Assembly (NCBI RefSeq): GCF_036240795.1
Contig: NZ_CP108454.1
Coordinates: 6,570,001-6,634,000, forward strand
DNA from: Streptomyces sp. NBC_01268
Lineage (GTDB): Bacteria > Actinomycetota > Actinomycetes > Streptomycetales > Streptomycetaceae
Direction of reading: 5' to 3'
Length of the DNA: 64,000 bases
Shown: in pieces, positions 1-64,000 of the stretch
How the letters are laid out: each line of letters starts with the position of its first letter
Numbering within the stretch: position 1 is the first letter of the stretch
Translations under genes and position numbers: made by a program
Notes under the pieces: generated by a model
Database searches by the model: none
What the model saw: the letters and a program-made list of their open reading frames with translations, nothing else
What the model was told of the DNA's origin: nothing

Positions 1-1205
1 AGGCCGAGGGCGACGGCGGGCGGCTCGTCCTCGCTGTCCGGCAGCGGGGCGGCGGCCAGCGGGACCAGGGCGATGGCCTCGTCGCCGCTGTGGGCGACGG
101 CGATCCGGTCCGAGGACTCGGCGCCGGTGCCGGCGGGGTCGACCAGGATCTCCTCCAGGAGCGCCTGGGCGACCGGGCCGCTGTCGACGGCCTGGCCCTG
201 TCCGGACTCGTCCCACTCGACCCGGGCCACCACGACCTGCCAGTGCGGGGCGCTGCCGAGGCCGGGCAGCAGCACCGGGGCGGCCACCCGCAGGCGGGCG
301 GCGATCTCGGCGGGGGCGGCGCCCGTCTGGACCAGCTCCAGGACCTCCTGGGCGAGCCGGCGCCGTACCGTGCGGGACGCGTCCCGGCGGTCCCGCTCGA
401 CGGCGATCAGCTGGGTCACGCCCTGCAGCAGGTCGAGTCGGGCGGCCGGCCAGTCGCCGGCGTCGGCCTCGACGGCGAGCAGCCAGTCGGACAGGACGGT
501 CTCGCGGACGTCCCGTGCGGCGGGGGCGGCGCCGCGGCCGGTGTTGCGGATCGGGAAGAGCGAGTAGGTGTTTCCACCGAGGTTCAGGCGGTGCGGGCCG
601 CGCCGCCCGGTGCGGGTGGCGGCGAGGTGCTCGCCCGCCAGGGTGGCGGCGAGGGAGGGTTCCAGGGGCTCCCCGGCGCCGGCGATCTGGCGGCCGGTGG
701 GGGAGAGTACCCAGGCCCGGAGGTCCAGGTCGGAGCCGAGGAGATCGAGGACGACCTCGGGGCCCCCGCCGGCCGGGCCGGAGGTCATCAGGCGTCTGTG
801 GCGGTCGACGACGGCGGCCAGGTCGCCCGCCCGCTCACCGGAGACCTGTCGAACAACGTGCTCGGTGATCGTCGCGAAAGCAACGGACTCGTTTACTGCG
901 AACAGGGGAAGCCGGTGGCGTGAACACGCCTGTACGAGGTCGTCGGGGATGTCCCCGAGCTCGGCCTCGCCGGCGGCCAGCGCGGCCACCCCGGCCGAGG
1001 CAAGGATCCGCACGAAAGGCTCGGCGTCGGCCGGCTCCCGCAGCCAGGCGAGGCCGGTGAGGACCAGCTCGCCCCCCGAAAGATAGCGGCTGGGGTCCTT
1101 GAGGTCCGTCGTCATCACGCCACGGACGGTGCGGTCCAGCTCCTCGTCGCCGCCGAGCAGGCGCAGCCCCAGCGCGTCGTTCTCCAGCAGTGCGCGCAGC
1201 CGCAT
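1..1205 (-). CDS. PucR-family transcriptional regulator of purine catabolism (C-terminus beyond window)
   Basis: Regulator of the PucR family, cut by the left edge: about 401 N-terminal residues are visible and the C-terminal helix-turn-helix lies outside. On the minus strand it begins MRLRALLENDALGLRLLGG; residues 1-125 resemble the PucR ligand-sensing domain (DLKDPSRYLSGGELVLTG), and the region around residues 250-360 resembles the CdaR/GGDEF-like middle domain that precedes the HTH in this family. ATG at 1205-1203 is chosen because family similarity starts there; a GAAGGA lies about 14 nt upstream, slightly distant. It is divergent from the xanthine dehydrogenase operon, which fits a local regulator of purine use. 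The start and family are fairly secure; the effector cannot be read from sequence. Confidence 0.85.
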   Translation of the reverse strand, partial: MRLRALLENDALGLRLLGGDEELDRTVRGVMTTDLKDPSRYLSGGELVLTGLAWLREPADAEPFVRILASAGVAALAAGEAELGDIPDDLVQACSRHRLPLFAVNESVAFATITEHVVRQVSGERAGDLAAVVDRHRRLMTSGPAGGGPEVVLDLLGSDLDLRAWVLSPTGRQIAGAGEPLEPSLAATLAGEHLAATRTGRRGPHRLNLGGNTYSLFPIRNTGRGAAPAARDVRETVLSDWLLAVEADAGDWPAARLDLLQGVTQLIAVERDRRDASRTVRRRLAQEVLELVQTGAAPAEIAARLRVAAPVLLPGLGSAPHWQVVVARVEWDESGQGQAVDSGPVAQALLEEILVDPAGTGAESSDRIAVAHSGDEAIALVPLAAAPLPDSEDEPPAVALG

Positions 1206-1503
1206 GATGTCGCCGCCGTTCCTTCTCGTGGGTGTCGCGTTGTCGCCGGTGGCGTGGTGCCACCGTTTCCAGGGGGAAACGGAGAGGTTGCCGTTTCCCG
1301 CCTTTCGTTCGAATCTACAAGACGAGGATGGCAGCCAGCCAACTCCTTCATGTTTTCGGTGACTGCACCCGGGCGACACGGGCTTGTGTACTAGGCCACA
1401 CACCGCGTTAACAGCACATGAAGAGATCGTCGCGGGCCGGCCGTCCCCCCAGCCCCGTACGGACGACCCCCCCGTTCACTAGAAGCACAAGAAGAGAGCC
1501 ACC
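1206..1503. promoter_or_regulatory. Divergent promoter region pucR/xdh with repeated CCGTTTCC half-sites
   Basis: This 298-bp gap separates the divergent pucR-like and xanthine dehydrogenase genes. It holds three half-sites of one motif: CCGTTTCC (1263-1270), GGAAACGG (1275-1282) and CCGTTTCC (1291-1298). The first two form a perfect 8-bp inverted repeat around AGGG, and the second and third a 9-bp one with an 8-nt spacer. That arrangement is typical of an operator for a dimeric regulator. The binding protein is inferred to be the adjacent PucR-like protein; nothing in the sequence proves it. The remainder, toward 1503, is AT-richer than its surroundings and probably holds the xdh promoter. 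The ribosome site AGAAGAGAG sits just before the ATG at 1504. Confidence 0.5.
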
Positions 1504-2394
1504 ATGGACTTCCTTCGCCCCGCCAGCTGGGAGGAGGCGCTCGCCGCCAAGGCCGAGCACCCCACGGCCGTGCCCATCGCGGGTGGTACCGACATCATGG
1601 TCGAGATCAACTTCGATCACCGGCGTCCCGAGTACCTCCTGGACCTGAACCGTATCGAGCTGCTGCGCGAGTGGGAGGTCGGCGAGGAGAACGTACGCCT
1701 CGGCGCCTCCGTCCCGTACACGCAGATCATGGAGAACCTCCGGGCCGAGCTGCCCGGTCTGGCGCTCGCCTCGCACACGGTGGCCTCCCCGCAGATCCGC
1801 AACCGCGGCGGCGTAGGCGGCAACCTGGGCACCGCGTCCCCCGCCGGTGACGCCCACCCGGCGCTCCTCGCGGCCGGTGCCGAGGTCGAGGTCGAGTCGG
1901 TGCGCGGCAGCCGCTTCATCCCGATCGACGCGTTCTACACGGGTGTGAAGCGCAACGCGCTGGAGCCCGACGAGCTCATCAAGACCGTCCACGTGAAGAA
2001 GGCGGACGGTCCCCAGCAGTACTCCAAGGTCGGCACCCGCAACGCGATGGTCATCGCCGTGTGCGCCTTCGGCCTCGCGCTGCACCCGGAGACCCGGACC
2101 GTACGGACCGGCATCGGCTCCGCCGCGCCCACCCCGATCCGCGCCAAGGAGGCCGAGGCCTTCCTGAACGCGGCTCTGGAGGAGGGCGGCTTCTGGGACA
2201 GCGGAAAGATCATCACCCCGTCGATCGCCAAGCAGTTCGCCGAGCTGTGCTCGGGTGCCGCCAACCCGATCGACGACGTCCGTGGCACCGCCAAGTACCG
2301 CCGCCACGCCGTCGGCATCATGGCTCGCCGCCAGCTCGGCTGGACCTGGGAGCAGTACCGCGGCAACGGCCGCACGCTTGAGGGAGCTGCATAA
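1504..2394 (+). CDS. Xanthine dehydrogenase, FAD-binding subunit
   Basis: The FAD subunit (CoxM/XdhB type, 296 aa) of a three-subunit molybdenum hydroxylase that oxidises hypoxanthine and xanthine to urate. The N-terminus MDFLRPASWEEALA and the pyrophosphate-binding stretch PIAGGTDIMVEI are the family's FAD-binding signature. A second flavin motif, IRNRGGVGGNLGTASPAGD, binds the FAD near residues 98-116. The C-terminal CO-dehydrogenase flavoprotein domain follows. The length is normal for the family. It is the first gene of the operon, and its stop at 2394 is followed 2 nt later by the iron-sulfur subunit, so the two are translationally linked. Order M-S-L is the same as in other actinomycete xanthine dehydrogenase operons. 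Cytoplasmic. Confidence 0.93.
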   Translation: MDFLRPASWEEALAAKAEHPTAVPIAGGTDIMVEINFDHRRPEYLLDLNRIELLREWEVGEENVRLGASVPYTQIMENLRAELPGLALASHTVASPQIRNRGGVGGNLGTASPAGDAHPALLAAGAEVEVESVRGSRFIPIDAFYTGVKRNALEPDELIKTVHVKKADGPQQYSKVGTRNAMVIAVCAFGLALHPETRTVRTGIGSAAPTPIRAKEAEAFLNAALEEGGFWDSGKIITPSIAKQFAELCSGAANPIDDVRGTAKYRRHAVGIMARRQLGWTWEQYRGNGRTLEGAA

Positions 2395-2396
2395 CC

Positions 2397-2996
2397 ATGC
2401 GCGTCAATTTCACGGTCAACGGACGTCCGCAGGAAGCCGACGACGTCTGGGAGGGCGAGTCCCTCCTCTACGTCCTGCGTGAGCGGATGGGCCTGCCCGG
2501 CTCCAAGAACGCCTGCGAGCAGGGCGAGTGCGGTTCCTGCACGGTCCGCCTGGACGGGGTGCCGGTCTGTTCCTGCCTCGTCGCCGCCGGCCAGGTCGAG
2601 GGCCGCGAGGTCGTCACCGTCGAGGGTCTCGCCGACTTCGCCAAGGAGCGCGCCGAGCACGGGGGCTGCGCCTCCGGGGCCTGCGGCACCTCGCTCGACG
2701 AGGCCAAGAAGTGGCAGGCGCGCCCGGGCCAGGACTCGCAGACCGGCGAGGCCGGCACCGACCCGGCGGCCCTCTCGCCGATCCAGCAGGCGTTCATCGA
2801 CGCCGGCGCCGTCCAGTGCGGTTTCTGCACCCCGGGCCTGCTGATCGCGGCCGACGAGCTCCTGGAGCGCCAGAGCGACCCGTCCGACCAGGACATCCGG
2901 GAGGCCCTCTCCGGCAACCTCTGCCGCTGCACGGGCTACGAGAAGATCCTCGACGCGGTCCGCCTGGCGGCCGCCCGTCAGGGAGAGGCGGTCTGA
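2397..2996 (+). CDS. Xanthine dehydrogenase, 2Fe-2S subunit
   Basis: The electron-transfer subunit (CoxS/XdhC type, 199 aa) carrying two 2Fe-2S clusters between the molybdenum centre and FAD. The plant-ferredoxin-type cluster is bound by Cys40, Cys45, Cys48 and Cys58 or Cys60 (CEQGECGSC). The second is bound by Cys141, Cys144, Cys176 and Cys178 (QCGFCTPG and CRCTGY). Between the two domains is an insertion of roughly 45 residues (about 80-125) with two extra cysteines, Cys91 and Cys96, not seen in the canonical short CoxS proteins. From memory similar insertions occur in other Streptomyces homologues, so it is probably a lineage feature rather than damage. ATG at 2397 follows the FAD subunit's stop by 2 nt. 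Confidence 0.93.
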   Translation: MRVNFTVNGRPQEADDVWEGESLLYVLRERMGLPGSKNACEQGECGSCTVRLDGVPVCSCLVAAGQVEGREVVTVEGLADFAKERAEHGGCASGACGTSLDEAKKWQARPGQDSQTGEAGTDPAALSPIQQAFIDAGAVQCGFCTPGLLIAADELLERQSDPSDQDIREALSGNLCRCTGYEKILDAVRLAAARQGEAV

Positions 2997-2998
2997 CC

Positions 2999-5404
2999 AT
3001 GGCGCAGAACACGCGCACCGTTCCGGCGGGCACGCCGACGAACGTCACCCAGAACCACACGAAGGGCGGCATCGGCGAGTCCACGCTCCGCCCCGACGGC
3101 ACCCTCAAGGTGACCGGTGAGTTCGCCTACTCCTCGGACATGTGGCACGAGGACATGCTGTGGGGCCAGACCCTGCGCTCCACCGTCGCCCACGCCGAGA
3201 TCGTCTCCATCGACATCTCCGAGGCCGTCGCGATGTCCGGCGTCTACGCCGTGCTGACCTACGACGACCTGCCGGCCGAGGTGAAGAACTACGGCCTGGA
3301 GATCCAGGACACCCCCGTCCTGGCCCACGGCAAGGTACGGCACCACGGCGAGCCGGTGGCGCTGATCGCCGCCGACCACCCGGAGACCGCCCGCCGCGCC
3401 GCCGCCAAGATCAGGATCGAGTACAAGGAGCTGCCCGTCGTCACCGACGAGGCCTCCGCGCTCGCTCCCGACGCGCCGCTGATCCACGAGGGCCGCGACG
3501 ACCACCACTCCGGTCACGTCCCGCACCCGAACATCGTGCACCGCCAGCCGATCATCCGCGGAAACGTGGCGGCGGCCCGCGAGCGGGCCGACGTGATCGT
3601 CGAGGGCGAGTACGTCTTCGGCATGCAGGACCAGGCCTTCCTCGGCCCGGAGTCCGGCCTGGCCGTGCCCGCCGAGGACGGCGGCGTCGACCTCTACGTC
3701 GCCACCCAGTGGCTGCACTCGGACCTCAAGCAGATCGCCCCCGTCCTCGGCCTGCCCGAGGAGAAGGTCCGCATGACGCTCTCCGGCGTCGGCGGCGCCT
3801 TCGGCGGCCGCGAGGACATCTCGATGCAGATCCACGCCTGCCTCCTGGCGCTGCGCACCGGCAAGCCGGTAAAGATCGTCTACAACCGCTTCGAGTCCTT
3901 CTTCGGGCACGTGCACCGCCACCCGGCGAAGCTGCACTACGAGCACGGCGCCACCAAGGACGGCAAGCTCACCCACCTCAAGGCACGGATCGTCCTCGAC
4001 GGCGGCGCCTACGCCTCGGCCTCCCCGGCCGTCGTCGGCAACGCCTCCTCGCTCGGCGCCGGCCCGTACGTGGTCGACGACGTCGAGATCGAGGCGGTCG
4101 CCCTCTACACGAACAACCCGCCCTGCGGCGCCATGCGCGGCTTCGGCGCGGTCCAGGCGTGCTTCGCGTACGAGGCGCAGATGGACAAGCTGGCGGCCAA
4201 GCTGGGCATGGACCCGGTCGAGTTCCGCCAGATCAACGCCATGGAGCAGGGCACGCTCATGCCGACCGGCCAGGTCGTGGACTCGCCGGCCCCGGTCGCC
4301 GAGCTGCTGCGCCGGGTCAAGGCCCGCCCGCTGCCGCCGGAGCGCCAGTGGGAGACCGCCGGCGAGGGCGCGGACGTCCGCGCGCTGCCCGGCGGCCTGT
4401 CCAACACCACGCACGGCGAGGGCGTCGTCCGCGGCGTCGGCTACGCCGTCGGCATCAAGAACGTCGGCTTCTCCGAGGGCTTCGACGACTACTCGACCGC
4501 CCGCGTGGTGCTCCAGGTCATCAACGGCGAGGCCGTCGCCATGGTCCACACGGCCATGGCCGAGGTCGGCCAGGGCGGTGTCACCGTGCACGCCCAGATC
4601 GCCCGCACGGAGCTCGGCGTCACGCAGGTGACCATCCACCCCGCCGACACCCAGGTCGGCTCCGCCGGTTCGACGTCCGCCTCCCGGCAGACGTACATGA
4701 CCGGCGGCGCGGTGAAGAACACCTGCGAGGCCGTCCGCGAGAAGGTCCTGGAGATCGGCCGCCGCAAGAACGGCTCCTACCACCCCGCGTGGGCGACCGC
4801 CGAGCTGCTCCTGGAGGGCGGCAAGGTCGTCACCGACGGCGGCGAGGTGCTCGCGAACCTCGCGGACATCCTGGAGGGCGAGGAGCCGATCGACCTCGAA
4901 CTCGAGTTCCGGCACCGTGCGACCGTGCCGTTCGACCTGGTCACCGGCCAGGGCGACGGTCACGTCCAGTACACCTTCGCCGCGCACCGCGCGGTGGTGG
5001 AGGTGGACACCGAGCTCGGCCTGGTCAAGGTCATCGAGCTCGCCACCGCCCAGGACGTCGGCAAGGCGCTCAACATGCTCTCCGTCGTCGGCCAGATCCA
5101 GGGCGGTACCACCCAGGGCCTGGGCGTCGCGGTGATGGAAGAGATCATCGTGGACCCGAAGACCGCGAAGGTGCGCAACCCCTCCTTCACGGACTACCTG
5201 ATCCCCACGATCCTCGACACGCCGACCATCCCGGTCGACGTCCTCGAACTGGCCGACCCCAACGCGCCGTACGGCCTGCGGGGACTCGGCGAGGCCCCGA
5301 CCCTGTCGTCCACCCCGGCCGTCCTCGCGGCGATCCGGAACGCGACGGGCCTGGAGCTCAACAAGACGCCGGTCCGCCCCGAGGCGCTCACCGGCACCCT
5401 GTAG
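2999..5404 (+). CDS. Xanthine dehydrogenase, molybdopterin-binding subunit
   Basis: The catalytic molybdopterin-cytosine-dinucleotide subunit (801 aa) of the same xanthine dehydrogenase. The aldehyde oxidase/xanthine dehydrogenase a/b hammerhead domain spans about residues 25-145, followed by the large Mo-binding domain. Visible signatures include GVGGAFGGRED, the arginine loop CGAMRGFGAVQ (counterpart of the substrate-binding Arg of bovine XDH) and the C-terminal GLRGLGEAP that supplies the catalytic glutamate. The reading frame is open well upstream (to 2528), but ATG 2999, 2 nt after the preceding stop, is where homology starts. Together with the two previous genes this makes a complete enzyme; the maturation factor XdhC is encoded 1.7 kb downstream. 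Confidence 0.94.
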   Translation: MAQNTRTVPAGTPTNVTQNHTKGGIGESTLRPDGTLKVTGEFAYSSDMWHEDMLWGQTLRSTVAHAEIVSIDISEAVAMSGVYAVLTYDDLPAEVKNYGLEIQDTPVLAHGKVRHHGEPVALIAADHPETARRAAAKIRIEYKELPVVTDEASALAPDAPLIHEGRDDHHSGHVPHPNIVHRQPIIRGNVAAARERADVIVEGEYVFGMQDQAFLGPESGLAVPAEDGGVDLYVATQWLHSDLKQIAPVLGLPEEKVRMTLSGVGGAFGGREDISMQIHACLLALRTGKPVKIVYNRFESFFGHVHRHPAKLHYEHGATKDGKLTHLKARIVLDGGAYASASPAVVGNASSLGAGPYVVDDVEIEAVALYTNNPPCGAMRGFGAVQACFAYEAQMDKLAAKLGMDPVEFRQINAMEQGTLMPTGQVVDSPAPVAELLRRVKARPLPPERQWETAGEGADVRALPGGLSNTTHGEGVVRGVGYAVGIKNVGFSEGFDDYSTARVVLQVINGEAVAMVHTAMAEVGQGGVTVHAQIARTELGVTQVTIHPADTQVGSAGSTSASRQTYMTGGAVKNTCEAVREKVLEIGRRKNGSYHPAWATAELLLEGGKVVTDGGEVLANLADILEGEEPIDLELEFRHRATVPFDLVTGQGDGHVQYTFAAHRAVVEVDTELGLVKVIELATAQDVGKALNMLSVVGQIQGGTTQGLGVAVMEEIIVDPKTAKVRNPSFTDYLIPTILDTPTIPVDVLELADPNAPYGLRGLGEAPTLSSTPAVLAAIRNATGLELNKTPVRPEALTGTL

Positions 5405-5411
5405 GACCTCT

Positions 5412-5467
5412 CCGGACGGTGCGTGCCTCCCAGGAACGTCACACTTCCCCCCGCCCGCACCGTCCGG
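5412..5467 (+). terminator. Long-loop inverted repeat after xdh operon
   Basis: Perfect 12-bp arms, CCGGACGGTGCG at 5412-5423 and its complement at 5456-5467, separated by 32 nt. It sits directly after the stop of the molybdenum subunit and before the permease, so it could attenuate or partly terminate the operon. There is no T-tract, as is usual in Streptomyces. Confidence 0.4.
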
Positions 5468-5616
5468 GGAACCGCAGTACTCGGTAGTACCCGTTCGTCT
5501 CGGGCCGTCCCCCGGGTCGTGCAGCCCACTTGATTTCCCAAATCCCGCAGCTTCACAGATCAGAACACCTTCGAAGTCTGATGCGGGTGCCCCTTTGAAC
5601 CTTGGGAGTAGGCCCC

Positions 5617-7083
5617 ATGACCCAGTCGTCAGTGGAGCCCAAGACCACGGCCGAGGACGCGGGCAACGGCTCGCGCAACCCCGCCGGCAGGTCTTGGCTC
5701 GACCGGTACTTTCACATCTCGGAGAGAGGATCCACCGTCGCGACGGAGATCCGCGGCGGCGTCACCACCTTCATGGCGATGGCGTACATTCTCCTGCTCA
5801 ACCCCCTGATCCTCAGCGGCAAGGATGTCGACGGGAACATCCTGAGCCAGCCCGCGCTGATCACCGCCACCGCGCTCTGCGCGGCCGCGACCACTCTCCT
5901 GATGGGCTTCTGGGGCAAGGTCCCGCTCGCCCTGGCCGCGGGCCTCAGCGTCTCCGGCGTGATGGCCTCGCAGGTCGTGCCGGTCATGACCTGGCCGCAG
6001 GCCATGGGCATGTCGGTCGCGTACGGAGCGGTGATCTGTCTCCTGGTGGTCACCGGCCTCCGCGAGATGATCATGAACGCGATACCCCTCGCGCTCAAGC
6101 ACGCCATCACCATCGGCATCGGTCTCTTCATCGCGATCATCGGCTTCGTGAAGGCCGGCTTCGTCCACGAGAACCCCGCCCCCGGCGGCGGTCCCGTGAC
6201 CCTCGGCCCGGCCGGTGAGCTCGAAGGCTGGCCCGTCCTGATCTTCGCCTTCACCCTGCTGCTGATCTTCGCCCTGCAGTCCCGCAACATCCCCGGCGCC
6301 ATCCTCATCGGCATCGTCGCGGGCACCGGCGTCGCCGCCCTCCTCAACGCGGTCGTCGACATCCCGGCCAAGGCCTGGTTCTCCGGCGCCCCCGAGCTGC
6401 ACGGCAGCGCCGTCTCCGCCCCGGACTTCTCGCTCATCGGAGACGTGTCCTTCAGCGGCTGGGGCGACGTCGGCTACATCACGATCACCATGATCGTCTT
6501 CACCCTGGTGCTGGCCGGCTTCTTCGACGCCATGGCGACCATCCTGGGAGTCGGCACCGAGGCCAAGCTGGCCGACGACAAGGGCCGCATGCCGGGCCTG
6601 TCCAAGGCGCTGTTCATCGACGGCGCCGGCGGCGTCCTCGGCGGTGCGGGCGGTGCCTCGGGCCAGACGGTCTTCGTCGAGTCCGCCACCGGCGTCGGCG
6701 AGGGCGCCCGTACCGGTCTGGCCTCCGTGGTCACCGGCGCGTTCTTCGCCCTGTGCCTGTTCTTCACGCCGCTCACCGCGATCGTCCCGCAGGAGGTCGC
6801 CGCCGCGGCCCTGGTCGTCATCGGCTCGATGATGATGCAGAACGCCAAGCACGTCGACTGGAGCGACCGCTCCGTCGCGATCCCGGTGTTCCTCACCGTG
6901 GTCCTGATGCCCTTCACGTACACCATCACCACCGGTGTCGCGGCCGGCGTCATCTCCTACGTGGTCATCAAGAGCGCGCAGGGCAAGGCGAGGGAGGTCG
7001 GCGGTTTCATGTGGGCGCTGACGGCCGTCTTCGTCATCTACTTCGCGATCCATCCGATCGAGAGTTGGCTGGGCGTCGGCTGA
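5617..7083 (+). CDS. NCS2/AzgA-type purine (adenine/guanine/hypoxanthine) permease
   Basis: Membrane permease of 488 aa, the proton-linked NCS2 family in its AzgA branch, importing purine bases. The N-terminal SERGSTVATEIRGGVTTFMA with the following AYILLLNP is the branch signature. About 12-14 hydrophobic helices follow, and FFDAMATILGVG plus the GGASGQTVFVESATGVGEGARTG pair match the substrate-binding helices of AzgA. An upstream TTG (5602) is in frame, but ATG 5617, preceded at 8 nt by GGGAG, is the better start. It lies between the xanthine dehydrogenase structural genes and their maturation factor, so it probably supplies their substrate. Substrate preference among purine bases cannot be decided from sequence. 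Confidence 0.9.
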   Translation: MTQSSVEPKTTAEDAGNGSRNPAGRSWLDRYFHISERGSTVATEIRGGVTTFMAMAYILLLNPLILSGKDVDGNILSQPALITATALCAAATTLLMGFWGKVPLALAAGLSVSGVMASQVVPVMTWPQAMGMSVAYGAVICLLVVTGLREMIMNAIPLALKHAITIGIGLFIAIIGFVKAGFVHENPAPGGGPVTLGPAGELEGWPVLIFAFTLLLIFALQSRNIPGAILIGIVAGTGVAALLNAVVDIPAKAWFSGAPELHGSAVSAPDFSLIGDVSFSGWGDVGYITITMIVFTLVLAGFFDAMATILGVGTEAKLADDKGRMPGLSKALFIDGAGGVLGGAGGASGQTVFVESATGVGEGARTGLASVVTGAFFALCLFFTPLTAIVPQEVAAAALVVIGSMMMQNAKHVDWSDRSVAIPVFLTVVLMPFTYTITTGVAAGVISYVVIKSAQGKAREVGGFMWALTAVFVIYFAIHPIESWLGVG

Positions 7084-7127
7084 CGCCCGTAACGTCGCCC
7101 TCCACACAACAATCCGAGGAGTTCGAG

Positions 7128-8264
7128 ATGCTGGACATCGCCGAAGAGCTGCACCGGTGGGTCGAGCAGGGACGCGAGTTCGCCGTCGCCACCGTGGTGG
7201 CGGTCGGCGGGAGCGCGCCCCGGCAGCCGGGCGCCGCCCTCGCCGTCGACAGCGAGGGCACGGCGATCGGATCGGTCTCCGGCGGATGTGTGGAGGGAGC
7301 CGTCTACGAGCTGTGCCGGCAGGCGCTGGAGGACGGCCGCACGGTCGTCGAGCGCTTCGGCTACAGCGACGAGGACGCCTTCGCCGTGGGCCTGACCTGC
7401 GGCGGGATCATCGACATCCTCGTCACCCCGGTCCGCGGCGGGGTCTACCCCGCCGCGCTCGCGGCCGCCGTCTCCGGCGAGGCGGCCGCCCTCGCCCGGA
7501 TCGTCGAGGGACCCGAGGACCTGAGGGGCCGGGCGCTCCTGGTCCACCCCGACGGCTCGTACGAGGGTGCGCTCGGCGGCCACCCGGAGCTCGACCGCAC
7601 CGCCGCCGCAGAGGCCCGCGCGATGCTCGACGCGGGCCGCACCGGGACCGTCGGGATAGGCGAGGACGGCAGCCGCTGCGGACAGCCGCTGACCCTCCTC
7701 GTGGAGTCCTCCGTCCCCGCCCCGCGCATGATCGTCTTCGGTGCCATCGACTTCGCGTCCGCACTGGTCCGGGTCGGCAAGTTCCTCGGCTACCACGTCA
7801 CCGTCTGCGACGCCCGCCCGGTCTTCGCCACCGAGCTGCGCTTCCCCGAGGCCGACGAGATCGTCGTCGCCTGGCCCCACCGCTACCTCGCCACCACCGA
7901 CGTCGACGCCCGCACCGTCCTGTGCGTCCTCACCCACGACGCCAAGTTCGACGTCCCGCTCCTCCAGGCCGCGCTCAAGCTGCCCGTCGCCTACGTCGGC
8001 GCCATGGGCTCCCGCCGCACCCACGAGGACCGCAACAAGCGCCTGCGCGAGGTCGGCGTCACCGAACTCGAACTCGCCCGGCTGCGCTCCCCGATCGGCC
8101 TCGACCTCGGGGCCCGTACGCCGGAGGAGACCGCGCTGTCCATCGGAGCCGAGATCGTCGCCGACCGCCGCGGCGGCAGCGGCGCCGCGCTCACCGGAGC
8201 GCACACCCCGATCCACCACGACGGCCCGCGCGAACCGGCCGGCCGGCTCGGCTCGGTGGCCTGA
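7128..8264 (+). CDS. XdhC/CoxI-family xanthine dehydrogenase maturation protein
   Basis: Cytoplasmic accessory protein (378 aa) that delivers and sulfurates the molybdenum cofactor of xanthine dehydrogenase. The N-terminal XdhC/CoxI domain shows VVAVGGSAPRQPGAALAV, the GSVSGGCVEGAV motif and the conserved cysteine in LTCGGIIDILV. The C-terminal Rossmann domain runs from about residue 200, with VLTHDAKFDVPLLQAAL and YVGAMGSRRTHEDR. ATG 7128 follows CCGAGGAGTTCGAG, a good ribosome site. It is 44 nt after the permease stop and ends just before a strong bidirectional terminator, so it is the last gene of the purine operon. The assignment is secure from family motifs and operon context. Confidence 0.92.
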   Translation: MLDIAEELHRWVEQGREFAVATVVAVGGSAPRQPGAALAVDSEGTAIGSVSGGCVEGAVYELCRQALEDGRTVVERFGYSDEDAFAVGLTCGGIIDILVTPVRGGVYPAALAAAVSGEAAALARIVEGPEDLRGRALLVHPDGSYEGALGGHPELDRTAAAEARAMLDAGRTGTVGIGEDGSRCGQPLTLLVESSVPAPRMIVFGAIDFASALVRVGKFLGYHVTVCDARPVFATELRFPEADEIVVAWPHRYLATTDVDARTVLCVLTHDAKFDVPLLQAALKLPVAYVGAMGSRRTHEDRNKRLREVGVTELELARLRSPIGLDLGARTPEETALSIGAEIVADRRGGSGAALTGAHTPIHHDGPREPAGRLGSVA

Positions 8265-8325
8265 CCACCCGCACCGCGGGGGCGCGCGGGCGGGGCGCCG
8301 GGCCGTCCCCGCCGTCGGTCCGGCA

Positions 8326-8371
8326 GAGCTCGCACGGGCACCCCGGGAGACCGGGGTGCCCGTGCGAGCTC
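8326..8371. terminator. Perfect 21-bp bidirectional terminator hairpin
   Basis: Arms 8326-8346 and 8351-8371 are perfectly complementary over 21 bp around a GAGA tetraloop. It lies between the convergent xdhC-like gene and the TetR gene and should stop transcription from both sides. Confidence 0.85.
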
Positions 8372-8395
8372 CGCGCGTGTACGGGGGTGCGGGGG

Positions 8396-9001
8396 TCAGC
8401 CCCGGCGCAGGCCGTTGAGCAGGAGTTCCGCCAGCTGGTCGTAGGCCTCGGCGTCGGCGAGGCCGGTCGCGGTGGCGACCTGGCGGCGCTGGATGCGGAC
8501 CATGACCGAGGAGATGACGTCGGCGGCGAAGCTCACGTGCACCTCGCGGAAGACGCCGGCCGTCACGCCCTCCTCGATGAGCTCCTGGACCCGGCCGGCC
8601 GCCGCGCGCGTGTTGCGCTCGTACACCTCGGCGGCCGGCTCGAAGGCGGCCACGTCGTCGAAGAAGCGCGGGGAGACCGGGGCCAGTTCCGCGGAGACGG
8701 CGCGCAGGTAGGCGGCCAGGCGTTCCGCCGGGCCGGTCGCGGCGGCCAGGACCGCCTCGACGCGGACGGTCGCACGCCGGAAGAAGTGCACGACGGCGGC
8801 CCGGACCAGCTGCTCCTTGCTGCCGGCCAGGCCGTACAGGGTGCGCTTGGAGCAGTGCAGCCGGGCCGCGAGGTCGTCCAGGGTCAGCTGGGCGAAACCC
8901 TCGCCGACGAGCAGCGTCACCAGCTTCTCGAAGAGCTCGGAGCGGCGGGCGGCGCCCCGCCCCGTGAGCTTGGGTGCGTCGGCGGCTGAGGTCTCGATCA
9001 C
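8396..9001 (-). CDS. TetR/AcrR-family transcriptional regulator
   Basis: TetR-type repressor of 201 aa. The N-terminal DNA-binding domain is clear (about residues 15-62: LTLDDLAARLHCSKRTLYGLAGSKEQL), followed by an all-helical ligand domain. GTG 9001-8999 (V-I-E-T-S) is preferred; the frame is open further upstream but that stretch is not protein-like. It is divergent from an acyl-CoA dehydrogenase gene, and the 130-bp gap between them contains a cluster of GGTAC half-sites, so it probably represses itself and the dehydrogenase. The C-terminal domain may sense an acyl-CoA, by analogy with other TetR genes beside acyl-CoA dehydrogenases; that is inference. Confidence 0.88.
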   Translation of the reverse strand: MIETSAADAPKLTGRGAARRSELFEKLVTLLVGEGFAQLTLDDLAARLHCSKRTLYGLAGSKEQLVRAAVVHFFRRATVRVEAVLAAATGPAERLAAYLRAVSAELAPVSPRFFDDVAAFEPAAEVYERNTRAAAGRVQELIEEGVTAGVFREVHVSFAADVISSVMVRIQRRQVATATGLADAEAYDQLAELLLNGLRRG

Positions 9002-9066
9002 CCGAACAGTATGCCGGGTCGACTCGTTCGGGGGGTTACTCCGGCACCCATCTGCGCTACTCTCAC

Positions 9067-9106
9067 CGGTACTGCCGTACCCCTTGCAGTACCGTTTCGC
9101 GGTACC
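9067..9106. promoter_or_regulatory. Cluster of GGTAC half-sites (probable TetR operator)
   Basis: Between the divergent TetR and acyl-CoA dehydrogenase genes, CGGTACTGC (9067-9075) and GCAGTACCG (9086-9094) form a perfect 9-bp inverted repeat with a 10-nt spacer. Additional halves GTACC (9077-9081) and CGGTACC (9100-9106) make four half-sites in 40 bp. The position suits an operator for the adjacent TetR protein. Confidence 0.6.
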
Positions 9107-9131
9107 AGCTCGTGTCCTGACTGGAGTCGCC

Positions 9132-10277
9132 ATGGATGTCGACCGCCTGCTTCCCACCCCCGAAGCCGCGGACCTCATCGCCCTCACGCGGGAGATCGCC
9201 GACAAGGAGCTCGCGCCCCGCGTCGACGAGCACGAGGCCGCCGAGACGTACCCGGAAGGCCTGTTCGCGACCCTCGGCGGAGCCGGGCTGCTCGGTCTCG
9301 CGTACCCCGAGGAGTTCGGCGGCGGAGGCCAGCCCTACGAGGTGTACCTCCAGGTCCTGGAGGAGCTCGCCGCCCGCTGGGCCGCCGTCGCCGTCGCCAC
9401 CAGCGTGCACACCCTCGCCTGCCACCCGCTGCACTCCTTCGGCACCCCGGAGCAGAAGGAGCGCTGGCTGCCCGAGATGCTCGAGGGGCGCCGCATCGGC
9501 GGCTACAGCCTCTCCGAGCCGCAGGCCGGCTCCGACGCCGCCGCGCTCTCCTGCAAGGCCGAGCTCACCGACGACGGGGCCGCCTACCGGGTCACCGGCA
9601 ACAAGGCGTGGATCACCCACGGCGGCAAGGCGGGTTTCTACACCCTCTTCGCCCGCACCGCGCCGGGCAGCCACGGCATCTCCTGCTTCCTCGCCCCGGG
9701 CGAGACCGAGGGCCTCACCTTCGGCAAGCCCGAGCGCAAGATGGGCCTCCAGGCCGTCCCCACCACCTCCGCCCACTGGGACGGTGCCCTCGTCGACGCC
9801 GACCGGCGCATCGGCGACGAGGGGCAGGGCCTCCAGATCGCGTTCAGCGCCCTCGACTCGGGCCGCCTCGGCATCGCCGCCTGCGCCACCGGCCTCGCCC
9901 AGGCCGCACTGTCCGCCGCCGTCGCGTACGCCAACGAGCGCAGCACCTTCGGCCGCAAGATCGTCGACCACCAGGGCCTGGGCTTCCTCCTCGCCGACAT
10001 GGCCGCCGCCGTCGACGCGGCGCGCGCCACCTACCTCGACGCGGCCCGCCGCCGCGACCTGGGCCGTCCCTTCAGCCGCCAGGCCAGCGCGGCCAAGCTG
10101 ATCGCCACGGACACGGCGATGAAGGTCACCACGGACGCCGTCCAGGTGCTCGGCGGCTACGGCTACACCCGGGACTTCCCGGTCGAGCGGTACATGCGCG
10201 AGGCCAAGATCATGCAGATCTTCGAGGGCACCAACCAGATCCAGCGGCTGGTCATCAGCCGGCAGCTGAAGGCCTGA
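9132..10277 (+). CDS. Acyl-CoA dehydrogenase
   Basis: FAD-dependent acyl-CoA dehydrogenase (381 aa, normal length) catalysing alpha,beta-dehydrogenation of an acyl-CoA and passing electrons to ETF. The N-terminal helical domain, the flavin-binding segment SLSEPQAGSDAAAL (about residues 127-140), and the C-terminal GYGYTRDFPVERYMREAKIMQIFEG region are visible; the glutamate of FEGTNQIQRL is at the catalytic-base position of short-chain enzymes. ATG 9132 is chosen over the longer open frame because homology starts there. The gene has its own promoter region with operator-like repeats shared with the divergent TetR gene. ETF genes lie about 4 kb downstream. Chain-length preference is not determinable here. 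Confidence 0.9.
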   Translation: MDVDRLLPTPEAADLIALTREIADKELAPRVDEHEAAETYPEGLFATLGGAGLLGLAYPEEFGGGGQPYEVYLQVLEELAARWAAVAVATSVHTLACHPLHSFGTPEQKERWLPEMLEGRRIGGYSLSEPQAGSDAAALSCKAELTDDGAAYRVTGNKAWITHGGKAGFYTLFARTAPGSHGISCFLAPGETEGLTFGKPERKMGLQAVPTTSAHWDGALVDADRRIGDEGQGLQIAFSALDSGRLGIAACATGLAQAALSAAVAYANERSTFGRKIVDHQGLGFLLADMAAAVDAARATYLDAARRRDLGRPFSRQASAAKLIATDTAMKVTTDAVQVLGGYGYTRDFPVERYMREAKIMQIFEGTNQIQRLVISRQLKA

Positions 10278-10384
10278 CCCGTTCCGGTTGCCGGGCCACC
10301 CCGACGGGCGTAGTCCGGAAGGGGGACTTCTCCCCGGCTCCGCCCGGGGGACCCCCACCGTCGTGACCGGAGAGGAGTCCCATC

Positions 10385-10789
10385 ATGCTGGGCGACCTGA
10401 TCGGTGAGGAACAGGGAGAGACCACGGGCATCCGGGTGCTGTCCACCGACGGCGGGCATCCCGTCCTCGAAGCCTCGTTCGCGGCGACCGGCACACTGCT
10501 GGGCGTCGGGGTCAAGGACATGGGGACGTACGAATCGGCCATGGGCCCCGACGGCACGCTCTTCGGGGAAGGCCAGGGCGTCATCATGGCGCAGGGCGGT
10601 GCCACGATCACCTGGCACGGCTCCGGCGTCGGGCGTCTCGACGAAGCGGGCACGGTGCACTGGCGTGGCGCGATCTTCTTCGACACCGACGCCGAGGCGT
10701 TCAGCCGGCTCCACACGATCGCCGGCGTGTTCGAGTTCGAGACGGAAGAAAGCGGTAAGGCCACTGCGAAGATCTGGGAATGGAAGTAG
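10385..10789 (+). CDS. Conserved hypothetical protein (134 aa, beta-rich)
   Basis: Small soluble protein of unknown function, 134 aa, beginning MLGDLIGEEQGETTG after a good ribosome site (GGAGAGGAG). It has no signal peptide or membrane segment. The alternating pattern and repeated GTL, GEGQGVIM and ATITWHG motifs suggest a small beta-barrel resembling allene-oxide-cyclase or DUF3224-like folds, but this is only an impression. Its stop codon TAG at 10787 overlaps an ATG at 10780 (ATGGAAGTAG), which is probably the remnant start of the following acetyltransferase, so the two were likely translationally coupled. No functional claim is made. Confidence 0.7.
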   Translation: MLGDLIGEEQGETTGIRVLSTDGGHPVLEASFAATGTLLGVGVKDMGTYESAMGPDGTLFGEGQGVIMAQGGATITWHGSGVGRLDEAGTVHWRGAIFFDTDAEAFSRLHTIAGVFEFETEESGKATAKIWEWK

Positions 10790-10817
10790 TCCCGCCCCGC
10801 CGTCCGCTCCGCCGCTC

Positions 10818-11339
10818 GTCTACCGGGCGGCGGAGCCGGCCGACCGGGCGGCGATCGAGGCGATCGACGACTCCTTCACCACGGACCGGGTGTACGAGGT
10901 CCTTGCCGACGGGGACGGGTTCAGGCTGACGGAGACCCCGGTCGACCCGCCGCTCGTCAAGGTCTTCCCCGAGGAGGACGACGAGGACGCCGCGGGCTCC
11001 GGGGACCTGCACGTCGAGGTCGCCGTCGACGCCGGACTGGTGCGCGGCTTCGTCGCCGTCGGCGTGGAGGAGTGGAACCGGCGCCTCGTCGTCCACACCC
11101 TCGCCGTCGCGCCCACGCACCGCGGCGCCGGCGTCGGCCGGGCCCTGATGGAGCGGGCCTGCGCCTACGGGCGGAGCCTCGGCGCGCGCACCGCGTGGCT
11201 GGAGGTGACGAACGTGAACGCGCCCGCCGTCCGTGCCTACCGCCGGATGGGGTTCGAGCTCTGCGGGCTCGACACCACCCTCTACCGGGGGACGGCGAGC
11301 GAGGGCGAGACCGCCCTCTTCATGAGCAGGCCGCTGTAA
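10818..11339 (+). CDS. GNAT-family N-acetyltransferase, start unclear (possible frameshift)
   Basis: Acetyl-CoA-dependent N-acetyltransferase of the GNAT superfamily, about 170 aa. The acetyl-CoA-binding loop is VAPTHRGAGVGRALMERA, preceded by LVVHTLAV and followed by AWLEVTNVNAPAVRAYRRMGFELCG. The overall pattern resembles streptothricin-acetyltransferase-like enzymes. The homologous region starts at about 10818 (VYRAAEPADRAAIEAID), but this frame has no ATG, GTG or TTG there; the first usable start, GTG 10890, would remove the first beta strand and helix. ATG 10780 overlaps the previous stop in coupling fashion but is in another frame, so a single missing base in the GC-rich run 10783-10817 would explain the structure. 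The start given is where protein similarity begins, not a demonstrated codon. Confidence 0.7.
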   Translation, partial: VYRAAEPADRAAIEAIDDSFTTDRVYEVLADGDGFRLTETPVDPPLVKVFPEEDDEDAAGSGDLHVEVAVDAGLVRGFVAVGVEEWNRRLVVHTLAVAPTHRGAGVGRALMERACAYGRSLGARTAWLEVTNVNAPAVRAYRRMGFELCGLDTTLYRGTASEGETALFMSRPL

Positions 11340-11378
11340 GGCCGCTGTCAGCAGACGCACGTGAACACAAGGAGATCC

Positions 11379-12140
11379 ATGGACATCGCTGGTTCCGCCG
11401 CACTCGTCACCGGTGCCGCCTCGGGGCTCGGGGCCGCCACCGCCGCCGCGCTCGCCGCGAAGGGGGCCACCGTCTACGGCCTCGACCTCGACAAGGCCGT
11501 CGCCGGGGCCGAGGGCGGGGTGGACGGGGTCACCCTGATCGCCGCCGACGTCACCGACGAGGAGCAGGTCCGGGCGGCGCTCGCGCGGATCGACGACGAC
11601 GGCGCCGAGCTGCGGCTCGCGGTCAACTGCGCGGGCATCGCCCCCTCGGCGCGGCTCCTCGGTCGCAAGGGCCCGCACGACCTGGAGCTCTTCCGGACCG
11701 TCCTGGACGTCAACCTGGTCGGCACCTTCAACGTGCTGCGGCTCGCCGCCGAGTCCATCGCCCGCCGGGAGCCCGACGAGAACGGGCAGCGCGGACTCGT
11801 CGTCAACACCGCCTCCATCGCGGCCTTCGAGGGGCAGATCGGCCAGATCGCGTACGCGGCCTCCAAGGCCGGCGTCGCCGGGATGACGGTCACCGCCGCC
11901 CGGGACCTCGCCCAGTACGGCATCCGGGTCGTCACGGTCGCCCCCGGCATCGTCGACACCCCGATGATGGCCGGCTTCAGCGACGAGATCCGGGCCGGGC
12001 TCGCCGCGAGCGTCACCTTCCCCCAGCGGCTCGCCCGCCCGGAGGAGTACGCCCGCCTGGTCACCATGATCGCCGAGCACGACTACCTCAACGGCGAGAC
12101 CATCCGGATGGACGGCGCCCTGCGCATGGCCGCCCGCTGA
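11379..12140 (+). CDS. SDR-family oxidoreductase (3-hydroxyacyl-CoA dehydrogenase-like)
   Basis: Short-chain dehydrogenase/reductase of 253 aa. It shows the NAD-binding TGAASGLG (about residues 10-17), the acidic DLD motif after beta 2 favouring NAD over NADP, NCAGIA, and the catalytic Ser...Tyr-x-x-x-Lys set (TASIAAF and YAASKAG). The PGIVDTPMM and substrate loop match the type-II (HSD17B10-like) 3-hydroxyacyl-CoA dehydrogenases, so a role in beta-oxidation or branched-acid degradation fits the neighbourhood. ATG 11379 has AAGGAG just upstream (4-nt spacing); an in-frame GTG at 11361 is less likely. It ends 10 nt before the operator of the next TetR gene. Confidence 0.87.
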   Translation: MDIAGSAALVTGAASGLGAATAAALAAKGATVYGLDLDKAVAGAEGGVDGVTLIAADVTDEEQVRAALARIDDDGAELRLAVNCAGIAPSARLLGRKGPHDLELFRTVLDVNLVGTFNVLRLAAESIARREPDENGQRGLVVNTASIAAFEGQIGQIAYAASKAGVAGMTVTAARDLAQYGIRVVTVAPGIVDTPMMAGFSDEIRAGLAASVTFPQRLARPEEYARLVTMIAEHDYLNGETIRMDGALRMAAR

Positions 12141-12149
12141 CCACTGCGA

Positions 12150-12164
12150 TGGCACCAAGTGCCG
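12150..12164. promoter_or_regulatory. Palindromic operator, TGGCAC-N3-GTGCC variant
   Basis: TGGCACCAAGTGCCG, an imperfect copy of the palindrome TGGCACTGAGTGCCA found also at 12946 and near 16492. It lies 35 nt upstream of the TetR ATG at 12199 and suggests autoregulation. Confidence 0.6.
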
Positions 12165-12198
12165 CCGCGTGAGGGATCCGAGTGCTAAATTCCGGGGT

Positions 12199-12891
12199 AT
12201 GAGCACCCACCCCGTCAAGCCCTCGATGCGTGACTCCCTCGTCGCGGCGGCCTTCCAGCTCTTCCTGGAACGCGGCTACGAGCAGACCACGATCGACGAC
12301 ATCGTGAAGACGGCCGGGGTGGGCCGGCGGTCCTTCTTCCGGTACTTCCCGTCCAAGGAGGACGTGGTCTTCCCCGACCACGAGCAGAGCCTGGCCGACA
12401 TGACCGAGTTCCTCGCCGCGAGCGAGGACACCGACGACCCGCTGGTCCGGGTCTGCGAGGCCACCCGGCTCGTCATGCGGATGTACGCCGAGAACCCCAC
12501 CTTCTCCGTCCAGCGCTACCGCCTCACCCGCGAGGTGACCGGCCTGCGGACGTACGAACTGTCGGTGGTCTGGCGGTACGAGAAGACCCTCGGCGACTAC
12601 CTCCGCACCCGGTTCGCCGACCGCCGCGACGGCACCCTGCGGGCCAACGTGGTCGCGGCGGCCGTCGTGGCCGCGCACAACCACGCGCTGCGCCACTGGC
12701 TGCGCTCGGGCGGCGAGGGCGACCCGCTGGCCGAGGTGGACCGGGCCCTGGAGTTCGTCCGGGAGACCTGGAGCCCGGAGGCGGCGGCCCCGGTCGAGGG
12801 CGACGACGACGTGGTCGTGGTGATCACGAAGCGCTCCACCCCGATGTGGCGCGTGGTGCGCGAGGTGGAGTCGAGCCTCGGGGAGAGTTAG
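12199..12891 (+). CDS. TetR-family regulator of the local acyl-CoA oxidation genes
   Basis: TetR-type regulator of 230 aa. The DNA-binding domain is unusually clean: SLVAAAFQLFLERGYEQTTI and DDIVKTAGVGRRSFFRYFPSKEDVV (about residues 10-56). The ligand domain is helical and ends in an extension with little similarity to anything I recognise. ATG 12199 is preferred over GTG 12169, because the shorter form starts with MSTHPVKPS and keeps the HTH at the usual distance. The TGGCAC-N3-GTGCCA palindrome occurs in its own upstream region, before the next gene, and before the acyl-CoA dehydrogenase-ETF operon, so this protein is the best candidate for the factor controlling that set. The inducer is presumably an acyl-CoA. 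Confidence 0.88.
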   Translation: MSTHPVKPSMRDSLVAAAFQLFLERGYEQTTIDDIVKTAGVGRRSFFRYFPSKEDVVFPDHEQSLADMTEFLAASEDTDDPLVRVCEATRLVMRMYAENPTFSVQRYRLTREVTGLRTYELSVVWRYEKTLGDYLRTRFADRRDGTLRANVVAAAVVAAHNHALRHWLRSGGEGDPLAEVDRALEFVRETWSPEAAAPVEGDDDVVVVITKRSTPMWRVVREVESSLGES

Positions 12892-12945
12892 GGACACGCG
12901 GGGATCTCAGTATCGTCAAATGAGGGAACTCAGGTCTTTATTTGC

Positions 12946-12960
12946 TGGCACTGAGTGCCA
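12946..12960. promoter_or_regulatory. Perfect palindromic operator TGGCACTGAGTGCCA
   Basis: A perfect palindrome with 7-bp arms and one central base, 50 bp before the GTG of the zinc-ribbon protein. It is the best copy of a motif shared with 12150 and 16492-16529 and the likely binding site of the TetR protein encoded at 12199. Confidence 0.75.
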
Positions 12961-13009
12961 TATGTTTGCTCCCTGCACGGTCGAGCCGCCGAGTGCTAGG
13001 AGAAGCATC

Positions 13010-13405
13010 GTGTTCCACACCGGATCCACGGGTCTGCGCAGCGGGACCGCCGTCCTCGTCGAGGAATCGGCCGCCGAGCCCGAGCTCCACTTCCAGCGCT
13101 GCCGCTGGTGCCACAACACCACCTTCCAGCGCCTGCTCTGCCCCACCTGCGGGTCGACCGACCTCGCTCCCGAACTCAGCGCCGGAGAAGGCGTGATATC
13201 GGTGCGGCGCGGCTTCACCGCCGCCGAGGCCGACCTCTGGCCGGTGCACATGGCCGAGGGCTTCGTCGTGCGCTGCCGGGTCGACGGGCCGCCGCACGCG
13301 GTGCGCCCGGGCGTCCGGGTCAGGCTCGCCCCCGGAACCCTCGGCGTGGGACGCAGGCCGGTCGTCCGGCTCTGCGAGGAGGTCGCCCTGGACGGCTGGT
13401 TCTGA
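13010..13405 (+). CDS. Zinc-ribbon/OB-fold protein (DUF35-like)
   Basis: Small cytoplasmic protein of 131 aa with a zinc ribbon CRWCHN...CPTCGS (about residues 32-52) followed by a beta-rich region of OB-fold type. Such DUF35-like proteins commonly accompany thiolases and other acyl-CoA enzymes and are thought to bind acyl-CoA or act as partner subunits. GTG 13010 is chosen because AGGAGAAG sits 7 nt upstream; the longer open frame from 12920 would run through the operator at 12946 and is unlikely to be translated. It carries that operator in its promoter, tying it to the TetR-controlled acyl-CoA oxidation set. Function beyond this is inference. Confidence 0.75.
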   Translation: MFHTGSTGLRSGTAVLVEESAAEPELHFQRCRWCHNTTFQRLLCPTCGSTDLAPELSAGEGVISVRRGFTAAEADLWPVHMAEGFVVRCRVDGPPHAVRPGVRVRLAPGTLGVGRRPVVRLCEEVALDGWF

Positions 13406-13433
13406 AGCGGACCGCGCGGGTTCGAGGACATCG

Positions 13434-13478
13434 CGAAAGGGGGGCGGGTGGCACAGAGTGCCACCCGCCCCCCTTTCG
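13434..13478. terminator. 21-bp terminator hairpin embedding an operator-like core
   Basis: Arms 13434-13454 and 13458-13478 are perfectly complementary over 21 bp with an AGA loop, followed by a weak T run. It separates the convergent zinc-ribbon and etfA genes. Its apex, TGGCACAGAGTGCCA (13449-13463), differs by one base from the local operator. Confidence 0.85.
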
Positions 13479-13491
13479 TATGACCTCGGCG

Positions 13492-14448
13492 TCAGCGCGC
13501 GCCGATCTCGTCCGTGAGCTGCGGCAGCACCTCGAACAGGTCGCCCACCACGCCGTAGTCGACCAGGTCGAAGATCGGCGCCTCCGCGTCCTTGTTCACC
13601 GCGACGATCGTCTTCGAGGTCTGCATGCCGGCCCGGTGCTGGATCGCGCCGGAGATGCCCGCCGCTACGTACAGCTGCGGGGAGACCTGCTTGCCGGTCT
13701 GGCCCACCTGGTTGGAGTGCGGGTACCAGCCCGCGTCCACCGCGGCGCGCGAGGCGCCGACGGCCGCGCCGAGCGAGTCGGCCAGCTTCTCCACGACCGC
13801 GAAGCCCTCGGCCGCGCCGACACCGCGGCCGCCGGAGACCACGATCGCCGACTCGGTCAGCTCCGGGCGGCCGGTGGAGACCCGCGGGGTGCGCGAGACG
13901 ACCTTGGCCGCGTTGCCGGTGAAGGCGACGGAGGCGTTCTCGACCGCGCCCGCGGCCGGAGCGGCCTCCGGGGCGGCGGAGTTCGGCTTGACGGTGATGA
14001 CCGGAACGCCGTGCGAGACGGCCGACTTCACCTGGTATGAGGCGGCGAAGACCGACTGGGTGGCGACCGGGCCGTTCGCGCCGGCCTCCAGCTCCACCGC
14101 GTCGGTGATCAGGCCCGAGCCCAGGCGCAGCGCCACGCGCGCCGCGACCTCCTTGCCCTCGCCGGAGGAGGTCACCAGGACGGCGGCGACGCCCTTGTCC
14201 TTGGCGATCTGGGTGAGCGCGTCGACCTTCGGCACGACGAGCTGCTCGTCGAACTCGGGGCCGTCGACGACGTACACGGTCGCCGCGCCGTACTCGCCGG
14301 CCTTCGCGGCGACGGAGGCCGCGGCCTCCCCGGCGCCGAGCACGACGGCCGAGGGCTCGCCGATGCGGCGGGCCAGGGTCAGCAGTTCGAGGGCCGGCTT
14401 GCGGACCGCACCGTCGGCGTGGTCCACGAGAACCAGGATCTCAGCCAT
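13492..14448 (-). CDS. etfA: Electron transfer flavoprotein alpha subunit
   Basis: Alpha subunit (FixB type, 318 aa) of the electron transfer flavoprotein, which accepts electrons from acyl-CoA dehydrogenases and passes them to the quinone pool via ETF-QO. The C-terminal FAD domain is typical: [20 protein letters not shown], then [21 protein letters not shown] and [17 protein letters not shown], with [11 protein letters not shown] near the end. It is the last gene of the operon acyl-CoA dehydrogenase-etfB-etfA, 33 nt after etfB, and is closed by a strong hairpin. ATG at 14448 begins [13 protein letters not shown], as in other actinomycete EtfA proteins. Cytoplasmic heterodimer with the etfB product. 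Confidence 0.95.
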
Positions 14449-14481
14449 GATTCCTTGCTCCTGAGGGATGGTGACGGTGGG

Positions 14482-15276
14482 TCAGATGAACTTCTGGGCG
14501 GAGAGGAACGCGGCGAGCTGCTTGCCGCCGTCGCCCTCGTCCGTGACGATCGTGCCCTGCGTACGGGCCGGGCGGGCGTCCGCCGACTCGACGAGGGTCC
14601 AGGAGCCCGCGAGGCCGACCTCGTCGGCGTCGATGCCGAGGTCGTCCAGGTCCAGCTCCTCGACCGGCTTCTTCTTGGCGGCCATGATCCCCTTGAAGGA
14701 GGGGTAACGCGCCTCGCCCGACTGGTCGGTGACCGAGACGACGGCCGGCAGCGGGGCCTCCAGCTGCTCGCTGGCGGCGTCGCCGTCGCGGCGGCCCTTG
14801 ACCGTACCGGTGGGGCCTCCCTCGACCGACACCTCGGAGAGCAGGGTCGCCTGGGGCAGGTTCAGACGCTCGGCGAGCAGGGCCGGCAGCACGCCCATGG
14901 TGCCGTCCGTCGAGGCCATGCCGCAGACGATCAGGTCGAAGCCGGTCTTCTCCAGGGCCTTGGCGAGGATCGCGGAGGTCCCGATGACGTCCGAGCCGTG
15001 GATGGAGTCGTCGTTGACGTGCACGGCCTTGTCCGCGCCCATCGACAGCGCCTTGCGCAGCGCGTCCTTGGCGTCGTCGGGGCCGACCGTGACCACGGTG
15101 ACCTCGGCGTCGTCGGCCTCCTCGGAGATCCGCAGGGCCTGCTCGACCGCGTACTCGTCGAGCTCCGAGAGCAGCCCGTCCACGTCGTCGCGGTCGACCG
15201 TCAGGTCGTCGGCGAAACCGCGGTCGCCGGTGGCGTCGGGAACGTACTTCACACAGACAGCGATCTTCAGGGTCAC
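14482..15276 (-). CDS. etfB: Electron transfer flavoprotein beta subunit
   Basis: Beta subunit (FixA type, 264 aa) of ETF; it binds AMP and contacts the dehydrogenase. The start TLKIAVCVKYVPD is standard, followed by NELDEYAVEQAL-like and VVTVGPDDAKDALRKALSMGADKAV, the family signature. It is the middle gene of the operon, 28 nt downstream of the acyl-CoA dehydrogenase and 33 nt upstream of etfA. The ETF pair presumably serves both acyl-CoA dehydrogenases of this region and others in the cell. GTG is used as the start codon at 15276. Confidence 0.95.
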   Translation of the reverse strand: MTLKIAVCVKYVPDATGDRGFADDLTVDRDDVDGLLSELDEYAVEQALRISEEADDAEVTVVTVGPDDAKDALRKALSMGADKAVHVNDDSIHGSDVIGTSAILAKALEKTGFDLIVCGMASTDGTMGVLPALLAERLNLPQATLLSEVSVEGGPTGTVKGRRDGDAASEQLEAPLPAVVSVTDQSGEARYPSFKGIMAAKKKPVEELDLDDLGIDADEVGLAGSWTLVESADARPARTQGTIVTDEGDGGKQLAAFLSAQKFI

Positions 15277-15304
15277 GGCCTGTCTCCTTTCAACGGGCGG
15301 GTGG

Positions 15305-16456
15305 TTACGGGAGGTTGCGGGCCATGACGATGCGCTGGACCTGGTTGGTGCCTTCGTAGATCTGGGTGATCTTGGCGTCGCGCATCATGCGCTCGACGGG
15401 GTAGTCGCGGGTGTAGCCGTAGCCGCCGAGGAGCTGGACGGCGTCGGTGGTGACCTCCATGGCGACGTCGGAGGCGAAGCACTTGGCCGCGGCGCCGAAG
15501 AAGGTCAGGTCGCCGTCGAGCCGTTCGGACTTGGCGGCGGCGGCGTAGGTGAGCTGGCGGGCGGCTTCGAGCTTCATGGCCATGTCGGCGAGCATGAACT
15601 GGATGCCCTGGAAGTCGGCGATGGGCTTGCCGAACTGCTTGCGTTCCTTGACGTAGCCCTTGGCGTAGTCGAGGGCGCCCTGGGCGATGCCGATGGCCTG
15701 GGCGGCGATGGTGATGCGGGTGTGGTCGAGGGTCTTCATGGCGGTGGCGAAGCCGGTGCCCTCGGCGCCGATCATGCGGTCGGCGGGGATGCGGACGTTG
15801 TCGAGGTAGACCTCGCGGGTCGGGGAGCCCTTGATGCCCAGCTTCTTCTCCGGGGCGCCGAAGGAGACGCCCTCGTCGCTCTTCTCGACGACGAAGGCGC
15901 TGATGCCCTTGGAGCGCTTGTCCGGGTCGGTGACGGCCATCACGGTGTAGTACTCGGAGACGCCGGCGTTGGTGATCCACCGCTTGACGCCGTTGAGGAC
16001 CCAGAAGTCGCCGTCGCGTACCGCGCGGGTCTTCATGCCGGCGGCGTCCGAGCCCGCGTCGGGCTCGGACAGCGCGTAGGAGAACATCGCGTCGCCCTTG
16101 GCGAGCGGGCCGAGGTACGTGGCCTTCAGCTCCTCCGAGCCGGACAGCACGACCGGCAGCGAGCCCAGCTTGTTGACCGCGGGGATCAGCGAGGAGGAAC
16201 CGCACGCGCGGGCGACCTCCTCGATCACGATCACCGTGGCCAGCGCGTCGGCGCCCGCGCCGCCGTAGGACTCGGGGACGTGGACGGCGTGCAGGTCGGC
16301 CGCGATCAGCGCGTCCAGGGCCTCCTGGGGGAACCGGCCCTCCTCGTCCACCGCCGCGGCGAACGGCGCGATCTTCGCCTCCGCCAGCGCACGGACCGTC
16401 TCACGGAGCATGTCGTGCTCCTCCGACAGGCGATACAGGTCGAAGTCCTTGGCCAT
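15305..16456 (-). CDS. Acyl-CoA dehydrogenase (ETF operon)
   Basis: FAD-dependent acyl-CoA dehydrogenase of 383 aa, heading the operon with etfBA. Flavin-binding YALSEPDAGSDAAGMKT, the central W-I-T-N segment, and C-terminal LLGGYGYTRDYPVERMMRD with catalytic-base YEGTNQVQRI identify a short/medium/branched-chain enzyme. ATG at 16456 (MAKDFDLYRLSEEHDMLRET) is where homology begins; the frame is open 34 codons further but those overlap the operator. The promoter region carries TGGCACT (16484) and an 11-bp inverted repeat of the TetR palindrome. Being cotranscribed with its electron acceptor suggests a major catabolic role; the acyl chain is not determinable. Confidence 0.93.
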   Translation of the reverse strand: MAKDFDLYRLSEEHDMLRETVRALAEAKIAPFAAAVDEEGRFPQEALDALIAADLHAVHVPESYGGAGADALATVIVIEEVARACGSSSLIPAVNKLGSLPVVLSGSEELKATYLGPLAKGDAMFSYALSEPDAGSDAAGMKTRAVRDGDFWVLNGVKRWITNAGVSEYYTVMAVTDPDKRSKGISAFVVEKSDEGVSFGAPEKKLGIKGSPTREVYLDNVRIPADRMIGAEGTGFATAMKTLDHTRITIAAQAIGIAQGALDYAKGYVKERKQFGKPIADFQGIQFMLADMAMKLEAARQLTYAAAAKSERLDGDLTFFGAAAKCFASDVAMEVTTDAVQLLGGYGYTRDYPVERMMRDAKITQIYEGTNQVQRIVMARNLP

Positions 16457-16483
16457 GGTCTGGGGCTCCCCTAGCAATGCTTG

Positions 16484-16529
16484 TGGCACTTTGGCACTGA
16501 GTACCCTCAGCAAAACACACTCAGTGCCA
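16484..16529. promoter_or_regulatory. Double operator upstream of acyl-CoA dehydrogenase-etfBA
   Basis: TGGCACT at 16484-16490, TGGCACTGAGT at 16492-16502 and ACTCAGTGCCA at 16519-16529. The last two are perfect 11-bp inverted repeats 16 nt apart, each equivalent to most of the TGGCACTGAGTGCCA palindrome. They lie 28-73 bp upstream of the start codon. Confidence 0.7.
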
Positions 16530-16558
16530 TGACGCCAGTGGCCAGGGGGCCGGACCAC

Positions 16559-17068
16559 TCAGACGGCGCGGCGCGGCCGGGTCGTCAGGACCACCGCCGC
16601 CGCGAACAGCACCACGTTCTTCACCACGAACTCGCCCACCATCGTCAGCAGCAGCGGATTGGAGTGGTCGAACGCCAGCTGCGGGGTGACGAGCAGCACG
16701 GCGAAGGTGCCGAGCAGGTGCCCGCCGAGCACGGGCAGCAGCGCGGCCTGCCCCCGCCCGGCGATCAGCCACACGCCGAGGACGATCTCGACCCAGCCGA
16801 GCGCGGGGACGAACCAGCCGCCCGTGTCGAACGGCATGACGTCGACGACGAGCTGCGCCGCCGGGCTGAGCCCGATCGCCTTCAGGACGCCGAACCAGAC
16901 GAAGACCCCGCCGAGGCCGGCCCGCAGCAGCACCAGGCCGTACCGGTGCAGGCGCGGCGCGAACCGCTCGAAGAGGGCGGCGGGCGACGCCGGGGGAGTC
17001 GTGTCGGTCGGGCCGGTCGGGCCGGCGGGGGTGCGGGTGGACGGGGTCAGCTGCGAGGAAACGGTCAT
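16559..17068 (-). CDS. DoxX-like integral membrane protein
   Basis: Membrane protein of 169 aa with about four hydrophobic segments: GLVLLRAGLGGVFVWFGVLK, a second near VPALGWVEIVLGVWLIAG, a third LLPVLGGHLLGTFAVLLV, and a fourth near VVKNVVLFAAAVVL. This pattern and the opening R-x-G-x-x-G-x-x-F-x-x-x-G-x-x-K are typical of DoxX/DUF417-type proteins, whose role is unclear but often linked to thiol or redox stress. ATG 17068 (MTVSSQLTPSTRTPAG) gives a short Pro/Thr-rich tail before the first helix. The open frame runs far upstream but that part is not protein-like. It is divergent from the haloperoxidase gene. Confidence 0.75.
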   Translation of the reverse strand: MTVSSQLTPSTRTPAGPTGPTDTTPPASPAALFERFAPRLHRYGLVLLRAGLGGVFVWFGVLKAIGLSPAAQLVVDVMPFDTGGWFVPALGWVEIVLGVWLIAGRGQAALLPVLGGHLLGTFAVLLVTPQLAFDHSNPLLLTMVGEFVVKNVVLFAAAVVLTTRPRRAV

Positions 17069-17716
17069 GCGCGGCCACTCCAGACGGATCGGTGCGGGAT
17101 CGGTGAGGTCGGGGCGGACGCGCGGCGCCGACGGCCCGGGGCAGGTCGGGGCCGCGTGTCCTGTGGGGAGCGTCCGGCGGCCGGCGGCCCACGACGCCCC
17201 TCCGGAACGGAGGGTGGCCGGGGTGGCCGGGATGACCGGGGTGGACCCGGGCGACCGGGTCGGTGGTGCGGGCTGCGCGGTGCCGGGGCACCGAGTGCGG
17301 GTGCCGGGGCCGGGGCAGGGGGAGAGGGCCTGCCGGAGCCTCGGAGCCGCCGGTACTCCAGGGTCGGGAACCGGCCAACGGGCGTGACCCCCGGCGGTGC
17401 GCCCCGCCCTGGGGACGGGACCGGGTGCCACGCCCTGGCGGTACGGCGTACCCGTCCGCTCGGCGGCGTGGCGCATCGGTCCTGCGGACGCGCGGCCGGC
17501 CGCGCACCGACGGGGCCGACAGCGCCCGGTGCCGACCCACGCTAGCCACTCGCCGGGGCCGAGGCGACGCCCATCGACTCCTTGCATGCCTCCGATGGAA
17601 GAAGCCGATAGGCCGTTGCCCCACACGATCAGATCTCGCCAGCCTGAGCTCTGTTCGAACTGTGTTTGACCGTTTGATCCGCTCCCGCCCCGCACCACAC
17701 GCGAAGGAATCCAGGG
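17069..17716. other. 648-bp intergenic region, no gene seen
   Basis: Very GC-rich spacer between the divergent DoxX-like and haloperoxidase genes. It contains imperfect GGCCGGGGT/GGGGCCGG repeats around 17210-17330. Near the haloperoxidase start the sequence becomes AT-richer (17640-17680), with TTGACC at 17666, which may belong to a promoter, but I cannot pair it with a convincing -10. No open frame here has plausible coding character. Confidence 0.5.
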
Positions 17717-19273
17717 ATGTCTCAGCGACCCGTCTCCACCCCGACCACCCCCGCGGCCCGCACGCCGCTGACCCGGCGCCGGGTGCTCACCGCCTCCGCC
17801 GCCGCGGCGGGCGCCTTCGCGCTCGCCTCGGGGACCAGCACGGCCTGGGCGGCGGCCCCCGTCGCGCAGTTCGAGGCGGAGACCCGCACCGGCCGCCGGG
17901 CGCCCGGCGCCGGCGCCGAGCCCAGCGTCGTGGTGCGCTGGAACCAGGCCGCCATGGACGCGATCCTGGGCCGCTACCAGGCCGCCGGCAACCGCTTCGG
18001 CCCCGCGACCGTCAACGCCCGCGCCCTCGCGATCATCCACAACTGCATCTACGACGCCTGGGCCTGCTACGACCGGGTCGCCGGCGGCACCCGCTACGGC
18101 GGCTCCCTGCGCCGCCCCCGCGCCGAGCGCACCCTCGACAACAAGAACGAGGCCATCAGCTACGCCGCCCACCTGGCCCTGCTCGACCTCTTCCCCGAGT
18201 ACAAGGTCGCCATCGACTCGATGCTGAGCAGCCTCGGCTACGACCCGGCGCTCACCGACCCGGCCCCGAAGAGTCCCGCGTGGATCGGCCGCCGCACCGC
18301 CCAGGCCGTCCTCGCCTACCGCCACGGCGACGGCGCCAACCAGCTCGGCACCCCCGCGTACGGCGACACCACCGGCTACCAGTCGAAGAACCCGCCGCAG
18401 ACCGCCGGCTCCTTCGACCCGTCGATCGTCGTGTCGCCGGAGCACTGGAGCCCGCTGATCGTCGGGGGCAAGACCCAGCGCTACCTCACCCCGCAGTTCG
18501 CCGTCATGAAGCCCTTCGCGCTCAGCCGCCCCGACCAGTTCACGGTCGCCGCGCCGCCCGCCTACCCCTCGGTCCGGATGACCGCCGCGATCGAGGAACT
18601 CCTCGACATCAGCGCGAACCTGACGGACGAGCAGAAGTGCATAGCGGAGTTCTGGCTCAACGACGACGTCACCCCGCCCGGCGCCCAGCAGATGTGGGGC
18701 CGCTTCGTCTCCGCCCGTGACGGACACGACGTCGACGAGGACGCCAAGCTGTTCTTCGGCCTCAACATGGCCGAGTGCGACGCCGCGATCGGCTCCTGGG
18801 CGGTCAAGGCCCAGTACGACTTCGCGCGGCCCTCCACCCTCATCCCGTACGACCGCCGCGGCCAGCGCATCCAGGCCTGGGGCGGCCCCGGCCTCGGCAC
18901 CGTCGCCATGGACGGCGTCGACTGGCAGGCGTACGTGGCCGTGCCGCCGTTCCCGGCCACCGTCTCCGGACACAGCACCTTCTCCGGCGCCGCCGCCGAG
19001 TTCCTGCGCCGCTTCACCGGCACCGACGCCTTCGGCGACTCGTACCGCTTCAAGGCGGGCGCCTCCACCGTCGAGCCCGGTCTCACCCCGCGCACCGACA
19101 CCGTCCTCACCTGGCCCACCTTCAGCGAGGCCGCCCGCCAGGCCGGCATCTCCCGGGTGTACGGCGGCATGCACTGGAGCTTCGACAACGAGCCCGGCAT
19201 CGAGATGGGCCACCGGATCGGCCGGGTCGTGTACCGCCAGGCCGAGTGTTACTTCACCGGCACGCACCGCTGA
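17717..19273 (+). CDS. Tat-exported vanadium-dependent haloperoxidase
   Basis: Secreted vanadium haloperoxidase / PAP2-superfamily enzyme of 518 aa, oxidising halides with hydrogen peroxide. The N-terminus has a twin-arginine signal (TRRRVLTASAAAAGAFALASG, split by cleavage near AWAAAP). All vanadate ligands known from the fungal chloroperoxidase are present with the right spacing: Lys364 and Arg371 (K-x6-R), the Ser417-Gly418-His419 motif in TVSGHSTF, and Arg480 and His486 (R-x5-H in RVYGGMH). So it is likely catalytically competent, though a phosphatase activity cannot be excluded because the fold is shared. ATG 17717 is 4 nt after an AGGGATG-type site. It precedes a run of closely spaced genes for HPP, rhodanese and cupin proteins. 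Confidence 0.87.
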   Translation: MSQRPVSTPTTPAARTPLTRRRVLTASAAAAGAFALASGTSTAWAAAPVAQFEAETRTGRRAPGAGAEPSVVVRWNQAAMDAILGRYQAAGNRFGPATVNARALAIIHNCIYDAWACYDRVAGGTRYGGSLRRPRAERTLDNKNEAISYAAHLALLDLFPEYKVAIDSMLSSLGYDPALTDPAPKSPAWIGRRTAQAVLAYRHGDGANQLGTPAYGDTTGYQSKNPPQTAGSFDPSIVVSPEHWSPLIVGGKTQRYLTPQFAVMKPFALSRPDQFTVAAPPAYPSVRMTAAIEELLDISANLTDEQKCIAEFWLNDDVTPPGAQQMWGRFVSARDGHDVDEDAKLFFGLNMAECDAAIGSWAVKAQYDFARPSTLIPYDRRGQRIQAWGGPGLGTVAMDGVDWQAYVAVPPFPATVSGHSTFSGAAAEFLRRFTGTDAFGDSYRFKAGASTVEPGLTPRTDTVLTWPTFSEAARQAGISRVYGGMHWSFDNEPGIEMGHRIGRVVYRQAECYFTGTHR

Positions 19274-19284
19274 GGAGACGAACG

Positions 19285-19800
19285 ATGACCCAGACCCAGA
19301 ACGCCACCCCGCCCAGGACCGGCAGCGGGGCCCCGCCGTTCCCAGGTGCCAAGGCCACCGTCCTCGGCACCGTCGCCACCGTCGTCTCGCTGCTGGTCCT
19401 CGTGGCCCTCGGCGAGGCCACCGGCCACCTCCTGATGATCGCGCCGCTCGCCGCCACCGCGATGATCATCTGCAGCACGCCCGCGCTGCCGCCCGCCCAG
19501 CCCCGCAACGTGCTCCTCGGCCAGGTCGGCTCCGGCGTCCTCGGCCTCGTCGCCGTCGCCGTCTTCGGGCACAACCTGTGGGTCGCGTCCGTCGCCGCCG
19601 GCCTCAGCGTCGGCCTGATGCTGCTGCTGCGCGCCGTCCACGCGCCCGCCGCGGCCACCGCCGTCCTCGCCGTCCTCCAGCACCCGGCGCCGCTGAGCTT
19701 CCTCGTGCTCCTCACGATCGGCAGCGTCCTGCTCGTCCTCGTCGGCCTGATCGCCTCCAAGGCCGCCGTGATCGCCAAATACCCGACGTACTGGTGGTGA
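19285..19800 (+). CDS. HPP-family integral membrane protein
   Basis: Membrane protein of 171 aa with four to five helices, matching the HPP family: ATVLGTVATVVSLLVLVALGE, LLMIAPLAATAMIICSTPALPPAQPRN and VLLGQVGSGVLGLVAV are visible. The eponymous His-Pro-Pro is His-Ala-Pro here (AVHAPAAATAVLAVL). A plant member of the family is implicated in nitrite transport, but bacterial members are uncharacterised. ATG 19285 follows GAGGAGACG after the haloperoxidase stop by 11 nt, so the two are probably cotranscribed; the next gene starts 5 nt after its stop. Confidence 0.82.
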   Translation: MTQTQNATPPRTGSGAPPFPGAKATVLGTVATVVSLLVLVALGEATGHLLMIAPLAATAMIICSTPALPPAQPRNVLLGQVGSGVLGLVAVAVFGHNLWVASVAAGLSVGLMLLLRAVHAPAAATAVLAVLQHPAPLSFLVLLTIGSVLLVLVGLIASKAAVIAKYPTYWW

Positions 19801-19805
19801 GCCCG

Positions 19806-20717
19806 ATGACCCGAGACACCCTCCTCGTCAGCGCCGAAGCCCTCCAGGCCCGCCTCGGGCAGAGCGACGGCCCCGTCCTGGTCGAGATCACCGACGGCGG
19901 CAACGACGGCGGCGGCCGCCAGGGCCGCATCCCCGGCGCCGTGCGCCTCGACTGGACCGGCGACCTCCAGGACCCGGTACGCCGGGACGTCATCGGCCCG
20001 GAGGCCTTCGCGGACCTCCTCGGCCGGCACGGCATCGGCCCCGACGACACCGTCGTCTTCTACAGCGGCAACAACAACTGGTGGGCCGCCGCCGGCTACT
20101 GGCAGTTCCGCCTCTACGGCCACCGCGAGCTGCGCCTCCTCGACGGCGGGCGCGCCCGCTGGGAGGCCATCGGCGGCGCCCTCACCCCCGAGGCGCCCGA
20201 ACGGCCCCGCGCCGACTACCCCGTGCCCGCGGGCCCCGACGAGTCCATCCGGGCCCGCCGCGACGACCTGCTCGACCACATCGGCCGCCGCACCCTGCTC
20301 GACGTCCGTTCCCTGGAGGAGTACCTCGGGCAGAGCAACACCCCGCCCGGCGTCCCCGAGGACATCGGCGTCCGCTGCGGCCACGCCCTCTCCGCGGACC
20401 ACCTGCCCTGGCACACCGCCATCCACCCCGACGGCACCTTCCGCGACGACGAGGAGCTGCGCGCCGCCTACGGCGTCCTGCCCACCGACCGTCCCACCGT
20501 CGTCTACTGCCGGGTCGGCTGGCGCTCCGCCCACAGCTGGTTCGTCCTGCACGAGCTGCTCGGCCTGCGCGACGTGCGCAACTACGACGGCGCCTGGCGG
20601 GAGTTCGGCTCGCTGATCGGCGCGCCCATCGTCAACGGACCCCAGCCCTGGGGCCCCGACGGCATCCCGTCCGTCGTCGCCCAGCGCGCACCCTCGGAGG
20701 TCACCGCCCGTGCCTGA
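19806..20717 (+). CDS. Two-domain sulfurtransferase (thiosulfate/3-mercaptopyruvate type)
   Basis: Sulfurtransferase of 303 aa with tandem rhodanese domains. The N-terminal domain is inactive as usual (VVFYSGNNNWWAAAGYW, no cysteine). The C-terminal domain carries the active loop VVYCRVGWRSAHS, with the catalytic cysteine and C-R-V-G-W-R pattern. Substrate is thiosulfate or 3-mercaptopyruvate; the loop does not decide clearly. ATG 19806 is 5 nt after the HPP stop, and the stop overlaps the cupin start by 8 nt, so these genes form one transcript. The protein is cytoplasmic, with no signal peptide. Its partnership with the haloperoxidase and HPP protein is unexplained. Confidence 0.85.
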   Translation: MTRDTLLVSAEALQARLGQSDGPVLVEITDGGNDGGGRQGRIPGAVRLDWTGDLQDPVRRDVIGPEAFADLLGRHGIGPDDTVVFYSGNNNWWAAAGYWQFRLYGHRELRLLDGGRARWEAIGGALTPEAPERPRADYPVPAGPDESIRARRDDLLDHIGRRTLLDVRSLEEYLGQSNTPPGVPEDIGVRCGHALSADHLPWHTAIHPDGTFRDDEELRAAYGVLPTDRPTVVYCRVGWRSAHSWFVLHELLGLRDVRNYDGAWREFGSLIGAPIVNGPQPWGPDGIPSVVAQRAPSEVTARA

Positions 20718-21141
20718 CGTCACCGTCTTCCGCGATGTCCTGCGCAACGGCTTCGAGCAGACCGACCTGCCCTGGGTGCCCTGGACCGAACCCGGCCGCG
20801 AGGGCGTCGAGTTCGTCGTCCTGTGGGGCCCCGGCCACGCCGGCGAGGAGGACTCCGCGTCCCTCCTGCTCCGCTTCCCGCCCGGTGCGCACGGCGACTT
20901 CCACGAGCACCTGGGCCACGAGCTGATGCTGGTCCTCGACGGCACCCTCGACCACAGCGACGGGCGCCGCTTCCACCGCGGCGACCTGGTGATCGAGGAG
21001 CCGGGCACCCGCCACCAGATGTCCAGCGAGACCGGCTGCACCGTCCTCGCGGTCCGCGCCCGCCCGGCGTCCGCACGGACGCCGCAGCCCGGCGAGATCA
21101 CCACCGGCGTGGGCGCGGGCGCACCCGCCGACGCGGCCTGA
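20710..21141 (+). CDS. Cupin-domain protein
   Basis: Single-domain cupin of 143 aa. Motif 1 is PPGAHGDFHEHLGHELMLVLDG, with metal-ligand candidates His, His and Glu (split here only for description; residues about 56-77). Motif 2 is FHRGDLVIEEPGTRHQM with the final His. This resembles the ChrR/anti-sigma-type and dioxygenase-type cupins, so a metal-dependent enzyme or metal-sensing role is possible, but no specific function can be given. GTG 20710 overlaps the sulfurtransferase stop by 8 nt; translation is likely coupled. It is the last gene before a repeat-rich spacer. Confidence 0.8.
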   Translation: MPDVTVFRDVLRNGFEQTDLPWVPWTEPGREGVEFVVLWGPGHAGEEDSASLLLRFPPGAHGDFHEHLGHELMLVLDGTLDHSDGRRFHRGDLVIEEPGTRHQMSSETGCTVLAVRARPASARTPQPGEITTGVGAGAPADAA

Positions 21142-21554
21142 CACCACGGCCGGCCCCGCCGTCCGGCACAGCCGCCCGACGCGGCGGCCCGGCCCGCGGC
21201 CCGACGCCACGGCCCGACGCCGGGCCCCCGATCCGGGGCCCGGCCGTCCGGCCCGGGCCGCCCAGGGCGCACCCGCCACACCTCCGCCGCCCCGTACGGG
21301 GCCGCGAGGCGTACGGCCGGCGCGCCCCTGCACGCCTTGCACGCCCTGCACGCCCTGCACGAGCCGCGCGAGCCGCACGGCCGACATGCCCTGCATGCCC
21401 TGCATGAGCCGCACGCCCCGCACGAGCCGAGCCGTACGGCCGGTACGCCCCGGCCGGCCGCACGAGCCGCACCGGCCGTGCCGGCGGTACGGCAGGCCCC
21501 GCACGCCTCGCACGGCCCGCACCACTCCGCATCCGCACCGTCATTGGAGCCACC
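21142..21554. repeat. Repeat-rich spacer with GCACGCCCT/GCATGCCCT imperfect repeats
   Basis: 413 bp without a convincing gene. From about 21320 to 21520 it is made of imperfect 9-12 nt repeats such as CACGCCTTG, CACGCCCTG (twice), CATGCCCTG (twice) and GAGCCGCAC, in register with each other. Long open frames cross it on both strands, giving Ala/His/Pro or Gln/Gly/Val repeats that look like artefacts of the repeat. It separates the cupin gene from the mutase unit. I see no terminator hairpin or promoter that stands out. Confidence 0.7.
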
Positions 21555-22049
21555 ATGCACCCCTCGTACAGTCCGGACAGCGACAGTCCGCGCCGGGTCC
21601 TGCTCACCACCGGATCGTCCGACGCGCACACCTGGAACCTCGTCCACCTCCAGCTGTTCCTGGAGGAGCACGGGCACTCCGTGCTCAACCTCGGACCGTG
21701 CGTGCCCGAGCGGCTGCTCGTCGACACCGCCCGGATGACCAACCCCGACCTGGTCGTCCTGTCCTCCGTCAACGGACACGGCCACCAGGACGGCCTGCGC
21801 GCCGCGCGGGCCCTGCGCGCGGACCGGCGCACCCAGGACATCCCGATGGTCATCGGCGGCCTCCTCGGCATCTCGCCCGAGGGCGCCGAACAGCGCACCG
21901 CCGAACTCCTCGACGCCGGATACGACGAGGTGTACCCCGACGGCACCGCCCCCACCGCCCTGCTGCGGCGGCTCGGTGAGACCGGCAGGACGCCCGCGGT
22001 GCCGGCCGCCAGGCCGAGAGGCGCGTGTACCGGGCGGGCCGCGGCGTGA
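21555..22049 (+). CDS. B12-binding subunit of glutamate mutase (S/sigma-type)
   Basis: Cobalamin-binding protein of 164 aa, homologous to the small (GlmS/MutS) subunit of methylaspartate (glutamate) mutase. The loop S-S-D23-A-H25-T-W-N28 corresponds to the DxHxxG motif; His25 would be the lower axial ligand to cobalt, and the usual glycine is Asn28. Other landmarks match: HGHSVLNLGPCVPERLLV, LSSVNGHGHQDGLRA, MVIGGLLG and GYDEVYPDGTAPTALL, the last very close to the end of GlmS. The C-terminal ~20 residues are extra. It ends in GTGA, overlapping the mutase large subunit, so both are made together. ATG 21555 follows a GGAGCC site. Confidence 0.85.
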   Translation: MHPSYSPDSDSPRRVLLTTGSSDAHTWNLVHLQLFLEEHGHSVLNLGPCVPERLLVDTARMTNPDLVVLSSVNGHGHQDGLRAARALRADRRTQDIPMVIGGLLGISPEGAEQRTAELLDAGYDEVYPDGTAPTALLRRLGETGRTPAVPAARPRGACTGRAAA

Positions 22050-25000
22050 CCCTTGCCGCGCAGCCCGATCTCGGCGCGTTCGTCCAAGAGGCCGCCCAGG
22101 CCGGAGAACTCGTCGTCCAGCCCCGTATGGGCATGGTCTCCCCCGAGGACATGGCCGCCGGCGTCACCGCCGTCGCCGACCTCCCCGAGCGGACCGTGGC
22201 CACCCTGACCATCGACAGCTACACCCGCGTCGGCGACCACGCCGCCGCCACCGCGGCCCTGCGCACCGGCCAGCCCCTCAACGGGTTCCCGCTGGTCAGC
22301 CACGGGCCCAAGACCACCGCCCGGGTCGCCTCCGCCGCCGGCCGGCGCACCCCCGTCCAGGTCCGGCACGGCTCCGCCGACCCGATGGCCATCTTCCGCA
22401 CCATGACCGCCGCCGGACTCGCCGCGAGCGAGGGCGGCCCCGTCTCGTACTGCCTGCCCTACGGGCGCACCCCGCTCGCCGAGTCCGTCGCCGCCTGGCG
22501 CGACTCCGTGCAGTTCCTCACCGAGGAGAGCCGGAACCAGGGCCGCCGCGCCCACCTGGAGTCCTTCGGCGGCTGCCTCCTCGGCCAGCTCTGCCCGCCG
22601 TCCCTGCTCGTCGCCGTCTCCGTCCTGGAGTGCCTCTTCTTCGTGGCGAACGGCGCCACCAGCGTCTCCCTCTCGTACGCCCAGCAGACCCACGCCGCCC
22701 AGGACGCGGGCGCGCTCGCCGCGCTGCGGCGGCTCGCCGACGAACTCCTGCCGCCCACCGTGGACCGGCACGTCGTGCTCTACACGTACATGGGCGTCTA
22801 CCCGCGGACCGTGCCCGGCGCCCGGCTGCTGCTGCGCCGCAGCGCCGAACTCGCCGTACGCGGCGGGGCGCAGCGCCTCATCGTGAAGACCGAGACCGAG
22901 GCACACCGCATCCCCACCGTCGAGGAGAACCTGACCGCGCTGAGGGTGGCCGCCGACGCGGCCCGCGCCGCCCGCGCCCGGCCGCACGTCGCCGGTCCGC
23001 CGGCCGCGGGCGGGGCGGACGCGGAGGAGATCCTGGCCGAGGCCCGCGCCCTGGTCGGCGCCGTCCTCGCGCTCTCCGACGACCTCGGCGTCGCGCTCCT
23101 GAAGGCCTTCGACCGGGGCCTGCTCGACGTCCCGTTCTGTCTGCACCCGGACAACCGGGGCGAGGCCCGCTCGGCCGTCGCCGCGGACGGCCGGCTCCAG
23201 TGGACCGACCTGGGCGCCCTGCCGCTGCTCACCACCAGCCGGAGGACCACCCCGATGACCTCGCGTCAGCTCGCCGGGATGCTCGGCCGGGTCGCCCGCG
23301 AGCACGACCTGGCGGCCGAGACCGACCCGCCGCCCGAGCCCGCCCCGCCGCCGGTGCAGCGCTGCCTCGCGGACCCGGTCCGCCCGCCGCTGCGGGTGGC
23401 CTTCGCGGGCATGGGACCGCGCGGCCTGTCCGTACTGGAACGGCTCGCCGCCCACTGCGCGGAGCGCCCGCCGGGGCGCCGGATCGAGGTGTACGCGATC
23501 GATCCGTACGAGACGGGAGTGGGCCGGATCTGGCGCACGGACCAGTCGCCGTGGTTCCTGATGAACACCCCGGCGCAGGAGGTCACCATGTTCTCCGGCC
23601 CGACCGACGCCGGCCCGCACCGGCCCGGCGCGGGCCCCAGCCTCGCCGAGTGGTGGGCCGAGGACGACCCCGAGCACGCGGAACCGGAGGGCTACGCGCC
23701 GCGCCGGGTCTACGGCCGCTACCTCGCGTACGTGATGGAGCGCGTCGAGGCGACCCTGCCGCCGTGCCTGACCGTGCACCGCGTCCCGGCCCGGGTGATC
23801 TGCGCGGACCGCGTGGAGCCGGCCGAAGGCGCCGCCGCCGGCCCCTTCGGCGCCGTCGGCGAGGGGACGCACCGGCTGCGGCTCGACCGCGGCGACGTCC
23901 TCACCGTCGACCGGCTGGTCCTCACCACCGGCCACCCCGTCAACGAACCCGACGCGCGGCAGCGCGCGTGGACGCGGTTCGCCCGCACCCACTCGACGCC
24001 CGCCCGCCCCGTCCGGTACGTGCCCGGCGGCTCCGCCGACGAGAGCGAGCTGGCCGACATCCCGGCGGGCGCCCGCGTCGGCGTCATCGGCATGGGGCTC
24101 ACCTTCTACGACGTGCTGGCCGAGCTCACCCTGGGGCGCGGCGGCACGTTCACGGAGGGCGGCGACGGGCTGCGCTACCTGCCGAGCGGCAAGGAGCCGC
24201 GGATCCACGCCGGTTCGCGGGGCGGGGTGCCGGTGCTGACCCGCGGCCTCAACCAGAAGGAGCCCGGCCACCGCTACCGCCCGGTGCTCTTCACCCCCGA
24301 GCGGATGACGCGGCTGCGCGCCGAGCACGCGCCGCTCGACTTCGAGCGGTCCGTGCTGCCGTGGCTGCTCGCCGAGGTGAACACGGTGCTGCTCGCCACC
24401 CGCATCCGGCAGGTCCACGGACCCGACGCGGCGCGCGAGTTCACCGAGCGGGCGGAGGAGGCGCTGGCCCTGACGCCGGAGCTCCCGGTGCTCCAGCGGC
24501 TCGCCGCCGGCTACCGGGTCGACCCGCTGCCGCTGACCGGACTCGACGCCCTGGCCCGCCCGTTCGGCGACCGCCGGTTCGGCTCGCCCTCCGAGTTCCA
24601 CAAGGTGCTCACCGAGTGGCTGCGCGCCGATCTCGGCGACGCACGGCTCGGCAACGCGGACGGCCCGATGAAGGCGGCGGCGGACGTCCTGCGGGACGTG
24701 CGGCAGACCATCCGCGGGGTCGTCGACTTCGGCGGGCTCACCCCGGACTCGCACCGCTGGTTCCTCACCGCGTTCGGGCCGGTCGCCTCGCTGGTGTCGA
24801 CGGGGCCGCCGCAGCTGCGGTCCGAGCAGTTCCTCGCGCTCCTCGCGGCCGGCGTGCTCGAACCGGTCGGCCCGGGCGCCCGGTTCGGCACCGATCCCGT
24901 CGAGGGCCGCTTCACGGTCGAGTCGGCGCAGGTGGAGAACTCGTGGACGCCGCTCGACGTCCTCATCGACGCGCGCGTCCCCGGCACCGACATCACCGCG

Positions 25001-25303
25001 GACCGCGATCCGCTGATCCGCGGCCTGCTGGCCGACGGGCGGATCCGGTCCTTCGTCAACGCGGTCGAACGGCCCGAGGGCGGCACGTCGGAGTTCGCCA
25101 CGGGCGGCATGGACTGCACGGACGCGCCGTTCCACCCGGTCGGCGCGGACGGGGAGCCGGACCGGGCCACCCATGTGCTCGGCATCCCGAGCGAGCACAC
25201 CCGCTGGTTCACCCAGGTGGGCAGCGGGCGCCCCGGCCCGTGGGGTTCCTTCACCAAGGACGCCGACGCGATCGCCGCGGCGCTGATGGGAGGGGCGGAA
25301 TGA
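22046..25303 (+). CDS. Fused glutamate mutase large subunit and FAD/NAD(P)-binding oxidoreductase
   Basis: A 1085-aa fusion. Residues 1 to ~425 are the catalytic epsilon subunit of B12-dependent glutamate mutase, converting L-glutamate to 3-methylaspartate. The substrate residues of the clostridial enzyme, as I recall it (Arg66, Arg100, Arg149, Glu171, Tyr177, Tyr181), correspond to Arg27, Arg61, Arg107, Glu129, Tyr135 and Tyr139, with identical spacing in the last four. Residues ~449-1085 form an FAD/NAD(P)-binding protein (NAD_binding_9-like), starting VAFAGMGPRGLSVLERL, with GVGRIWRTDQ, LTTGHP and VGVIGMGLTFYDVL. The two parts are joined by a Pro-rich linker (428-437). GTG 22046 is preferred (GTGA overlap with the previous stop); GTG 22025 is in frame. 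The oxidoreductase could be an amine N-oxygenase of the nitrosuccinate-synthase type, which is inference. Confidence 0.83.
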   Translation: MTLAAQPDLGAFVQEAAQAGELVVQPRMGMVSPEDMAAGVTAVADLPERTVATLTIDSYTRVGDHAAATAALRTGQPLNGFPLVSHGPKTTARVASAAGRRTPVQVRHGSADPMAIFRTMTAAGLAASEGGPVSYCLPYGRTPLAESVAAWRDSVQFLTEESRNQGRRAHLESFGGCLLGQLCPPSLLVAVSVLECLFFVANGATSVSLSYAQQTHAAQDAGALAALRRLADELLPPTVDRHVVLYTYMGVYPRTVPGARLLLRRSAELAVRGGAQRLIVKTETEAHRIPTVEENLTALRVAADAARAARARPHVAGPPAAGGADAEEILAEARALVGAVLALSDDLGVALLKAFDRGLLDVPFCLHPDNRGEARSAVAADGRLQWTDLGALPLLTTSRRTTPMTSRQLAGMLGRVAREHDLAAETDPPPEPAPPPVQRCLADPVRPPLRVAFAGMGPRGLSVLERLAAHCAERPPGRRIEVYAIDPYETGVGRIWRTDQSPWFLMNTPAQEVTMFSGPTDAGPHRPGAGPSLAEWWAEDDPEHAEPEGYAPRRVYGRYLAYVMERVEATLPPCLTVHRVPARVICADRVEPAEGAAAGPFGAVGEGTHRLRLDRGDVLTVDRLVLTTGHPVNEPDARQRAWTRFARTHSTPARPVRYVPGGSADESELADIPAGARVGVIGMGLTFYDVLAELTLGRGGTFTEGGDGLRYLPSGKEPRIHAGSRGGVPVLTRGLNQKEPGHRYRPVLFTPERMTRLRAEHAPLDFERSVLPWLLAEVNTVLLATRIRQVHGPDAAREFTERAEEALALTPELPVLQRLAAGYRVDPLPLTGLDALARPFGDRRFGSPSEFHKVLTEWLRADLGDARLGNADGPMKAAADVLRDVRQTIRGVVDFGGLTPDSHRWFLTAFGPVASLVSTGPPQLRSEQFLALLAAGVLEPVGPGARFGTDPVEGRFTVESAQVENSWTPLDVLIDARVPGTDITADRDPLIRGLLADGRIRSFVNAVERPEGGTSEFATGGMDCTDAPFHPVGADGEPDRATHVLGIPSEHTRWFTQVGSGRPGPWGSFTKDADAIAAALMGGAE

Positions 25304-27168
25304 GCGTCACGACAGGGCACGGTGCCGCGTACGCCGAGCACCGTGCGACGGCGGCCCACGAGGAGTACCGGGCCGCCCGGGACCTGCTGCTGCGGCTGCG
25401 CGGCGACCGCGAGGCGGCCTCGGCCGCCTTCCGGTGGCCGCGCGCCCCGCACTTCAACTGGGCCCTGGAGTGGTTCGACGTCGTCGCGGAGGGCAACGAG
25501 CGGACCGCCCTGGAGATCCTCGGCCGCCCGGCCCCGGACGGCTCCGTGCCGGTGGCCGACCGGGTCACCTTCGCCGAACTCGCCGCCCGCTCCGACGAGG
25601 TGGCCGTCTCGCTGGCGGAGGCGGGGGTGGTGCGCGGCGACCGGGTGCTGATCCTGCTCGGCACGCGCACGGAACTCTGGGAGACGCTCCTCGGCTGCAT
25701 CAAGCTGGGTGCGGTCGTCGTCCCCGGCTACCAGGACCTCACCCGCGACGAGGCCGCCGACCGGATCGCGCGGGGCGGCATCAGGCACGTCGTCTGCTCA
25801 CCCGAACTCGTCTACCTGATGGGCGAGTTGCCGGTGCCCGGCCTGCGGATGGCGCCGGGGGCGGCGGGGCTGCACGGCTGGACGGCGTACCCCGACACCC
25901 GCGATCCCGACCGGCGCCGGCCCTTCCTTCCTGCCGGCCCGACCCGCTCGGCCGATCCGTCCTTCTGCTACTTCACCTCCGGCACCACCTCGCTGCCGAA
26001 GCTGGTCGAGCACTCCCACGCCGGCTACGGCGTCGGGCACCTCTCCAGCCTGTACTGGAGCGGGCTGCACCCCGGCGACCGGCACCTCAACCTGTCCGCG
26101 CCCGGCTGGGCCAAGCACTCCTGGTCCAGCTTCTTCGTCCCCTGGACGGCCGGTGCCACGGTCGTCGCGCCCCCGGACGGCGGCCTCCCACCGTCCGTGC
26201 TGCCCGGCGTCCTCACCACCCAGCGGATCAGCAGCCTCTGCGCCCCGCCGAGCGCCTGGCGGGCGTTGCTCCCGTACGTGACGGACGGCCGGGGCGCGCC
26301 CCGGCTGCGGGAGGCGACGGCGGCGGGGGAGCCACTGACGGCGGAGGTGACGGACCGGATCGAGTCGGCCTGGGGGGTACGGGTCAGGGACGGCTACGGC
26401 CAGACGGAGGCCACCGCCCTCATCGGGCGCGCCCCCGACACCCCGTCCCCGCTCTCCCCGCTGGGCCACCCGCTGCCGGGCTACCGCATCGTGCTGCGCG
26501 ACCCGGAGACCGGTCTGGTGGGGGATGCGGGGGAGGTGTGCGTGGACCTGACGGAGCGCCCGCCGGGGCTGATGCGGGGATACGTGGACAGGGTGGACAG
26601 GGAGGACAGGGAAGACAAGGGGGCCGGGGAGGACAGGGAAGACAAGGGGGCCGGGGAGGACAGGGAAGACAAGGGGGCCGGGGAGGACGGGGGTGACGGG
26701 GCCGGCGGCGCCGACCGTGGCCCTGCGGACGGGGCGGCCGCCGTCGCGGACGCCCGTACCGCGGCCGTCTTCGCGGACGGCCTCTACCGCACGGGTGACC
26801 GGGGCGAGCGCTGTGCCGACGGGTCGATCCGGTTGCTCGGGCGGATGGACGAGGTGTTCAAGTCGTACGGGCACCGGGTCTCCCCGATGGAGATCGAGGC
26901 GGTCCTGCGCACGCATCCGGCGGTCGCGGACGCGGCCGTGATCCCCTGCCGGGACGAGTTCGGCGGCCTGGCCCCGTACGCGGTGGTCGAGGCCCGCAAC
27001 GCCTATCCGCCCGAGCTCCTGGAGCGGGAGCTGATCGCGCTCGCCGCGAAGCGGCTGGCCCCGGTGTTCGTGCCGCACGGCGTGGACCTGGTGCCGCGGC
27101 TGCCCCGTACCCGTTCGGGCAAGGTCCGCCGGGGCGCCCTGCGCCCGGGTGGCGGGGTGGTCGCCTAG
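25300..27168 (+). CDS. ANL-superfamily adenylating enzyme (acyl-CoA synthetase-like)
   Basis: AMP-forming ligase of 622 aa, coupled by ATGA overlap to the mutase fusion. Motifs: P-loop CYFTSGTTSLPKLVEHSH, DGYGQTEAT, YRTGDRGE, GRMDEVFKSYGHRVSPMEIE, and the C-terminal Lys in RTRSGKVRR. The N-terminus (FRWPRAPHFNWALEWFD) places it near medium-chain acyl-CoA synthetases. A 60-residue insertion sits between GLMRGYVDR and the YRTGDRG hinge; it contains three perfect 27-bp repeats (9 residues each, EDREDKGAG). Because its two upstream partners make and maybe oxidise 3-methylaspartate, the ligase may activate that product, but its substrate cannot be read off. N-oxidising pathways are known that use ANL homologues in diazotisation. 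Confidence 0.85.
   Translation: MSVTTGHGAAYAEHRATAAHEEYRAARDLLLRLRGDREAASAAFRWPRAPHFNWALEWFDVVAEGNERTALEILGRPAPDGSVPVADRVTFAELAARSDEVAVSLAEAGVVRGDRVLILLGTRTELWETLLGCIKLGAVVVPGYQDLTRDEAADRIARGGIRHVVCSPELVYLMGELPVPGLRMAPGAAGLHGWTAYPDTRDPDRRRPFLPAGPTRSADPSFCYFTSGTTSLPKLVEHSHAGYGVGHLSSLYWSGLHPGDRHLNLSAPGWAKHSWSSFFVPWTAGATVVAPPDGGLPPSVLPGVLTTQRISSLCAPPSAWRALLPYVTDGRGAPRLREATAAGEPLTAEVTDRIESAWGVRVRDGYGQTEATALIGRAPDTPSPLSPLGHPLPGYRIVLRDPETGLVGDAGEVCVDLTERPPGLMRGYVDRVDREDREDKGAGEDREDKGAGEDREDKGAGEDGGDGAGGADRGPADGAAAVADARTAAVFADGLYRTGDRGERCADGSIRLLGRMDEVFKSYGHRVSPMEIEAVLRTHPAVADAAVIPCRDEFGGLAPYAVVEARNAYPPELLERELIALAAKRLAPVFVPHGVDLVPRLPRTRSGKVRRGALRPGGGVVA
26602..26682 (+). repeat. Three perfect 27-bp in-frame tandem repeats
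   Basis: Units at 26602-26628, 26629-26655 and 26656-26682 are identical, with a degenerate partial fourth unit after it. 27 bp is 9 codons, so the reading frame of the ligase gene is kept. They encode an acidic/basic, disordered loop outside the catalytic core and probably vary in number between strains. Confidence 0.9.
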
Positions 27169-27284
27169 GGGCGCCCTGCGCCCGGGGGGTGGTCAGGGGG
27201 CGGCGCGCCGAGTGGCGTGCCGCCCTCGTGTGTTGCGGGAGGGGTGCGCGCCGGCGCGTCGCCGGCCGGGCCGCCGACCGGTGT

Positions 27285-27869
27285 CTAGGGCGCGTCCGCG
27301 GCCGGTTCGCGTGCGGCGGTGCGGAGCAGGACCGTGGCGACCGCGCGGGCGCGGACCGCGGCCTCGGTGGTGCCTTCGCGCAGGGCCGTGACGATGGCGC
27401 CGTCGCCGAGGAGGGCGAGCTGGCGGGCGAGGGTCTCGTGCTCGTGGTAGCCGCCCTCGGCGAGCAGGCCGTCGAGGCGGGCGATGACCTTCTCCTTGTG
27501 CTCGGCGGCCACGTGGTGGGCCGGGCTCTCGGGGTCGGCCGTCTCGACCATCGTGTTGATGAAGGCGCAGCCGCGGAAGTCGGCCGAGGCGAAGCGCTCG
27601 GCGAGTCCGTCGAAGAGGGCGAGCGCGAGTTCCTCCGGATCGCGGCCGGAGGCCTCGATCCGGCCGTCGAGCCAGGCCCGCCACATGCCGTCGCGCCGCC
27701 GCAGCACCTCGACGACCACGTCGTCCTTGCTGGGGAAGTGCCGGTAGAAGGAGGCGCGGCCCACCCCGGACTCGGAGAGGATCCGCTCGATGCCGACGGC
27801 CCGGATGCCCTCCTCGTAGAAGAGCCGCTCCGCCGCGCTGAGGAGCCGTTCTTTAGCGTTCGTGGCCAT
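27285..27869 (-). CDS. TetR-family regulator (next to AhpD-like gene)
   Basis: TetR-type repressor of 194 aa: AKERLLSAAERLFYEEGIRAV and ESGVGRASFYRHFPSKDDVV form the DNA-binding domain (residues 4-50). The C-terminal domain contains GCAFINTMVE and ends TAAREPAADAP. ATG 27869 (MATNAKERL) is chosen; a second ATG at 27884 is upstream within an operator. Three 20-22-bp copies of one palindrome occupy the divergent region to the AhpD-like gene, one of them ending 5 bp before this ATG, so self-repression and control of the neighbour are very likely. The protein resembles TetR regulators of oxidoreductase genes responding to electrophiles; this is inference. Confidence 0.88.
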   Translation of the reverse strand: MATNAKERLLSAAERLFYEEGIRAVGIERILSESGVGRASFYRHFPSKDDVVVEVLRRRDGMWRAWLDGRIEASGRDPEELALALFDGLAERFASADFRGCAFINTMVETADPESPAHHVAAEHKEKVIARLDGLLAEGGYHEHETLARQLALLGDGAIVTALREGTTEAAVRARAVATVLLRTAAREPAADAP

Positions 27870-27873
27870 ACCA

Positions 27874-27984
27874 GACGGTACCACTCGGTTCCGTCGCGGC
27901 GTGCTGCCCGTACCGGATCGACCGCCTCCCGTTGCGCCAGACGGAACCGATCGGTACCGTCAGGATGGTACCGATCAGTTCCAT
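27874..27984. promoter_or_regulatory. Three TetR operators between divergent TetR and AhpD-like genes
   Basis: Copies of the pattern GACGG-T/A-ACC-N4-GGT-T/A-CCGTC are at 27874-27895 and 27940-27961. The second is palindromic except for one position pair and centred on GATC. A third, ATGGTACCGATCAGTTCCAT (27965-27984), is a looser copy centred on GATC. The sites cover both promoters, one beside the TetR ATG and two just upstream of the AhpD-like gene. Confidence 0.78.
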
Positions 27985-28009
27985 CTTGGTCCGGCTCAAG
28001 GAGAGCTCC

Positions 28010-28558
28010 ATGCCCCGCCTGCCCCAACTGACCGTCGACACCGCCAACGAGGAGCAGCGCGAGCTGCTCGAAGGCACCCTCAAGCAGCTCGGCAAGCTGC
28101 CCAACCTCTACGCCGCGCTCGCCAACGGCCCGGCCGCCCTGCGCGGATACCTCGCCCTGCGCGAGTCCCTGGTCGGTGGCAGCTTCAACGCCCGGCAGCG
28201 CGAGCAGCTGGCGCTCTACATCGCCCAGCGCAACGACTGCACCTACTGCGTCTCCGCGCACACCCTGCGCGGCGGCAAGGTCGGCCTGAGTGAGCAGGAC
28301 CTGCTCGCCACCCGCCGTGGCGCCGACGCGGGCGACCCGCACATGGACCAGGTGCTGCGGATCACCGGCGCGATCATGGAGAGCGGCGGCCGCGTGAGCG
28401 ACGCCGCCCTCGCCGACGCCCGCGCCGCCGGCGTCTCGGACGCCGAACTGGCCGAAATTGTCGGACATGTGGCGCTCAACGTGCTGTCCAACTTCTTCAA
28501 TCACGTTGCGCAACCGGAGTTGGACTTTCCGTTGGTCCCGGCCCAGCTGGCCGAGTAG
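28010..28558 (+). CDS. Carboxymuconolactone decarboxylase-family (AhpD-like) protein
   Basis: Protein of 182 aa in the carboxymuconolactone decarboxylase/AhpD superfamily. It shows REQLALYIAQRNDCTYCVSAH, i.e. the C-x-x-C and following His of the alkylhydroperoxidase AhpD core, and the C-terminal repeat-like helix ELAEIVGHVALNVLSNFFNHV. Such proteins reduce peroxides or handle reactive aldehydes; with a divergent TetR regulator and three operators it looks like an inducible detoxification gene. ATG 28010 follows GGAGAG at 5 nt; an upstream in-frame start at 27932 would cross the operators. Cytoplasmic. Confidence 0.87.
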   Translation: MPRLPQLTVDTANEEQRELLEGTLKQLGKLPNLYAALANGPAALRGYLALRESLVGGSFNARQREQLALYIAQRNDCTYCVSAHTLRGGKVGLSEQDLLATRRGADAGDPHMDQVLRITGAIMESGGRVSDAALADARAAGVSDAELAEIVGHVALNVLSNFFNHVAQPELDFPLVPAQLAE

Positions 28559-28708
28559 AGTCCTTCGCGGCCGACCAGGGGTGCCGGCGCGCGAGGGAGC
28601 GTGCCGGCACCCCTGTGGTGTGACAGACCGACTGGGGCGATCGAACGGGTGGCGTGACCTGCCATTCGAGTCCAGCTGCCGCCGGGGTGCGGCAAGGGGG
28701 TTATTCAC

Positions 28709-29722
28709 GTGGACATCGACGCAAGAACCCTGAGAACTTTTCGTGAGGTGACCCTGACCGGGTCCTTCACCCAGGCGGCCCGCCGCCTCGGGTATTCGCA
28801 GTCCAGCGTCACGGCGCAGATGCGTGCGCTGGAGCGGCAGGTGGGGGAGCCCGTCTTCGAACGGCTGCCGAGCGGCGTGCGCCTCACCCGCGCCGGCACC
28901 GTCCTGACCGAGTACGCGCGGCAGATCCTCACCCTCGTCGGCGAGATGGAGACCGCCCTGCGCCGCCCCGCGGCCAACCCGCCGCGGATGACCGTCGGCA
29001 TCGTCCCCGCCCTCGCGTACGGACAGCAGCTCGCCCGGGTGACCCACATCGGCCGACGCCTGCTCTCCGGCGTCCAGTTGGCGCTGCGGGTCATGGGAAC
29101 CGCCGAGGTCCACGACGCCTTCCGCGCCGGGTCGATCGACGGCGCCCTCGTCCTCACGGTCGTCGAGGCCGACGACCCCACCGTGCTCTCCGCCGGGCTG
29201 CCCGACCAGCAACGCGTCGAACGCCCCGACGACCTCACCGAAGTGCGCGTCCAGGAGGTCGAGTTCGTCCCCGTCACCGGCGTCTCCCGGGCCCGGGGCC
29301 GCGCCTCGGCCGGCCGCCAGGTGGTCATCGCGGACCCCGACTGTCCCTCGCAGCGCTGGCTGCCCGAATTCCTCCGGCTCCGCTCCGACGGGCCGCCCGA
29401 GATCCACGAACTCGGCTCCATGGCCGGAGTCCGCGCCGCCGCCCAGTCCGGGCTCGGCTGCGCGATGCTTCCCATGGCGCTCGCCGCCTCCCCGCGCGAG
29501 GCCACCGGGCTGCGCCCGCTGCCCGGCGTCCCCCGGATGCGCTGGAACGCCTCGCTCGTCTCCGCCCGCGTCGACGACCGCCCCGCGCTCGACTGGGAGA
29601 ACCTCACCGAGACGCTCCGTCAGGCCACCGCACTCGCCTGCGCGGTCGACCCCGGCCGCCGCGAGGACCCGGCCGCGCTCCCCGCCCTCGACCCGGGCGT
29701 CGCGGGCCGGCCCACCCCCTGA
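28709..29722 (+). CDS. LysR-family transcriptional regulator
   Basis: LysR-type regulator of 337 aa. The winged HTH at residues 5-65 is clear: TLRTFREVTLTGSFTQAARR and LGYSQSSVTAQMRALERQVG. The effector domain follows, with MTVGIVPALAYG and GSMAGVRAAAQSGLGCAMLP. The C-terminal 25 residues are Pro/Asp-rich and beyond the usual end. GTG 28709 is the likely start, with AAGGGGG about 8 nt upstream. Its targets are not evident: the adjacent genes are the AhpD-like gene (same strand, upstream) and a convergent TerB gene. Confidence 0.85.
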   Translation: MDIDARTLRTFREVTLTGSFTQAARRLGYSQSSVTAQMRALERQVGEPVFERLPSGVRLTRAGTVLTEYARQILTLVGEMETALRRPAANPPRMTVGIVPALAYGQQLARVTHIGRRLLSGVQLALRVMGTAEVHDAFRAGSIDGALVLTVVEADDPTVLSAGLPDQQRVERPDDLTEVRVQEVEFVPVTGVSRARGRASAGRQVVIADPDCPSQRWLPEFLRLRSDGPPEIHELGSMAGVRAAAQSGLGCAMLPMALAASPREATGLRPLPGVPRMRWNASLVSARVDDRPALDWENLTETLRQATALACAVDPGRREDPAALPALDPGVAGRPTP

Positions 29723-29816
29723 TCGGGTGCCACGGCACACCGCTCCCTCCCCGGACCCACACCCCCGACCGGGCCCCGAGGGCGGCGGTGCGCCGTGGCA
29801 CCTCTCCGCGCTCCCG

Positions 29817-30272
29817 CTACAGGTCGAACTCGTGCGGCGGCAGGTCGAGCGCGAAGCACGCCTCGCGGACCACGGCCTGCTCGGTCTTGTCGAAGTCGCC
29901 GTCGGCGCCGCCGATGACGATGCCGATCTGTACCACCGCGCGGGCCTCGGCCGGCTTCTTCTTCGCCTTGGCGATCTCCTGGAGCACGCTGACCTTGCCG
30001 AAGTCGAAGTCGGCGGCCAGCTTGTCGAGGTTGGCGTCGAAGCGGCGCTGCAGATCCGTCGCGTCGAAGTTCTGGAGCACCTCGTTGGAGGCGATCAGCT
30101 GGGCGACGCGGCGCCGCTCCGAGGGGTCGATCGAACCGTCCGCGGCGGCGACCAGCGCGCACATCGCCATGCTCGCGTCGCGGAACGCGCCGCTCTTGAG
30201 GTCGTTCTTCTTCGCCACCAGCTGGGTCTGCATCGTCGATGCGGACTCCTTGATGCGGTCCCACAGGGCCAT
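29817..30272 (-). CDS. TerB-family tellurite-resistance-like protein
   Basis: TerB-domain protein of 151 aa, a helical, acidic cytoplasmic protein of the tellurite-resistance system. MALWDRIKESASTMQTQLV starts the protein; the pair of EF-hand-like acidic motifs AAADGSIDPSERR and GGADGDFDKTEQ is typical. ATG 30272 is preferred to TTG 30278. Streptomyces often have single terB or terD-like genes scattered outside the ter operon, so resistance itself cannot be inferred. It is divergent from an ArsR gene, and no other ter gene is nearby. Confidence 0.85.
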   Translation of the reverse strand: MALWDRIKESASTMQTQLVAKKNDLKSGAFRDASMAMCALVAAADGSIDPSERRRVAQLIASNEVLQNFDATDLQRRFDANLDKLAADFDFGKVSVLQEIAKAKKKPAEARAVVQIGIVIGGADGDFDKTEQAVVREACFALDLPPHEFDL

Positions 30273-30361
30273 GTGCAAGCACTCCAGACGTCGGTTGTTT
30301 CTACTGGCCTGTAGAACGTACCAGCGGGGCCGGTGGTTCCCGCCCTGCCTACGATGAGGAC

Positions 30362-30700
30362 ATGCCGGAACGTCAAACCCACGAGCGGAACCCGGGCCCG
30401 CCCGAACTCGCCGCAGCGGCCGCGGTCTTCGCCCTCCTCGCCGACCCCACCCGCCTCCAGCTCGTCTGGCTGCTCACCCGGGGCGAGGCCGACGTGGGTG
30501 CCCTGACCGAGGCGTGCGGGGCGTCCCGGCCCGCGGTCAGCCAGCACCTGGCCAAGCTGCGGATCGGCGGCCTCGTCCAGTCCCGCAGGGACGGGCGGCG
30601 AGTCGTGTACGCGATGCCGGACGGGCACCTCAAGCGGCTGGTGGTCGAGGCGATCAGCCGCGCCGACCACGAGGTGAGCGGAGAGCCCTGGCACGACTGA
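30362..30700 (+). CDS. ArsR/SmtB-family metal sensor with KmtR-like site
   Basis: ArsR-type repressor of 112 aa. The winged helix is standard (FALLADPTRLQLVWLLTRGE and CGASRPAVSQHLAKLR). The C-terminus contains His89, Asp102, His103 and His111, spaced like the metal ligands His88, Glu101, His102 and His110 of the mycobacterial Ni/Co sensor KmtR, as I recall it. There is no CXC arsenic motif in the recognition helix. A perfect 10-bp inverted repeat at 30722-30745, typical of this family, follows its stop codon and precedes the MFS gene, so the regulator probably controls that exporter. Confidence 0.85.
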   Translation: MPERQTHERNPGPPELAAAAAVFALLADPTRLQLVWLLTRGEADVGALTEACGASRPAVSQHLAKLRIGGLVQSRRDGRRVVYAMPDGHLKRLVVEAISRADHEVSGEPWHD

Positions 30701-30721
30701 TCCGGCGAGCGAGTGGCATCA

Positions 30722-30745
30722 ACATGTGCGCAATCGCGCACATGT
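30722..30745. promoter_or_regulatory. ArsR/SmtB-type operator
   Basis: ACATGTGCGC (30722-30731) and GCGCACATGT (30736-30745) are perfect 10-bp arms around AATC. The layout is classic for an ArsR/SmtB dimer. It lies in the 61 bp between the regulator stop and the MFS start. Confidence 0.8.
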
Positions 30746-30761
30746 CGGCTACGGTGGAGAC

Positions 30762-32135
30762 GTGCCGCCCGTGCCCTCCGCAGCGTCCGTGCTCCCGGTG
30801 GTCTCCGTACTGCGCCACCGCACCTACCGGCGCCTCTTCGCCGCCCAGGTCGTCGCCCTCCTGGGCACCGGCCTCGCCACCGTCGCCCTCGGCCTGCTCG
30901 CCTACGACCTCGCCGGCGCCGACGCCGCCGCGGTCCTCGGCACCGCCCTCGCCCTCAAGATGTGCGCCTACGTCGCCGTCGCCCCGCTCACCGCGGCCCT
31001 CGCGGCCCGCGTGCCCCGGCGGGCCCTGCTCGTCTGGGCCGACCTCGTCCGGGCCTGCGCCGCGCTGGCCCTGCCCTTCGTCGACCAGGTCTGGCAGATC
31101 TACGGCCTGATCCTGCTGCTCCAGGCCGCCTCGGCCACCTTCACCCCGGTCTTCCAGGCGACCGTCCCCGACGTCCTGCCCGAGGAGCGCGCCTACACCG
31201 AGGCCCTGTCGCTCTCCCGGCTCGCCTACGACCTGGAGAGCCTCGTCTCACCGGTCCTCGCCGCCGCGCTCCTCGCCCTCGTCCCGTACTCCTGGCTCTT
31301 CACCGGCACCGCCGCGGGCTTCCTCGGCTCCGGACTGCTCGTGCTCTCCGTCGCCCTGCCGCGCCCGCCCGCGCCCCGCACGGACCGCGACGGACGGCGC
31401 CCGAGGGCCGGCTCCGGGGCCCGGCTCTTCCTCGCCACCCCGCGCCTGCGCGCCCTGCTCGCCCTCGACCTGGCCGTGGCCGCGGCGGGCGCCCTGATCC
31501 TGGTCGGCACCGTCGTCCTCGTCCGCGACACCCTGGGCCGCCCGGCCGTCGACGTGCCGCTCGCGCTCGGCGCATACGGAGCGGGCTCCATGGGCGTCGC
31601 GCTGCTGCTGCCCCGCCTCCTCGACCGGCTCGACGAACGCCGGCTCATGCTGACCGGCGCCTTCGCCCTGCCCGGCGTCCTCGGCCCGTTCGCGCTCGCC
31701 CTCGCCGCCCCGCCCGGCGGCTGGTCCTGGCCCGCACTGCTCGCCGCCTACCTGCTCGTCGGCGCGGCCACCTCCGCCGTCCTCACCCCCAGCGGGCGGC
31801 TGCTGCGCCGCTCGGCCGCCTCCGGAGACCTGCCGGCCGCGTTCGCCGCCCAGTTCTCGCTGTCGCACGCCTGCTGGCTGCTCGCCTACCCGCTGGCCGG
31901 ACTCCTCCTCACCCGCGCGGGACCCGCGCCCACGGCGGCGGTCCTGGCAGGGCTCGCCCTGGCCGCCGCGCTGGCCGCGGCCCGCCTGTGGCCCCGTGCG
32001 GACCCGGTCGCCCTGGCGCACGTCCACCCCGAGCTCCCGGCCGACCACCCGCACTTGGCGGGAGCGGCGGGCCCGCACACCCACGTCTTCCACATCGACG
32101 CCCTGCACCGGCGCTGGCCGGCGCCCGCCCGGTGA
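30762..32135 (+). CDS. MFS exporter with His-rich C-terminus (NreB-like)
   Basis: Major-facilitator transporter of 457 aa with about 12 membrane helices, beginning RHRTYRRLFAAQVVALLGTGLA and carrying the A-motif-like RVPRRALLVWADLVRA. The last ~40 residues hold eight histidines (HVH, DHPH, PHTH, FH, LH), a metal-binding tail as in the NreB nickel exporter. Together with the KmtR-like repressor and operator this suggests Ni/Co (or Zn) efflux. GTG 30762 is the probable start; GTG 30771 is a close alternative. A 34-bp perfect palindrome follows the gene. Confidence 0.87.
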   Translation: MPPVPSAASVLPVVSVLRHRTYRRLFAAQVVALLGTGLATVALGLLAYDLAGADAAAVLGTALALKMCAYVAVAPLTAALAARVPRRALLVWADLVRACAALALPFVDQVWQIYGLILLLQAASATFTPVFQATVPDVLPEERAYTEALSLSRLAYDLESLVSPVLAAALLALVPYSWLFTGTAAGFLGSGLLVLSVALPRPPAPRTDRDGRRPRAGSGARLFLATPRLRALLALDLAVAAAGALILVGTVVLVRDTLGRPAVDVPLALGAYGAGSMGVALLLPRLLDRLDERRLMLTGAFALPGVLGPFALALAAPPGGWSWPALLAAYLLVGAATSAVLTPSGRLLRRSAASGDLPAAFAAQFSLSHACWLLAYPLAGLLLTRAGPAPTAAVLAGLALAAALAAARLWPRADPVALAHVHPELPADHPHLAGAAGPHTHVFHIDALHRRWPAPAR

Positions 32136-32139
32136 CGCG

Positions 32140-32173
32140 GAACGGCGGTGGGGCGATCGCCCCACCGCCGTTC
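32140..32173. terminator. 34-bp perfect palindrome terminator
   Basis: Perfect 17-bp arms centred at 32156/32157, between the convergent MFS and GAPDH genes. It should form a strong hairpin for either transcript; there is no T-tract. Confidence 0.8.
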
Positions 32174-32203
32174 ACGCGATGCAGTGCCGTACGGCCCGCC
32201 GGA

Positions 32204-33658
32204 TCAGACCGCCGGAGCCGGGAAGGTCGGGTACTCGACGCCCGAGACGTGCTGGACGACCCGGATGACCTGGCAGGAGTAGCCGAACTCGTTGTCGTAC
32301 CAGAGGTACAGGATCGCGTTGTCGCCGTCGACCTTGGTCGCGCCGGCGTCCACGATCGACGAGTGGCGCGAGCCCACGAAGTCCATCGAGACCGCGTCGG
32401 GCGCCGTGGTGAAGTCGATCTGGCGCTTCAGCGGCGAGTGCAGCGAGACGTCGCGGAGGTACTCCAGGACCTCCTCGCGGGTGGTCTCGCGGCCCAGGCG
32501 CAGGCTGAGGATGGCGATCGAGACGTCCGGGACGGGGACGCGGATCGAGCTGCCCGTGATCGGGGCCTTCAGGTCCGGCAGCGCCTTGGCGACGGCCGAG
32601 GCGGCACCGGTCTCGGTGATCACCATGTTGAGCGGCGCGGACCGGCCGCGACGGTCGGCCTTGTGGTAGTTGTCCAGCAGGTTCTGGTCGTTCGTGAACG
32701 AGTGGACGGTCTCCACGTGACCGCGCAGCACACCGTACTCGTCGTCCATGGCCTTCAGCGGCGGGACGATCGCGTTGGTGGTGCAGGACGCGCAGGAGAT
32801 GACCTGCTCGTCCGGCTTGATCGTGTCGTGGTTGACGCCGTGCACGATGTTCGGGACGTCGCCCTTGCCCGGAGCCGTCAGCACGACCTTGTCGATGCCG
32901 GGGCGCAGGTGCTTGGACAGACCCTCGCGGTCGCGCCACTTGCCGGTGTTGTCGATGAGGATGGCGTTCTCGATGCCGTACGCCGTGTAGTCGACCTCGG
33001 AGGGGTCGTTGGCGTAGATCACGCGGATCGAGTTGCCGTTGGCGACGATCGTGCTGTTCGCCTCGTCGACGGTGATGGTGCCCTGGAACTGGCCGTGGAT
33101 CGAGTCCCGGCGCAGCAGCGACGCGCGCTTCACGAGGTCCTGGTCGCCGCCGCCGCGGACGACGATGGCACGCAGGCGCAGGCCGTTGCCGGAGCCGGCC
33201 TTCTCGATGAGCAGGCGGGCGACCAGGCGACCGATGCGGCCGAAGCCGTACAGGACGACGTCACGGCCGTCACTGCGAGCGATCTTGTTGGCGCCGATGG
33301 CACCGGCGACGGCGTCGGCGGTGAACTCCGCCACCGACAGACCGCGGTCGTCGGCCTTGTACTCCGCGGCCAGCATGCCGATGTCGATCTGGGACGGGCC
33401 CAGGTCGAGGGTGGTCAGCGCCTCAAGGAACGGCATCGTCTCGGTGACCGAGAGCTCCTCGCCGTCGATCTGGCGGGCGAACCGGTGGGTCTTGAGAATG
33501 CTCACCACCGACTTGTTCACCAGGGAGCGGCTGTGCAGGAGGACGGTGACGTCCTGCTCCCGGTGCAGCCTCCCGATGATCGGAATCATGGACTCCGCGA
33601 TCTCCTCGCGGTTCTTCCAGTTTGTGAACGAGTCCTCGTTGACAGTCACAGAAAGCAT
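32204..33658 (-). CDS. Glyceraldehyde-3-phosphate dehydrogenase with N-terminal extension
   Basis: NAD(P)-dependent GAPDH of 484 aa, about 130 residues longer than the glycolytic enzyme. Residues 1-130 form an extension of unknown function (TNWKNREEIAESMIPIIGRL). The Rossmann motif is LYGFGRIGRLVARLL (from ~136) and the catalytic site SCASCTTNA has Cys292. From GAPDH length the core is complete. Long GAPDH paralogues of this type occur in other actinomycetes besides the canonical gap gene; a gluconeogenic or NADP-specific role is possible but unproven. ATG 33658 has GAGAG just upstream. The gene stands alone and is divergent from the following small membrane protein genes. Confidence 0.9.
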   Translation of the reverse strand: MLSVTVNEDSFTNWKNREEIAESMIPIIGRLHREQDVTVLLHSRSLVNKSVVSILKTHRFARQIDGEELSVTETMPFLEALTTLDLGPSQIDIGMLAAEYKADDRGLSVAEFTADAVAGAIGANKIARSDGRDVVLYGFGRIGRLVARLLIEKAGSGNGLRLRAIVVRGGGDQDLVKRASLLRRDSIHGQFQGTITVDEANSTIVANGNSIRVIYANDPSEVDYTAYGIENAILIDNTGKWRDREGLSKHLRPGIDKVVLTAPGKGDVPNIVHGVNHDTIKPDEQVISCASCTTNAIVPPLKAMDDEYGVLRGHVETVHSFTNDQNLLDNYHKADRRGRSAPLNMVITETGAASAVAKALPDLKAPITGSSIRVPVPDVSIAILSLRLGRETTREEVLEYLRDVSLHSPLKRQIDFTTAPDAVSMDFVGSRHSSIVDAGATKVDGDNAILYLWYDNEFGYSCQVIRVVQHVSGVEYPTFPAPAV

Positions 33659-33685
33659 CTCTCGATCGAGCTAGGCAGTGCTCAT

Positions 33686-33716
33686 ATGCTAACCCGACGG
33701 TCATCCGGTCCTTCAA
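33686..33716 (-). promoter_or_regulatory. Predicted sigma-HrdB-type promoter of GAPDH gene
   Basis: On the minus strand, TTGAAG (33716-33711) and TAGCAT (33691-33686) are separated by 19 bp, or 18 bp using TTAGCA; both resemble the vegetative consensus and lie 30-60 bp before the GAPDH ATG. Confidence 0.45.
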
Positions 33717-33916
33717 GGGGTCCCCGGCGAGGCGGTCGTCACGTCGCCGAGAACCGGCCATTCCGGTCATGAGCGGAGCGTGACCACGCCGCCGGGGCCG
33801 GGATGTCCGCTCGGAGGCGGTGACGGTCGCAACACCCATCCCAAGAAACGCCGTTGGGGAGCAGAAGGGCTCCCGGACGCCTACCGGACCGCGGCCCGGC
33901 CCGACACAATCCCCGT

Positions 33917-35017
33917 ATGACGATCACGCCGGCCACCCCGAGCGCACCGCCGACGCGCCGCACCCTCCACCTGGGCCGCGGCATCCTCACGGGCGCGGTG
34001 ATCGGGAGCTCGCTCGCCGCACTCGTCGTCGGCACCGTCCTCGAACACGTGCCCCTGCTGGTCGGCGGCCTGGCCGTCCCCGTGGCCTACGGGCTGCTGG
34101 TCCTCGCCGCCGGCGCGCCGGCGCGCGCACGCGAGGCGGCCGTCGTCCCCCGTACCGCGCTCGCCATGATCGAGAGCCTGCGCGCCACCGGCGGGGAGGC
34201 CAGCGACGTGCCCGTCCGCTTCGACCTCACCGTCGCCCCGGACGACGGGCCGGCGTACCGCGTCGAGTCCACGCAGTTCGTCAACCTCGTCGACCTGCCC
34301 GACTACAAACCCCGCGGCATCGTCGTCGTCCAGTACCCGCCGCACCAGCCGTGGGAGGTGAGGATCGTGAAACGGCCGACACCCGAATGGGAGGACCGCG
34401 CGTCCGGGGCTCGCATCGACTCCGTGCCCGGCCCGGTCCTGGCCGGCGAACCGACCGGACGCAGCGCCGTCGGCGGCTACCTCACGCTCCTCGCCCTGCT
34501 GCTCGGCGCGGCCGGCGTGGTCTTCCCGTTCCGGGCCGAACTCTTCGGCCCGGAGGACACGACCGCGCGACCCCCCTTGGCCGCGGGGCCCGCAGACTCC
34601 GGCACGTCCACCACGATCGTCTCGGCGGCGTCCGGTACGGTCGCCCTCGGCCCCGGGCAGTCGATGCTCGACGAGGGCGCGTTGCGCCGGGCGGTCGACT
34701 CGCTCACCGAGGGCGAGAAGAAGGGCCCGGCCCTCACCGTCGTCGTGCAGGACCGCCTGCTGACGGTCGTGTTCACCCCCACGGGCTCGCAGGCCCCCGG
34801 CTTCGACCTGGACGCCCTGCCCTACGCGCGCATCCCCGCCCTCGTCCGGGAGGCCAGGACCACCCTCGGCGTCCGCTCCCCGCGGACCTGGCAGGTCACC
34901 GCCGAGCGCCTGACCGGCGCCCTCACCCTCAGGGTCGGCGTGACCGGCGCCGACGGCGTCGCCTCGCTGGAGGCGAACGGCGACGGAGAGGTCGTGCGGC
35001 GCATCCGGGCGCGCTGA
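33917..35017 (+). CDS. Hypothetical membrane protein (366 aa)
   Basis: I do not recognise a defined function. The 366-aa protein has two hydrophobic helices near residues 22-70 (ILTGAVIGSSLAALVVGTVL and LLVGGLAVPVAYGLLVLAA), a soluble beta-rich stretch (DVPVRFDLTVAPDDGPAYR to VVVQYPP), a third helix near 195 (GGYLTLLALLLGAAGVVFPF) and a C-terminal extracytoplasmic or cytoplasmic domain of about 160 residues. The middle part resembles DUF3592-like segments of the neighbour, so the pair may be related. ATG 33917 is the start of homology-like sequence. It is followed by a GACGGGG-rich spacer and the next membrane gene. Confidence 0.72.
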   Translation: MTITPATPSAPPTRRTLHLGRGILTGAVIGSSLAALVVGTVLEHVPLLVGGLAVPVAYGLLVLAAGAPARAREAAVVPRTALAMIESLRATGGEASDVPVRFDLTVAPDDGPAYRVESTQFVNLVDLPDYKPRGIVVVQYPPHQPWEVRIVKRPTPEWEDRASGARIDSVPGPVLAGEPTGRSAVGGYLTLLALLLGAAGVVFPFRAELFGPEDTTARPPLAAGPADSGTSTTIVSAASGTVALGPGQSMLDEGALRRAVDSLTEGEKKGPALTVVVQDRLLTVVFTPTGSQAPGFDLDALPYARIPALVREARTTLGVRSPRTWQVTAERLTGALTLRVGVTGADGVASLEANGDGEVVRRIRAR

Positions 35018-35178
35018 CGGCCCGGGAGGACCCGGGCGGACCTCGGCGGTCCCGGGCGGTCCCGGGCGGGACGGGCGGGGTGGGCGAGACGGACAGGGCG
35101 GGCGGCGCGGACGGTCTACGGGGCCGACGGGGCCGACGGGCCGACGGGGTCGACGGGGTGGGACCAGGAGGAGCACGG
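35018..35178. repeat. GACGGGGCC/GGTCCCGGGCG simple repeats between membrane protein genes
   Basis: The 161-bp spacer is made largely of repeated CGGTCCCGGG and GACGGGGCC units. No gene is seen; the ribosome site CAGGAGGAG for the next gene lies at its end. Confidence 0.6.
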
Positions 35179-36045
35179 ATGGGCTGGCACGGATTTCTGG
35201 CGTTGTGGTGCGGTGTCCTCGGCACGTTCGCGCTGGTCGGATACGGGCGGTCGCTGGCCGGGGTGACCCGGGCCCAGCGGGCGGTCCGCGTCACGGGCCG
35301 GATCGAGCGGGTCGGGGAGCCGCGGCACGGGAGCTCGGGGAGCGAGGGGATAGCCGTGGTCGTCACCTTCCGCGACCCCGCCACCGGGCAGGAGTTCACC
35401 GTCACCAACGACGGCGAGCGCGGCGACCGGATCAGCACGGCCTGGACGGGACGGGAGATCGGCATCCGCTACCCCCCGGGCAGGCCGCACGCCTACCGCT
35501 TCACCGCCGACCCGGAGGCCGGCCGGCTCGGACTCGGGTGGCCCAACTTCGCGGTCTTCCTGATCTACGTCGGGCTGGTCGTCGTCGCCGCGGTCGACTG
35601 GGGCTGGCCCTGGTCGCTGATCGGCTTCGGAGTGCCCTGGACCCTGCTGGGCGCGACCTACCTGCCCGGGGCCGTGCGCGACACGCGCCGGCGCGTCGAG
35701 GAGCTGGCCTCCGGGGGTCCGGTCCCCGGCCGCGTCATCGCCGTACTGAAGGACGTCAGGATCGACGAGGACGGCGACACCCTCACCAGCCACACCCCGG
35801 TCGTCGCCTTCACCACCCACGAGGGCACCGCCGTCACCGCGTACCGCACCCACGGGCTGCGCGACCCCGCCCGCTCGCGCGGCCGTGACCTCACGATCCA
35901 CTACCGGCCCGACGACCCGGCCCTCTTCACCACGGACCTCGCCGGCGAACACCGCTCCCGCACGGGCGAGATCGCGTTCGGCATCGCGGCCCTCCTCGTG
36001 GGGGTGGCGGCGGCCGTGGCGGGAGGGATCCTGGTCGCGGGGTGA
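35179..36045 (+). CDS. DUF3592-type membrane protein (two repeats)
   Basis: Membrane protein of 288 aa with helices near residues 3-25, 117-155 and 262-286. Two DUF3592-type soluble segments are visible: VTGRIERVGEP to IGIRYPPGRPHAYRF and PGRVIAVLKDVRID to LTIHYRPDDPALF; DUF3592 has no known function. ATG 35179 follows GGAGGAGCACGG, a good ribosome site. It is 160 bp after the preceding gene and is closed by a hairpin before the convergent sigma factor gene. A relation to envelope stress is possible but not shown by the sequence. Confidence 0.8.
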   Translation: MGWHGFLALWCGVLGTFALVGYGRSLAGVTRAQRAVRVTGRIERVGEPRHGSSGSEGIAVVVTFRDPATGQEFTVTNDGERGDRISTAWTGREIGIRYPPGRPHAYRFTADPEAGRLGLGWPNFAVFLIYVGLVVVAAVDWGWPWSLIGFGVPWTLLGATYLPGAVRDTRRRVEELASGGPVPGRVIAVLKDVRIDEDGDTLTSHTPVVAFTTHEGTAVTAYRTHGLRDPARSRGRDLTIHYRPDDPALFTTDLAGEHRSRTGEIAFGIAALLVGVAAAVAGGILVAG

Positions 36046-36075
36046 CGCGCACCGGCTCGTGACGAACCGGCCGAA

Positions 36076-36102
36076 CGGCCGGTGCTCCGGGAGCACCGGC
36101 CG
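36076..36102. terminator. Bidirectional hairpin between DUF3592 and sigma factor genes
   Basis: Arms 36076-36088 and 36090-36102 are perfectly complementary over 13 bp; in RNA this would give an 11-bp stem with a 5-nt loop. The genes on both sides are convergent. Confidence 0.75.
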
Positions 36103-36120
36103 CACGCGTCCGACCCGGCG

Positions 36121-36837
36121 TCAGGCGGCAGCGAGTACGGGCGAGTCGCCCCCCACCCCCTCGTCATGCCTCAGCAGGGCGAGCAGTGCAGCCCGGGCCC
36201 GCGCCACCCGCGAGCGCACCGTACCGACCGGACAGCCGATGGCCTCGGCGGCCTCCGCGTACGGCAGTCCCAGGAGCTGCGTGAGGACGAAGGCGTCACG
36301 GCGTTCGTCGGGGATCGTGGCGAGGAGCTCGGTGAGGGCGATGCCGTCCTCGAATCCGGGCAGGTCACGGGGCTGCGCGTGCTCGGCGGCCGTCTGCCAG
36401 TCGTCACGGTCGGAGAGGCGGGGCCGGGCGGCGGCGTGCCGCAGACTGTCGACGACCGTGCGCCGCGCTATCGAGAGCAGCCAGGTACGGGCGGACGAGC
36501 GGCCCTGGAACCGGGGCAGGGCGGCGAGCGCTCTGAGGAACACCTCCTGGGTGAGGTCGTCGGCCGCCTGACGGTCGGCGCTGAGGTAGGCCACGTACCG
36601 CCAGACGTCCCGGTGCAGCGCGCGCACGAACTGGTCCGCCTTCGCCGGGTCCCCGTCCCGGGCCGCGAGGGCCAGCAGGGTCGTGGCCGCGTCGGACTCG
36701 GCGGAGTGGTGGGTACGGGCGTGAGGACGGGGCCGGGTGTCGGTCCGCGGGCCGGCCGGGGGTTGGGTCCGGGGCCGGTCGTGGTCGAGGTTGTGGTCGA
36801 GGTTGTGGTTGTGGTTGTGGTTGTGGGCAGGTTTCAT
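36121..36837 (-). CDS. ECF-type RNA polymerase sigma factor with His/Asn-rich N-terminus
   Basis: Extracytoplasmic-function sigma factor, 238 aa. Region 2 is VWRYVAYLSADRQAADDLTQ and EVFLRALAALPRFQGRSSAR with TWLLSIARRTVVDSLRH; region 4 is DAFVLTQLLGLPYAEAAEAI and GCPVGTVRSRVARARAALL. The N-terminal 50 residues are unusual: a run of alternating His and Asn (NHNHNHNLDHNLDHD), encoded by a TTGTGG hexamer repeat, suggests metal binding or a disordered tail. ATG 36837 (MKPAHNHN) is preferred to the upstream ATG. Upstream on the same strand, 120 bp away, is the Met/His-rich membrane protein, which may be a partner or target. No anti-sigma gene with a ZAS motif is visible. Confidence 0.88.
   Translation of the reverse strand: MKPAHNHNHNHNLDHNLDHDRPRTQPPAGPRTDTRPRPHARTHHSAESDAATTLLALAARDGDPAKADQFVRALHRDVWRYVAYLSADRQAADDLTQEVFLRALAALPRFQGRSSARTWLLSIARRTVVDSLRHAAARPRLSDRDDWQTAAEHAQPRDLPGFEDGIALTELLATIPDERRDAFVLTQLLGLPYAEAAEAIGCPVGTVRSRVARARAALLALLRHDEGVGGDSPVLAAA
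36781..36827 (-). repeat. TTGTGG hexamer repeats coding the His/Asn tail
   Basis: Seven or so units of TTGTGGTCGAGG and TTGTGG on the plus strand, in frame for His-Asn and Asp-His-Asn-Leu repeats of the sigma factor N-terminus. Variation in unit number between strains is expected. Confidence 0.8.
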
Positions 36838-36957
36838 CGCCACAGGTCCTTGGGTCCTTGAGGAAGGCGGAGGGTACGGCCTGCCGGAGGGCACGGCCGA
36901 GGCCCGAGCGGCGGCCGTGTGCGAAGGGCCGGCGGGCTCGGGGAACCAGCTGTCGGA

Positions 36958-37743
36958 TCAGAGGACAGCGCCTGCCCGCGGAGGACCCCGCGAGACGAGG
37001 GAATGGGCGAGATGAAGCCGCCGGGGCGCACGCTCGTCACCCGGGCGTACGGGGCGGAAGCGCGGCCGGTCCACGGGAACGGGCCCGACGGCGAGCAGCA
37101 GCCCGAGCGGCCGGAACAGCCCGGCGGGCAGCGCCCGCAGCAGCCGGAACGCCCCGCGCTCGCCGTACGCGAGCCACAGACCGCTGAGCAACGCGGCCAG
37201 GAGGTGCGCCGCGACCATGCCGGAGGACGCGGAGAGCGAGGAGCCCGGCAGGTCGCCGAGGGAGGACACCATCGACGCCATGTCGTGGGCGTCGGACGCG
37301 GCCGGCAGATGCGCCGAGGTCAGATGACCCGTGTGCCCGGACTGGCCCATGTCCAGCCCGAGATGGGGCAGGTGCCCCATGGTGAGGGAACCCATGTCGC
37401 CGGAGGACACGACGCCGGAGGACACGACGCCGGGCCCGGACCCGGCCCCCGCGCCCATGTCCGGGCCGGCGTGCGGCGCCGTGCCGCCGTCGGACTGCGC
37501 CCAGGAGAACGCCGAGTGCAGCACCGACTGCACCGCCACGGCCGCCGTCGTCACCGCGCACAGGCCCCGCTCGCGGCCGCCCACGGCCCAGGCCGCCGCC
37601 GCCGTCGCCGCGAAGGCCGCGCCCAGCACCCAACCGGCCACAGGGCGGCCCGACATCAGGATGTGGCCGGTGGCCGCGAGCAGCACGCAGACGGCCGCGA
37701 AGAGGGCGGCCCGTACCGCACGCGCTAATCGGCCCGGTGTCAT
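36958..37743 (-). CDS. Met/His-rich integral membrane protein with TTA codon
   Basis: Membrane protein of 261 aa with about four hydrophobic helices (AVRAALFAAVCVLLAATGHIL, GWVLGAAFAATAAAAWAV, VTTAAVAVQSVLHSAFSW and a pair near residues 195-225). The central loop, about residues 85-165, is rich in Met and His (MGHLPHLGLDMG, SGHTGHL, SDAHDMASM), a pattern of copper-binding proteins. The Leu at residue 6 is encoded by TTA (37726-37728), so translation should depend on the bldA tRNA. ATG 37743 is chosen. It precedes the ECF sigma gene by 120 bp on the same strand, so they are likely one transcription unit. Function is unassigned; a metal-related role is suggested. Confidence 0.75.
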   Translation of the reverse strand: MTPGRLARAVRAALFAAVCVLLAATGHILMSGRPVAGWVLGAAFAATAAAAWAVGGRERGLCAVTTAAVAVQSVLHSAFSWAQSDGGTAPHAGPDMGAGAGSGPGVVSSGVVSSGDMGSLTMGHLPHLGLDMGQSGHTGHLTSAHLPAASDAHDMASMVSSLGDLPGSSLSASSGMVAAHLLAALLSGLWLAYGERGAFRLLRALPAGLFRPLGLLLAVGPVPVDRPRFRPVRPGDERAPRRLHLAHSLVSRGPPRAGAVL

Positions 37744-37927
37744 GGCGTGCTCATCCTCGCACCCCTCCCCGGTGGCCTGCCCGCTCCCTCGAACCGTGGA
37801 GAACATGCCTACGCGACATGTGGTCCGTCCCACAAGAGGGCCCGGGAACTCCCCGGCCGCCCCGGCCGACTCCTCCTCCCGGAGACGCCCCGGAGGCACC
37901 GGGCGCGGCACGGGGGAGGAGTGGCGG

Positions 37928-39106
37928 TTGAGCGACGAGCGCCCGGCGCGCGGGCTGACCGCGCTGCTCACGACGGCCATGGCGTTCTCGATGATGCAGC
38001 TGTTCCTGCTCGGCGCGCTGGGGCCGCGCCTGGTGGAGCGGTTCGGCATCTCCGAGACCCTGCTCGGCCTGACCACCACCGTCGGTTTCGGCACGGCCGC
38101 CGTCCTGTCGCCGCTCGGCGGACGGATCGTCGACCGGGTCGGCCCCCGGCGCGCGCTCGTCACCCTGCTCGCGCTCTCCGCCCTCGCCCTCGCGCTGATC
38201 GGCGCCGCGCCCGGACCGGGGTTCCTGCTGGCCGCGGTCGCGCTGGGCGGCGTACCCCAGGCGCTGGCCAACCCGGCGACCAACAAGGCGATCCTGGCCG
38301 CCGTTCCGCCGGCCCGCAGGGGCGCGGTCACCGGCACCAAGCAGTCCGGCGTGCAGGTGGGGGCGTTCGCGGCGGGGCTGCCGCTCGCCTCCGCGGCGGG
38401 GGCGCTCGGCTGGCGGGGCGCGGTGTGGGCGGCGGCCGCGGTGGCGCTGCTCGCCGCCGTGTGGGCCTGGCACACGGTGCCGCCGCACATGTCTCCCGCA
38501 CCCACCACGCCCGGCGGCCCGACGGCGGGGGACCGGCGCACGGTGGGCTGGCTCGCCGCCTTCTCCGTCTTCCTCGGCGCGGGCATCGCGTCCGTCAACA
38601 CCTACCTCGCCCTGTTCGGCGCCGGGCGGCTCGGCATGGGCCCGGCCGTGGCGGGCGCGCTGGTCGCCGTCCTCGGCGTCGCCGGCATCGCGGGCCGCGT
38701 CGGCTGGTCCCGCGCCGCCGCACCCGGCCGGGCCCCGTGGCTGCCCGGCGGGCTCGCCGCCGGCGCCGTGGCCGCCGCCGCGCTCCTGGCCCTCGCCGAA
38801 CACGCCCCGCCGCTGGTGTGGGCGGGGGCGGTCGCCGTGGGCGTGTTCGCCGTCGCGGGCAACGCCGTCTCGATGGTGCTGGTGCTCCAGCGCTCCGCCC
38901 CCGGCCGCGCCGGACAGGACTCGGCGCTGGTCGCCGCGGGCTTCTTCACCGGATTCGCCGTGGGCCCGCCGCTGTTCGGGACGCTCGCGGCCGGCGGCCG
39001 GTACGACCAGGGCTGGCTCCTGGTCGCGGCCGAGTTCGGCGCCGCCGGCGCCGTCGCCCTCACCTGGGCGCTGCGGGACCGCCGTACGAGGGAGAGCGTC
39101 GCGTGA
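37928..39106 (+). CDS. MFS transporter
   Basis: Major-facilitator transporter of 392 aa with twelve helices. LTALLTTAMAFSMMQLFLLGAL starts the first helix; the loop GGRIVDRVGPRRALVTLL is the MFS A motif. GTKQSGVQVGAFAAGLPLA resembles the helix-5 region of CynX/NimT-type transporters. TTG 37928 (SDERPARGLTALL) is preferred: GGAGGAG is 6 nt upstream, and homology starts shortly after; the frame is open far upstream without coding sense. The stop overlaps the start of the next gene (GTGA), so it may be coupled with it. Substrate unknown; the partner gene suggests a glycoside or related compound. Confidence 0.85.
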   Translation: MSDERPARGLTALLTTAMAFSMMQLFLLGALGPRLVERFGISETLLGLTTTVGFGTAAVLSPLGGRIVDRVGPRRALVTLLALSALALALIGAAPGPGFLLAAVALGGVPQALANPATNKAILAAVPPARRGAVTGTKQSGVQVGAFAAGLPLASAAGALGWRGAVWAAAAVALLAAVWAWHTVPPHMSPAPTTPGGPTAGDRRTVGWLAAFSVFLGAGIASVNTYLALFGAGRLGMGPAVAGALVAVLGVAGIAGRVGWSRAAAPGRAPWLPGGLAAGAVAAAALLALAEHAPPLVWAGAVAVGVFAVAGNAVSMVLVLQRSAPGRAGQDSALVAAGFFTGFAVGPPLFGTLAAGGRYDQGWLLVAAEFGAAGAVALTWALRDRRTRESVA

Positions 39107-40227
39107 CCGCACCGGACTGGGCCGAGTCGGCCCTCGCACTGCTCCTCCACCGGGCGGGACGGACCGCCCGACAGGTCGGCTCCCGCTTCCCGTTGTACGC
39201 GGAGCCCGGCGACGGGCGTTGGACGACGACCGGCCGCGGCTCCTGGACCGGCGGCTTCTGGGCCGGGCTGCTGTGGCTGCGCGCCCGGCACCGGGCCGGA
39301 GTCGCCCCGTCCGACGTCCTCGCCGCCTCCGCCTGTACGGCCCGTCTCGCGCCCTGGGCCGCGGCCGACACCGCGACCCGCGGGCTCATCCTCTGGTACG
39401 GGACCGCGCTGGCCTTCGACGACAAGGGCGCCGACGCCCTCAGGGCCCGCGCGGCCCGGACCGTGCTGGAGGCGTGGGAGCCGCGCCACGGCCTCGTCCC
39501 GTGGGGCGCGGCGCTCGGCGGCGAGCGCCTGCGGGCCAGGGCGGACGGCGTGCCCGGCCTCGTACCCCTGCTCGCGGCCGCGGGCGCCGAAGGCGAACGG
39601 GCGGCCGACGCGCACCTGCGCCGGCACCTCGACCTGTGCCTGCCCGGCGACGGGCGGTGCCCCCAGCCCTCCTGGCGTTACGACGAGGCGTCCGCCACCT
39701 GGGCCGCGGAACCCGAACCGGCCCCCGGCTGGACCCGAGGCGAGGCCTGGCTCCTCCTCGCGGTGGCCGACGGCCTCCTGGGCGTGGGCGCGAACCGGTC
39801 GGGGACCGGCTCCGTCCCCGACCGGCGTCCCGGCACCGCGACCCTGTCCGAAGCGGCCGAACAGCTCCTCTGCACGGGTGAGTTCCTGGCCGGTCCCCTC
39901 ATCCCGCCCGCCGACGCCCGCCACCCCGACGGTCCCCTCGACACCTCCGCCGCCGCGATCGCCGCGGTGGCCCTCCGCAAACTCGCCCTGGTCCCCGACG
40001 CCCCCTGGGCCACCGCCTGCACCGCCCGCTCGGACGCGATCCTCCACCGTCTCGTCCACGCCCACCTCACCCCCTCGGGCGGCACCCGGCCGGGCGGCAT
40101 GCTCCTGGACGGGTGCTACGACTCGACCGAACGCACCGCCGTCTGGCACGAACTCGTCTGGGGCGACTTCTTCCTGGCCCTGGGCCTCGCCGCGCTCCGC
40201 GGCGACGTGGACCTGACGCGGGTCTGA
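39103..40227 (+). CDS. Glycoside hydrolase family 88-like protein
   Basis: Cytoplasmic protein of 374 aa resembling the unsaturated glucuronyl hydrolases of family GH88 ((alpha/alpha)6 barrel). The segments GRGSWTGGFWAGLLWLRAR, TRGLILWYGTALAF and GWTRGEAWLLLAVADGLL align with the family's substrate-binding helices; the C-terminal stretch DTSAAAIAAVAL is also typical. GTG 39103 overlaps the stop of the MFS gene by four bases, so they are coupled. A tRNA gene follows after 83 bp. The product could cleave unsaturated uronic-acid oligosaccharides, but the specific substrate cannot be inferred. Confidence 0.75.
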   Translation: MTAPDWAESALALLLHRAGRTARQVGSRFPLYAEPGDGRWTTTGRGSWTGGFWAGLLWLRARHRAGVAPSDVLAASACTARLAPWAAADTATRGLILWYGTALAFDDKGADALRARAARTVLEAWEPRHGLVPWGAALGGERLRARADGVPGLVPLLAAAGAEGERAADAHLRRHLDLCLPGDGRCPQPSWRYDEASATWAAEPEPAPGWTRGEAWLLLAVADGLLGVGANRSGTGSVPDRRPGTATLSEAAEQLLCTGEFLAGPLIPPADARHPDGPLDTSAAAIAAVALRKLALVPDAPWATACTARSDAILHRLVHAHLTPSGGTRPGGMLLDGCYDSTERTAVWHELVWGDFFLALGLAALRGDVDLTRV

Positions 40228-40310
40228 GGAGCCCCGCACCCGGCGGCGCCGGGGCACCGGGAAACGAGTTGGCGTGCCCTGCCCGGAAGATGGCATGCTG
40301 GCACCCGCAG

Positions 40311-40384
40311 AGGGGTGTAGCTCAGATGGCCAGAGCGCCGGTCTCCAAAACCGGATGCCGCAGGTTCGACTCCTGTCACCCCTG
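40311..40384 (+). tRNA. tRNA-Trp (anticodon CCA)
   Basis: Cloverleaf read directly: acceptor arms AGGGGTG/CACCCCT, D-arm GCTC/GAGC, anticodon stem CCGGT/ACCGG with loop CTCCAAA (anticodon CCA at 40345-40347), T-arm GCAGG/CCTGT. The discriminator G at 40384 is followed by an encoded CCA (40385-40387). A 16-bp hairpin follows immediately. Confidence 0.95.
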
Positions 40385-40388
40385 CCAC

Positions 40389-40425
40389 CGACAGCGCCCC
40401 CACCTTCCGGGTGGGGGCGCTGTCG
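40389..40425 (+). terminator. Terminator of tRNA-Trp
   Basis: 16-bp perfect arms 40389-40404 and 40410-40425 with a TTCCG loop, directly after the encoded CCA of the tRNA. Confidence 0.85.
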
Positions 40426-40585
40426 CGTCTGGTCACCGGACCACGCGCCGAACGGCGGCGGGGTCGGTGGGGCCCAGGGCCGGACGGCGGGGCGTGCGCG
40501 TGGAGTTCGGGTGGCGTCCGAGTGGTGTCCGGGTGGAGTCCCGGGCAGGGCGTGTCCCCCGGGCGGGTCGGCCGGTTGACCGGGC

Positions 40586-40945
40586 GTGTCCGTCCGGCTC
40601 GTGATCACCGATGCGATGTGGGACCGGATCGAGCCGCTGATGCCGGCCGATCCGGTCCACGGGCGGCCGTGGGCCGACCACCGCCGCACCCTTGAGGCCA
40701 TCGCCTGGAAGTACCGCACCCGCTCGCCCTGGCGGGAGCTGCCCGGCGAGCTCGGGTCCTTCCAGACCGCGCACCGGCGGCTGACCAGATGGGCCACGGA
40801 CGGCACGTGGGAACGGGTCCTCACCGTCGTCCTCACGGAGGCGGACGCCGCCGTCGACGACATCGGCTGGACCGTCTCGGCAGGGGGCCACCGCTCGCCG
40901 CGCCCGTCAGCGGCCGACGGAACGGGCCCCCGGCTCCGGGTCTAG
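40586..40945 (+). pseudogene. IS5-family transposase remnant (N-terminal part only)
   Basis: Open frame of 119 aa whose first ~95 residues are the DUF4096 N-terminal domain of IS5-group transposases (ITDAMWDRIEPLMP, WADHRRTLEAIAWKYRT, SPWRELPGELGSFQTAHRR, WATDGTWERV, VDDIGWTVS). After DDIGWTVS the sequence departs from the family (normally a catalytic D-x-T stretch) and stops, and no second transposase frame follows. So the element is truncated; it lacks the DDE catalytic domain. GTG 40586 or GTG 40601 could start it. It lies 200 bp after tRNA-Trp, whose neighbourhood may have been an insertion site. Confidence 0.75.
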
Positions 40946-41469
40946 CCCAGCCACTCCCGCAGCAGTTCCTCGCGCTCCGAGCGGCGGGGGGTGCCGCCCT
41001 CCCGCGTGCGGCCCCACTGCGCCATCGTCGCCAGCGTCGTCTCCAGGGTCGCCTCGCCCTCCGTCAGCCGGGACAGGAGCGTGCGGGAGAGGTCGGCCTC
41101 GGCCTGGGAGTAGCCCCGGGCGGCGGCCACGTACGCCATCAGTTCGTGGACGCCGTCGGCCGTCTGCACACCGACCGTCATCAGCGGCGGCACGTCGCCC
41201 CCCAGGCCCGCGCCGCCGGCCATGGCCAGCTCCAGCACCGTGCCGAGGGCCAGGTCCTTGACCGCGCCGACCTGCCGCATCAGCGTGTTCAGCGGGACGC
41301 CCGACACCGTCAGGTCCCGCACGTCCTCCCACAGGTGCAGGCGGGACTGCCCGTCGCCGAGGCCGACCACCGCCTCCGGGGTCAGACGCACTCCGGGCGC
41401 ATGACCGGACGGCTTCGCGCCCACGTACACGTCGCCCTCGGCGATCCAGAACAGGCCCACCATGGCCAT
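40942..41469 (-). CDS. Hypothetical protein (175 aa)
   Basis: Conserved-looking Streptomyces protein of 175 aa with no recognised domain. It begins MAMVGLFWIAEGDVYVGAKPSG and contains VRLTPEAVVGLGDGQSRLHLWEDVRDLTV, suggesting a PH-like or beta-rich N-terminal half followed by a helical C-terminal half. ATG 41469 is chosen because GAAGAAGAG lies about 11 nt upstream; GTG starts further upstream are possible. Its stop TAG overlaps the end of the transposase remnant, so the remnant probably ended on a neighbouring gene. It lies 26 bp downstream of an acyl-CoA dehydrogenase on the same strand and is probably cotranscribed. Confidence 0.65.
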   Translation of the reverse strand: MAMVGLFWIAEGDVYVGAKPSGHAPGVRLTPEAVVGLGDGQSRLHLWEDVRDLTVSGVPLNTLMRQVGAVKDLALGTVLELAMAGGAGLGGDVPPLMTVGVQTADGVHELMAYVAAARGYSQAEADLSRTLLSRLTEGEATLETTLATMAQWGRTREGGTPRRSEREELLREWLG

Positions 41470-41495
41470 GCTTGTGCTCACTCTTCTTCCGGCGG

Positions 41496-42695
41496 TCAGG
41501 TCGCCCACGGGAACGGACGGACACCCCCGGAAGTTCCCTGGTCACGCAGCACCCTGCGCGCCACCGACGTGATGTGCAGCTCGTCCGGGCCGTCGAGGAC
41601 GCGGGCCGTGCGGCCGCTGCGGAGCAGGGCGGGGAGCGCGGTGTCCGGGCCGAGACCCGCCGCGCCGAAGACCTGGACGGCACGGTCCGCCACGTCCTGC
41701 AGGGTCCGGGCCGCCGCCGTCTTCGCCAGACCCACCTCCACATGGGCGTCGCGGCCGGCCGCGACCAGGGCCATCGCCTCGTACACCAGGGGCCGGGTGG
41801 AACGCAGGGCCAGCAGCGCCTCGAAGACGTGCCGCTGGACGAGCTGGCGGCCCGCCAGCGGACCCCGGACGCCCTGCCGGGCGACGGCCCGCCCGCAGAG
41901 CAGGTCGAAGGCCCGCCCTGCCTGTCCGAGCCACCGCAACGCCCGCAACGTGCGCCCCAGTTGCAGCCGTTCGCCCGCCACCGCCAGTGCCCCGCCCAGC
42001 GGACCCACCAGATGGTCCTCGTCGACCCGCACCCCGTCCAGGGCGATCTCGTACTGCCCGGTCGCACCGAACACCGGCAGCTCGCGCACGACGCGGAAAC
42101 CGGGCGAGGCGGTCGGGAGCAGGAGGAGCGAGAGGCCGGATCTGTCGCCGGGCTCCCCGCTCGTCCGGGCCAGGACGGTCACCAGGTCCGCGTCCAGGGC
42201 GTTCGACACGAACCACTTGCGCCCGCTCACGCTCCACCCGCCACCGGGCCGCCGCTCGGCCCGCGTCGCCGTCAGGACCGGCTCCGTGCCGGGCACGTCG
42301 GGCTCCGTCATGGCGTAACAGGCGCGGAGCTTCCCCGAGACGAGCAGCTTCAGGTGGGCGGCCCGCACCTGGGGCGAGCCGTGCCGGGCCAGCATCGTCA
42401 CGTCCAGGAGGGGAGCCGAGCCCAGGGCCGCCGGGCCGTGGTCACTGGCCCCCTCCACCTCCGCGAGCGCCGCGTAGTCGCTCAAGGGCAGCCCCCCGCC
42501 GCCCAGTTCGGCCGGGAGCGGCAACGCCCACAGGCCTGCCTCCCGGGCCTCCTCCCGCAGGCGCGCCCTGATCCGGGCGGCCTCCGGACCGCCCGCGTCC
42601 AGCCGTGCCTCGCACGGGAAGACCCGCTCCCTCACGAACACGGCGACCCGCTCCCGCAGTCGCTCCACCTCGGTCGCGGCCGTCGGCTCCGTCAC
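41496..42695 (-). CDS. Acyl-CoA dehydrogenase (divergent member)
   Basis: Acyl-CoA dehydrogenase family protein, 399 aa, divergent from the CoA-transferase/ligase genes. Features: N-terminal helical domain (RERVAVFVRERVFPCEARL), central ACYAMTEPDVPGTEP and GRKWFVSNALDADLV, and C-terminal VLDGPDELHITSVARRVLR. This last is the DGPDE variant, not the YEGT motif of the other two dehydrogenases in the window, so it belongs to the ACAD10/11-like or related branch where the base may differ. GTG 42695 is the start. Substrate is unknown, but the neighbours encode a CoA transferase and a CoA ligase, suggesting a specialised acid. Confidence 0.85.
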   Translation of the reverse strand: MTEPTAATEVERLRERVAVFVRERVFPCEARLDAGGPEAARIRARLREEAREAGLWALPLPAELGGGGLPLSDYAALAEVEGASDHGPAALGSAPLLDVTMLARHGSPQVRAAHLKLLVSGKLRACYAMTEPDVPGTEPVLTATRAERRPGGGWSVSGRKWFVSNALDADLVTVLARTSGEPGDRSGLSLLLLPTASPGFRVVRELPVFGATGQYEIALDGVRVDEDHLVGPLGGALAVAGERLQLGRTLRALRWLGQAGRAFDLLCGRAVARQGVRGPLAGRQLVQRHVFEALLALRSTRPLVYEAMALVAAGRDAHVEVGLAKTAAARTLQDVADRAVQVFGAAGLGPDTALPALLRSGRTARVLDGPDELHITSVARRVLRDQGTSGGVRPFPWAT

Positions 42696-42852
42696 TGCTC
42701 TCCCCTCTCACCGGGTCTCACCGGGAACTCGGCAGAACACGCGTCCGACTGTCTGCCCGTGGGAGTGGTCGGGCCCCTCCGCCCACCGGTTCCCGCGCCC
42801 CGCCCCCCTCCCCATCCCTGCCCCCGCCCCCGAGACGCGCCAGGAGACGAGC

Positions 42853-44736
42853 ATGCCGTCAGCGACGACGAACCCGCGGCCCGCCCGGCCCCTCGACGGG
42901 CTCCGCTTCGAGCTCGCCGGACCCACGGCGCTCACCTGGGCGGTCCGCGACCACCTGCGCCGACTGGGGGCGGGGGAGGGCGAGGGCGAGGGCGAGAGGA
43001 CCGGGTGGTCCGCCGGCGGCTCCCGCACCGGCGAGGCGCGGTGCGTCCTCGGGGGCGGCGGGTTCCCCTCCGTCCGCGCCCGCGCCCGTTGGGGTGCCCC
43101 CGGCTCCGGAGTCGAGGACGAGGCCACCGCGCAGGCCGCCACCGGCGTGATGGGCGTGCACGGACGCCGCCACGGCACCCCGCGCGGCCTGGGCGTCGAC
43201 CTCCTCGCCACCGCCACCGGCGTCCTCACCGTCCAGGGCCTGCTCGCCGCACTGATCGGCCGGGCCCGCGGCACCGCACCCGTCGGCCATGTGGACACGG
43301 CCGCCGACCGCACGGGCCTCCTCCTCGTCTCGCAGTACCTCGCCGCCGCAGGCGCCGACGAACCCGAAGCCGTCGAACTCGCCCCGGGCGGACCGCCGTT
43401 CACCTCCCGCGAAGGGGTCGTCTTCGAGCTGGAGACACTGGACCCGGGCGCCTGGGCCGCGTTCTGGCGGGCCCTCGACGCGCCCGCCGACGCGATACGG
43501 GCCGGCTGGCGCCCCTTCCAGTTCCGGTACGCCACCGCCTGCGCGCCCCTCCCGCCCGCCCTGCACGCGACCGCCCTCGCCCACGGCGTGGAGGACATCC
43601 GCCGGGCCGCCGCCCGCTCGGGCGCCGAGGTGTGCCGGCTGCGGACGCTCGCCGAACGCGCCCGGGAGGAGGAGGTCGGCGGGGTCGACCCGTGGGCGTT
43701 GCGCCCGCTCGGGCCGGGCGGGCACCGGCGCGGCTCCGTGCCGGGACCCGGTGCCGCGGCGGCGTCCGCGGGCGGGCCGCTGGCAGGGCTGACCGTCCTG
43801 GAGGCCGGGCGCCGGATCCAGGCGCCCCTCGCCGCCCACCTGCTCGGACTCCTCGGGGCCCGCGTCGTCCGGATCGAGCCGCCGGGCGGCGACCCGCTGC
43901 GCGGCATGCCGCCCGCCTGCTCGGGCGTCTCCGCCCGCTGGCTCGCCCTCAACCGGGGCAAGGACGCGGTCGAGCTCGACATCACGTCCCCGGGCGACCG
44001 GGACGCACTGCGCGCGCTCGCCGCCGAAGCGGACGTGTTCCTGCACAACTGGGCCCCCGGCAAGGCCGCCGGACTCGGCCTCGAAGCGGAGGACCTGAGC
44101 GTCGCCAACCCGGGCCTCGTGTACGCCTACACCGGAGGCTGGGGCGGGCGGCTGCCCGGCGCCCCCATGGGCACCGACTTCATGGTGCAGGCCCGCACCG
44201 GCGTCGGCGAGGCCGTCCACCCGGAGGGCGAACCGCCCGTGCCCTCCCTGATGACACTGCTCGACCTGCTCGGCGGCCTGCACGGCACCGAGGCCGTCCT
44301 CGCCGGACTCCTGCTGCGCGAACGGACCGGCCACGGCGTACGGGTGGAGTCCTCGCTGCTCGGCGCCGCCGACACCCTCCTGGCCCCCGCCCTGCGCGGG
44401 GCCGCCCGGGGCGCCGCCCCGCGCAGACCGGCCGGCTTCCGGGACACCCTCCCGACCGCCGACGGCCGGATCGCCCCCACCGACACCTCCGCCGCCGCGG
44501 CCGCCACGTACCCGCTCCACACCCTGCCGACCACGGAGGCCCTGGCCCTGCTCCGTACCCACGGCCTCGCCGCCACCCGTGTCGTCACCGACCTGGGGGC
44601 GTTGCCGGCGGGGGGCGACCCCAGGGGCAGCGGGTCCGCCGGGGGTGCCTTCGCCCTTCCCCCGTGTCCGCCCGGCCCGATCGGTCGTGACCGGCACGGG
44701 GCGCCCACCGTTCCCGACCCCTGGAGCTTCGCGTGA
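42853..44736 (+). CDS. Two-domain CaiB/BaiF (family III) CoA transferase
   Basis: Family III CoA transferase of 627 aa, about 1.5-1.6 times the usual length, apparently a tandem of two CaiB-type domains. The C-terminal domain (from about residue 315) is typical: LAGLTVLEAGRRIQAPLAAH, LGLLGARVVRIEPPGGDPLR, LNRGKDAVELD, GTDFMVQARTG, where the Asp of GTDF is at the catalytic position. The N-terminal domain is more diverged (LRFELAGPTALTWAVRDHL), with a Gly/Glu repeat (GEGEGEGE) at about residue 41 encoded by GAGGGC units. ATG 42853 follows AGGAGACGAGC. It is coupled by GTGA overlap to the ligase gene. Confidence 0.85.
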   Translation: MPSATTNPRPARPLDGLRFELAGPTALTWAVRDHLRRLGAGEGEGEGERTGWSAGGSRTGEARCVLGGGGFPSVRARARWGAPGSGVEDEATAQAATGVMGVHGRRHGTPRGLGVDLLATATGVLTVQGLLAALIGRARGTAPVGHVDTAADRTGLLLVSQYLAAAGADEPEAVELAPGGPPFTSREGVVFELETLDPGAWAAFWRALDAPADAIRAGWRPFQFRYATACAPLPPALHATALAHGVEDIRRAAARSGAEVCRLRTLAERAREEEVGGVDPWALRPLGPGGHRRGSVPGPGAAAASAGGPLAGLTVLEAGRRIQAPLAAHLLGLLGARVVRIEPPGGDPLRGMPPACSGVSARWLALNRGKDAVELDITSPGDRDALRALAAEADVFLHNWAPGKAAGLGLEAEDLSVANPGLVYAYTGGWGGRLPGAPMGTDFMVQARTGVGEAVHPEGEPPVPSLMTLLDLLGGLHGTEAVLAGLLLRERTGHGVRVESSLLGAADTLLAPALRGAARGAAPRRPAGFRDTLPTADGRIAPTDTSAAAAATYPLHTLPTTEALALLRTHGLAATRVVTDLGALPAGGDPRGSGSAGGAFALPPCPPGPIGRDRHGAPTVPDPWSFA

Positions 44737-46442
44737 CCGTCGTCCTGCACGATCTGCTGCCCGCCCGGCTCCGTCGCTCCTGGGCGGTGGCGGGGCTCTG
44801 CCCCGACCTCGACCTGTACAGCCTGTTCCGGGCCCGGCAGATCGCCGACCCGCACCGGACGGCCGTGATCGACGCCAAAGGGGCGCTCTGTTACACGGCG
44901 CTCGACCGCAAGGTCCGATGTCTCGCCGAGGGACTGAGACTGCTCGGCGTCGGGCCGGGCGACGTCGTCGGGGTCCAGCTTCCCGACGGGCGTGGCGCGG
45001 TCGTCGCCGATCTCGCGCTCGCCGCCCTGGGCGCCGTCGCCCTGCCGTTCCCCGTCGGCCGGGCGGCCCCGGAGGCGGAGTGGCTGCTGCGGCGAGCCGA
45101 GGCCGTCGCGGTCATCGCCGCCACCGAGCACCGGGGACGAACGCCCGCGGCCGACCTGTCGGCCCTCGCACCCACCTTGCCCGCACTCCGGCACGTCATC
45201 TCCGCCGGGCCGGGCCCCACACCGGCGGGAACGATTCCGCTGGCCAGGCTGCTCCGCACCGACCCCACCGGTTTCGTCCCCGCCCGCCCCGACCCCGACG
45301 GCGCCGCCCGCATCCTGGTCTCCTCCGGCTCCGAGGCCGCGCCGAAGATGGTCGCCTACTCGCACAACGCCCTCGCCGGCGGACGGGGCAACTTCCTCGC
45401 TTCCCTCCTGCCCGACGCCACCCCGCCCCGCTGCCTCTTCCTCGCCCCCCTGGCCTCCGCCTTCGGGTCCAGCGGCACCGCCGTCACCCTCGCCCGGCAC
45501 GGCGGCACCCTCGTCCTGCTCGACCACTTCACGCCCGAGGCGGCGCTCGCGGCCGTCAGCGCGCACGCGCCCACCCACGTCCTCGGCGTCCCCACCATGA
45601 TCCGGATGATGCTCGAACACGTGGAGTCGGCGGGCCCGGCCGCGGCGCTGCCGGCCCCCACCGCCCTCGTCCTCGGCGGCGCCCCCCTCGACGAGGCCAC
45701 CGCCACGGCCGCCACGGCCGCCTTCGGCTGCCCCGTCGTCAACCTGTACGGGTCGGCGGACGGCGTCAACTGCCATACGGGGATCGACGGACGGGCGACG
45801 CCGACGAGCCCCGCCCGCCCCGCTGCGGCGCCCGAGACGGCCGGCCCGCCGCCGGCCGCCCCCGGCATCGTCGTCGGCAGACCCGACCCCCGGGTCGCCG
45901 ACATCCGCATCGCCGATCCCGAGACCCACCAGCCGCTGCCCGGCGGCCGGATCGGCGAGATCGTCTCGCGTGGCCCGATGACCCCGCTCTGCTACGTCGC
46001 CGCCCCCGAACTCGACGCCCGCTACCGCACCCCCGAGGGCTGGGTCCGCACCGGCGACCTCGGCTACCTCGACGCCGACGGCCTGCTCCACGTCGTCGGA
46101 CGGCTCAAGGACGTCGTCATCCGCGGCGGCGCCAACATCAGCCCCGCCGAGGTGGAACGCGCACTCGCCACCCACCCCCGCATCCGCGACGTGGTGTGCG
46201 TCGGCGTCCCCGACCCGCTCATGGGAGAGCGCCTCGCCGCCTGCGTCGTCCCCCGGGGGCCCGGCGCGGCCCTGGCGCTCCCGGAGCTCGGCGCGCACCT
46301 GACCGCGCGAGGACTCGACCGCCACAAGCACCCCGAGCTGCTCCTGCTGATCGACGCGCTGCCGCTCACCGCCGCGGGGAAGCCCGACCGGGGCGAACTG
46401 CGCCGGCGGGCCGCGCTCGCGCCCGTACCCGCGGAGGCGTGA
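44733..46442 (+). CDS. AMP-dependent acyl-CoA ligase (ANL family)
   Basis: AMP-forming acid-CoA ligase of 569 aa. The P-loop is ILVSSGSEAAPKMVAYSH, a deviation from the usual TSGTTGxPKG. The other motifs are normal: VLGVPTMIRMML, NLYGSADGVNCH, VRTGDLGYLDADGLLHVVGR, LKDVVIRGGANISPAEVE and the catalytic-Lys LTAAGKPDRGE. GTG 44733 overlaps the stop of the CoA transferase, so the two proteins are made together and may form the activation step for one acid. A divergent acyl-CoA dehydrogenase probably takes the product. The acid is not determinable. Strong hairpin after the gene. Confidence 0.88.
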   Translation: MTVVLHDLLPARLRRSWAVAGLCPDLDLYSLFRARQIADPHRTAVIDAKGALCYTALDRKVRCLAEGLRLLGVGPGDVVGVQLPDGRGAVVADLALAALGAVALPFPVGRAAPEAEWLLRRAEAVAVIAATEHRGRTPAADLSALAPTLPALRHVISAGPGPTPAGTIPLARLLRTDPTGFVPARPDPDGAARILVSSGSEAAPKMVAYSHNALAGGRGNFLASLLPDATPPRCLFLAPLASAFGSSGTAVTLARHGGTLVLLDHFTPEAALAAVSAHAPTHVLGVPTMIRMMLEHVESAGPAAALPAPTALVLGGAPLDEATATAATAAFGCPVVNLYGSADGVNCHTGIDGRATPTSPARPAAAPETAGPPPAAPGIVVGRPDPRVADIRIADPETHQPLPGGRIGEIVSRGPMTPLCYVAAPELDARYRTPEGWVRTGDLGYLDADGLLHVVGRLKDVVIRGGANISPAEVERALATHPRIRDVVCVGVPDPLMGERLAACVVPRGPGAALALPELGAHLTARGLDRHKHPELLLLIDALPLTAAGKPDRGELRRRAALAPVPAEA

Positions 46443-46449
46443 GGGTGGA

Positions 46450-46489
46450 GGAGCGGAGGGCGGGGGTCACGGCCCCCGCCCTCCGCTCC
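46450..46489. terminator. 17-bp bidirectional terminator hairpin
   Basis: Arms 46450-46466 and 46473-46489 are perfect 17-bp complements with loop TCACGG, between the convergent ligase and zinc-binding lipoprotein genes. Confidence 0.85.
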
Positions 46490-46502
46490 CGGGGTGGGCG
46501 GA

Positions 46503-47357
46503 TCACCCGTCCACCCCGCCCATGCCCTTCCTCAGCTCCGTCGCCGCACCCCGGTACACGGCCAGCAAGTCGAGGTCCTCACCCGGGTAGTTGGCGATCT
46601 CCACCTGCCTGGCACCCGAGTCGGGCAGGACCGTGCCCGTCGACATGTGGGCGTTGTCGAGGACGAGCGCGGGCTTCTTCGCGGAGAGGGCGGCGAGCTG
46701 GGCCGGGGTGACGGGCTCGGGGCCGTACGTGCCGACCGTCGTGGCGCCCGCGAGGCCGGCCGCCCAGCCCGTGAAGACCTGCGTGACGACCGTCGGGCTC
46801 CGGCCGCCGGGCCAGGCCGCGCGCAGTTCGCCGCGCAGCCTCGCCACCTCCGCGTCCAGGCCCGTCTTCCAGTGCGCCGCAGCCTCCTTCGTACCGAACA
46901 GGGCGCCCAGACGCGCGACTTCGGCGGCGGCCTTGCCGGGCTCGTTGTCGAGGTTCACCTCGACGAGCCGCGCCTTGGAACCGGCCGCCTCCTTGATCTT
47001 CGCGGCGTACGGCTCGAACGGCGCGTACAGCACGAAGTCCGCCCCGGCGACGGCCGCCAGGTCGGAGGGCTTCGGGTCGTAGTCGGGGGCGTGATGGACC
47101 GACCGCGGCACGATCACCGTGACGTCCTCGGCCCCCGCCGCCCTGGCGAAGGCGCCCTCCCAGGTGGTCGTCGCCACGACCACCGGCTTGCCGTGCCCGC
47201 CGGGTGCCGCGTGGTCGTCGGCAGCCCCAGGGGCCGGGTCCGCGGTACCGCAGGCCGACGTCACGAGGAGGGCGGCGCTCAGTGCGAGGAGGGGAAGGAC
47301 GGGAGCGAGGCGGAGACGTCGGGTGAGGCGGGTGGTGCGGACGCGGAAGCGCGCCAT
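46503..47357 (-). CDS. aztC: Zinc/manganese ABC transporter substrate-binding lipoprotein (AztC-like)
   Basis: Cluster A-I metal-binding lipoprotein, 284 aa. The signal peptide ends LLVTSACGTAD with a lipobox Cys at about residue 36. His-containing N-terminal stretch DDHAAPGGHGKP precedes the fold; metal-ligand candidates include His residues in VPRSVHHAPDYD. ATG 47357 is used. The order in transcription is ATPase, permease, binding protein, as in the AztABC zinc systems, and the permease gene overlaps this start by 79 bp. It lacks the long His-rich loop of ZnuA. The assignment as zinc rather than manganese is by comparison. Confidence 0.85.
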   Translation of the reverse strand: MARFRVRTTRLTRRLRLAPVLPLLALSAALLVTSACGTADPAPGAADDHAAPGGHGKPVVVATTTWEGAFARAAGAEDVTVIVPRSVHHAPDYDPKPSDLAAVAGADFVLYAPFEPYAAKIKEAAGSKARLVEVNLDNEPGKAAAEVARLGALFGTKEAAAHWKTGLDAEVARLRGELRAAWPGGRSPTVVTQVFTGWAAGLAGATTVGTYGPEPVTPAQLAALSAKKPALVLDNAHMSTGTVLPDSGARQVEIANYPGEDLDLLAVYRGAATELRKGMGGVDG

Positions 47358-48184
47358 GGGCGGATTCTCCGTTCGGGGACGAGATGGACGGCGAGGACGA
47401 CGAACCCCGCCGTCAGGACCAGGACCGGCCCCGGCGGCCAGTCCAGCCACAGGGCCAGCAGGAAGCCCGTCAGATTGACGCCGACGCCGATGCCGACCGC
47501 CCACAGCACGATCGACCGCAGCGAGCGGCCCAGGCGCCGCGCGGCCAGCGCGGGCAGGAGGGTGAGGGCGTCGACGAGCAGGGCGCCGGTGAGCTTGATC
47601 GCGCCGGCGACCGCCACCGCGACGAGGACCAGGAGCACCGTGGTGAGCAGCCGGACCGGCACCCCCGAACACTGGGCGAGCTCCCGGTCGTACAGCAGCA
47701 GCGCCACCTCGCGCCGCCGCCACCACAGCAGCGCCGGTACGGTCACGGCGAGCGCGGCCAGGACGACGAGGTCCGCCGTGCCGACCGACAGGATCGACCC
47801 CCAGAGCAGGGCGAACGCCCCGGAGGCGTTGACGCCGGACACGGCGAGGACGAGCAGCGCGCCCGCGATGGCCAGGCTCATCAACAGGCCCATCGCGCCC
47901 GAGAGCCCGTCCGGCGTACGGGCCAGCGGGGCCACGCCCGCGCCCGAGAGCGCGCAGGCGACCAGCGCGCACAGCATCGGATCGAGCCCGGTCAGCAGAC
48001 CGACCGCGATGCCCAGCAGGGCCACGTGCATCATCGCGAACCGCACCGGCATGATGTCGAGCCCGACGATCACCACCCCGACCACCGGGAGCCCCACGGC
48101 CGCGAGCAGCAGCGCGAACCCCGCCCGCCGCACCGGCACCAGGTCGAGCAGTGCCCCCAGGTCGGCGGTCGCGAGCGCGCTCAC
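47279..48184 (-). CDS. aztB: Zinc ABC transporter permease (AztB-like)
   Basis: Metal ABC transporter permease of the ZnuB/MntB family, 301 aa with 7-9 membrane helices. Conserved features: FAMMHVALLGIAVGLLTGLDPM, GLSGAMGLLMSLAIAGALL, LWGSILSVGTADLVVLAAL and the loop ALLVDALTLLPALAARRLGRSL. GTG 48184 overlaps the end of the ATPase gene by 4 bp, and the C-terminus overlaps the lipoprotein gene by 79 bp; the last ~20 residues (Ser/Pro-rich) may therefore be non-essential. Together with the other two genes it forms a complete importer. Confidence 0.87.
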   Translation of the reverse strand: MSALATADLGALLDLVPVRRAGFALLLAAVGLPVVGVVIVGLDIMPVRFAMMHVALLGIAVGLLTGLDPMLCALVACALSGAGVAPLARTPDGLSGAMGLLMSLAIAGALLVLAVSGVNASGAFALLWGSILSVGTADLVVLAALAVTVPALLWWRRREVALLLYDRELAQCSGVPVRLLTTVLLVLVAVAVAGAIKLTGALLVDALTLLPALAARRLGRSLRSIVLWAVGIGVGVNLTGFLLALWLDWPPGPVLVLTAGFVVLAVHLVPERRIRPWRASASAPPASPDVSASLPSFPSSH

Positions 48185-48816
48185 CGCACCTCCCGCAGAC
48201 GCCCCGCGGCCATCTCCAGGACCCGGTCGCAGCGCGCGGCGAGGGCCCGGTCATGGGTCACCACCACGAGCGTCACCGGCAGCGCCGCCAGCACGTCGGC
48301 GGCCTCCTCCTGGCCCGCGAAGTCCAGCGCGGCGGTCGGCTCGTCGGCGAGCAGCACCTGCGCTCCGGCCGCCACGCAGCCGAGCGCCCGGGCGAGGTAC
48401 ATGCGTTGCAACTGGCCGCCGGACAAGGTGTGCACGGGCCGGTCCGTCAGCCCGCCGACACCGAGCCGCCCGGCCGCCTCGGCCGCCTCGACGGGCGCGC
48501 CGCCGCTCGCCAGGAGCTCGTCGCCGCGCAACGGGAAGCGCCCCGCCGCCGGCTTCTGCGGAATCCACGCGCAGGCCCGGCGCCGCACGCCCCACTCGGC
48601 CGCTGAGCGGGCCGTGCGGCCGCCTACCTCGATGGTGCCGGTGGTGTGCGGGTGCAGTCCGAGGACCGCGCGCAGCAGCGTCGTCTTCCCGGAGCCGTTG
48701 GTGCCGGTCAGGGCCACCCGCTCACCCGCCGCGATCACCAGGTCGACGTCGGCGACCGCCTCCGTACGCCCATGGCGGCAGCCGACCCCGCGCATGCGTA
48801 TGTCCAGTCCGCCCAT
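48181..48816 (-). CDS. aztA: Zinc ABC transporter ATP-binding protein (AztA-like)
   Basis: ABC ATPase of 211 aa. Walker A is ALTGTNGSGKTTLLRAV, the Q-loop region WIPQKPAAGRF, signature LSGGQLQRMYLARAL, Walker B QVLLADEPTAALDF, and the switch His in VVTHDRAL. ATG 48816 (MGGLDIRMRG) is the sensible start; the frame is open 77 codons further upstream but with no coding sense. It is the first gene of the aztABC-type operon, with a 251-bp gap to the divergent DJ-1-type gene. I looked for a typical Zur box there and saw none. Confidence 0.88.
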   Translation of the reverse strand: MGGLDIRMRGVGCRHGRTEAVADVDLVIAAGERVALTGTNGSGKTTLLRAVLGLHPHTTGTIEVGGRTARSAAEWGVRRRACAWIPQKPAAGRFPLRGDELLASGGAPVEAAEAAGRLGVGGLTDRPVHTLSGGQLQRMYLARALGCVAAGAQVLLADEPTAALDFAGQEEAADVLAALPVTLVVVTHDRALAARCDRVLEMAAGRLREVR

Positions 48817-49067
48817 GCCCTGCCTCTCAGCCCTGCCCCGCCTCGCGGGCGGGGGAGAAGTCGGCGGGCGCCGCCCCGGGGTTCCCACGGATTCGCCGGA
48901 ACCCGCGGACGGCACGGACCGACCCCTTTCCCGAAACACATGGGACGCATGGCACCCAGAGAACCCAGAGAACCCAGAGGCATCTCCCACCTGACTGGCC
49001 CCATCTGCCTCAGCTGCCCTACCTGCCCCACCTGCCCCATTCCTCACGTCAGCCCCAGGAGCTTCCG
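48817..49067. other. Intergenic region with GAACCCAGA direct repeats
   Basis: 251-bp divergent gap between the AztA-like and DJ-1-like genes. It holds three tandem near-copies of ACCCAGAGA/ACCCAGAGG at about 48955-48980, then several CCCACCTG/CCCTACCTG repeats up to 49040. No gene or clear promoter is seen. Confidence 0.5.
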
Positions 49068-49802
49068 ATGAACCGCAGGCAGTTACTCCGCGCCACCACC
49101 GCCCTCGGCGCCACGGGCACCCTCGCGGCCACGGCCGTACCGGCCGGCGCCGCTTCCGGCCCCGCCGCCGCGCCCGCCCCCGCCCCGAACCGGCCGCTGC
49201 GCGTGCACATCCCGCTCTTCGACGGCGTCGAGGAGCTCGACTTCGCCGCCCCGTACGAGGTCCTCTCCGGAGCGGGCTTCTTCACCAGCCGCCCGGTGGA
49301 AGTCCGTTACGTCTCCGCCACCGGCGCGCGCTCCGTCACCGCCGCCTACGGGACGGCCGTCCGCGGCGTCCGGCCCTGGGCGCCCGAGGAGGCCGACGTC
49401 CTCCTCGTCCCCGGCGGCGGGTACGCGCGGCGGGACAGCCCGGGGGTCTGGGCGGAGATCGACCGGGGGACCCTGCCCCGGGCCCTCGCGGCCGCCGCCC
49501 GCCCGGGACTCACCGTCGCCGCGCTCTGCACCGGCGTCATGCTCCTGTCGGCGGCCGGCCTGACCCGGGGGCGCCCCTGCACCACCCACCACAAGGCCAA
49601 GGCCGACCTGGAGGGCCAGGGCGGCCTGGTCAAGAACGCCCGGGTCGTCGACGACGGCGACCTCGTCACCGCGGGCGGCGTCACCTCAGGCCTGGAGCTC
49701 GCCCTGTGGCTGGTCCACCGCGAGCTCGGCTCCGACGCCGCCACCGGCCTGGAGTCGATGCTGGAGTACGAGGCCCGCGGCACGGTCTGGACCTCCGCCT
49801 AG
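49068..49802 (+). CDS. Exported DJ-1/PfpI-family protein with TTA codon
   Basis: DJ-1/PfpI (class I glutamine amidotransferase-like) protein of 244 aa with a twin-arginine signal: MNRRQLLRATTALGATGTLA, cleaved near VPAGAAS. The mature part starts VHIPLFDGVEELDFAAPYEV, has the LLVPGGGY turn and the nucleophile elbow AALCTGVMLLSAAG with a Cys, then CTTHHKAKADL. It resembles the isonitrile-hydratase/transcription-regulator-like branch without the HTH. Tat export of such a protein is unusual. Leu6 is encoded by TTA (49083-49085), so translation may depend on bldA. ATG 49068 follows CCAGGAGCTTCCG. Function is open. Confidence 0.8.
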   Translation: MNRRQLLRATTALGATGTLAATAVPAGAASGPAAAPAPAPNRPLRVHIPLFDGVEELDFAAPYEVLSGAGFFTSRPVEVRYVSATGARSVTAAYGTAVRGVRPWAPEEADVLLVPGGGYARRDSPGVWAEIDRGTLPRALAAAARPGLTVAALCTGVMLLSAAGLTRGRPCTTHHKAKADLEGQGGLVKNARVVDDGDLVTAGGVTSGLELALWLVHRELGSDAATGLESMLEYEARGTVWTSA

Positions 49803-49805
49803 GAG

Positions 49806-49828
49806 CCGGGCGGGGCCCCACCGCCCGG
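49806..49828. terminator. Short hairpin after DJ-1-like gene
   Basis: 8-bp arms CCGGGCGG (49806-49813) and CCGCCCGG (49821-49828) with a 7-nt loop, between convergent genes. Confidence 0.55.
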
Positions 49829-49832
49829 GGTC

Positions 49833-51167
49833 CTACAGGCCCACGTCGCGGGCCTGGAGGTCGGCCTGGGTCTCGCGGCGCACCAGCAGGCGGCTCGTCC
49901 CCGCCGCGACGGCCACCACGGGCGGACGGCCGACCAGGTTGTACGTGGAGGCCATCGACAGGTGGTACGCGCCGGCCACCGGCACCGCGAGCAGGTCGCC
50001 CGGGTGCACGTCCGAGGGCAGCACGACGTCCTCGGCCAGGACGTCCCCGGCCTCGCAGTGGCGCCCCACGACCGTCGCCCGCCGGGCCGCCGCCCCGGAC
50101 CGGCGCCCGATCAGCCGGGGCGCGTACCGCACCCCGTACAGCGCCGGGCGCGGGTTGTCGCTCATGCCCCCGTCCACGGCGACGAAGAAGCGCTCGGGCG
50201 TCGCCTTGACCGCGAGGACCCGGTAGACGACGACCCCGGCCGGGCCCGTCACCGCCCGCCCCGGTTCGATGACGAGCCGGGGCACGGGCAGCCCCGCGCC
50301 CGCGCAGCTCTCGGCCAGTTCGGACCGCACCCTGCGGGCGAGGGCGGTCAGGTCGAGCGCGGGGTCGCCCGGCCGGTACGCGATGCCGTGCCCGCCGCCG
50401 AGGTCGAGCTCGGACAGCACCACCCCGTGCGCGTCCCGGGTGCGGGCCATCAGCCCCACCATCCGGCGGACGGCGACCAGATACGGCTTGACGTCGGTGA
50501 TCTGGGAGCCGAGGTGGCAGTGCAGCCCGGTGAGCCGCAGCCGGGGCTGGCCGATCAGACGGGTGATGGCGTGCTGGGCGTGCCCGTCCCGCAGCGAGAG
50601 CCCGAACTTCTGGTCGTCGGAGCCGGTCCGGATCTTGGCGTGGCCGCCCGCGCTGATGCCGGGCGTCACCCGCAGCAGCACCCGCTGCCGCTCGCCCGGC
50701 CCGACGGCGGCGGCGATCCGCGCGATCTCGGCGGGGCTGTCGATGACGATCCGGCCCACGCCGAGCCGCAGCGCCGTCCGCAGGTCCTCCGGGGACTTGG
50801 CGTTGCCGTGCAGCAGGATCCGCTCGGGCGGAAAGCCGGTGGTGACGGCGAGTTCGAGCTCCCCGGCGGAACAGACGTCCAGGCCGAGGCCCTCCTCCTC
50901 GACCCAGTGGGCCAGGGCGCGGCACAGGAACGCCTTGGCCGCGTAGTGGACGTCGGCCTCGGGGAACGCGTCCCGATAGGTGCGGCAGCGCTCGCGGACC
51001 TCGGCCTCGTCGAGGACGTAGACGGGGGTGCCGTGGCTCTCGGCGAGCTCGTCCAGCGGCACGCCGCCGACGGACAGGCCTCCGTGGGGCCGCTCTTCGG
51101 TGCTGGCGGGCCACACGGACAGGTCGCCCGCCGGGACGGCGACCGGAGGCAGCGGCGTGACGGTCAT
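49833..51167 (-). CDS. Diaminopimelate decarboxylase-family protein
   Basis: PLP-dependent decarboxylase of the LysA/alanine-racemase fold, 444 aa, that would convert meso-diaminopimelate to lysine. The PLP lysine is in VHYAAKAFLCRAL (about residue 73), with GLDVCSAGEL, LHGNAKSPEDL, GLHCHLGSQI, DLGGGHGIAYRPGD, VIEPGRAVTGPAG and the C-terminal ATVVGRHCEAGDVL (with the dimer Cys) all present. ATG 51167 (MTVTPLPPVAV) is preferred; upstream codons are not protein-like. It is not linked to other lysine genes here, so it may be a second lysA or a relative acting on another amino acid. It is coupled to the small gene behind it by 14-bp spacing. Confidence 0.85.
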   Translation of the reverse strand: MTVTPLPPVAVPAGDLSVWPASTEERPHGGLSVGGVPLDELAESHGTPVYVLDEAEVRERCRTYRDAFPEADVHYAAKAFLCRALAHWVEEEGLGLDVCSAGELELAVTTGFPPERILLHGNAKSPEDLRTALRLGVGRIVIDSPAEIARIAAAVGPGERQRVLLRVTPGISAGGHAKIRTGSDDQKFGLSLRDGHAQHAITRLIGQPRLRLTGLHCHLGSQITDVKPYLVAVRRMVGLMARTRDAHGVVLSELDLGGGHGIAYRPGDPALDLTALARRVRSELAESCAGAGLPVPRLVIEPGRAVTGPAGVVVYRVLAVKATPERFFVAVDGGMSDNPRPALYGVRYAPRLIGRRSGAAARRATVVGRHCEAGDVLAEDVVLPSDVHPGDLLAVPVAGAYHLSMASTYNLVGRPPVVAVAAGTSRLLVRRETQADLQARDVGL

Positions 51168-51181
51168 CTCGGGGCCGCCCT

Positions 51182-51544
51182 TCAGCGCGCGGACGCGGTC
51201 AGGGGGCGGACGGGGGCGGCGACCCGGGGGACGGCGGCCCCGCCCGGGACCGGTGCCGTCAGCGTCGGGTCGACGGCCAGGGCGTCGATGCCCAGCGGCC
51301 GTACCAGCGCCCGCAGCGCGGGCTCGGAGAGCGACGTCCACGGCTGGTCGGCGCCGAGGACGGCACGCAGCCGCGCGGGAGTCGTGAACGCCACCGCCGT
51401 ACGGGCGCCGACGGGGGTGCGGAAGAGGCGGGCGGCGCAGCCGTGGGCCACCGGCCGGACGGGCACGCAGAGCCGTCCGGCCGGCACCTGTTCGGAAGGC
51501 TCGGGATCGTCGCCGTACAGATCACCGCACTGGACGTGGGGCAT
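51182..51544 (-). CDS. SseB-like small protein (SAV_915-type)
   Basis: Small cytoplasmic protein of 120 aa, similar in layout to SseB/SAV_915-like proteins of actinomycetes: LCVPVRPVAHGCAARLFRTP, then VGARTAVAFTTPARLRAVLGADQPWTSLSE, ALRALVRPLGIDALAVDP. No enzymatic motif is visible. ATG 51544 (MPHVQCGDLYGDD) is the start; the longer frame is non-coding. It lies 14 bp upstream of the decarboxylase gene in the same direction and is probably cotranscribed. The family function is unknown to me. Confidence 0.7.
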   Translation of the reverse strand: MPHVQCGDLYGDDPEPSEQVPAGRLCVPVRPVAHGCAARLFRTPVGARTAVAFTTPARLRAVLGADQPWTSLSEPALRALVRPLGIDALAVDPTLTAPVPGGAAVPRVAAPVRPLTASAR

Positions 51545-51941
51545 GGTTCCTCCAGGGAACGGGCGTGCGCTCCGGCGGAGTTCGCGCCGGGGCGGTGAGC
51601 CGAAGCTACGCCCGCCCCCGGTGCCCGGGAGCTCCCCTGACGTACCCCTGACGCCGGTTTGACGCGAATCGCGCGCCTGAGTGGCGCCGAATCGTCCGCC
51701 GGAACCTCCGCCTACGTGGCGCCGGATCCTCCGCCGGACCGCGGCCGGATCCTCCGCCGGACCGCCGGCCGGGCCGCCGGGCGGGCCGCCGGGCGGGCCG
51801 GCCGGCCGGCGGTCCGCCCGATCGTTCGCGTTCGCCCGGACGTCACCGACGCGACGCCGGGACGGCCGGGCCAGGGCCCCCGCGTGACGAGATTGCGCGA
51901 TCACCTCGATCCGCGCGCGGGGAGCTGGCACGCTTGCCGTC
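51545..51941. repeat. GC-rich repeat spacer (CCGGATCCTCCGCCGGACC units)
   Basis: About 400 bp between divergent genes. From 51690 to 51830 it consists of imperfect repeats of GTGGCGCCGGATCCTCCGCC and GGGCCGCCGGGC. Long open frames run through it but follow the repeats. The distal part, before GTG 51942, is less GC-rich and includes CACGCTTGCCGTCGTGACGT, perhaps the promoter. No gene is supported. Confidence 0.55.
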
Positions 51942-53027
51942 GTGACGTACGTCGTAACCGTGGAAACGTGCATACCCCAAGGTGCTCCCGAGCTGGACGA
52001 GCTGCGCCGGATCGGGGCCGGGACGCTGCTGGAGCGGGGCTTCGACTCCGTGGCCGGGGTCGAGGGGCCCGACGGGGTCGAGGTCGGCGTCCTCGACGTC
52101 GTCGTCGGGGTCCATCCCGGCGGTGCGGTGCTGAACGTGTTCGTCGAGGCACCCTCGCTGGAGGTCGCCGAGGACGCGGTCGGCTCCGTGACCCAGGAGG
52201 TCCTCGACCGGTCCGAGGTGCTCGCCGACTGGGTGGTGGAGAGCAGCGAGGTCAAGCTGCACACCGATCTCGCCCGGGAGAGCCTGGAGGCCGCCGACGG
52301 GCCCGACGCCCCGCCCAGCGATCCGCAGGCGCGGCGCGCCCAGCACGCCCAGAAGGCCGACGAGCCCTTCGAACAGGCCGAGGAGACGCACGACCCCGAG
52401 GCCGAGATCCGGGGCATGGCCGCACGGCTGCGCTCCTTCCCCCCGGCCGCGTTCGGGGTCGTCGACCCCGTCGACGAGTTCGGTGTCGGCCCCTCAGCCG
52501 CCGAACTGGCCGCCGGCGCCCTGGTCTACGGCGCCGAGGTGCTCATCGACGAGCTGTTCGACGACGTGCAGGCCCTCGCCGACGAGGACACCAACGTCGC
52601 CGACTGTGAGGGCCATCTCTGGCACCTGGACCAGCTCCCGGTGCGCTACGCCGCCCGCTACGACGAGCTGTTCGCCCGCCGCTTCCTCGTCACGGCCATC
52701 GCCCTCACCACCCGCTTCACCGACGGCGGCTTCGAACGGCTCGGCTGCCTGGCCGAGGAGCTCGTGCTGAAGTTCCTCCTGGAGCAGGCGCACGTCACCC
52801 TCGACCTGTACGGCCTGCTGGACGACGAGGTCACCGCGGCGCTGGAGTCCTTCTCCGCCGGCGTCTACGAGGACCAGGACTTCGAGTGGCTCTTCGACGA
52901 CGCGGGCGACACCCCGACCGAGCCGACGGTCCTCGGCTTCGGCACCTGGTTCACCCCCTTCGGCGAGGACCGCTACGTGCACCCGTACGCCGCCGACGAG
53001 CTGGTCCAGGAGCCGGAGGACGCGTAG
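51942..53027 (+). CDS. Conserved hypothetical protein (361 aa)
   Basis: Acidic cytoplasmic protein of 361 aa; I recognise no functional motif. The N-terminal third (VVTVETCIPQGAPELDELRR, LLERGFDSVAGVEGPDGV) looks like a small alpha/beta domain. An acidic Ala/Glu-rich linker lies at about residues 115-160, and the C-terminal part (AAGALVYGAEVLIDELFDDV, LFARRFLVTAIALTTRFTDG, CLAEELVLKFLLEQA) is helical. GTG 51942 is the likely start. It precedes the trpF-like gene by 83 bp in the same direction. Similar proteins occur in many actinomycetes, by appearance only. Confidence 0.7.
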   Translation: MTYVVTVETCIPQGAPELDELRRIGAGTLLERGFDSVAGVEGPDGVEVGVLDVVVGVHPGGAVLNVFVEAPSLEVAEDAVGSVTQEVLDRSEVLADWVVESSEVKLHTDLARESLEAADGPDAPPSDPQARRAQHAQKADEPFEQAEETHDPEAEIRGMAARLRSFPPAAFGVVDPVDEFGVGPSAAELAAGALVYGAEVLIDELFDDVQALADEDTNVADCEGHLWHLDQLPVRYAARYDELFARRFLVTAIALTTRFTDGGFERLGCLAEELVLKFLLEQAHVTLDLYGLLDDEVTAALESFSAGVYEDQDFEWLFDDAGDTPTEPTVLGFGTWFTPFGEDRYVHPYAADELVQEPEDA

Positions 53028-53110
53028 GCGGTAGGCTCCCGGGAGGCGGGCCGTCCGGGAGGGGTTCCGGACCCCGCGCCCCGGGAGAAGTCCGCGAGCG
53101 AGGAGCAGCA

Positions 53111-53761
53111 GTGTTCGTCAAGGTGTGCGGGCTCGCCACGACCGCCGACATCGATGTGGCCGCCGAGGCCGGGGCCGAGGCCATCGGCCTGGTGATCAGC
53201 GGGACCAGCGTCCGCGGCCTCGACTGGGACCGGGCGGTGCGCCTCGCCGCCCACGTGCCCTCCCACGTGCGGTCCGTCCTCGTCGTCAACGACACGGCCG
53301 CCGGCGACGCCGCCCGCGCGGCGGACGAGCTCGGCGTCGACGCCCTCCAGCTGCACGGCCCCGCTTATGCCCGGGCCGACTTCGAGGAGGCGGCCCGCAC
53401 CTTCCCGCGCCTGTGGCGCGCCACCTCCCTGAACGAGAAGCCCGACACCCGGGTCGGCGCCTACGGCGAGGAGGTCCTGCTCCTCGACTCGCCCCGCGCC
53501 GGATCCGGCGCCCGCTGGGACCTCTCCCTGCTCGACGCCGCCCGCCCCGAGGGCGCCTGGCTGCTCGCCGGTGGGCTCGCCCCCGACAACGTCGCCGAGG
53601 CGATCCGGCAGGCCCGGCCCTGGGGCGTCGACGTCTCCAGCGGCGTCGAGTCCGCCCCCGGCGTCAAGGACCACGCACGCGTCCACGCCTTCGTCACGGC
53701 CGCCAAAGCCGCCGCCAAAGCCGCCGCCGAGGCCGCGGCGAAGACCGGGGACGCTCCCTAA
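53111..53761 (+). CDS. Phosphoribosylanthranilate isomerase-like protein (TrpF)
   Basis: (beta/alpha)8 isomerase of 216 aa, converting phosphoribosylanthranilate to CdRP in tryptophan synthesis if it is a true TrpF. Visible: KVCGL at the N-terminus (Cys is the general base), IGLVISGTSVRGL, DALQLHG, ARWDLSLL (Asp as general acid), WLLAGGLAPDNVAEAI and DVSSGVES with the phosphate-binding turn. GTG 53111 follows AGGAGCAGCA. Most Streptomyces use the bifunctional PriA and have no trpF, so a separate gene is noteworthy; it is not next to other trp genes. An Ala/Lys-rich tail of about 25 residues at the C-terminus is extra. Confidence 0.8.
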   Translation: MFVKVCGLATTADIDVAAEAGAEAIGLVISGTSVRGLDWDRAVRLAAHVPSHVRSVLVVNDTAAGDAARAADELGVDALQLHGPAYARADFEEAARTFPRLWRATSLNEKPDTRVGAYGEEVLLLDSPRAGSGARWDLSLLDAARPEGAWLLAGGLAPDNVAEAIRQARPWGVDVSSGVESAPGVKDHARVHAFVTAAKAAAKAAAEAAAKTGDAP

Positions 53762-54285
53762 GGGGTGTCCGAGGGCTCGCGGTCCGCCACCCAGCGCCAG
53801 AAGTCGACCATCATCCGCTCGTAGCGGATGCCGAACTCCAGGGCCTCGCGCTGGCCCCGGCTGAGGAGTTCGCCGACGCTCGTGGCGAGCTCCTCGTACT
53901 CCTCCAGGGTCCGGGCGTGCTCCGTGACCTGGACCGGGGCGTGCACCCGGGGGCTCGCGCCGAACCACAGTTTGAGGATGCCGCGTTCCCGCGCCTCGAC
54001 CGGCACGAACGCCGGGTCGTCGAGCCAGCCGCGCAACGCCCGGACGCCGTCCTCCGTGAGCCGCATGAGGCGCCGGTTGCGCCCGCCCTCCCGCCGCGTC
54101 TCCGACAGCAGGCCCGCAGCCAGGAGCCGGTCGCACTGCGCGTACACCTGCGCGTGCGGAACCGACCAGAACGGCGCCACCGTACGGGCGGCCTCGACCT
54201 TCACGTCGTAGGGGCTGGCCTCGCCCAACGCGTCGATGATGCCGAGCACCAGGAACGAGGGCGTGGTCAACCGGACTTCAGACAT
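53758..54285 (-). CDS. PadR-family transcriptional regulator
   Basis: PadR-type regulator of 175 aa: TTPSFLVLGIIDALGEASPYDV and APFWSVPHAQVYAQCDRLLAAGLL and RRLMRLTEDGVRALRGWLDD form the winged HTH (residues 1-90), followed by a C-terminal helical dimer domain. ATG 54285 (MSEVRLTTP) is preferred to the upstream ATG at 54300. Its end overlaps the convergent trpF-like stop by 4 bp. It is downstream of the membrane protein gene at 54323 on the same strand, with 38 bp between. Targets may include that gene or the hairpin region at 56608; the latter is speculation. Confidence 0.87.
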   Translation of the reverse strand: MSEVRLTTPSFLVLGIIDALGEASPYDVKVEAARTVAPFWSVPHAQVYAQCDRLLAAGLLSETRREGGRNRRLMRLTEDGVRALRGWLDDPAFVPVEARERGILKLWFGASPRVHAPVQVTEHARTLEEYEELATSVGELLSRGQREALEFGIRYERMMVDFWRWVADREPSDTP

Positions 54286-54322
54286 GCCGCGACCGTACAC
54301 GCAGCCGACGGCCGGGACGGGG

Positions 54323-55186
54323 TCAGCCGGTGGCCGCCGCCAGGTGCCGGGTCCACAGCACCTGGCCGGACACCCCCGTCGCCAGCAGTCCGACGACCAG
54401 ACCGACCAGACTCAGGGCCGGCCCGGAGCCCCAGTCGACCGCCGAGGCATGCACGGCCAGCAGCACCGCCGCCGCGAGCGCGACCAGCGGCACGGACAGC
54501 AACGCGGGCCGGATGCGCGCCAGATCGTCCTCGGCGAGCGAACCCAGCACCCCCACCCCGAGCGCGAGCGCCCACACCCCGAGCCCCTGGGCGTCGGCCC
54601 GGCTCACCGCCCAGGGCACCAGGGCGCCCCAGAACGCGGGCGAGACGAGCAGCCCCGTGCCGAGGCCGAACCAGCCCGCCCCCAGCAGTGCCAGCGCGGG
54701 CTTCGACCAGCCGGGCAGCGGGGCGATCCGCGCGACCGGGGCCCGCACCGGCCGGCGCAGCTGCAGCACCAGGCAGACCACCGCGCCCAGCGCCAGCAGG
54801 GCGAGCGTCGCGACCCAGCCCAGGCTGAACAGGACGAGGAAGATCGGGCCGCCGGACACCACCCGCAGGGCGCCGCCGTTGAGCAGCGACACCGCGAACA
54901 GGCCGACGAGCACGACCGCGAGCGGCCAGATCAGGGTCCGCACCTCCGCCCAGCTCCCGGACCGGCCGACGGTGAGCAGCGCCGGTGCCACGCCCGCCAT
55001 CGCCGCCCCGAGGAGCCCGGGGCTGAGTGCCTCGGGAGACACCCACGGCCCGGCGGCGTGCCCGGTGACGCTCGCGACGACGAGGAGCGCGCCGACGCCG
55101 ATGCTGATCAGGGCCACGGCCGTGCTGAGCACGACCACCCCGGGGGCGAGCTCGCGGCCGTCCGTCCTGCCGGAGGTGCTGGTCAT
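54323..55186 (-). CDS. Hypothetical integral membrane protein (287 aa)
   Basis: Multi-spanning membrane protein with about eight hydrophobic helices (ALISIGVGALLVVASVTGHA, LIWPLAVVLVGLFAVSLL, GPIFLVLFSLGWVATLALLA, PALALLGAGWFGLGTGLLVS and others). No family is recognised. The loops are short and the N-terminus is Ser/Thr/Gly-rich. ATG 55186 follows an AGGAG-poor stretch. It lies upstream of the PadR gene on the same strand. Between it and the next gene is a 90-bp polypurine repeat. Confidence 0.7.
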   Translation of the reverse strand: MTSTSGRTDGRELAPGVVVLSTAVALISIGVGALLVVASVTGHAAGPWVSPEALSPGLLGAAMAGVAPALLTVGRSGSWAEVRTLIWPLAVVLVGLFAVSLLNGGALRVVSGGPIFLVLFSLGWVATLALLALGAVVCLVLQLRRPVRAPVARIAPLPGWSKPALALLGAGWFGLGTGLLVSPAFWGALVPWAVSRADAQGLGVWALALGVGVLGSLAEDDLARIRPALLSVPLVALAAAVLLAVHASAVDWGSGPALSLVGLVVGLLATGVSGQVLWTRHLAAATG

Positions 55187-55200
55187 GGCTGCTCCGTCTC

Positions 55201-55290
55201 GGCGGGGAGAAGGGGGAGAAGGGGAAGAAGAGGGAGAAGGGGAAGAAGAGGGAGAAGGAGGAGGGAGGGGGAGAGGGGGGAGCGGGACGG
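55201..55290. repeat. Polypurine tract with 18-bp tandem repeats
   Basis: About 90 bp almost purely purine on the plus strand. It contains two copies of the 18-bp unit GGGAGAAGGGGAAGAAGA (55214-55231 and 55232-55249) and a half copy. It lies between two leftward membrane protein genes, whose transcript would have a polypyrimidine stretch here. Confidence 0.75.
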
Positions 55291-55301
55291 GGAATGGGCG
55301 G

Positions 55302-56594
55302 TCAGGCGGCTTCCGCCGTCGGTACGGGGTCCGGTGCCGCGGGGTCCCCGGCGTCCGACCGGCGCCGCGACGCCTCCCGCCCGTACAGCACCCGCAGGCT
55401 CAGCACCGTGTTCGCCGCGAAGGCCATGAAGCCGCAGCCGATCCCGGCGCCCGCGACCAGCGCCGTCAGCGGGTCGAGGCCCGTCGCGCGTTCGAACACC
55501 GTCGCCGTGCCCGCCGACAGCGCGGGCGCCAGGCACAGGGCGGCCAGCTGGGTGCGCCACTCCTCGCGCGGCCAGTGCGCGCCGCGCCGGTCCGCCCGCA
55601 GGGCCCGCAGGTGCAGGACGGCCGCGATCACGACGTACGGCACGAGGTAGGCGAGGAGCAGCCGGCGGCCCTCGGTGCCGTGGCCGAGGAAGGCCCGCCC
55701 GAGCCAGACGAGGCCGGCCGCGCCCAGCACGTGGGCGGCGGCCAGCACCGGTACGGGGCACCAGCTGCCGGTGACGGTGGGCAGCTCCTCGCGCCGGTCC
55801 AGGGCGCGGGAGGCGAGCAGCGCGCCGAAGGCGACGAGGGCGCCCAGGTGCATGATCGCGACCCGGTTGACGTCCTGGAGGGAGAGCCCGGGGTAGAGCA
55901 CGGGCAGCGCGCCCCATTCGAGGCGCAGCAGCGGGGCGGTCATCAGGTAGCCGTAGCCGAGCAGCATCCACCGCTGGTGCAGTTCCGGGAGTCCGGCGAC
56001 GGCGGTGAGGACGCCGAAGGTCACGCTGAAGACGGTGCCGGCCAGGATCGTGGCGAGCACGATCCAGAACGCGGCGCCGCTGAAGGCCTCGTGGGGCGGG
56101 GTGCGCGCGAGGTAGACGGCGGCGCCGGCCATCGAGGCGTAGACGACGACGGCGTACGCGATCCCGGCCGCCCGGTGGAGCCGGATCCGGCGGCGGACCG
56201 CCGAGAGCAGCTGGAGCGGGCCGAGCAGCATGAGCAGTCCGCCGAGGACGGAGTGCGCGAACAGCGGGACGAGGCTGCGGGTGTACGGACCCATCCGGTC
56301 GCGGACGGCGTCGGCGACGTACCCGGGCGACACCGACCTGCCGAGCAGCCACTCGCCGAACGCCGGGGCGCCGGGGCTGGCGTACGGCCACAGCTCGGTC
56401 ATGGCGATCGGGGCGTAGAGGAGGCAGGTGACGGTCACGGCGATCGCGGCGATCCGGGCCAGGCGCGGAGCTCGACGCGGAGCCGGTGGCCCTTCCTGCC
56501 GCGGTCCTCGGCGCGGGCCCGGGAGCCGACCCCGCCGCGGTTCCCGTCCCGGCCCTCGGCGCGGACCGTCGTGTGTGTCCGTCGCACCTGCCAT
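55302..56594 (-). CDS. DUF2306-type membrane protein
   Basis: Integral membrane protein of 430 aa with about ten helices. It shows the DUF2306 pattern: RRRIRLHRAAGIAYAVVVYA (R-x-x-x-H-R-x-x-G), WIVLATILAGTVFSVTFGVL, GLPELHQRWMLLGYGYLMTA and PLLRLEWGAL. An Arg/Pro/Gly-rich tail of about 60 residues precedes the first helix, probably cytoplasmic. DUF2306 has no established function. ATG 56594 (MAGATDTHDGP) is preferred. A 14-bp inverted repeat lies 14 bp upstream of the start and may be its operator, or a terminator for the genes upstream. Confidence 0.8.
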   Translation of the reverse strand: MAGATDTHDGPRRGPGREPRRGRLPGPRRGPRQEGPPAPRRAPRLARIAAIAVTVTCLLYAPIAMTELWPYASPGAPAFGEWLLGRSVSPGYVADAVRDRMGPYTRSLVPLFAHSVLGGLLMLLGPLQLLSAVRRRIRLHRAAGIAYAVVVYASMAGAAVYLARTPPHEAFSGAAFWIVLATILAGTVFSVTFGVLTAVAGLPELHQRWMLLGYGYLMTAPLLRLEWGALPVLYPGLSLQDVNRVAIMHLGALVAFGALLASRALDRREELPTVTGSWCPVPVLAAAHVLGAAGLVWLGRAFLGHGTEGRRLLLAYLVPYVVIAAVLHLRALRADRRGAHWPREEWRTQLAALCLAPALSAGTATVFERATGLDPLTALVAGAGIGCGFMAFAANTVLSLRVLYGREASRRRSDAGDPAAPDPVPTAEAA

Positions 56595-56607
56595 GGAGGC
56601 GCCCCCG

Positions 56608-56640
56608 TTCCTCGATAGTCCTTTCTGGACTATCGAGGAA
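56608..56640. promoter_or_regulatory. 14-bp perfect inverted repeat (operator or terminator)
   Basis: TTCCTCGATAGTCC (56608-56621) and its complement (56627-56640) flank a TTTCT loop. It sits between the end of the operon at 56798 and the DUF2306-type gene start at 56594. Lower GC content than the surroundings favours an operator; a hairpin terminator for the operon is also possible. Confidence 0.55.
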
Positions 56641-56797
56641 GGTAGGGCCAACCTCCGCTCCGGTCAATGCCCCGTACCTACCGGCGAGTTCGCGTCGTCC
56701 GGCGCGGGACGCGGACATGGCCGTGCCCCGGCGGCGGGGGACGGCGCGCCGGGGCACGGAGCTCGGGAAAGCCGGCGGGGTCTGCCGGGCGAAGGTG

Positions 56798-57592
56798 TCA
56801 GGGCGTGGCGGACGCGCCCCGGTGCGAGCGGAACAGGCGGCCCTGCCGCTCGTCCCCCCGCTCGCCCGCCGCGCGCAGCGCGGACCACAGCACGGACTGG
56901 TTGGCGGTGACGACCGGAACGTCCAGGACCTTCTCCAACAGCGGCACCAGCGCCTGGCTGCGGAAGCCGCTGCCGGGCACGAGGACCCCGTCCGCCCGGC
57001 CGTCCGCGGCCTCGAAGGCGGCGGTGGTCTGGCGCAGCACCTCGTCCGGGTCGATCGCCCAGCGGGCGCCCGCGTCGAAGGCGTTGTACGGAGGGACGTG
57101 CGCCCACTCCGGACCGAGCTCGAAGGGGTGGACGAACACCTCCTCGACTCCGTGCGCCGTCAGGTACGCCTCCGCCGCGCGGTGCGTCGGCGGTGTGAAC
57201 CACGGCGGCATCACCACCAGCGGGCGCCGCACGCCCACGGCGGCCAGCGCCTCGGTCAGGGCCTGCCCCGAGGTGAAGACCGGCGTGCCGTGGGAGTGCG
57301 CGAGGGCGGCCTCGGCGAACTCGGCGTCGAAGCCCTCGCCGCCGAAGAAGCTGGGCGAGCCGAAGCAGAACGCGATCCGGTCGACGCCGAGCCGGCCGAG
57401 GAAGTCCAGCGAACGGACCACGTCGGGCGCGTCGGCGAGCAGCCGCGCCGTGCTGCCGGTGTACTCGGCGTCGTCGAGCCGCGGGCACTCGAAGCGCGCC
57501 GTGTGGACGCTGGTGCCGTCCGGGGCCGCCCGCCAGATCTCGGTCTCGGGCACGGGGTCGTTGTGGATGACGAGGATGCCCAGGCGGGTCAT
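56798..57592 (-). CDS. Asp/Glu racemase-superfamily protein (maleate isomerase/arylmalonate decarboxylase-like)
   Basis: Protein of 264 aa in the maleate isomerase/AMDase branch of the Asp/Glu racemase superfamily. One cysteine is at the first catalytic position (IAFCFGSPSFFGG, about residue 76). The second catalytic Cys is missing: LVPGSGFRSQALVPLLEKVL has Ser/Gly there. VVTANQSVLWSALRAAG is the family's C-terminal signature. Maleate isomerases need both Cys, so this is a non-canonical member, perhaps a decarboxylase or a lyase-like enzyme. ATG 57592 overlaps the MFS stop (ATGA). It is the last gene of the eight-gene leftward operon. Confidence 0.75.
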   Translation of the reverse strand: MTRLGILVIHNDPVPETEIWRAAPDGTSVHTARFECPRLDDAEYTGSTARLLADAPDVVRSLDFLGRLGVDRIAFCFGSPSFFGGEGFDAEFAEAALAHSHGTPVFTSGQALTEALAAVGVRRPLVVMPPWFTPPTHRAAEAYLTAHGVEEVFVHPFELGPEWAHVPPYNAFDAGARWAIDPDEVLRQTTAAFEAADGRADGVLVPGSGFRSQALVPLLEKVLDVPVVTANQSVLWSALRAAGERGDERQGRLFRSHRGASATP

Positions 57593-58977
57593 GCCGCCGT
57601 CTCCTTCCCGCGCAGGCCCTGGAAGCCCCGCCAGCTCCACAGCGCGCCCACCGCGGCGATCGCCGCGGCCAGCAGGAACCCGGGCAGGAAGCGGGAGTCC
57701 GCCGGCCCGTCGCCGAGCAGGATGACCAGGACGGCCACGCCGAGCGCCCCGCCCGCGTACTGACTGGTCGTCATGAGGGCGCCCGCGACACCCTGGTTGG
57801 CGTCGTCGACGTCCCGCGTGCCGCCGACGAACATCGACGTGTAGATCATGCCGTGGCCCAGGCCCGAGACGATCAGGCCCGGCAGCATGCCGGTCCAGTA
57901 CGAGGTCGTGTGGACGCCGAGGGCGAGCAGCACCAGACCGGCCGCGCCGACCAGGAAGGCGACCGGGGTGCTGACCCCGACCCCCACCTTCGGGATGATC
58001 CGGCCGGCGATCATGTTGCCGAGCGTGATGCAGACGGCCAGCGGCAGGAAGGCGATGCCGGCGGCCAGCGGGGCCATCTCCCGGTTCTCCTGGAGGAAGA
58101 GCGTCACCATGTAGAACTCGACGCCGGCGACGCTCGCCATGTACAGCGCCGTCGCGCCGCAGCCGACGAGCAGGGTGCGGGTGCCGCGCAGGGACCGCTC
58201 GATCAGCGGCTCCGAGCTGCTGCGCTCCCGCACCACGAAGACGGCCAGGCCGACCACCGCGGCGGCGAAGGAGACCAGCGTCGACGGCGCGCCCCAGCCG
58301 TCGCCCGCGGCGAAGGTCAGACCGAACACCGAGGCCAGCACGGTCGCCGTGCACACCACGGCGCTGAGGACGTTCAGCGGCTTCGCCGTGCGCACGTCCG
58401 CCTGGTGGAGGAAGCGCGGTGCGGCGAGCACGCAGACCAGCGCGAAGGGCAGGTTGACGAAGAAGGTCCACCGCCAGGACACGGTGGTGAGCAGACCGCC
58501 CACGACGACCCCGGCGGCGAGTCCGCTGGCGCCGACGGTGCCCCACACGGCCATCGCGCGGGTCCGCTCGCGGCCCGCCTCGAAGCTGGTGTTGAGCAGG
58601 GCGAGGATCGACGGCTGCAGCGCGGCGGCGGCGATGCCCTGCGCGGCCCGGGCGAGCAGCAGCACGGCCGCGCCGGCCGCGAGGCCGCCGGCGAGCGAGG
58701 CCAGGCCGAAGAGGGCGAGCGCGCCGATGAACAGGGTGCGCGGGCCGATCCGGTCGGCGATCCGGCCGCCGAGGATCAGGAAGCCCGCGAAGAACACGCT
58801 GTAGGCACTGACGACCCACTGCATGGCGGAGCCGGACAGGTCCAGGTCGGCGCTCATGCTGGGCATGGCGACGAAGATGACGGAGAAGTCCAGCGCGATC
58901 AGGAACTGTGCGGCGGAGATGGTCAGCAGGCTGCCCGTGACGCTCCGCTTGTGGGTGGAGGTGAGTGTGGCTGTCAT
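57589..58977 (-). CDS. MFS drug exporter (DHA2-type, 14 TMS)
   Basis: Major-facilitator exporter of 462 aa with about 14 helices. LLTISAAQFLIALDFSVIFV starts helix 1; the A motif is GGRIADRIGPRTLFIGAL; the C motif region is AVWGTVGASGLAAGVVVGG, typical of drug-proton antiporters. ATG 58977 (MTATLTSTHKRSVTGS) is the start. It is coupled by ATGA overlap to the racemase-like gene and follows the HAD phosphatase by 35 bp, so it belongs to the operon with psuG-like and deaminase genes. It likely exports a pathway product; no substrate can be named. Confidence 0.88.
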   Translation of the reverse strand: MTATLTSTHKRSVTGSLLTISAAQFLIALDFSVIFVAMPSMSADLDLSGSAMQWVVSAYSVFFAGFLILGGRIADRIGPRTLFIGALALFGLASLAGGLAAGAAVLLLARAAQGIAAAALQPSILALLNTSFEAGRERTRAMAVWGTVGASGLAAGVVVGGLLTTVSWRWTFFVNLPFALVCVLAAPRFLHQADVRTAKPLNVLSAVVCTATVLASVFGLTFAAGDGWGAPSTLVSFAAAVVGLAVFVVRERSSSEPLIERSLRGTRTLLVGCGATALYMASVAGVEFYMVTLFLQENREMAPLAAGIAFLPLAVCITLGNMIAGRIIPKVGVGVSTPVAFLVGAAGLVLLALGVHTTSYWTGMLPGLIVSGLGHGMIYTSMFVGGTRDVDDANQGVAGALMTTSQYAGGALGVAVLVILLGDGPADSRFLPGFLLAAAIAAVGALWSWRGFQGLRGKETAA

Positions 58978-59012
58978 GTCCCCTGGTCTCTACGGTTCGC
59001 TGGGTCGGGCTT

Positions 59013-59693
59013 CTAGTGCGGTGCGGACAGCGGCGCTGCGGTCAGCGTGCCGAGCACGTCGGCGAGGGCGTCGACGGTGCGGACGACGGTGTGCGCCCCC
59101 GCGTCGGCCAGGGCCTCCTCGGTGGCGACGCCGTAGGTGACGCCGACCGCGCGCATGCCCGCCGAACGGGCCATCCGCATGTCGTCGACGGCGTCCCCGA
59201 CCACCACGCACGCCTCCGGGCCGCGGCCGAGCCGCCGGGCGGCCAGCAGCGCCAGGTCCGGGTGCGGCTTGCCGCGCTCGGCCATGCCGTGGCAGACCAC
59301 CGCGTGGAACAGGTCGTACAGCCCGGCGGGCTTGAGGAGTTCCTCGGCGCTCGGCCTGATCTTGCTGGTCACGATGGCGATCTGGTGGCCCTCCTCGCGC
59401 AGCCCTTCGAGGAGGCCGCGGACGCCGGGGAAGACCAGCTCGCGGGCGCGCGGCACGGCCTGCTCGCGGAAGAGGTGCCGGAAGAGGGCGACCGAGGCGT
59501 GCACCTCGGCGTGGTCCTCGGGAAGGTCCGTCAGCTCCGCGAAGGAGGCGGCCAGTGGCCGGCCGATCGTCGCCCGCACCCGCGCGTCGGAGGCGCTGCG
59601 GCCCCGCTCGGCGAGGGTGGCGTGGAGGGTGTCGGCGATGGCGGACGGCGTGTCGAGCAGGGTGCCGTCCAGGTCGAAGAGGACCGCGCTCAC
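59013..59693 (-). CDS. HAD-family phosphatase (IndB-like)
   Basis: HAD-superfamily hydrolase of 226 aa. Motif I DLDGTLLDTPSAI gives the nucleophile Asp, motif II is IVTSKIRPSAEELL, motif III includes RGKPHPDL, and motif IV VVVGDAVDDM. It is a typical phosphoglycolate-phosphatase-like enzyme. GTG 59693 overlaps the stop of the PsuG-like gene (GTGA), so the two are coupled. The PsuG plus HAD pair is the signature of the IndA/IndB couple in indigoidine and the related minimycin and showdomycin pathways, in which the phosphatase removes the 5-prime phosphate of the C-ribosylated product. Substrate identity is an inference from context. Confidence 0.87.
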   Translation of the reverse strand: MSAVLFDLDGTLLDTPSAIADTLHATLAERGRSASDARVRATIGRPLAASFAELTDLPEDHAEVHASVALFRHLFREQAVPRARELVFPGVRGLLEGLREEGHQIAIVTSKIRPSAEELLKPAGLYDLFHAVVCHGMAERGKPHPDLALLAARRLGRGPEACVVVGDAVDDMRMARSAGMRAVGVTYGVATEEALADAGAHTVVRTVDALADVLGTLTAAPLSAPH

Positions 59694-60643
59694 CGCTGCT
59701 CCTCCTTGGCGAGGTGGACCGCGAACTGGGCCGCGAGGGCGGTGGTCGACTTCAGTACCGACACGTTGGCGTCGGCGGTGCGGCCCTCGGTGGCTTCGGC
59801 GATGGCCTTGAGCAGGTACGGGGTGACCGCCGGGCCCGTGATCCCTTCGCGGGCCGCGCGCTCGGTCGCCTCGGCGAGCGCGTCGGCGATCTCCTGCGAG
59901 GGGATGCCGTCGTCCTCGGCGATGGGGTGGGTGACGAGGACGCTGGTGTCGTTGCCGGAGCGCCAGTGGGCCCAGGTGGCCCGGGCGACGTCGGCGAGGT
60001 CGTCGAGGCGGTGCGGGTTGCGCACGCCGCTGGAGACCGAGAGGTAGGCGGGGAAGTCGTCGCAGCGGTAGCCGATCACGGGGATGCCCGCGGTCTCCAG
60101 CCACTCCAGGGTCCACTGGGGGTGCAGCATCGACTTCGCCCCGGCGCACACCACCGCGGTCCGCGCGCGGGTGAACTGGACGAGGTCGGTGGAGATGTCG
60201 AAGCTGGCGGGGGCGTCGCGGTGGACGCCGCCGATGCCGGCGACGGCGAAGACGCGGATCCCGGCCAGCTCGGCGGCGAGCAGCGACGAGGAGACGGTGG
60301 TGCCGCCGGGGCCGCCCGCCGCGAGGGTGACGCCGATGTCACGGGTGGAGACCTTCGGCACCTTCCCGGCGGCGCAGAACTCCTGGAGCAGCGCGTCGTC
60401 CAGGCCGACCCGCAGCTTGCCGCCGAGCAGCGCGATCCGCGCCGGTACGGCGCCCTGGGCACGGATCCCGGCGTCCATCTCCCGGGCCAGCTCCAGGTTG
60501 TAGGGGTGGGGGAAGCCGGAGAGTACGGAGGATTCCAGGGCCACGACGGGTCTGCCGTGGGCCAGGGCTTCTGACACCTCCTCGCCGAGTGCGAGGAGAG
60601 TCGGGTCGAATGCCGGCGCACGAAGGTGCGAGGAGGTGGTCAT
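59690..60643 (-). CDS. Pseudouridine-5-phosphate glycosidase-like C-glycosidase (PsuG/IndA family)
   Basis: PsuG-family protein of 317 aa. E. coli PsuG breaks pseudouridine 5-phosphate into uracil and ribose 5-phosphate; relatives form C-glycosidic bonds in C-nucleoside antibiotics. Catalytic residues are conserved: Glu37 (VALESSVLSG), Lys97 (KVSTRDIG), Asp153 (FDISTDL) and Lys170 (CAGAKSM), matching Glu31, Lys93, Asp149 and Lys166 of E. coli PsuG as I recall it. The SHGMPFP loop of E. coli, carrying His43, is replaced by SGFPHP, so substrate specificity may differ. ATG 60643. There is no PsuK kinase; a HAD phosphatase follows instead, and the operon also contains a deaminase and exporters. 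Confidence 0.85.
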   Translation of the reverse strand: MTTSSHLRAPAFDPTLLALGEEVSEALAHGRPVVALESSVLSGFPHPYNLELAREMDAGIRAQGAVPARIALLGGKLRVGLDDALLQEFCAAGKVPKVSTRDIGVTLAAGGPGGTTVSSSLLAAELAGIRVFAVAGIGGVHRDAPASFDISTDLVQFTRARTAVVCAGAKSMLHPQWTLEWLETAGIPVIGYRCDDFPAYLSVSSGVRNPHRLDDLADVARATWAHWRSGNDTSVLVTHPIAEDDGIPSQEIADALAEATERAAREGITGPAVTPYLLKAIAEATEGRTADANVSVLKSTTALAAQFAVHLAKEEQR

Positions 60644-60731
60644 GAAGGGTCCCCTTTGTGGTGCGTAGTGCTGTGCGGTGCTGTGCTGTGCCTGTCTTTC
60701 CGGTCTTCGGGTTCCGTGGAGGGCGGACGCG

Positions 60732-61430
60732 TTACGCGCAGCCCGTGCCGTCGGCGCGACAGACCACGCCGTCGAGCGCGACCGACTCGGCCAGCCTCGC
60801 CCGCTCGTCCAGGACGGCCTTGCGGATCTGCGCGGTGCTGGGCACGCCCTCCAGACGGGTGTCGCCGACGAGGATCGTCGGGACGGCCTGCACGCGGTTC
60901 GCCTCGGCGTCCCGCAGGGCGTCCTGATGACGCTCGTAGTACGTGCCGTCCTCCAGGGCCTTGCGGTACGCGGGGCCGTCGAGGCCGATCTCCTCGGCGA
61001 GGCCGACGAGGACGTCGAGCCGGCCGAGGTCCAGGCTCTCCTGGAAGAAGGCCCGGAACATGCGCTGGTTGTACGCGTCGCCCCGACCGTGCTCGACGGC
61101 GAACTGCCAGCCCTCGAAGGCCAGCCGGGTGTACGGCTGCGGCGAGACGGTGGGCAGGGTGATGTCCACGCCCAGGCGGCGGGCCATCGGGTAGACGGCG
61201 CGCTTCCAGATCTCGGGGAGGTACGGGTCCTCCGGGCGGAGGGTCGGCTTGGGCTCGGCGCGGAGCTCGAAGGGCTTCCACTCGATCTCGACGTCGAGGC
61301 CCTCGACGGCCTCCTCCAGCGGGCCCTCGGCCAGCATGCAGAAGGGGCACACGTAGTCGGACCAGACCTGGATCCGTACCTTCTCGGTGCTCGGGGCGGC
61401 CTCGGGCGTCCCGTCGGTCTCGGTGCTCAC
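60732..61430 (-). CDS. DsbA-family oxidoreductase (FrnE-like)
   Basis: Thioredoxin-fold protein of the DsbA/FrnE type, 232 aa, cytoplasmic (no signal peptide). The active-site motif is CPFC (Cys28, Cys31; SDYVCPFCMLAEGPLEEAV), and the C-terminal cis-Pro region is AVPTILVGDTRLEGVPSTAQIRKA. The helical insertion in the middle is typical of FrnE and 2-hydroxychromene-isomerase-like proteins. GTG 61430 overlaps the deaminase stop (GTGA), so the two are coupled. In biosynthetic clusters such proteins are frequent but their role is rarely known; a redox or isomerase step on the pathway intermediate is possible. Confidence 0.85.
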   Translation of the reverse strand: MSTETDGTPEAAPSTEKVRIQVWSDYVCPFCMLAEGPLEEAVEGLDVEIEWKPFELRAEPKPTLRPEDPYLPEIWKRAVYPMARRLGVDITLPTVSPQPYTRLAFEGWQFAVEHGRGDAYNQRMFRAFFQESLDLGRLDVLVGLAEEIGLDGPAYRKALEDGTYYERHQDALRDAEANRVQAVPTILVGDTRLEGVPSTAQIRKAVLDERARLAESVALDGVVCRADGTGCA

Positions 61431-61915
61431 GAGTGGATGCTCCCTCGGTTGGCCAGGTACTCCTGGAACGGCACCTCGTGTCCCTCGACCGGAAGGTGGG
61501 TGGTCCTGATGCCCCACGCGGTCGGGTCGGTGCGGTAGATGCCGTACGAGCCGGAGTAGTCGAAGCCGTGCCGGGCGGCGGTCCCGCGGTCGGCGGCGAA
61601 GACGATGTGCTCGACGCCGAAGTACAGGGCGACCTGGTAGCACAGGGCGCACGGCTCTCCGGAGGCGATCAGGGTCGCCCCGTGCACGGCGAACGAGCCG
61701 TGCTGCTTGGTGGCGTTGCGCAGGGCGACCACCTCCGCGTGGGCGGAGGCGTCGCGCTCCTCGCGGACGCGGTTGAAGCCGGTTCCCAGGACCCGGCCGT
61801 CGTGGCGGACCACGATGCCCGAGAAGGGGATGCCGCCGGAGGCGACGTGCTCGCGGCTGATCCGGACTGCTTCTTCCACCTGCTTGGTCAGGTGGTCCTT
61901 GGCTGCGGTCGTCAT
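61427..61915 (-). CDS. Cytidine/guanine deaminase-like nucleoside deaminase
   Basis: Zinc-dependent deaminase of 162 aa in the guanine/tRNA-adenosine deaminase family. Metal and catalytic residues: His59 and Glu61 in ASAHAEVVALRNA, Cys89 and Cys92 in SGEPCALCYQVAL. The C-terminal half (FDYSGSYGIYRTDPTAWGIR) is extended compared with the shortest family members. It would remove an amino group from a base or nucleoside, or from a related nitrogen heterocycle. ATG 61915 (MTTAAKDHLTKQ) is chosen. It lies 8 bp after the SMR gene and overlaps the DsbA-like gene. Its presence beside a PsuG-like C-glycosidase suggests base tailoring. Confidence 0.85.
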   Translation of the reverse strand: MTTAAKDHLTKQVEEAVRISREHVASGGIPFSGIVVRHDGRVLGTGFNRVREERDASAHAEVVALRNATKQHGSFAVHGATLIASGEPCALCYQVALYFGVEHIVFAADRGTAARHGFDYSGSYGIYRTDPTAWGIRTTHLPVEGHEVPFQEYLANRGSIHS

Positions 61916-61923
61916 GAGGGGGC

Positions 61924-62241
61924 TCAGACGGAGGTCACGCGCAGGATGATGGCGCCGCCGATGATCGACGCGAAGGAGAGCAGCCGGGCGAGGGTGATCT
62001 TCTCCTTGAAGATGATCGCGCCGAAGACGACGGTGCCGACGCCGCCGATGCCGGTCCAGATGGTGTAGCCGACCGACACGTCCAGCTCCAGCAGGGCGTG
62101 GGACAGCGTGTAGATGCCGCCGGCCGCGGCCAGCAGGGTCAGCACGCTGGGCCACAGCTTGGTGAAGCCCTGTGTGGCGTTGGTGCCGAGCGCGAAGAGG
62201 ATCTCGAAGACGATGGCGATACCGAGGTAGACCCAGGTCAT
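61924..62241 (-). CDS. SMR-family multidrug exporter subunit A
   Basis: Small multidrug resistance protein of 105 aa with four helices: WVYLGIAIVFEILFALGTNA (with the conserved Glu in FEI), LWPSVLTLLAAAGGIYTLSH, VGYTIWTGIGGVGTVVFGAI and ARLLSFASIIGGAIILRV. It pairs with the following SMR protein upstream, a layout seen in heterodimeric SMR exporters such as EbrAB and YkkCD. ATG 62241. It is the second gene of the leftward operon, 46 bp after the first SMR gene. Confidence 0.88.
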   Translation of the reverse strand: MTWVYLGIAIVFEILFALGTNATQGFTKLWPSVLTLLAAAGGIYTLSHALLELDVSVGYTIWTGIGGVGTVVFGAIIFKEKITLARLLSFASIIGGAIILRVTSV

Positions 62242-62287
62242 GGGAACGGCTCTCTCTACTGGAAGTGAGGTGGGGAGGGGGGGAGGG

Positions 62288-62701
62288 TCAGACCGTGGCC
62301 TTGGCGCGCTCTTCGGCGACGCGCTCCTCCGCGACCTTCTTGTTCGCGGCGATCTTGTCCGTGATGCGCAGGGTGGTGCCGCCGCCGATGATCAGGACGA
62401 AGGCGAGCACCTTCCAGATCGTCATCGGCTCGTCGTAGATCAGGGTGCCGAAGATGACGGTGCCGACGCCGCCGATGCCGGCCCAGACGGTGTAGCCGAC
62501 GCCGACGTCGACGTACTTGAGGGCCTGGGAGAGCGTGTAGATGCCGCACGAGGCCGCGGCGGCCGTGAGGAGCGAGGGGCCGAGGCGGGTGAAGGCGTGG
62601 GTGGCCTCGGTGGAGAGGGCGAAGGTGATCTCGAACAGCGACGAGAACAGCAGCCAGGCCCAGCCGATGTTCTGGTTCTTCTGTGTCTGCTCGGCGGACA
62701 C
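62288..62701 (-). CDS. SMR-family multidrug exporter subunit B
   Basis: Small multidrug resistance protein of 137 aa, first gene of the leftward operon. Four helices: AWLLFSSLFEITFALSTEAT (with the conserved Glu), LTAAAASCGIYTLSQALKYV, VGYTVWAGIGGVGTVIFGTL and KVLAFVLIIGGGTTLRI. A charged C-terminal tail of about 25 residues (AANKKVAEERVAEERAK) distinguishes it from the partner. GTG 62701 has GGAGGCATA directly upstream. Paired SMR genes usually form a heterodimer that exports cationic or hydrophobic compounds. The divergent MarR gene probably controls it. Confidence 0.88.
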   Translation of the reverse strand: MSAEQTQKNQNIGWAWLLFSSLFEITFALSTEATHAFTRLGPSLLTAAAASCGIYTLSQALKYVDVGVGYTVWAGIGGVGTVIFGTLIYDEPMTIWKVLAFVLIIGGGTTLRITDKIAANKKVAEERVAEERAKATV

Positions 62702-62830
62702 TATGCCTCCATAGTTGTTTGTGCGTGCAAGTTCCTTAGGATCATGAAGCTCCTAAGTACGGCACGGAGTTAGCTAGGATCTTGCATGGTCATATAACCT
62801 GTTGTCAAACCCCCTTTTGAGGAGAGGTAC
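62702..62830. promoter_or_regulatory. Divergent promoter with MarR-type operator
   Basis: CTTAGGA (62735-62741) and TCCTAAG (62751-62757) form a perfect 7-bp inverted repeat with a 9-nt spacer, a MarR-type layout, 34 bp before the first SMR start. For the MarR gene, TTAGCT (62770-62775) and TATAAC (62793-62798) are 17 bp apart and form a plausible vegetative promoter. CTTGCAYG elements occur here twice (62781 and, inverted, near 62724) and again at 63478 (TTGCATGCAC) before the adenylation gene. Confidence 0.62.
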
Positions 62831-63286
62831 ATGAACAACGCCAGCACCACGTCTCCCGCACCCACCTCGGACCAGGCCGTCTGGGACCGTGTGCTCACCC
62901 TCCACGCGCGGGTCGAGCGGGAGCTCGCCAACGCGCTCCAGCGCCGGCACGGCATCGGCCTCTCGGAGTACCGGGCGCTCGAGAACCTGTCCTCCTCACC
63001 CACCAGCGAGCTGCGCATGCAGGAGCTCGCCGACAAGATCGGGCTCGGGCAGTCCTCGGTCACCCGCCTCGTCGAGCGGCTCAAAGGTGCTGGTTACGCG
63101 TTCAAGGACCTCTGTCCCTCGGACAAGCGCGGGGTCTACGCGGTGATCACGGACGAGGGTCGCAGCCGTTACGTGGCCGCCCGTGCGACCTACGCGGAAG
63201 TGCTCTCCGGCGCGCTCAACTCGCAGGGCGCCGACCCCGCGCTCGCGGCCACCGTGGCCTCGCTGCGCAGCGCCCGCCCGGCGTAA
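62831..63286 (+). CDS. MarR-family transcriptional regulator
   Basis: MarR-type regulator of 151 aa. Winged HTH: LRMQELADKIGLGQSSVTRLV then ERLKGAGYAFKDLCPSDKRG and VYAVITDEGRSRYVAARATY; the N- and C-terminal helices form the dimer. ATG 62831 (MNNASTTSPAP) follows GGAGAGGTAC. It is divergent from the SMR-led operon and upstream of the adenylation-domain gene, so it is the likely cluster regulator, repressing the exporters until ligand binds. Cys in CPSDKRG could be a redox or electrophile sensor; this is speculation. Confidence 0.9.
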   Translation: MNNASTTSPAPTSDQAVWDRVLTLHARVERELANALQRRHGIGLSEYRALENLSSSPTSELRMQELADKIGLGQSSVTRLVERLKGAGYAFKDLCPSDKRGVYAVITDEGRSRYVAARATYAEVLSGALNSQGADPALAATVASLRSARPA

Positions 63287-63387
63287 CCCCCTCTTCCAGG
63301 GCTCACCCCGAGCGCACCCCCGTCCCCCCGGGCTCGCCTCCGTCCCCTCCCCGCATCCCTCCCCCGACCGCTGGCCGTCGCCTCCCA

Positions 63388-63427
63388 CCGTCTCCATCCG
63401 CCGGAGACGGAAGGGCGCGGCCTTTTT
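63388..63427 (+). terminator. Terminator after marR with T-tract
   Basis: CCGTCTCC (63388-63395) and GGAGACGG (63403-63410) pair around a 7-nt loop; a run of five T (63423-63427) follows after 12 nt. It lies 100 bp downstream of the MarR stop. Confidence 0.65.
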
Positions 63428-63663
63428 GCGTTCACACGTCCGCAGCACCGACTTAATGATCTTGACTTAGAGTATTAGTTGCATGCACAAGCGGTGACCT
63501 AGGTCACAACGCGACCGCTCGGTATATGCTTGACCGTGCATGGAAACTCGGTAGTGTCTGATCCCGGCGCAGATCGGTCCGAACGGAAGGCGTTCACTCG
63601 AACGAAGACCGGACGGACCGGACGGTGCTTGGCCCAGTCTTTTCCAGACCATGCGGGGGAAAC
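63428..63663. promoter_or_regulatory. Promoter region of adenylation gene with GTGACCT/AGGTCAC palindrome
   Basis: Unusually AT-rich stretch before the adenylation gene (TTAATGATCTTGACTTAGAG at 63453). It contains a perfect 14-bp palindrome GTGACCTAGGTCAC (63494-63507), TTGCATGCAC (63479) and TATATGCT (63523), a possible -10. The leader is about 130 nt. The palindrome suits a dimeric regulator, possibly Crp-like (GTG-N8-CAC), unproven. Confidence 0.5.
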
Positions 63664-64000
63664 GTGCCATCGCCCAGCCTTGCCCAGAACATCGCCGCGC
63701 ACGCCGAGCGGCAGCCTTCCTCGACGGCGCTCGTGCTCAACGACGAGCGGGTGACCTACGGCGAACTCGCCGCCCTGGTGGCGCTCCTGTCGGAGCGGCT
63801 CGCGGCGGCGGACCTCCCGGCCGACAGGCCGGTGTGCGTACCGGCCCGCAAGGACCCGGCGACCGTCGCCCTGATGCTCGCCGCCTTCGGCCGGCCCCTG
63901 GTCGTCCTCGCGCCCTCCGCCGAACTCGGCGGGGACGCCCTCGACCGGATCTGCCGTCAGGCGCGGGTCTCGGCGCGCCTGACGGCCGCCGCCGACGGCA
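63664..64000 (+). CDS. Adenylation-domain protein / NRPS (5-prime part only)
   Basis: Start of an ANL-superfamily adenylation domain, 112 codons before the window ends. GTG 63664 (PSLAQNIAAHAERQPSSTAL, then VLNDERVTYGELAALVALLSERLAA) follows GGGGGAAAC, and the frame is open to the end. The opening is the A1-type N-terminus of NRPS adenylation domains or acid ligases; core motifs A3 to A10 lie outside. As the first gene to the right of the MarR gene and the PsuG/HAD operon, it might be the NRPS of an indigoidine/minimycin/showdomycin-type cluster. Its substrate and domain order cannot be read here. Confidence 0.78.
   Translation, partial: MPSPSLAQNIAAHAERQPSSTALVLNDERVTYGELAALVALLSERLAAADLPADRPVCVPARKDPATVALMLAAFGRPLVVLAPSAELGGDALDRICRQARVSARLTAAADG

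Follow-up and report, generated by a model that had tools for sequence, protein, structure and literature searches.

A probable showdomycin biosynthetic gene cluster in Streptomyces sp. NBC_01268 and its relation to loci that carry parts of its gene set

We have analysed a gene cluster at the right edge of a 64,000-nucleotide stretch of the genome of Streptomyces sp. NBC_01268 (the window). By its gene set it is very probably a showdomycin (sdm) biosynthetic gene cluster, and it almost certainly makes showdomycin, a known antibiotic, or a very similar compound. The cluster itself is a further showdomycin-type locus; the comparison with its relatives matters more. The relatives suggest that two smaller pathways are combined in the cluster and that one of them stands alone in other species.

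With the boundaries chosen in this analysis, the cluster comprises 16 genes in 12,051 bp (about 12.05 kb, 56798-68848; Table 1). It runs about 4.85 kb beyond the window edge at 64000, a part that was read from the genome sequence (55001-75000 in window numbering, which equals L003 numbering plus 55000). The host genome is a single contig. Domain families of the cluster proteins were confirmed with Pfam and NCBIfam. All eight leftward genes with overlaps or short gaps that the initial annotation had described are present, as are the MarR gene and the adenylation gene divergent from them, the latter leaving the window. The PsuG and HAD ORFs do share four bases at the GTG start, giving the GTGA coupling that had been reported, and four-base overlaps also link the MFS and rac1 ORFs and the deaminase and DsbA ORFs. 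Past the edge, the adenylation gene proved to encode a single stand-alone A domain, not the A-Ox-T-TE order of an indigoidine synthetase, and is followed by genes for a PCP on an ORF of its own, an EctC-like protein, an acyl-CoA-dehydrogenase-like flavoenzyme (ACAD), a transglutaminase-fold protein (TG), rac2 and a DUF6253 protein.

Table 1. Genes of the cluster and the trpF landmark, in window numbering.
Feature	Position	Strand	Remarks
trpF (PRA isomerase domain)	53117..53698	+	PF00697, sole match in genome; 3 kb left of cluster
rac1, AMDase/maleate-isomerase-fold (Asp/Glu-racemase-like) protein	56798..57592	-	PsuG companion
MFS exporter	57589..58977	-	PF07690; 4-nt overlap with rac1; kept beside PsuG-HAD in S-type loci
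HAD phosphatase, SdmB-like	59013..59693	-	PF13419; GTG start overlaps PsuG stop
PsuG/YeiN-like C-glycosynthase, SdmA-like	59690..60643	-	PF04227, 323 bits; HAD-linked clade
DsbA-like protein	60732..61430	-	PF01323; CPFC motif; conserved in 16 loci
Nucleoside-deaminase-family protein	61427..61915	-	PF00383; intact zinc motif HAE...PCxxC; conserved in 16 loci
SMR exporter 1	61924..62241	-	PF00893
SMR exporter 2	62288..62701	-	PF00893
MarR regulator	62831..63286	+	PF12802; divergent from SMR genes
Stand-alone A gene, SdmC-like	start near 63664, end 65121	+	PF00501; about 485 aa; leaves window at 64000
PCP	65118-65387		PF00550; 89 aa; Ser in DSL
EctC-like cyclase (ectoine-synthase-like)	65442-65816		Pfam/NCBIfam
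ACAD, prolyl-PCP-dehydrogenase-like flavoenzyme	65903-67054		Pfam/NCBIfam; PDB match
Transglutaminase-fold protein (TG)	67073-67783		Pfam
rac2, second AMDase/EutA-like protein	67780-68607		
DUF6253 protein	68612-68848		

According to the review passages that treat it, the sdm cluster of Streptomyces showdoensis has 16 genes in 12.2 kb and was found with AlnA/AlnB as queries; the steps given there are SdmE (glutamine cyclase), SdmC (NRPS), SdmD (PCP), an oxidation and a hydrolysis, SdmA and SdmB, and these passages name SdmA to SdmE only, not the other eleven genes (PMC8724604). A trpF gene is mentioned close to that cluster in a passage of another paper (PMC13055916). The sdm cluster of S. showdoensis ATCC 15227 (BGC0001778) and the cluster described here have in common dissociated A and PCP proteins, a glutamine cyclase, a C-glycosynthase, a phosphatase, near-equal size and a nearby trpF, and no difference was found in this comparison, which was made by published gene set and not by sequence alignment. 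The trpF gene, which adjoins the cluster in a second genome (G310) too, is probably not a pathway gene but a landmark. Because total gene number, length and landmark match, the deaminase, DsbA-like, SMR, MarR and AMDase-like genes, rac2 included, most likely belong to sdm itself as well. Similarity to showdomycin is given by antiSMASH as 52, 47, 29, 23 and 17% in published papers; all five values appear to be of the form k/17, and the nine genes of the S-type loci described below would give 52%. Passages of PMC8303363, PMC11945845, PMC8782336, PMC10272871, PMC6780079, PMC8401907 and PMC4795551 were also drawn on.

The deaminase, DsbA-like and AMDase-like genes had been taken in the initial annotation as a hint of a new C-nucleoside. 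Such a product is possible but unlikely, as these genes fit the sdm count. In its explicit form, in which the base would be altered by the deaminase and both AMDase-like proteins, before or after ribosylation, to give a relative of showdomycin, this explanation is improbable: the gene number, the length and the trpF landmark all agree with sdm, although loci with the ribosylation half only, which have no deaminase, DsbA, SMR, MarR or rac2 genes, indicate that those genes are dispensable in some PsuG-aminopyrrole loci.

For the showdomycin pathway that we favour, the order of steps is taken from the literature, while gene content, gene order, domain families, key residues and phylogenetic placement were observed here. 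L-glutamine would be converted to a 2-amino-pyrroline carboxylate by the EctC-like enzyme, either as the free amino acid, as proposed in a review passage (PMC8724604), or after loading onto the PCP, which the stand-alone A domain would carry out. The EctC-like protein scores 144.6 bits against the NCBIfam ectoine-synthase model (cut-off 128) and keeps the Glu/Tyr/His metal ligands in the alignment; Asn-38 of EctC, a contact to the substrate carboxylate, aligns with a Cys. Another EctC elsewhere in the genome scores better. True EctC is described, in the parts of two papers that bear on it, as forming the cyclised-glutamine product ADPC in a side reaction (PMC6344544, PMC5924519). The EctC-like protein may thus be a glutamine cyclase and the counterpart of SdmE; that SdmE is EctC-like is something we infer here.

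The ring would then be oxidised to an aminopyrrole thioester, putatively by the ACAD, and 2-amino-1H-pyrrole-5-carboxylate would be released, putatively by the TG; both proteins are assigned to these oxidation and hydrolysis steps on the tethered intermediate from their families. The nearest PDB sequence to the ACAD is the prolyl-ACP dehydrogenase 4irn (251.5 bits), and its nearest NCBIfam models are RedW and PigA, with scores under their cut-offs. The TG has five matches at 38-44% identity besides its own genome in a phylum-wide search of 396 genomes; a search of genome G142, run without a positive control, gave no match. The trio of A, PCP and ACAD might suggest pyrrole-2-carboxylate formed from proline. 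This candidate was set aside because an EctC-like cyclase is present in the operon and the gene set equals that of the sdm pathway. In the final steps PsuG (SdmA) would form the C-C bond between 2-amino-1H-pyrrole-5-carboxylate and ribose 5-phosphate, the HAD protein (SdmB) would take off the phosphate, and the product, which becomes the maleimide showdomycin, would leave the cell through the MFS and SMR proteins. The SdmA substrate was reportedly named 2-amino-1H-pyrrole-5-carboxylate by Ren et al. in 2021. Roles for the deaminase, DsbA-like, AMDase-like, SMR, MarR and DUF6253 genes are putative.

The cluster PsuG has the features of a YeiN/AlnA-like C-glycosynthase (SdmA-like) paired with a HAD phosphatase (SdmB-like). 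Its best PDB sequence matches are AlnA of the alnumycin pathway (246.6 bits) and the pseudouridine-5'-phosphate glycosidase 4gij (234.2 bits). The acceptor in alnumycin biosynthesis is a polyketide. No PfkB kinase gene adjoins the cluster PsuG, in agreement with the earlier remark that a PsuK-type kinase is missing, while a second PsuG in the same genome (G000:C1:2145332) has a PfkB neighbour. In a PsuG tree of 50 loci the cluster protein falls on a side of 30 loci (support 0.878), none with an adjacent PfkB and 21 with a HAD gene within 100 nt; the opposite clade (20 loci, support 1.0) has an adjacent PfkB throughout. The phylogenetic check proposed at the outset therefore separates this PsuG from the catabolic type that goes with a kinase. 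Being HAD-coupled, kinase-free and a member of the HAD-linked clade, the protein supports the C-nucleoside reading. A catabolic pseudouridine operon with unrelated neighbours was rejected for want of a kinase and for the wrong clade. Among 295 genomes of the genus, the PsuG matches listed lie mostly at the kinase-side level of similarity, as such an operon would have it, but with this tree placement, and with a separate PsuG and PfkB pair in the same genome, its probability is negligible.

The kinase-free overlap of PsuG and HAD also resembles the IndA/IndB pairing, and that part of the earlier comparison holds; the NRPS that was to accompany it does not, since the A domain, the PCP and the dehydrogenase are each encoded by a gene of their own. 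The proposal that the pair acts on the product of an A-Ox-T-TE NRPS, in an indigoidine- or minimycin-type cluster, is accordingly contradicted by the gene order, and the indigoidine type was rejected on the single-domain A gene; we regard this as very improbable. Minimycin has in common with the cluster a YeiN-type C-glycosynthase, a HAD phosphatase and a glutamine-derived base, but the minimycin (MinA) and indigoidine clusters have a multidomain NRPS and this one has none, its hydrolase likewise being separate. Pfam finds only the HAD domain in the phosphatase of this cluster, whereas MinC is described as a HAD plus DUF4243. Furthermore, PsuG proteins whose genes have an NRPS-sized ORF (L090/L141) or an A-domain match (L091/L142, L092/L143) nearby form a clade separate from the cluster PsuG. 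Of the three C-glycoside types first offered, indigoidine, minimycin and showdomycin, only the last fits.

Each half of the cluster has its own AMDase-like protein, rac1 with the ribosylation genes and rac2 with the others. Both have the fold of the arylmalonate decarboxylase/maleate isomerase family, and in both the two catalytic Cys positions of that family are occupied by F and G, while the relatives P0208 and P0209 keep both Cys residues. This excludes true racemases or maleate isomerases acting by two-Cys chemistry; the residues would be compatible with another mechanism. An invariant Cys stands one residue before the first catalytic position in rac1 (6/6), and rac2 of this genome contains no Cys at all. 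The decarboxylation and deamination steps are given as non-enzymatic in a review passage on showdomycin (PMC8724604). The conserved AMDase-like companion of PsuG and the deaminase of the Burkholderia and fused loci are candidates for the steps from pyrrole to maleimide, and enzyme-assisted decarboxylation and deamination in a showdomycin-type pathway is now a testable idea.

Gene presence in related loci was called by tblastn, and rac1 and rac2 were counted only at >45% identity in the 39-locus conservation survey. Among 35 related Streptomyces loci, 14 have the right-hand half without PsuG, three the ribosylation half only, two both and 16 neither; 13 of the 14 PsuG-less loci also have DsbA, deaminase, SMR and MarR genes. 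The core-gene tree left out five of 38 loci (L046, L049, L050, L051 and L052), each of which has no copy of one of the four core genes. One of the closest relatives (L053 in G310, a different species-level genome) has all 15 tested genes in identical order at 91-100% protein identity, a DUF6253 match and trpF. S-type loci, such as that of Streptomyces globisporus JCM 4378 (L006/L054), have A, PCP, EctC, ACAD, TG, PsuG, HAD, MFS and rac1 at 45-75% identity; the MarR, SMR, deaminase, DsbA and rac2 genes of the present cluster were not found in them. M-type loci, such as that on the Streptomyces globosus LZH-48 plasmid NZ_CP030864.1 (L077), have DsbA, deaminase, two SMRs, MarR, A, PCP, EctC, ACAD, TG, rac2 and DUF6253. 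The L077 stretch has no orthologue of PsuG, HAD, MFS or rac1 and therefore no ribosylation. Outside the phylum, the betaproteobacterium Burkholderia stagnalis YJ-2 carries on plasmid NZ_CP156687.1 (L129) the order A-ACP-EctC-ACAD-TG-PsuG-HAD-MFS-rac1-deaminase, all in one direction. Most of its genes show 37-62% identity to the cluster (PCP 34%; deaminase 39%, aligned over half of the protein), and DsbA, SMR, MarR and a separate rac2 had no match there.

These distributions lead us to a tentative reading, which taken as a whole we consider possible but doubtful. The showdomycin cluster would consist of two pathways that share one aminopyrrole core. The half with MarR, SMR, deaminase, DsbA, rac2 and DUF6253, where it occurs alone, might make an undescribed sugar-free aminopyrrole or maleimide antibiotic, and the half with PsuG, HAD, MFS and rac1 might divert the core to a C-nucleoside. 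Rac1, on the ribosylated compound, and rac2, on the free aminopyrrole carboxylate, would be dedicated decarboxylases or other base-handling enzymes and, with the deaminase, would perform the steps called non-enzymatic. If so, both compounds would be expected from a strain of this kind. The aminopyrrole-making core recurs in PsuG-less loci whose product is undescribed, and a limited literature search gave no paper on such loci. One of them lies on a plasmid and several are found beside gamma-butyrolactone signalling genes.

Sequence and domain reading bore out the initial annotation: the eight leftward genes, the MarR gene and the beginning of an adenylation gene are all there. That annotation placed them in a candidate C-nucleoside/indigoidine-type cluster, but read beyond the window edge the adenylation gene ends as a single A domain and is no indigoidine-type synthetase gene. 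Further genes lie behind it in this genome (8.5 Mb, a single contig), all in the same orientation; they encode a PCP, a cupin resembling EctC, a member of the acyl-CoA-dehydrogenase family (ACAD), a transglutaminase-fold protein (TG), a second AMDase/EutA-like protein, here called rac2, and a short DUF6253 protein. The cluster comprises 16 genes in 12,051 bp; its right-hand neighbour is a phytase-like esterase gene on the opposite strand.

Coordinates of features (window numbering, except the last line)
Feature	Position	Remark
trpF match	53117-53698	3 kb left of the cluster
SMR1	61924-62241	
Adenylation gene	ends 65121	
DUF6253 gene	ends 68848	last gene of the cluster
Burkholderia stagnalis operon (L129)	4788-13341	plasmid NZ_CP156687.1, locus numbering

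Showdomycin biosynthesis is described in PMC8724604 as encoded by 16 genes (12.2 kb), and the order outlined there runs from glutamine cyclase SdmE through NRPS SdmC, carrier SdmD, oxidation and hydrolysis to C-glycosynthase SdmA and phosphatase SdmB. The window cluster holds a candidate for each enzymatic activity in that outline, and is very probably of the showdomycin type. The trpF match is the only one in the genome, a further one lies in the G310 locus (L053), and PMC13055916 (2026) mentions trpF near the showdomycin cluster of S. showdoensis. Percentages to showdomycin published in five papers (52, 47, 29, 23 and 17%) all fit k/17 (k = 9, 8, 5, 4 and 3), a pattern which suggests that the reference entry has 17 genes. 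Among the remaining genes, we infer roles in export for the SMR pair and MFS protein and in control for MarR; the DsbA-like CPFC protein would protect against a thiol-reactive maleimide or act in redox of the base.

The EctC-like protein scores 144.6 bits against an ectoine synthase cut-off of 128 bits, and a second, better-scoring EctC is encoded 1.35 Mb away. The alignment retains the iron-binding Glu, Tyr and His of ectoine synthase named in PMC6344544. Asn-38, which according to the same source contacts the substrate carboxylate, is replaced by Cys, so the substrate may differ at the carboxylate, for example as a thioester. A side reaction of true EctC is reported to yield ADPC, a cyclised glutamine (PMC6344544, PMC5924519). 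ACAD is closest to a prolyl-ACP dehydrogenase (PDB 4irn, 251.5 bits); its nearest family models are RedW and PigA, whose cut-offs it does not reach.

PsuG was found at E <= 1e-40 in 253 of 295 genus genomes, with a best match of about 1e-50 to 1e-63 in most of the genomes among the matches listed. A tree of PsuG from 50 loci has two sides. One (20 loci, support 1.0) includes the second copy of the window's genome and has an adjacent PfkB kinase in every case; the other (30 loci, support 0.878) includes the window's PsuG and has an adjacent PfkB in none, and in 21 of these loci a HAD gene lies within 100 nt of PsuG. Seven showdomycin-type PsuG proteins form their own clade (0.994), separate from that of three loci with an A-domain match nearby (L141, with a 1382-aa ORF, and L142 and L143, by tblastn). 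By this placement, the criterion set in the initial annotation, the window's PsuG is not of the catabolic type, which favours the C-nucleoside reading, and not of the indigoidine type either, NRPS-linked PsuG falling in a different clade.

The main interest lies in the comparative pattern across loci rather than in the window's own cluster. With TG as the probe, 392 genus genomes yielded 36 loci in 33 genomes (E <= 5.3e-41), counts biased toward TG-bearing loci; all but a second G129 copy were read. By tblastn, two of the 35 (those of the window's genome and G310) are fused, carrying both a ribosylation half (PsuG, HAD, MFS and rac1, the AMDase-like protein beside PsuG) and another half (MarR, SMRs, deaminase, DsbA, rac2 and DUF6253); rac1 is not devoid of Cys. 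Three have the ribosylation half only (type S), 14 lack PsuG and have rac2 (type M), and 16 have neither half (type X). In the stretches read, 13 M loci have DsbA, deaminase, SMR-like and MarR genes; in the remaining one, L040, which comes from a short contig, MarR is the only one of these. DUF6253 was found in 13 M loci, L055 being the exception; SMR identities are mostly 33-44%. SMR1 of the window is 90% identical to that of L055, against 59-79% for other L055 cluster genes, so this gene may have been exchanged recently. Beyond the survey, Streptomyces sp. PTY087I2 (L007) is of type S and a Streptomyces globosus plasmid (L077) of type M.

In a tree of the 33 of 38 loci that have all four core proteins used, a single clade of 20 (support 1.0) unites the fused loci with those of types S and M. 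Three S loci (L054, L056 and L007) are nested within M loci, and the core of a fourth, L070, groups with three X loci (0.975); by these placements the ribosylation genes and the core (A-PCP-EctC-ACAD-TG) have joined or parted more than once. G295, an S-type genome, carries S and M loci on different contigs. In G142 a fused cluster has decayed: an IS-type transposase ORF (by eye) adjoins PCP, and rac1 is split over two frames. The 19.9 kb read there yielded no EctC or ACAD, and a search of the genome no TG. Of ten M genomes checked, eight have only PsuG matches at the level of the kinase side and two (G181, G266) a further PsuG elsewhere.

Several M loci among L040, L055, L062-L067 and L077 adjoin gamma-butyrolactone genes, which suggests signal-controlled production. 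L077 has genes annotated as ScbA and ScbR, and an AfsA-family gene recurs in eight loci (domain verified in L062, which also has a phosphopantetheinyl transferase gene). A DDE_5 transposase-like family, which may be a domesticated protein, occurs in 11 loci (L007, L054, L056, L040, L050 and L062-L067), mostly near the A gene; its domain was verified in L062.

A compact operon of showdomycin type is also present in a betaproteobacterium, Burkholderia stagnalis, with the order A-ACP-EctC-ACAD-TG-PsuG-HAD-MFS-rac1-deaminase in one direction. Identity to the proteins of the cluster described here is 37% for rac1 and 62% for EctC, and the deaminase match spans only half its length. The final decarboxylation, deamination and redox steps are non-enzymatic according to the PMC8724604 outline. 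That decarboxylation and deamination are wholly so seems doubtful, chiefly because rac1, and in Burkholderia a deaminase, are co-conserved; enzymatic deamination, however, has against it the S-type Streptomyces loci, which give no deaminase match. Nor do we know of any activity shown to date for the rac1 or deaminase proteins of these clusters.

Seven of the 16 X loci (L042, L043, L044, L047, L048, L069 and L072) have TrpD-, TrpF- and TrpA-like genes amid the core, and the annotated L069 (= L080, Streptomyces xanthii plasmid NZ_CP061282.1) has a TrpC-like gene besides. This looks like the ring-building logic of tryptophan acting on an aminopyrrole, which would give a fused pyrrolo-pyrrole; literature searches found no description of such a product or of trp-type X loci. 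An Aliiroseovarius crassostreae plasmid (NZ_CP080787.1, L079; alphaproteobacterium) carries TG, EctC, two ketosynthase, ACAD, A, ACP and TrpD-like genes in one run.

Streptomyces lavendulae plasmid pSA3239 (L130) has PsuG near genes for an A-domain NRPS, a tautomerase, uracil phosphoribosyltransferase, an alkene reductase, PRPP synthetase and trpF; the set resembles that of minimycin, and trpF is again close to a C-glycosynthase-type gene. Five further PsuG-HAD loci (L136-L140), four with MFS, are without the aminopyrrole core and possibly represent another C-nucleoside family; asparagine-synthase-like and cupin-like ORFs occur in L136 and L137, and a small tautomerase-like ORF in L136 and L138, all identified by eye.
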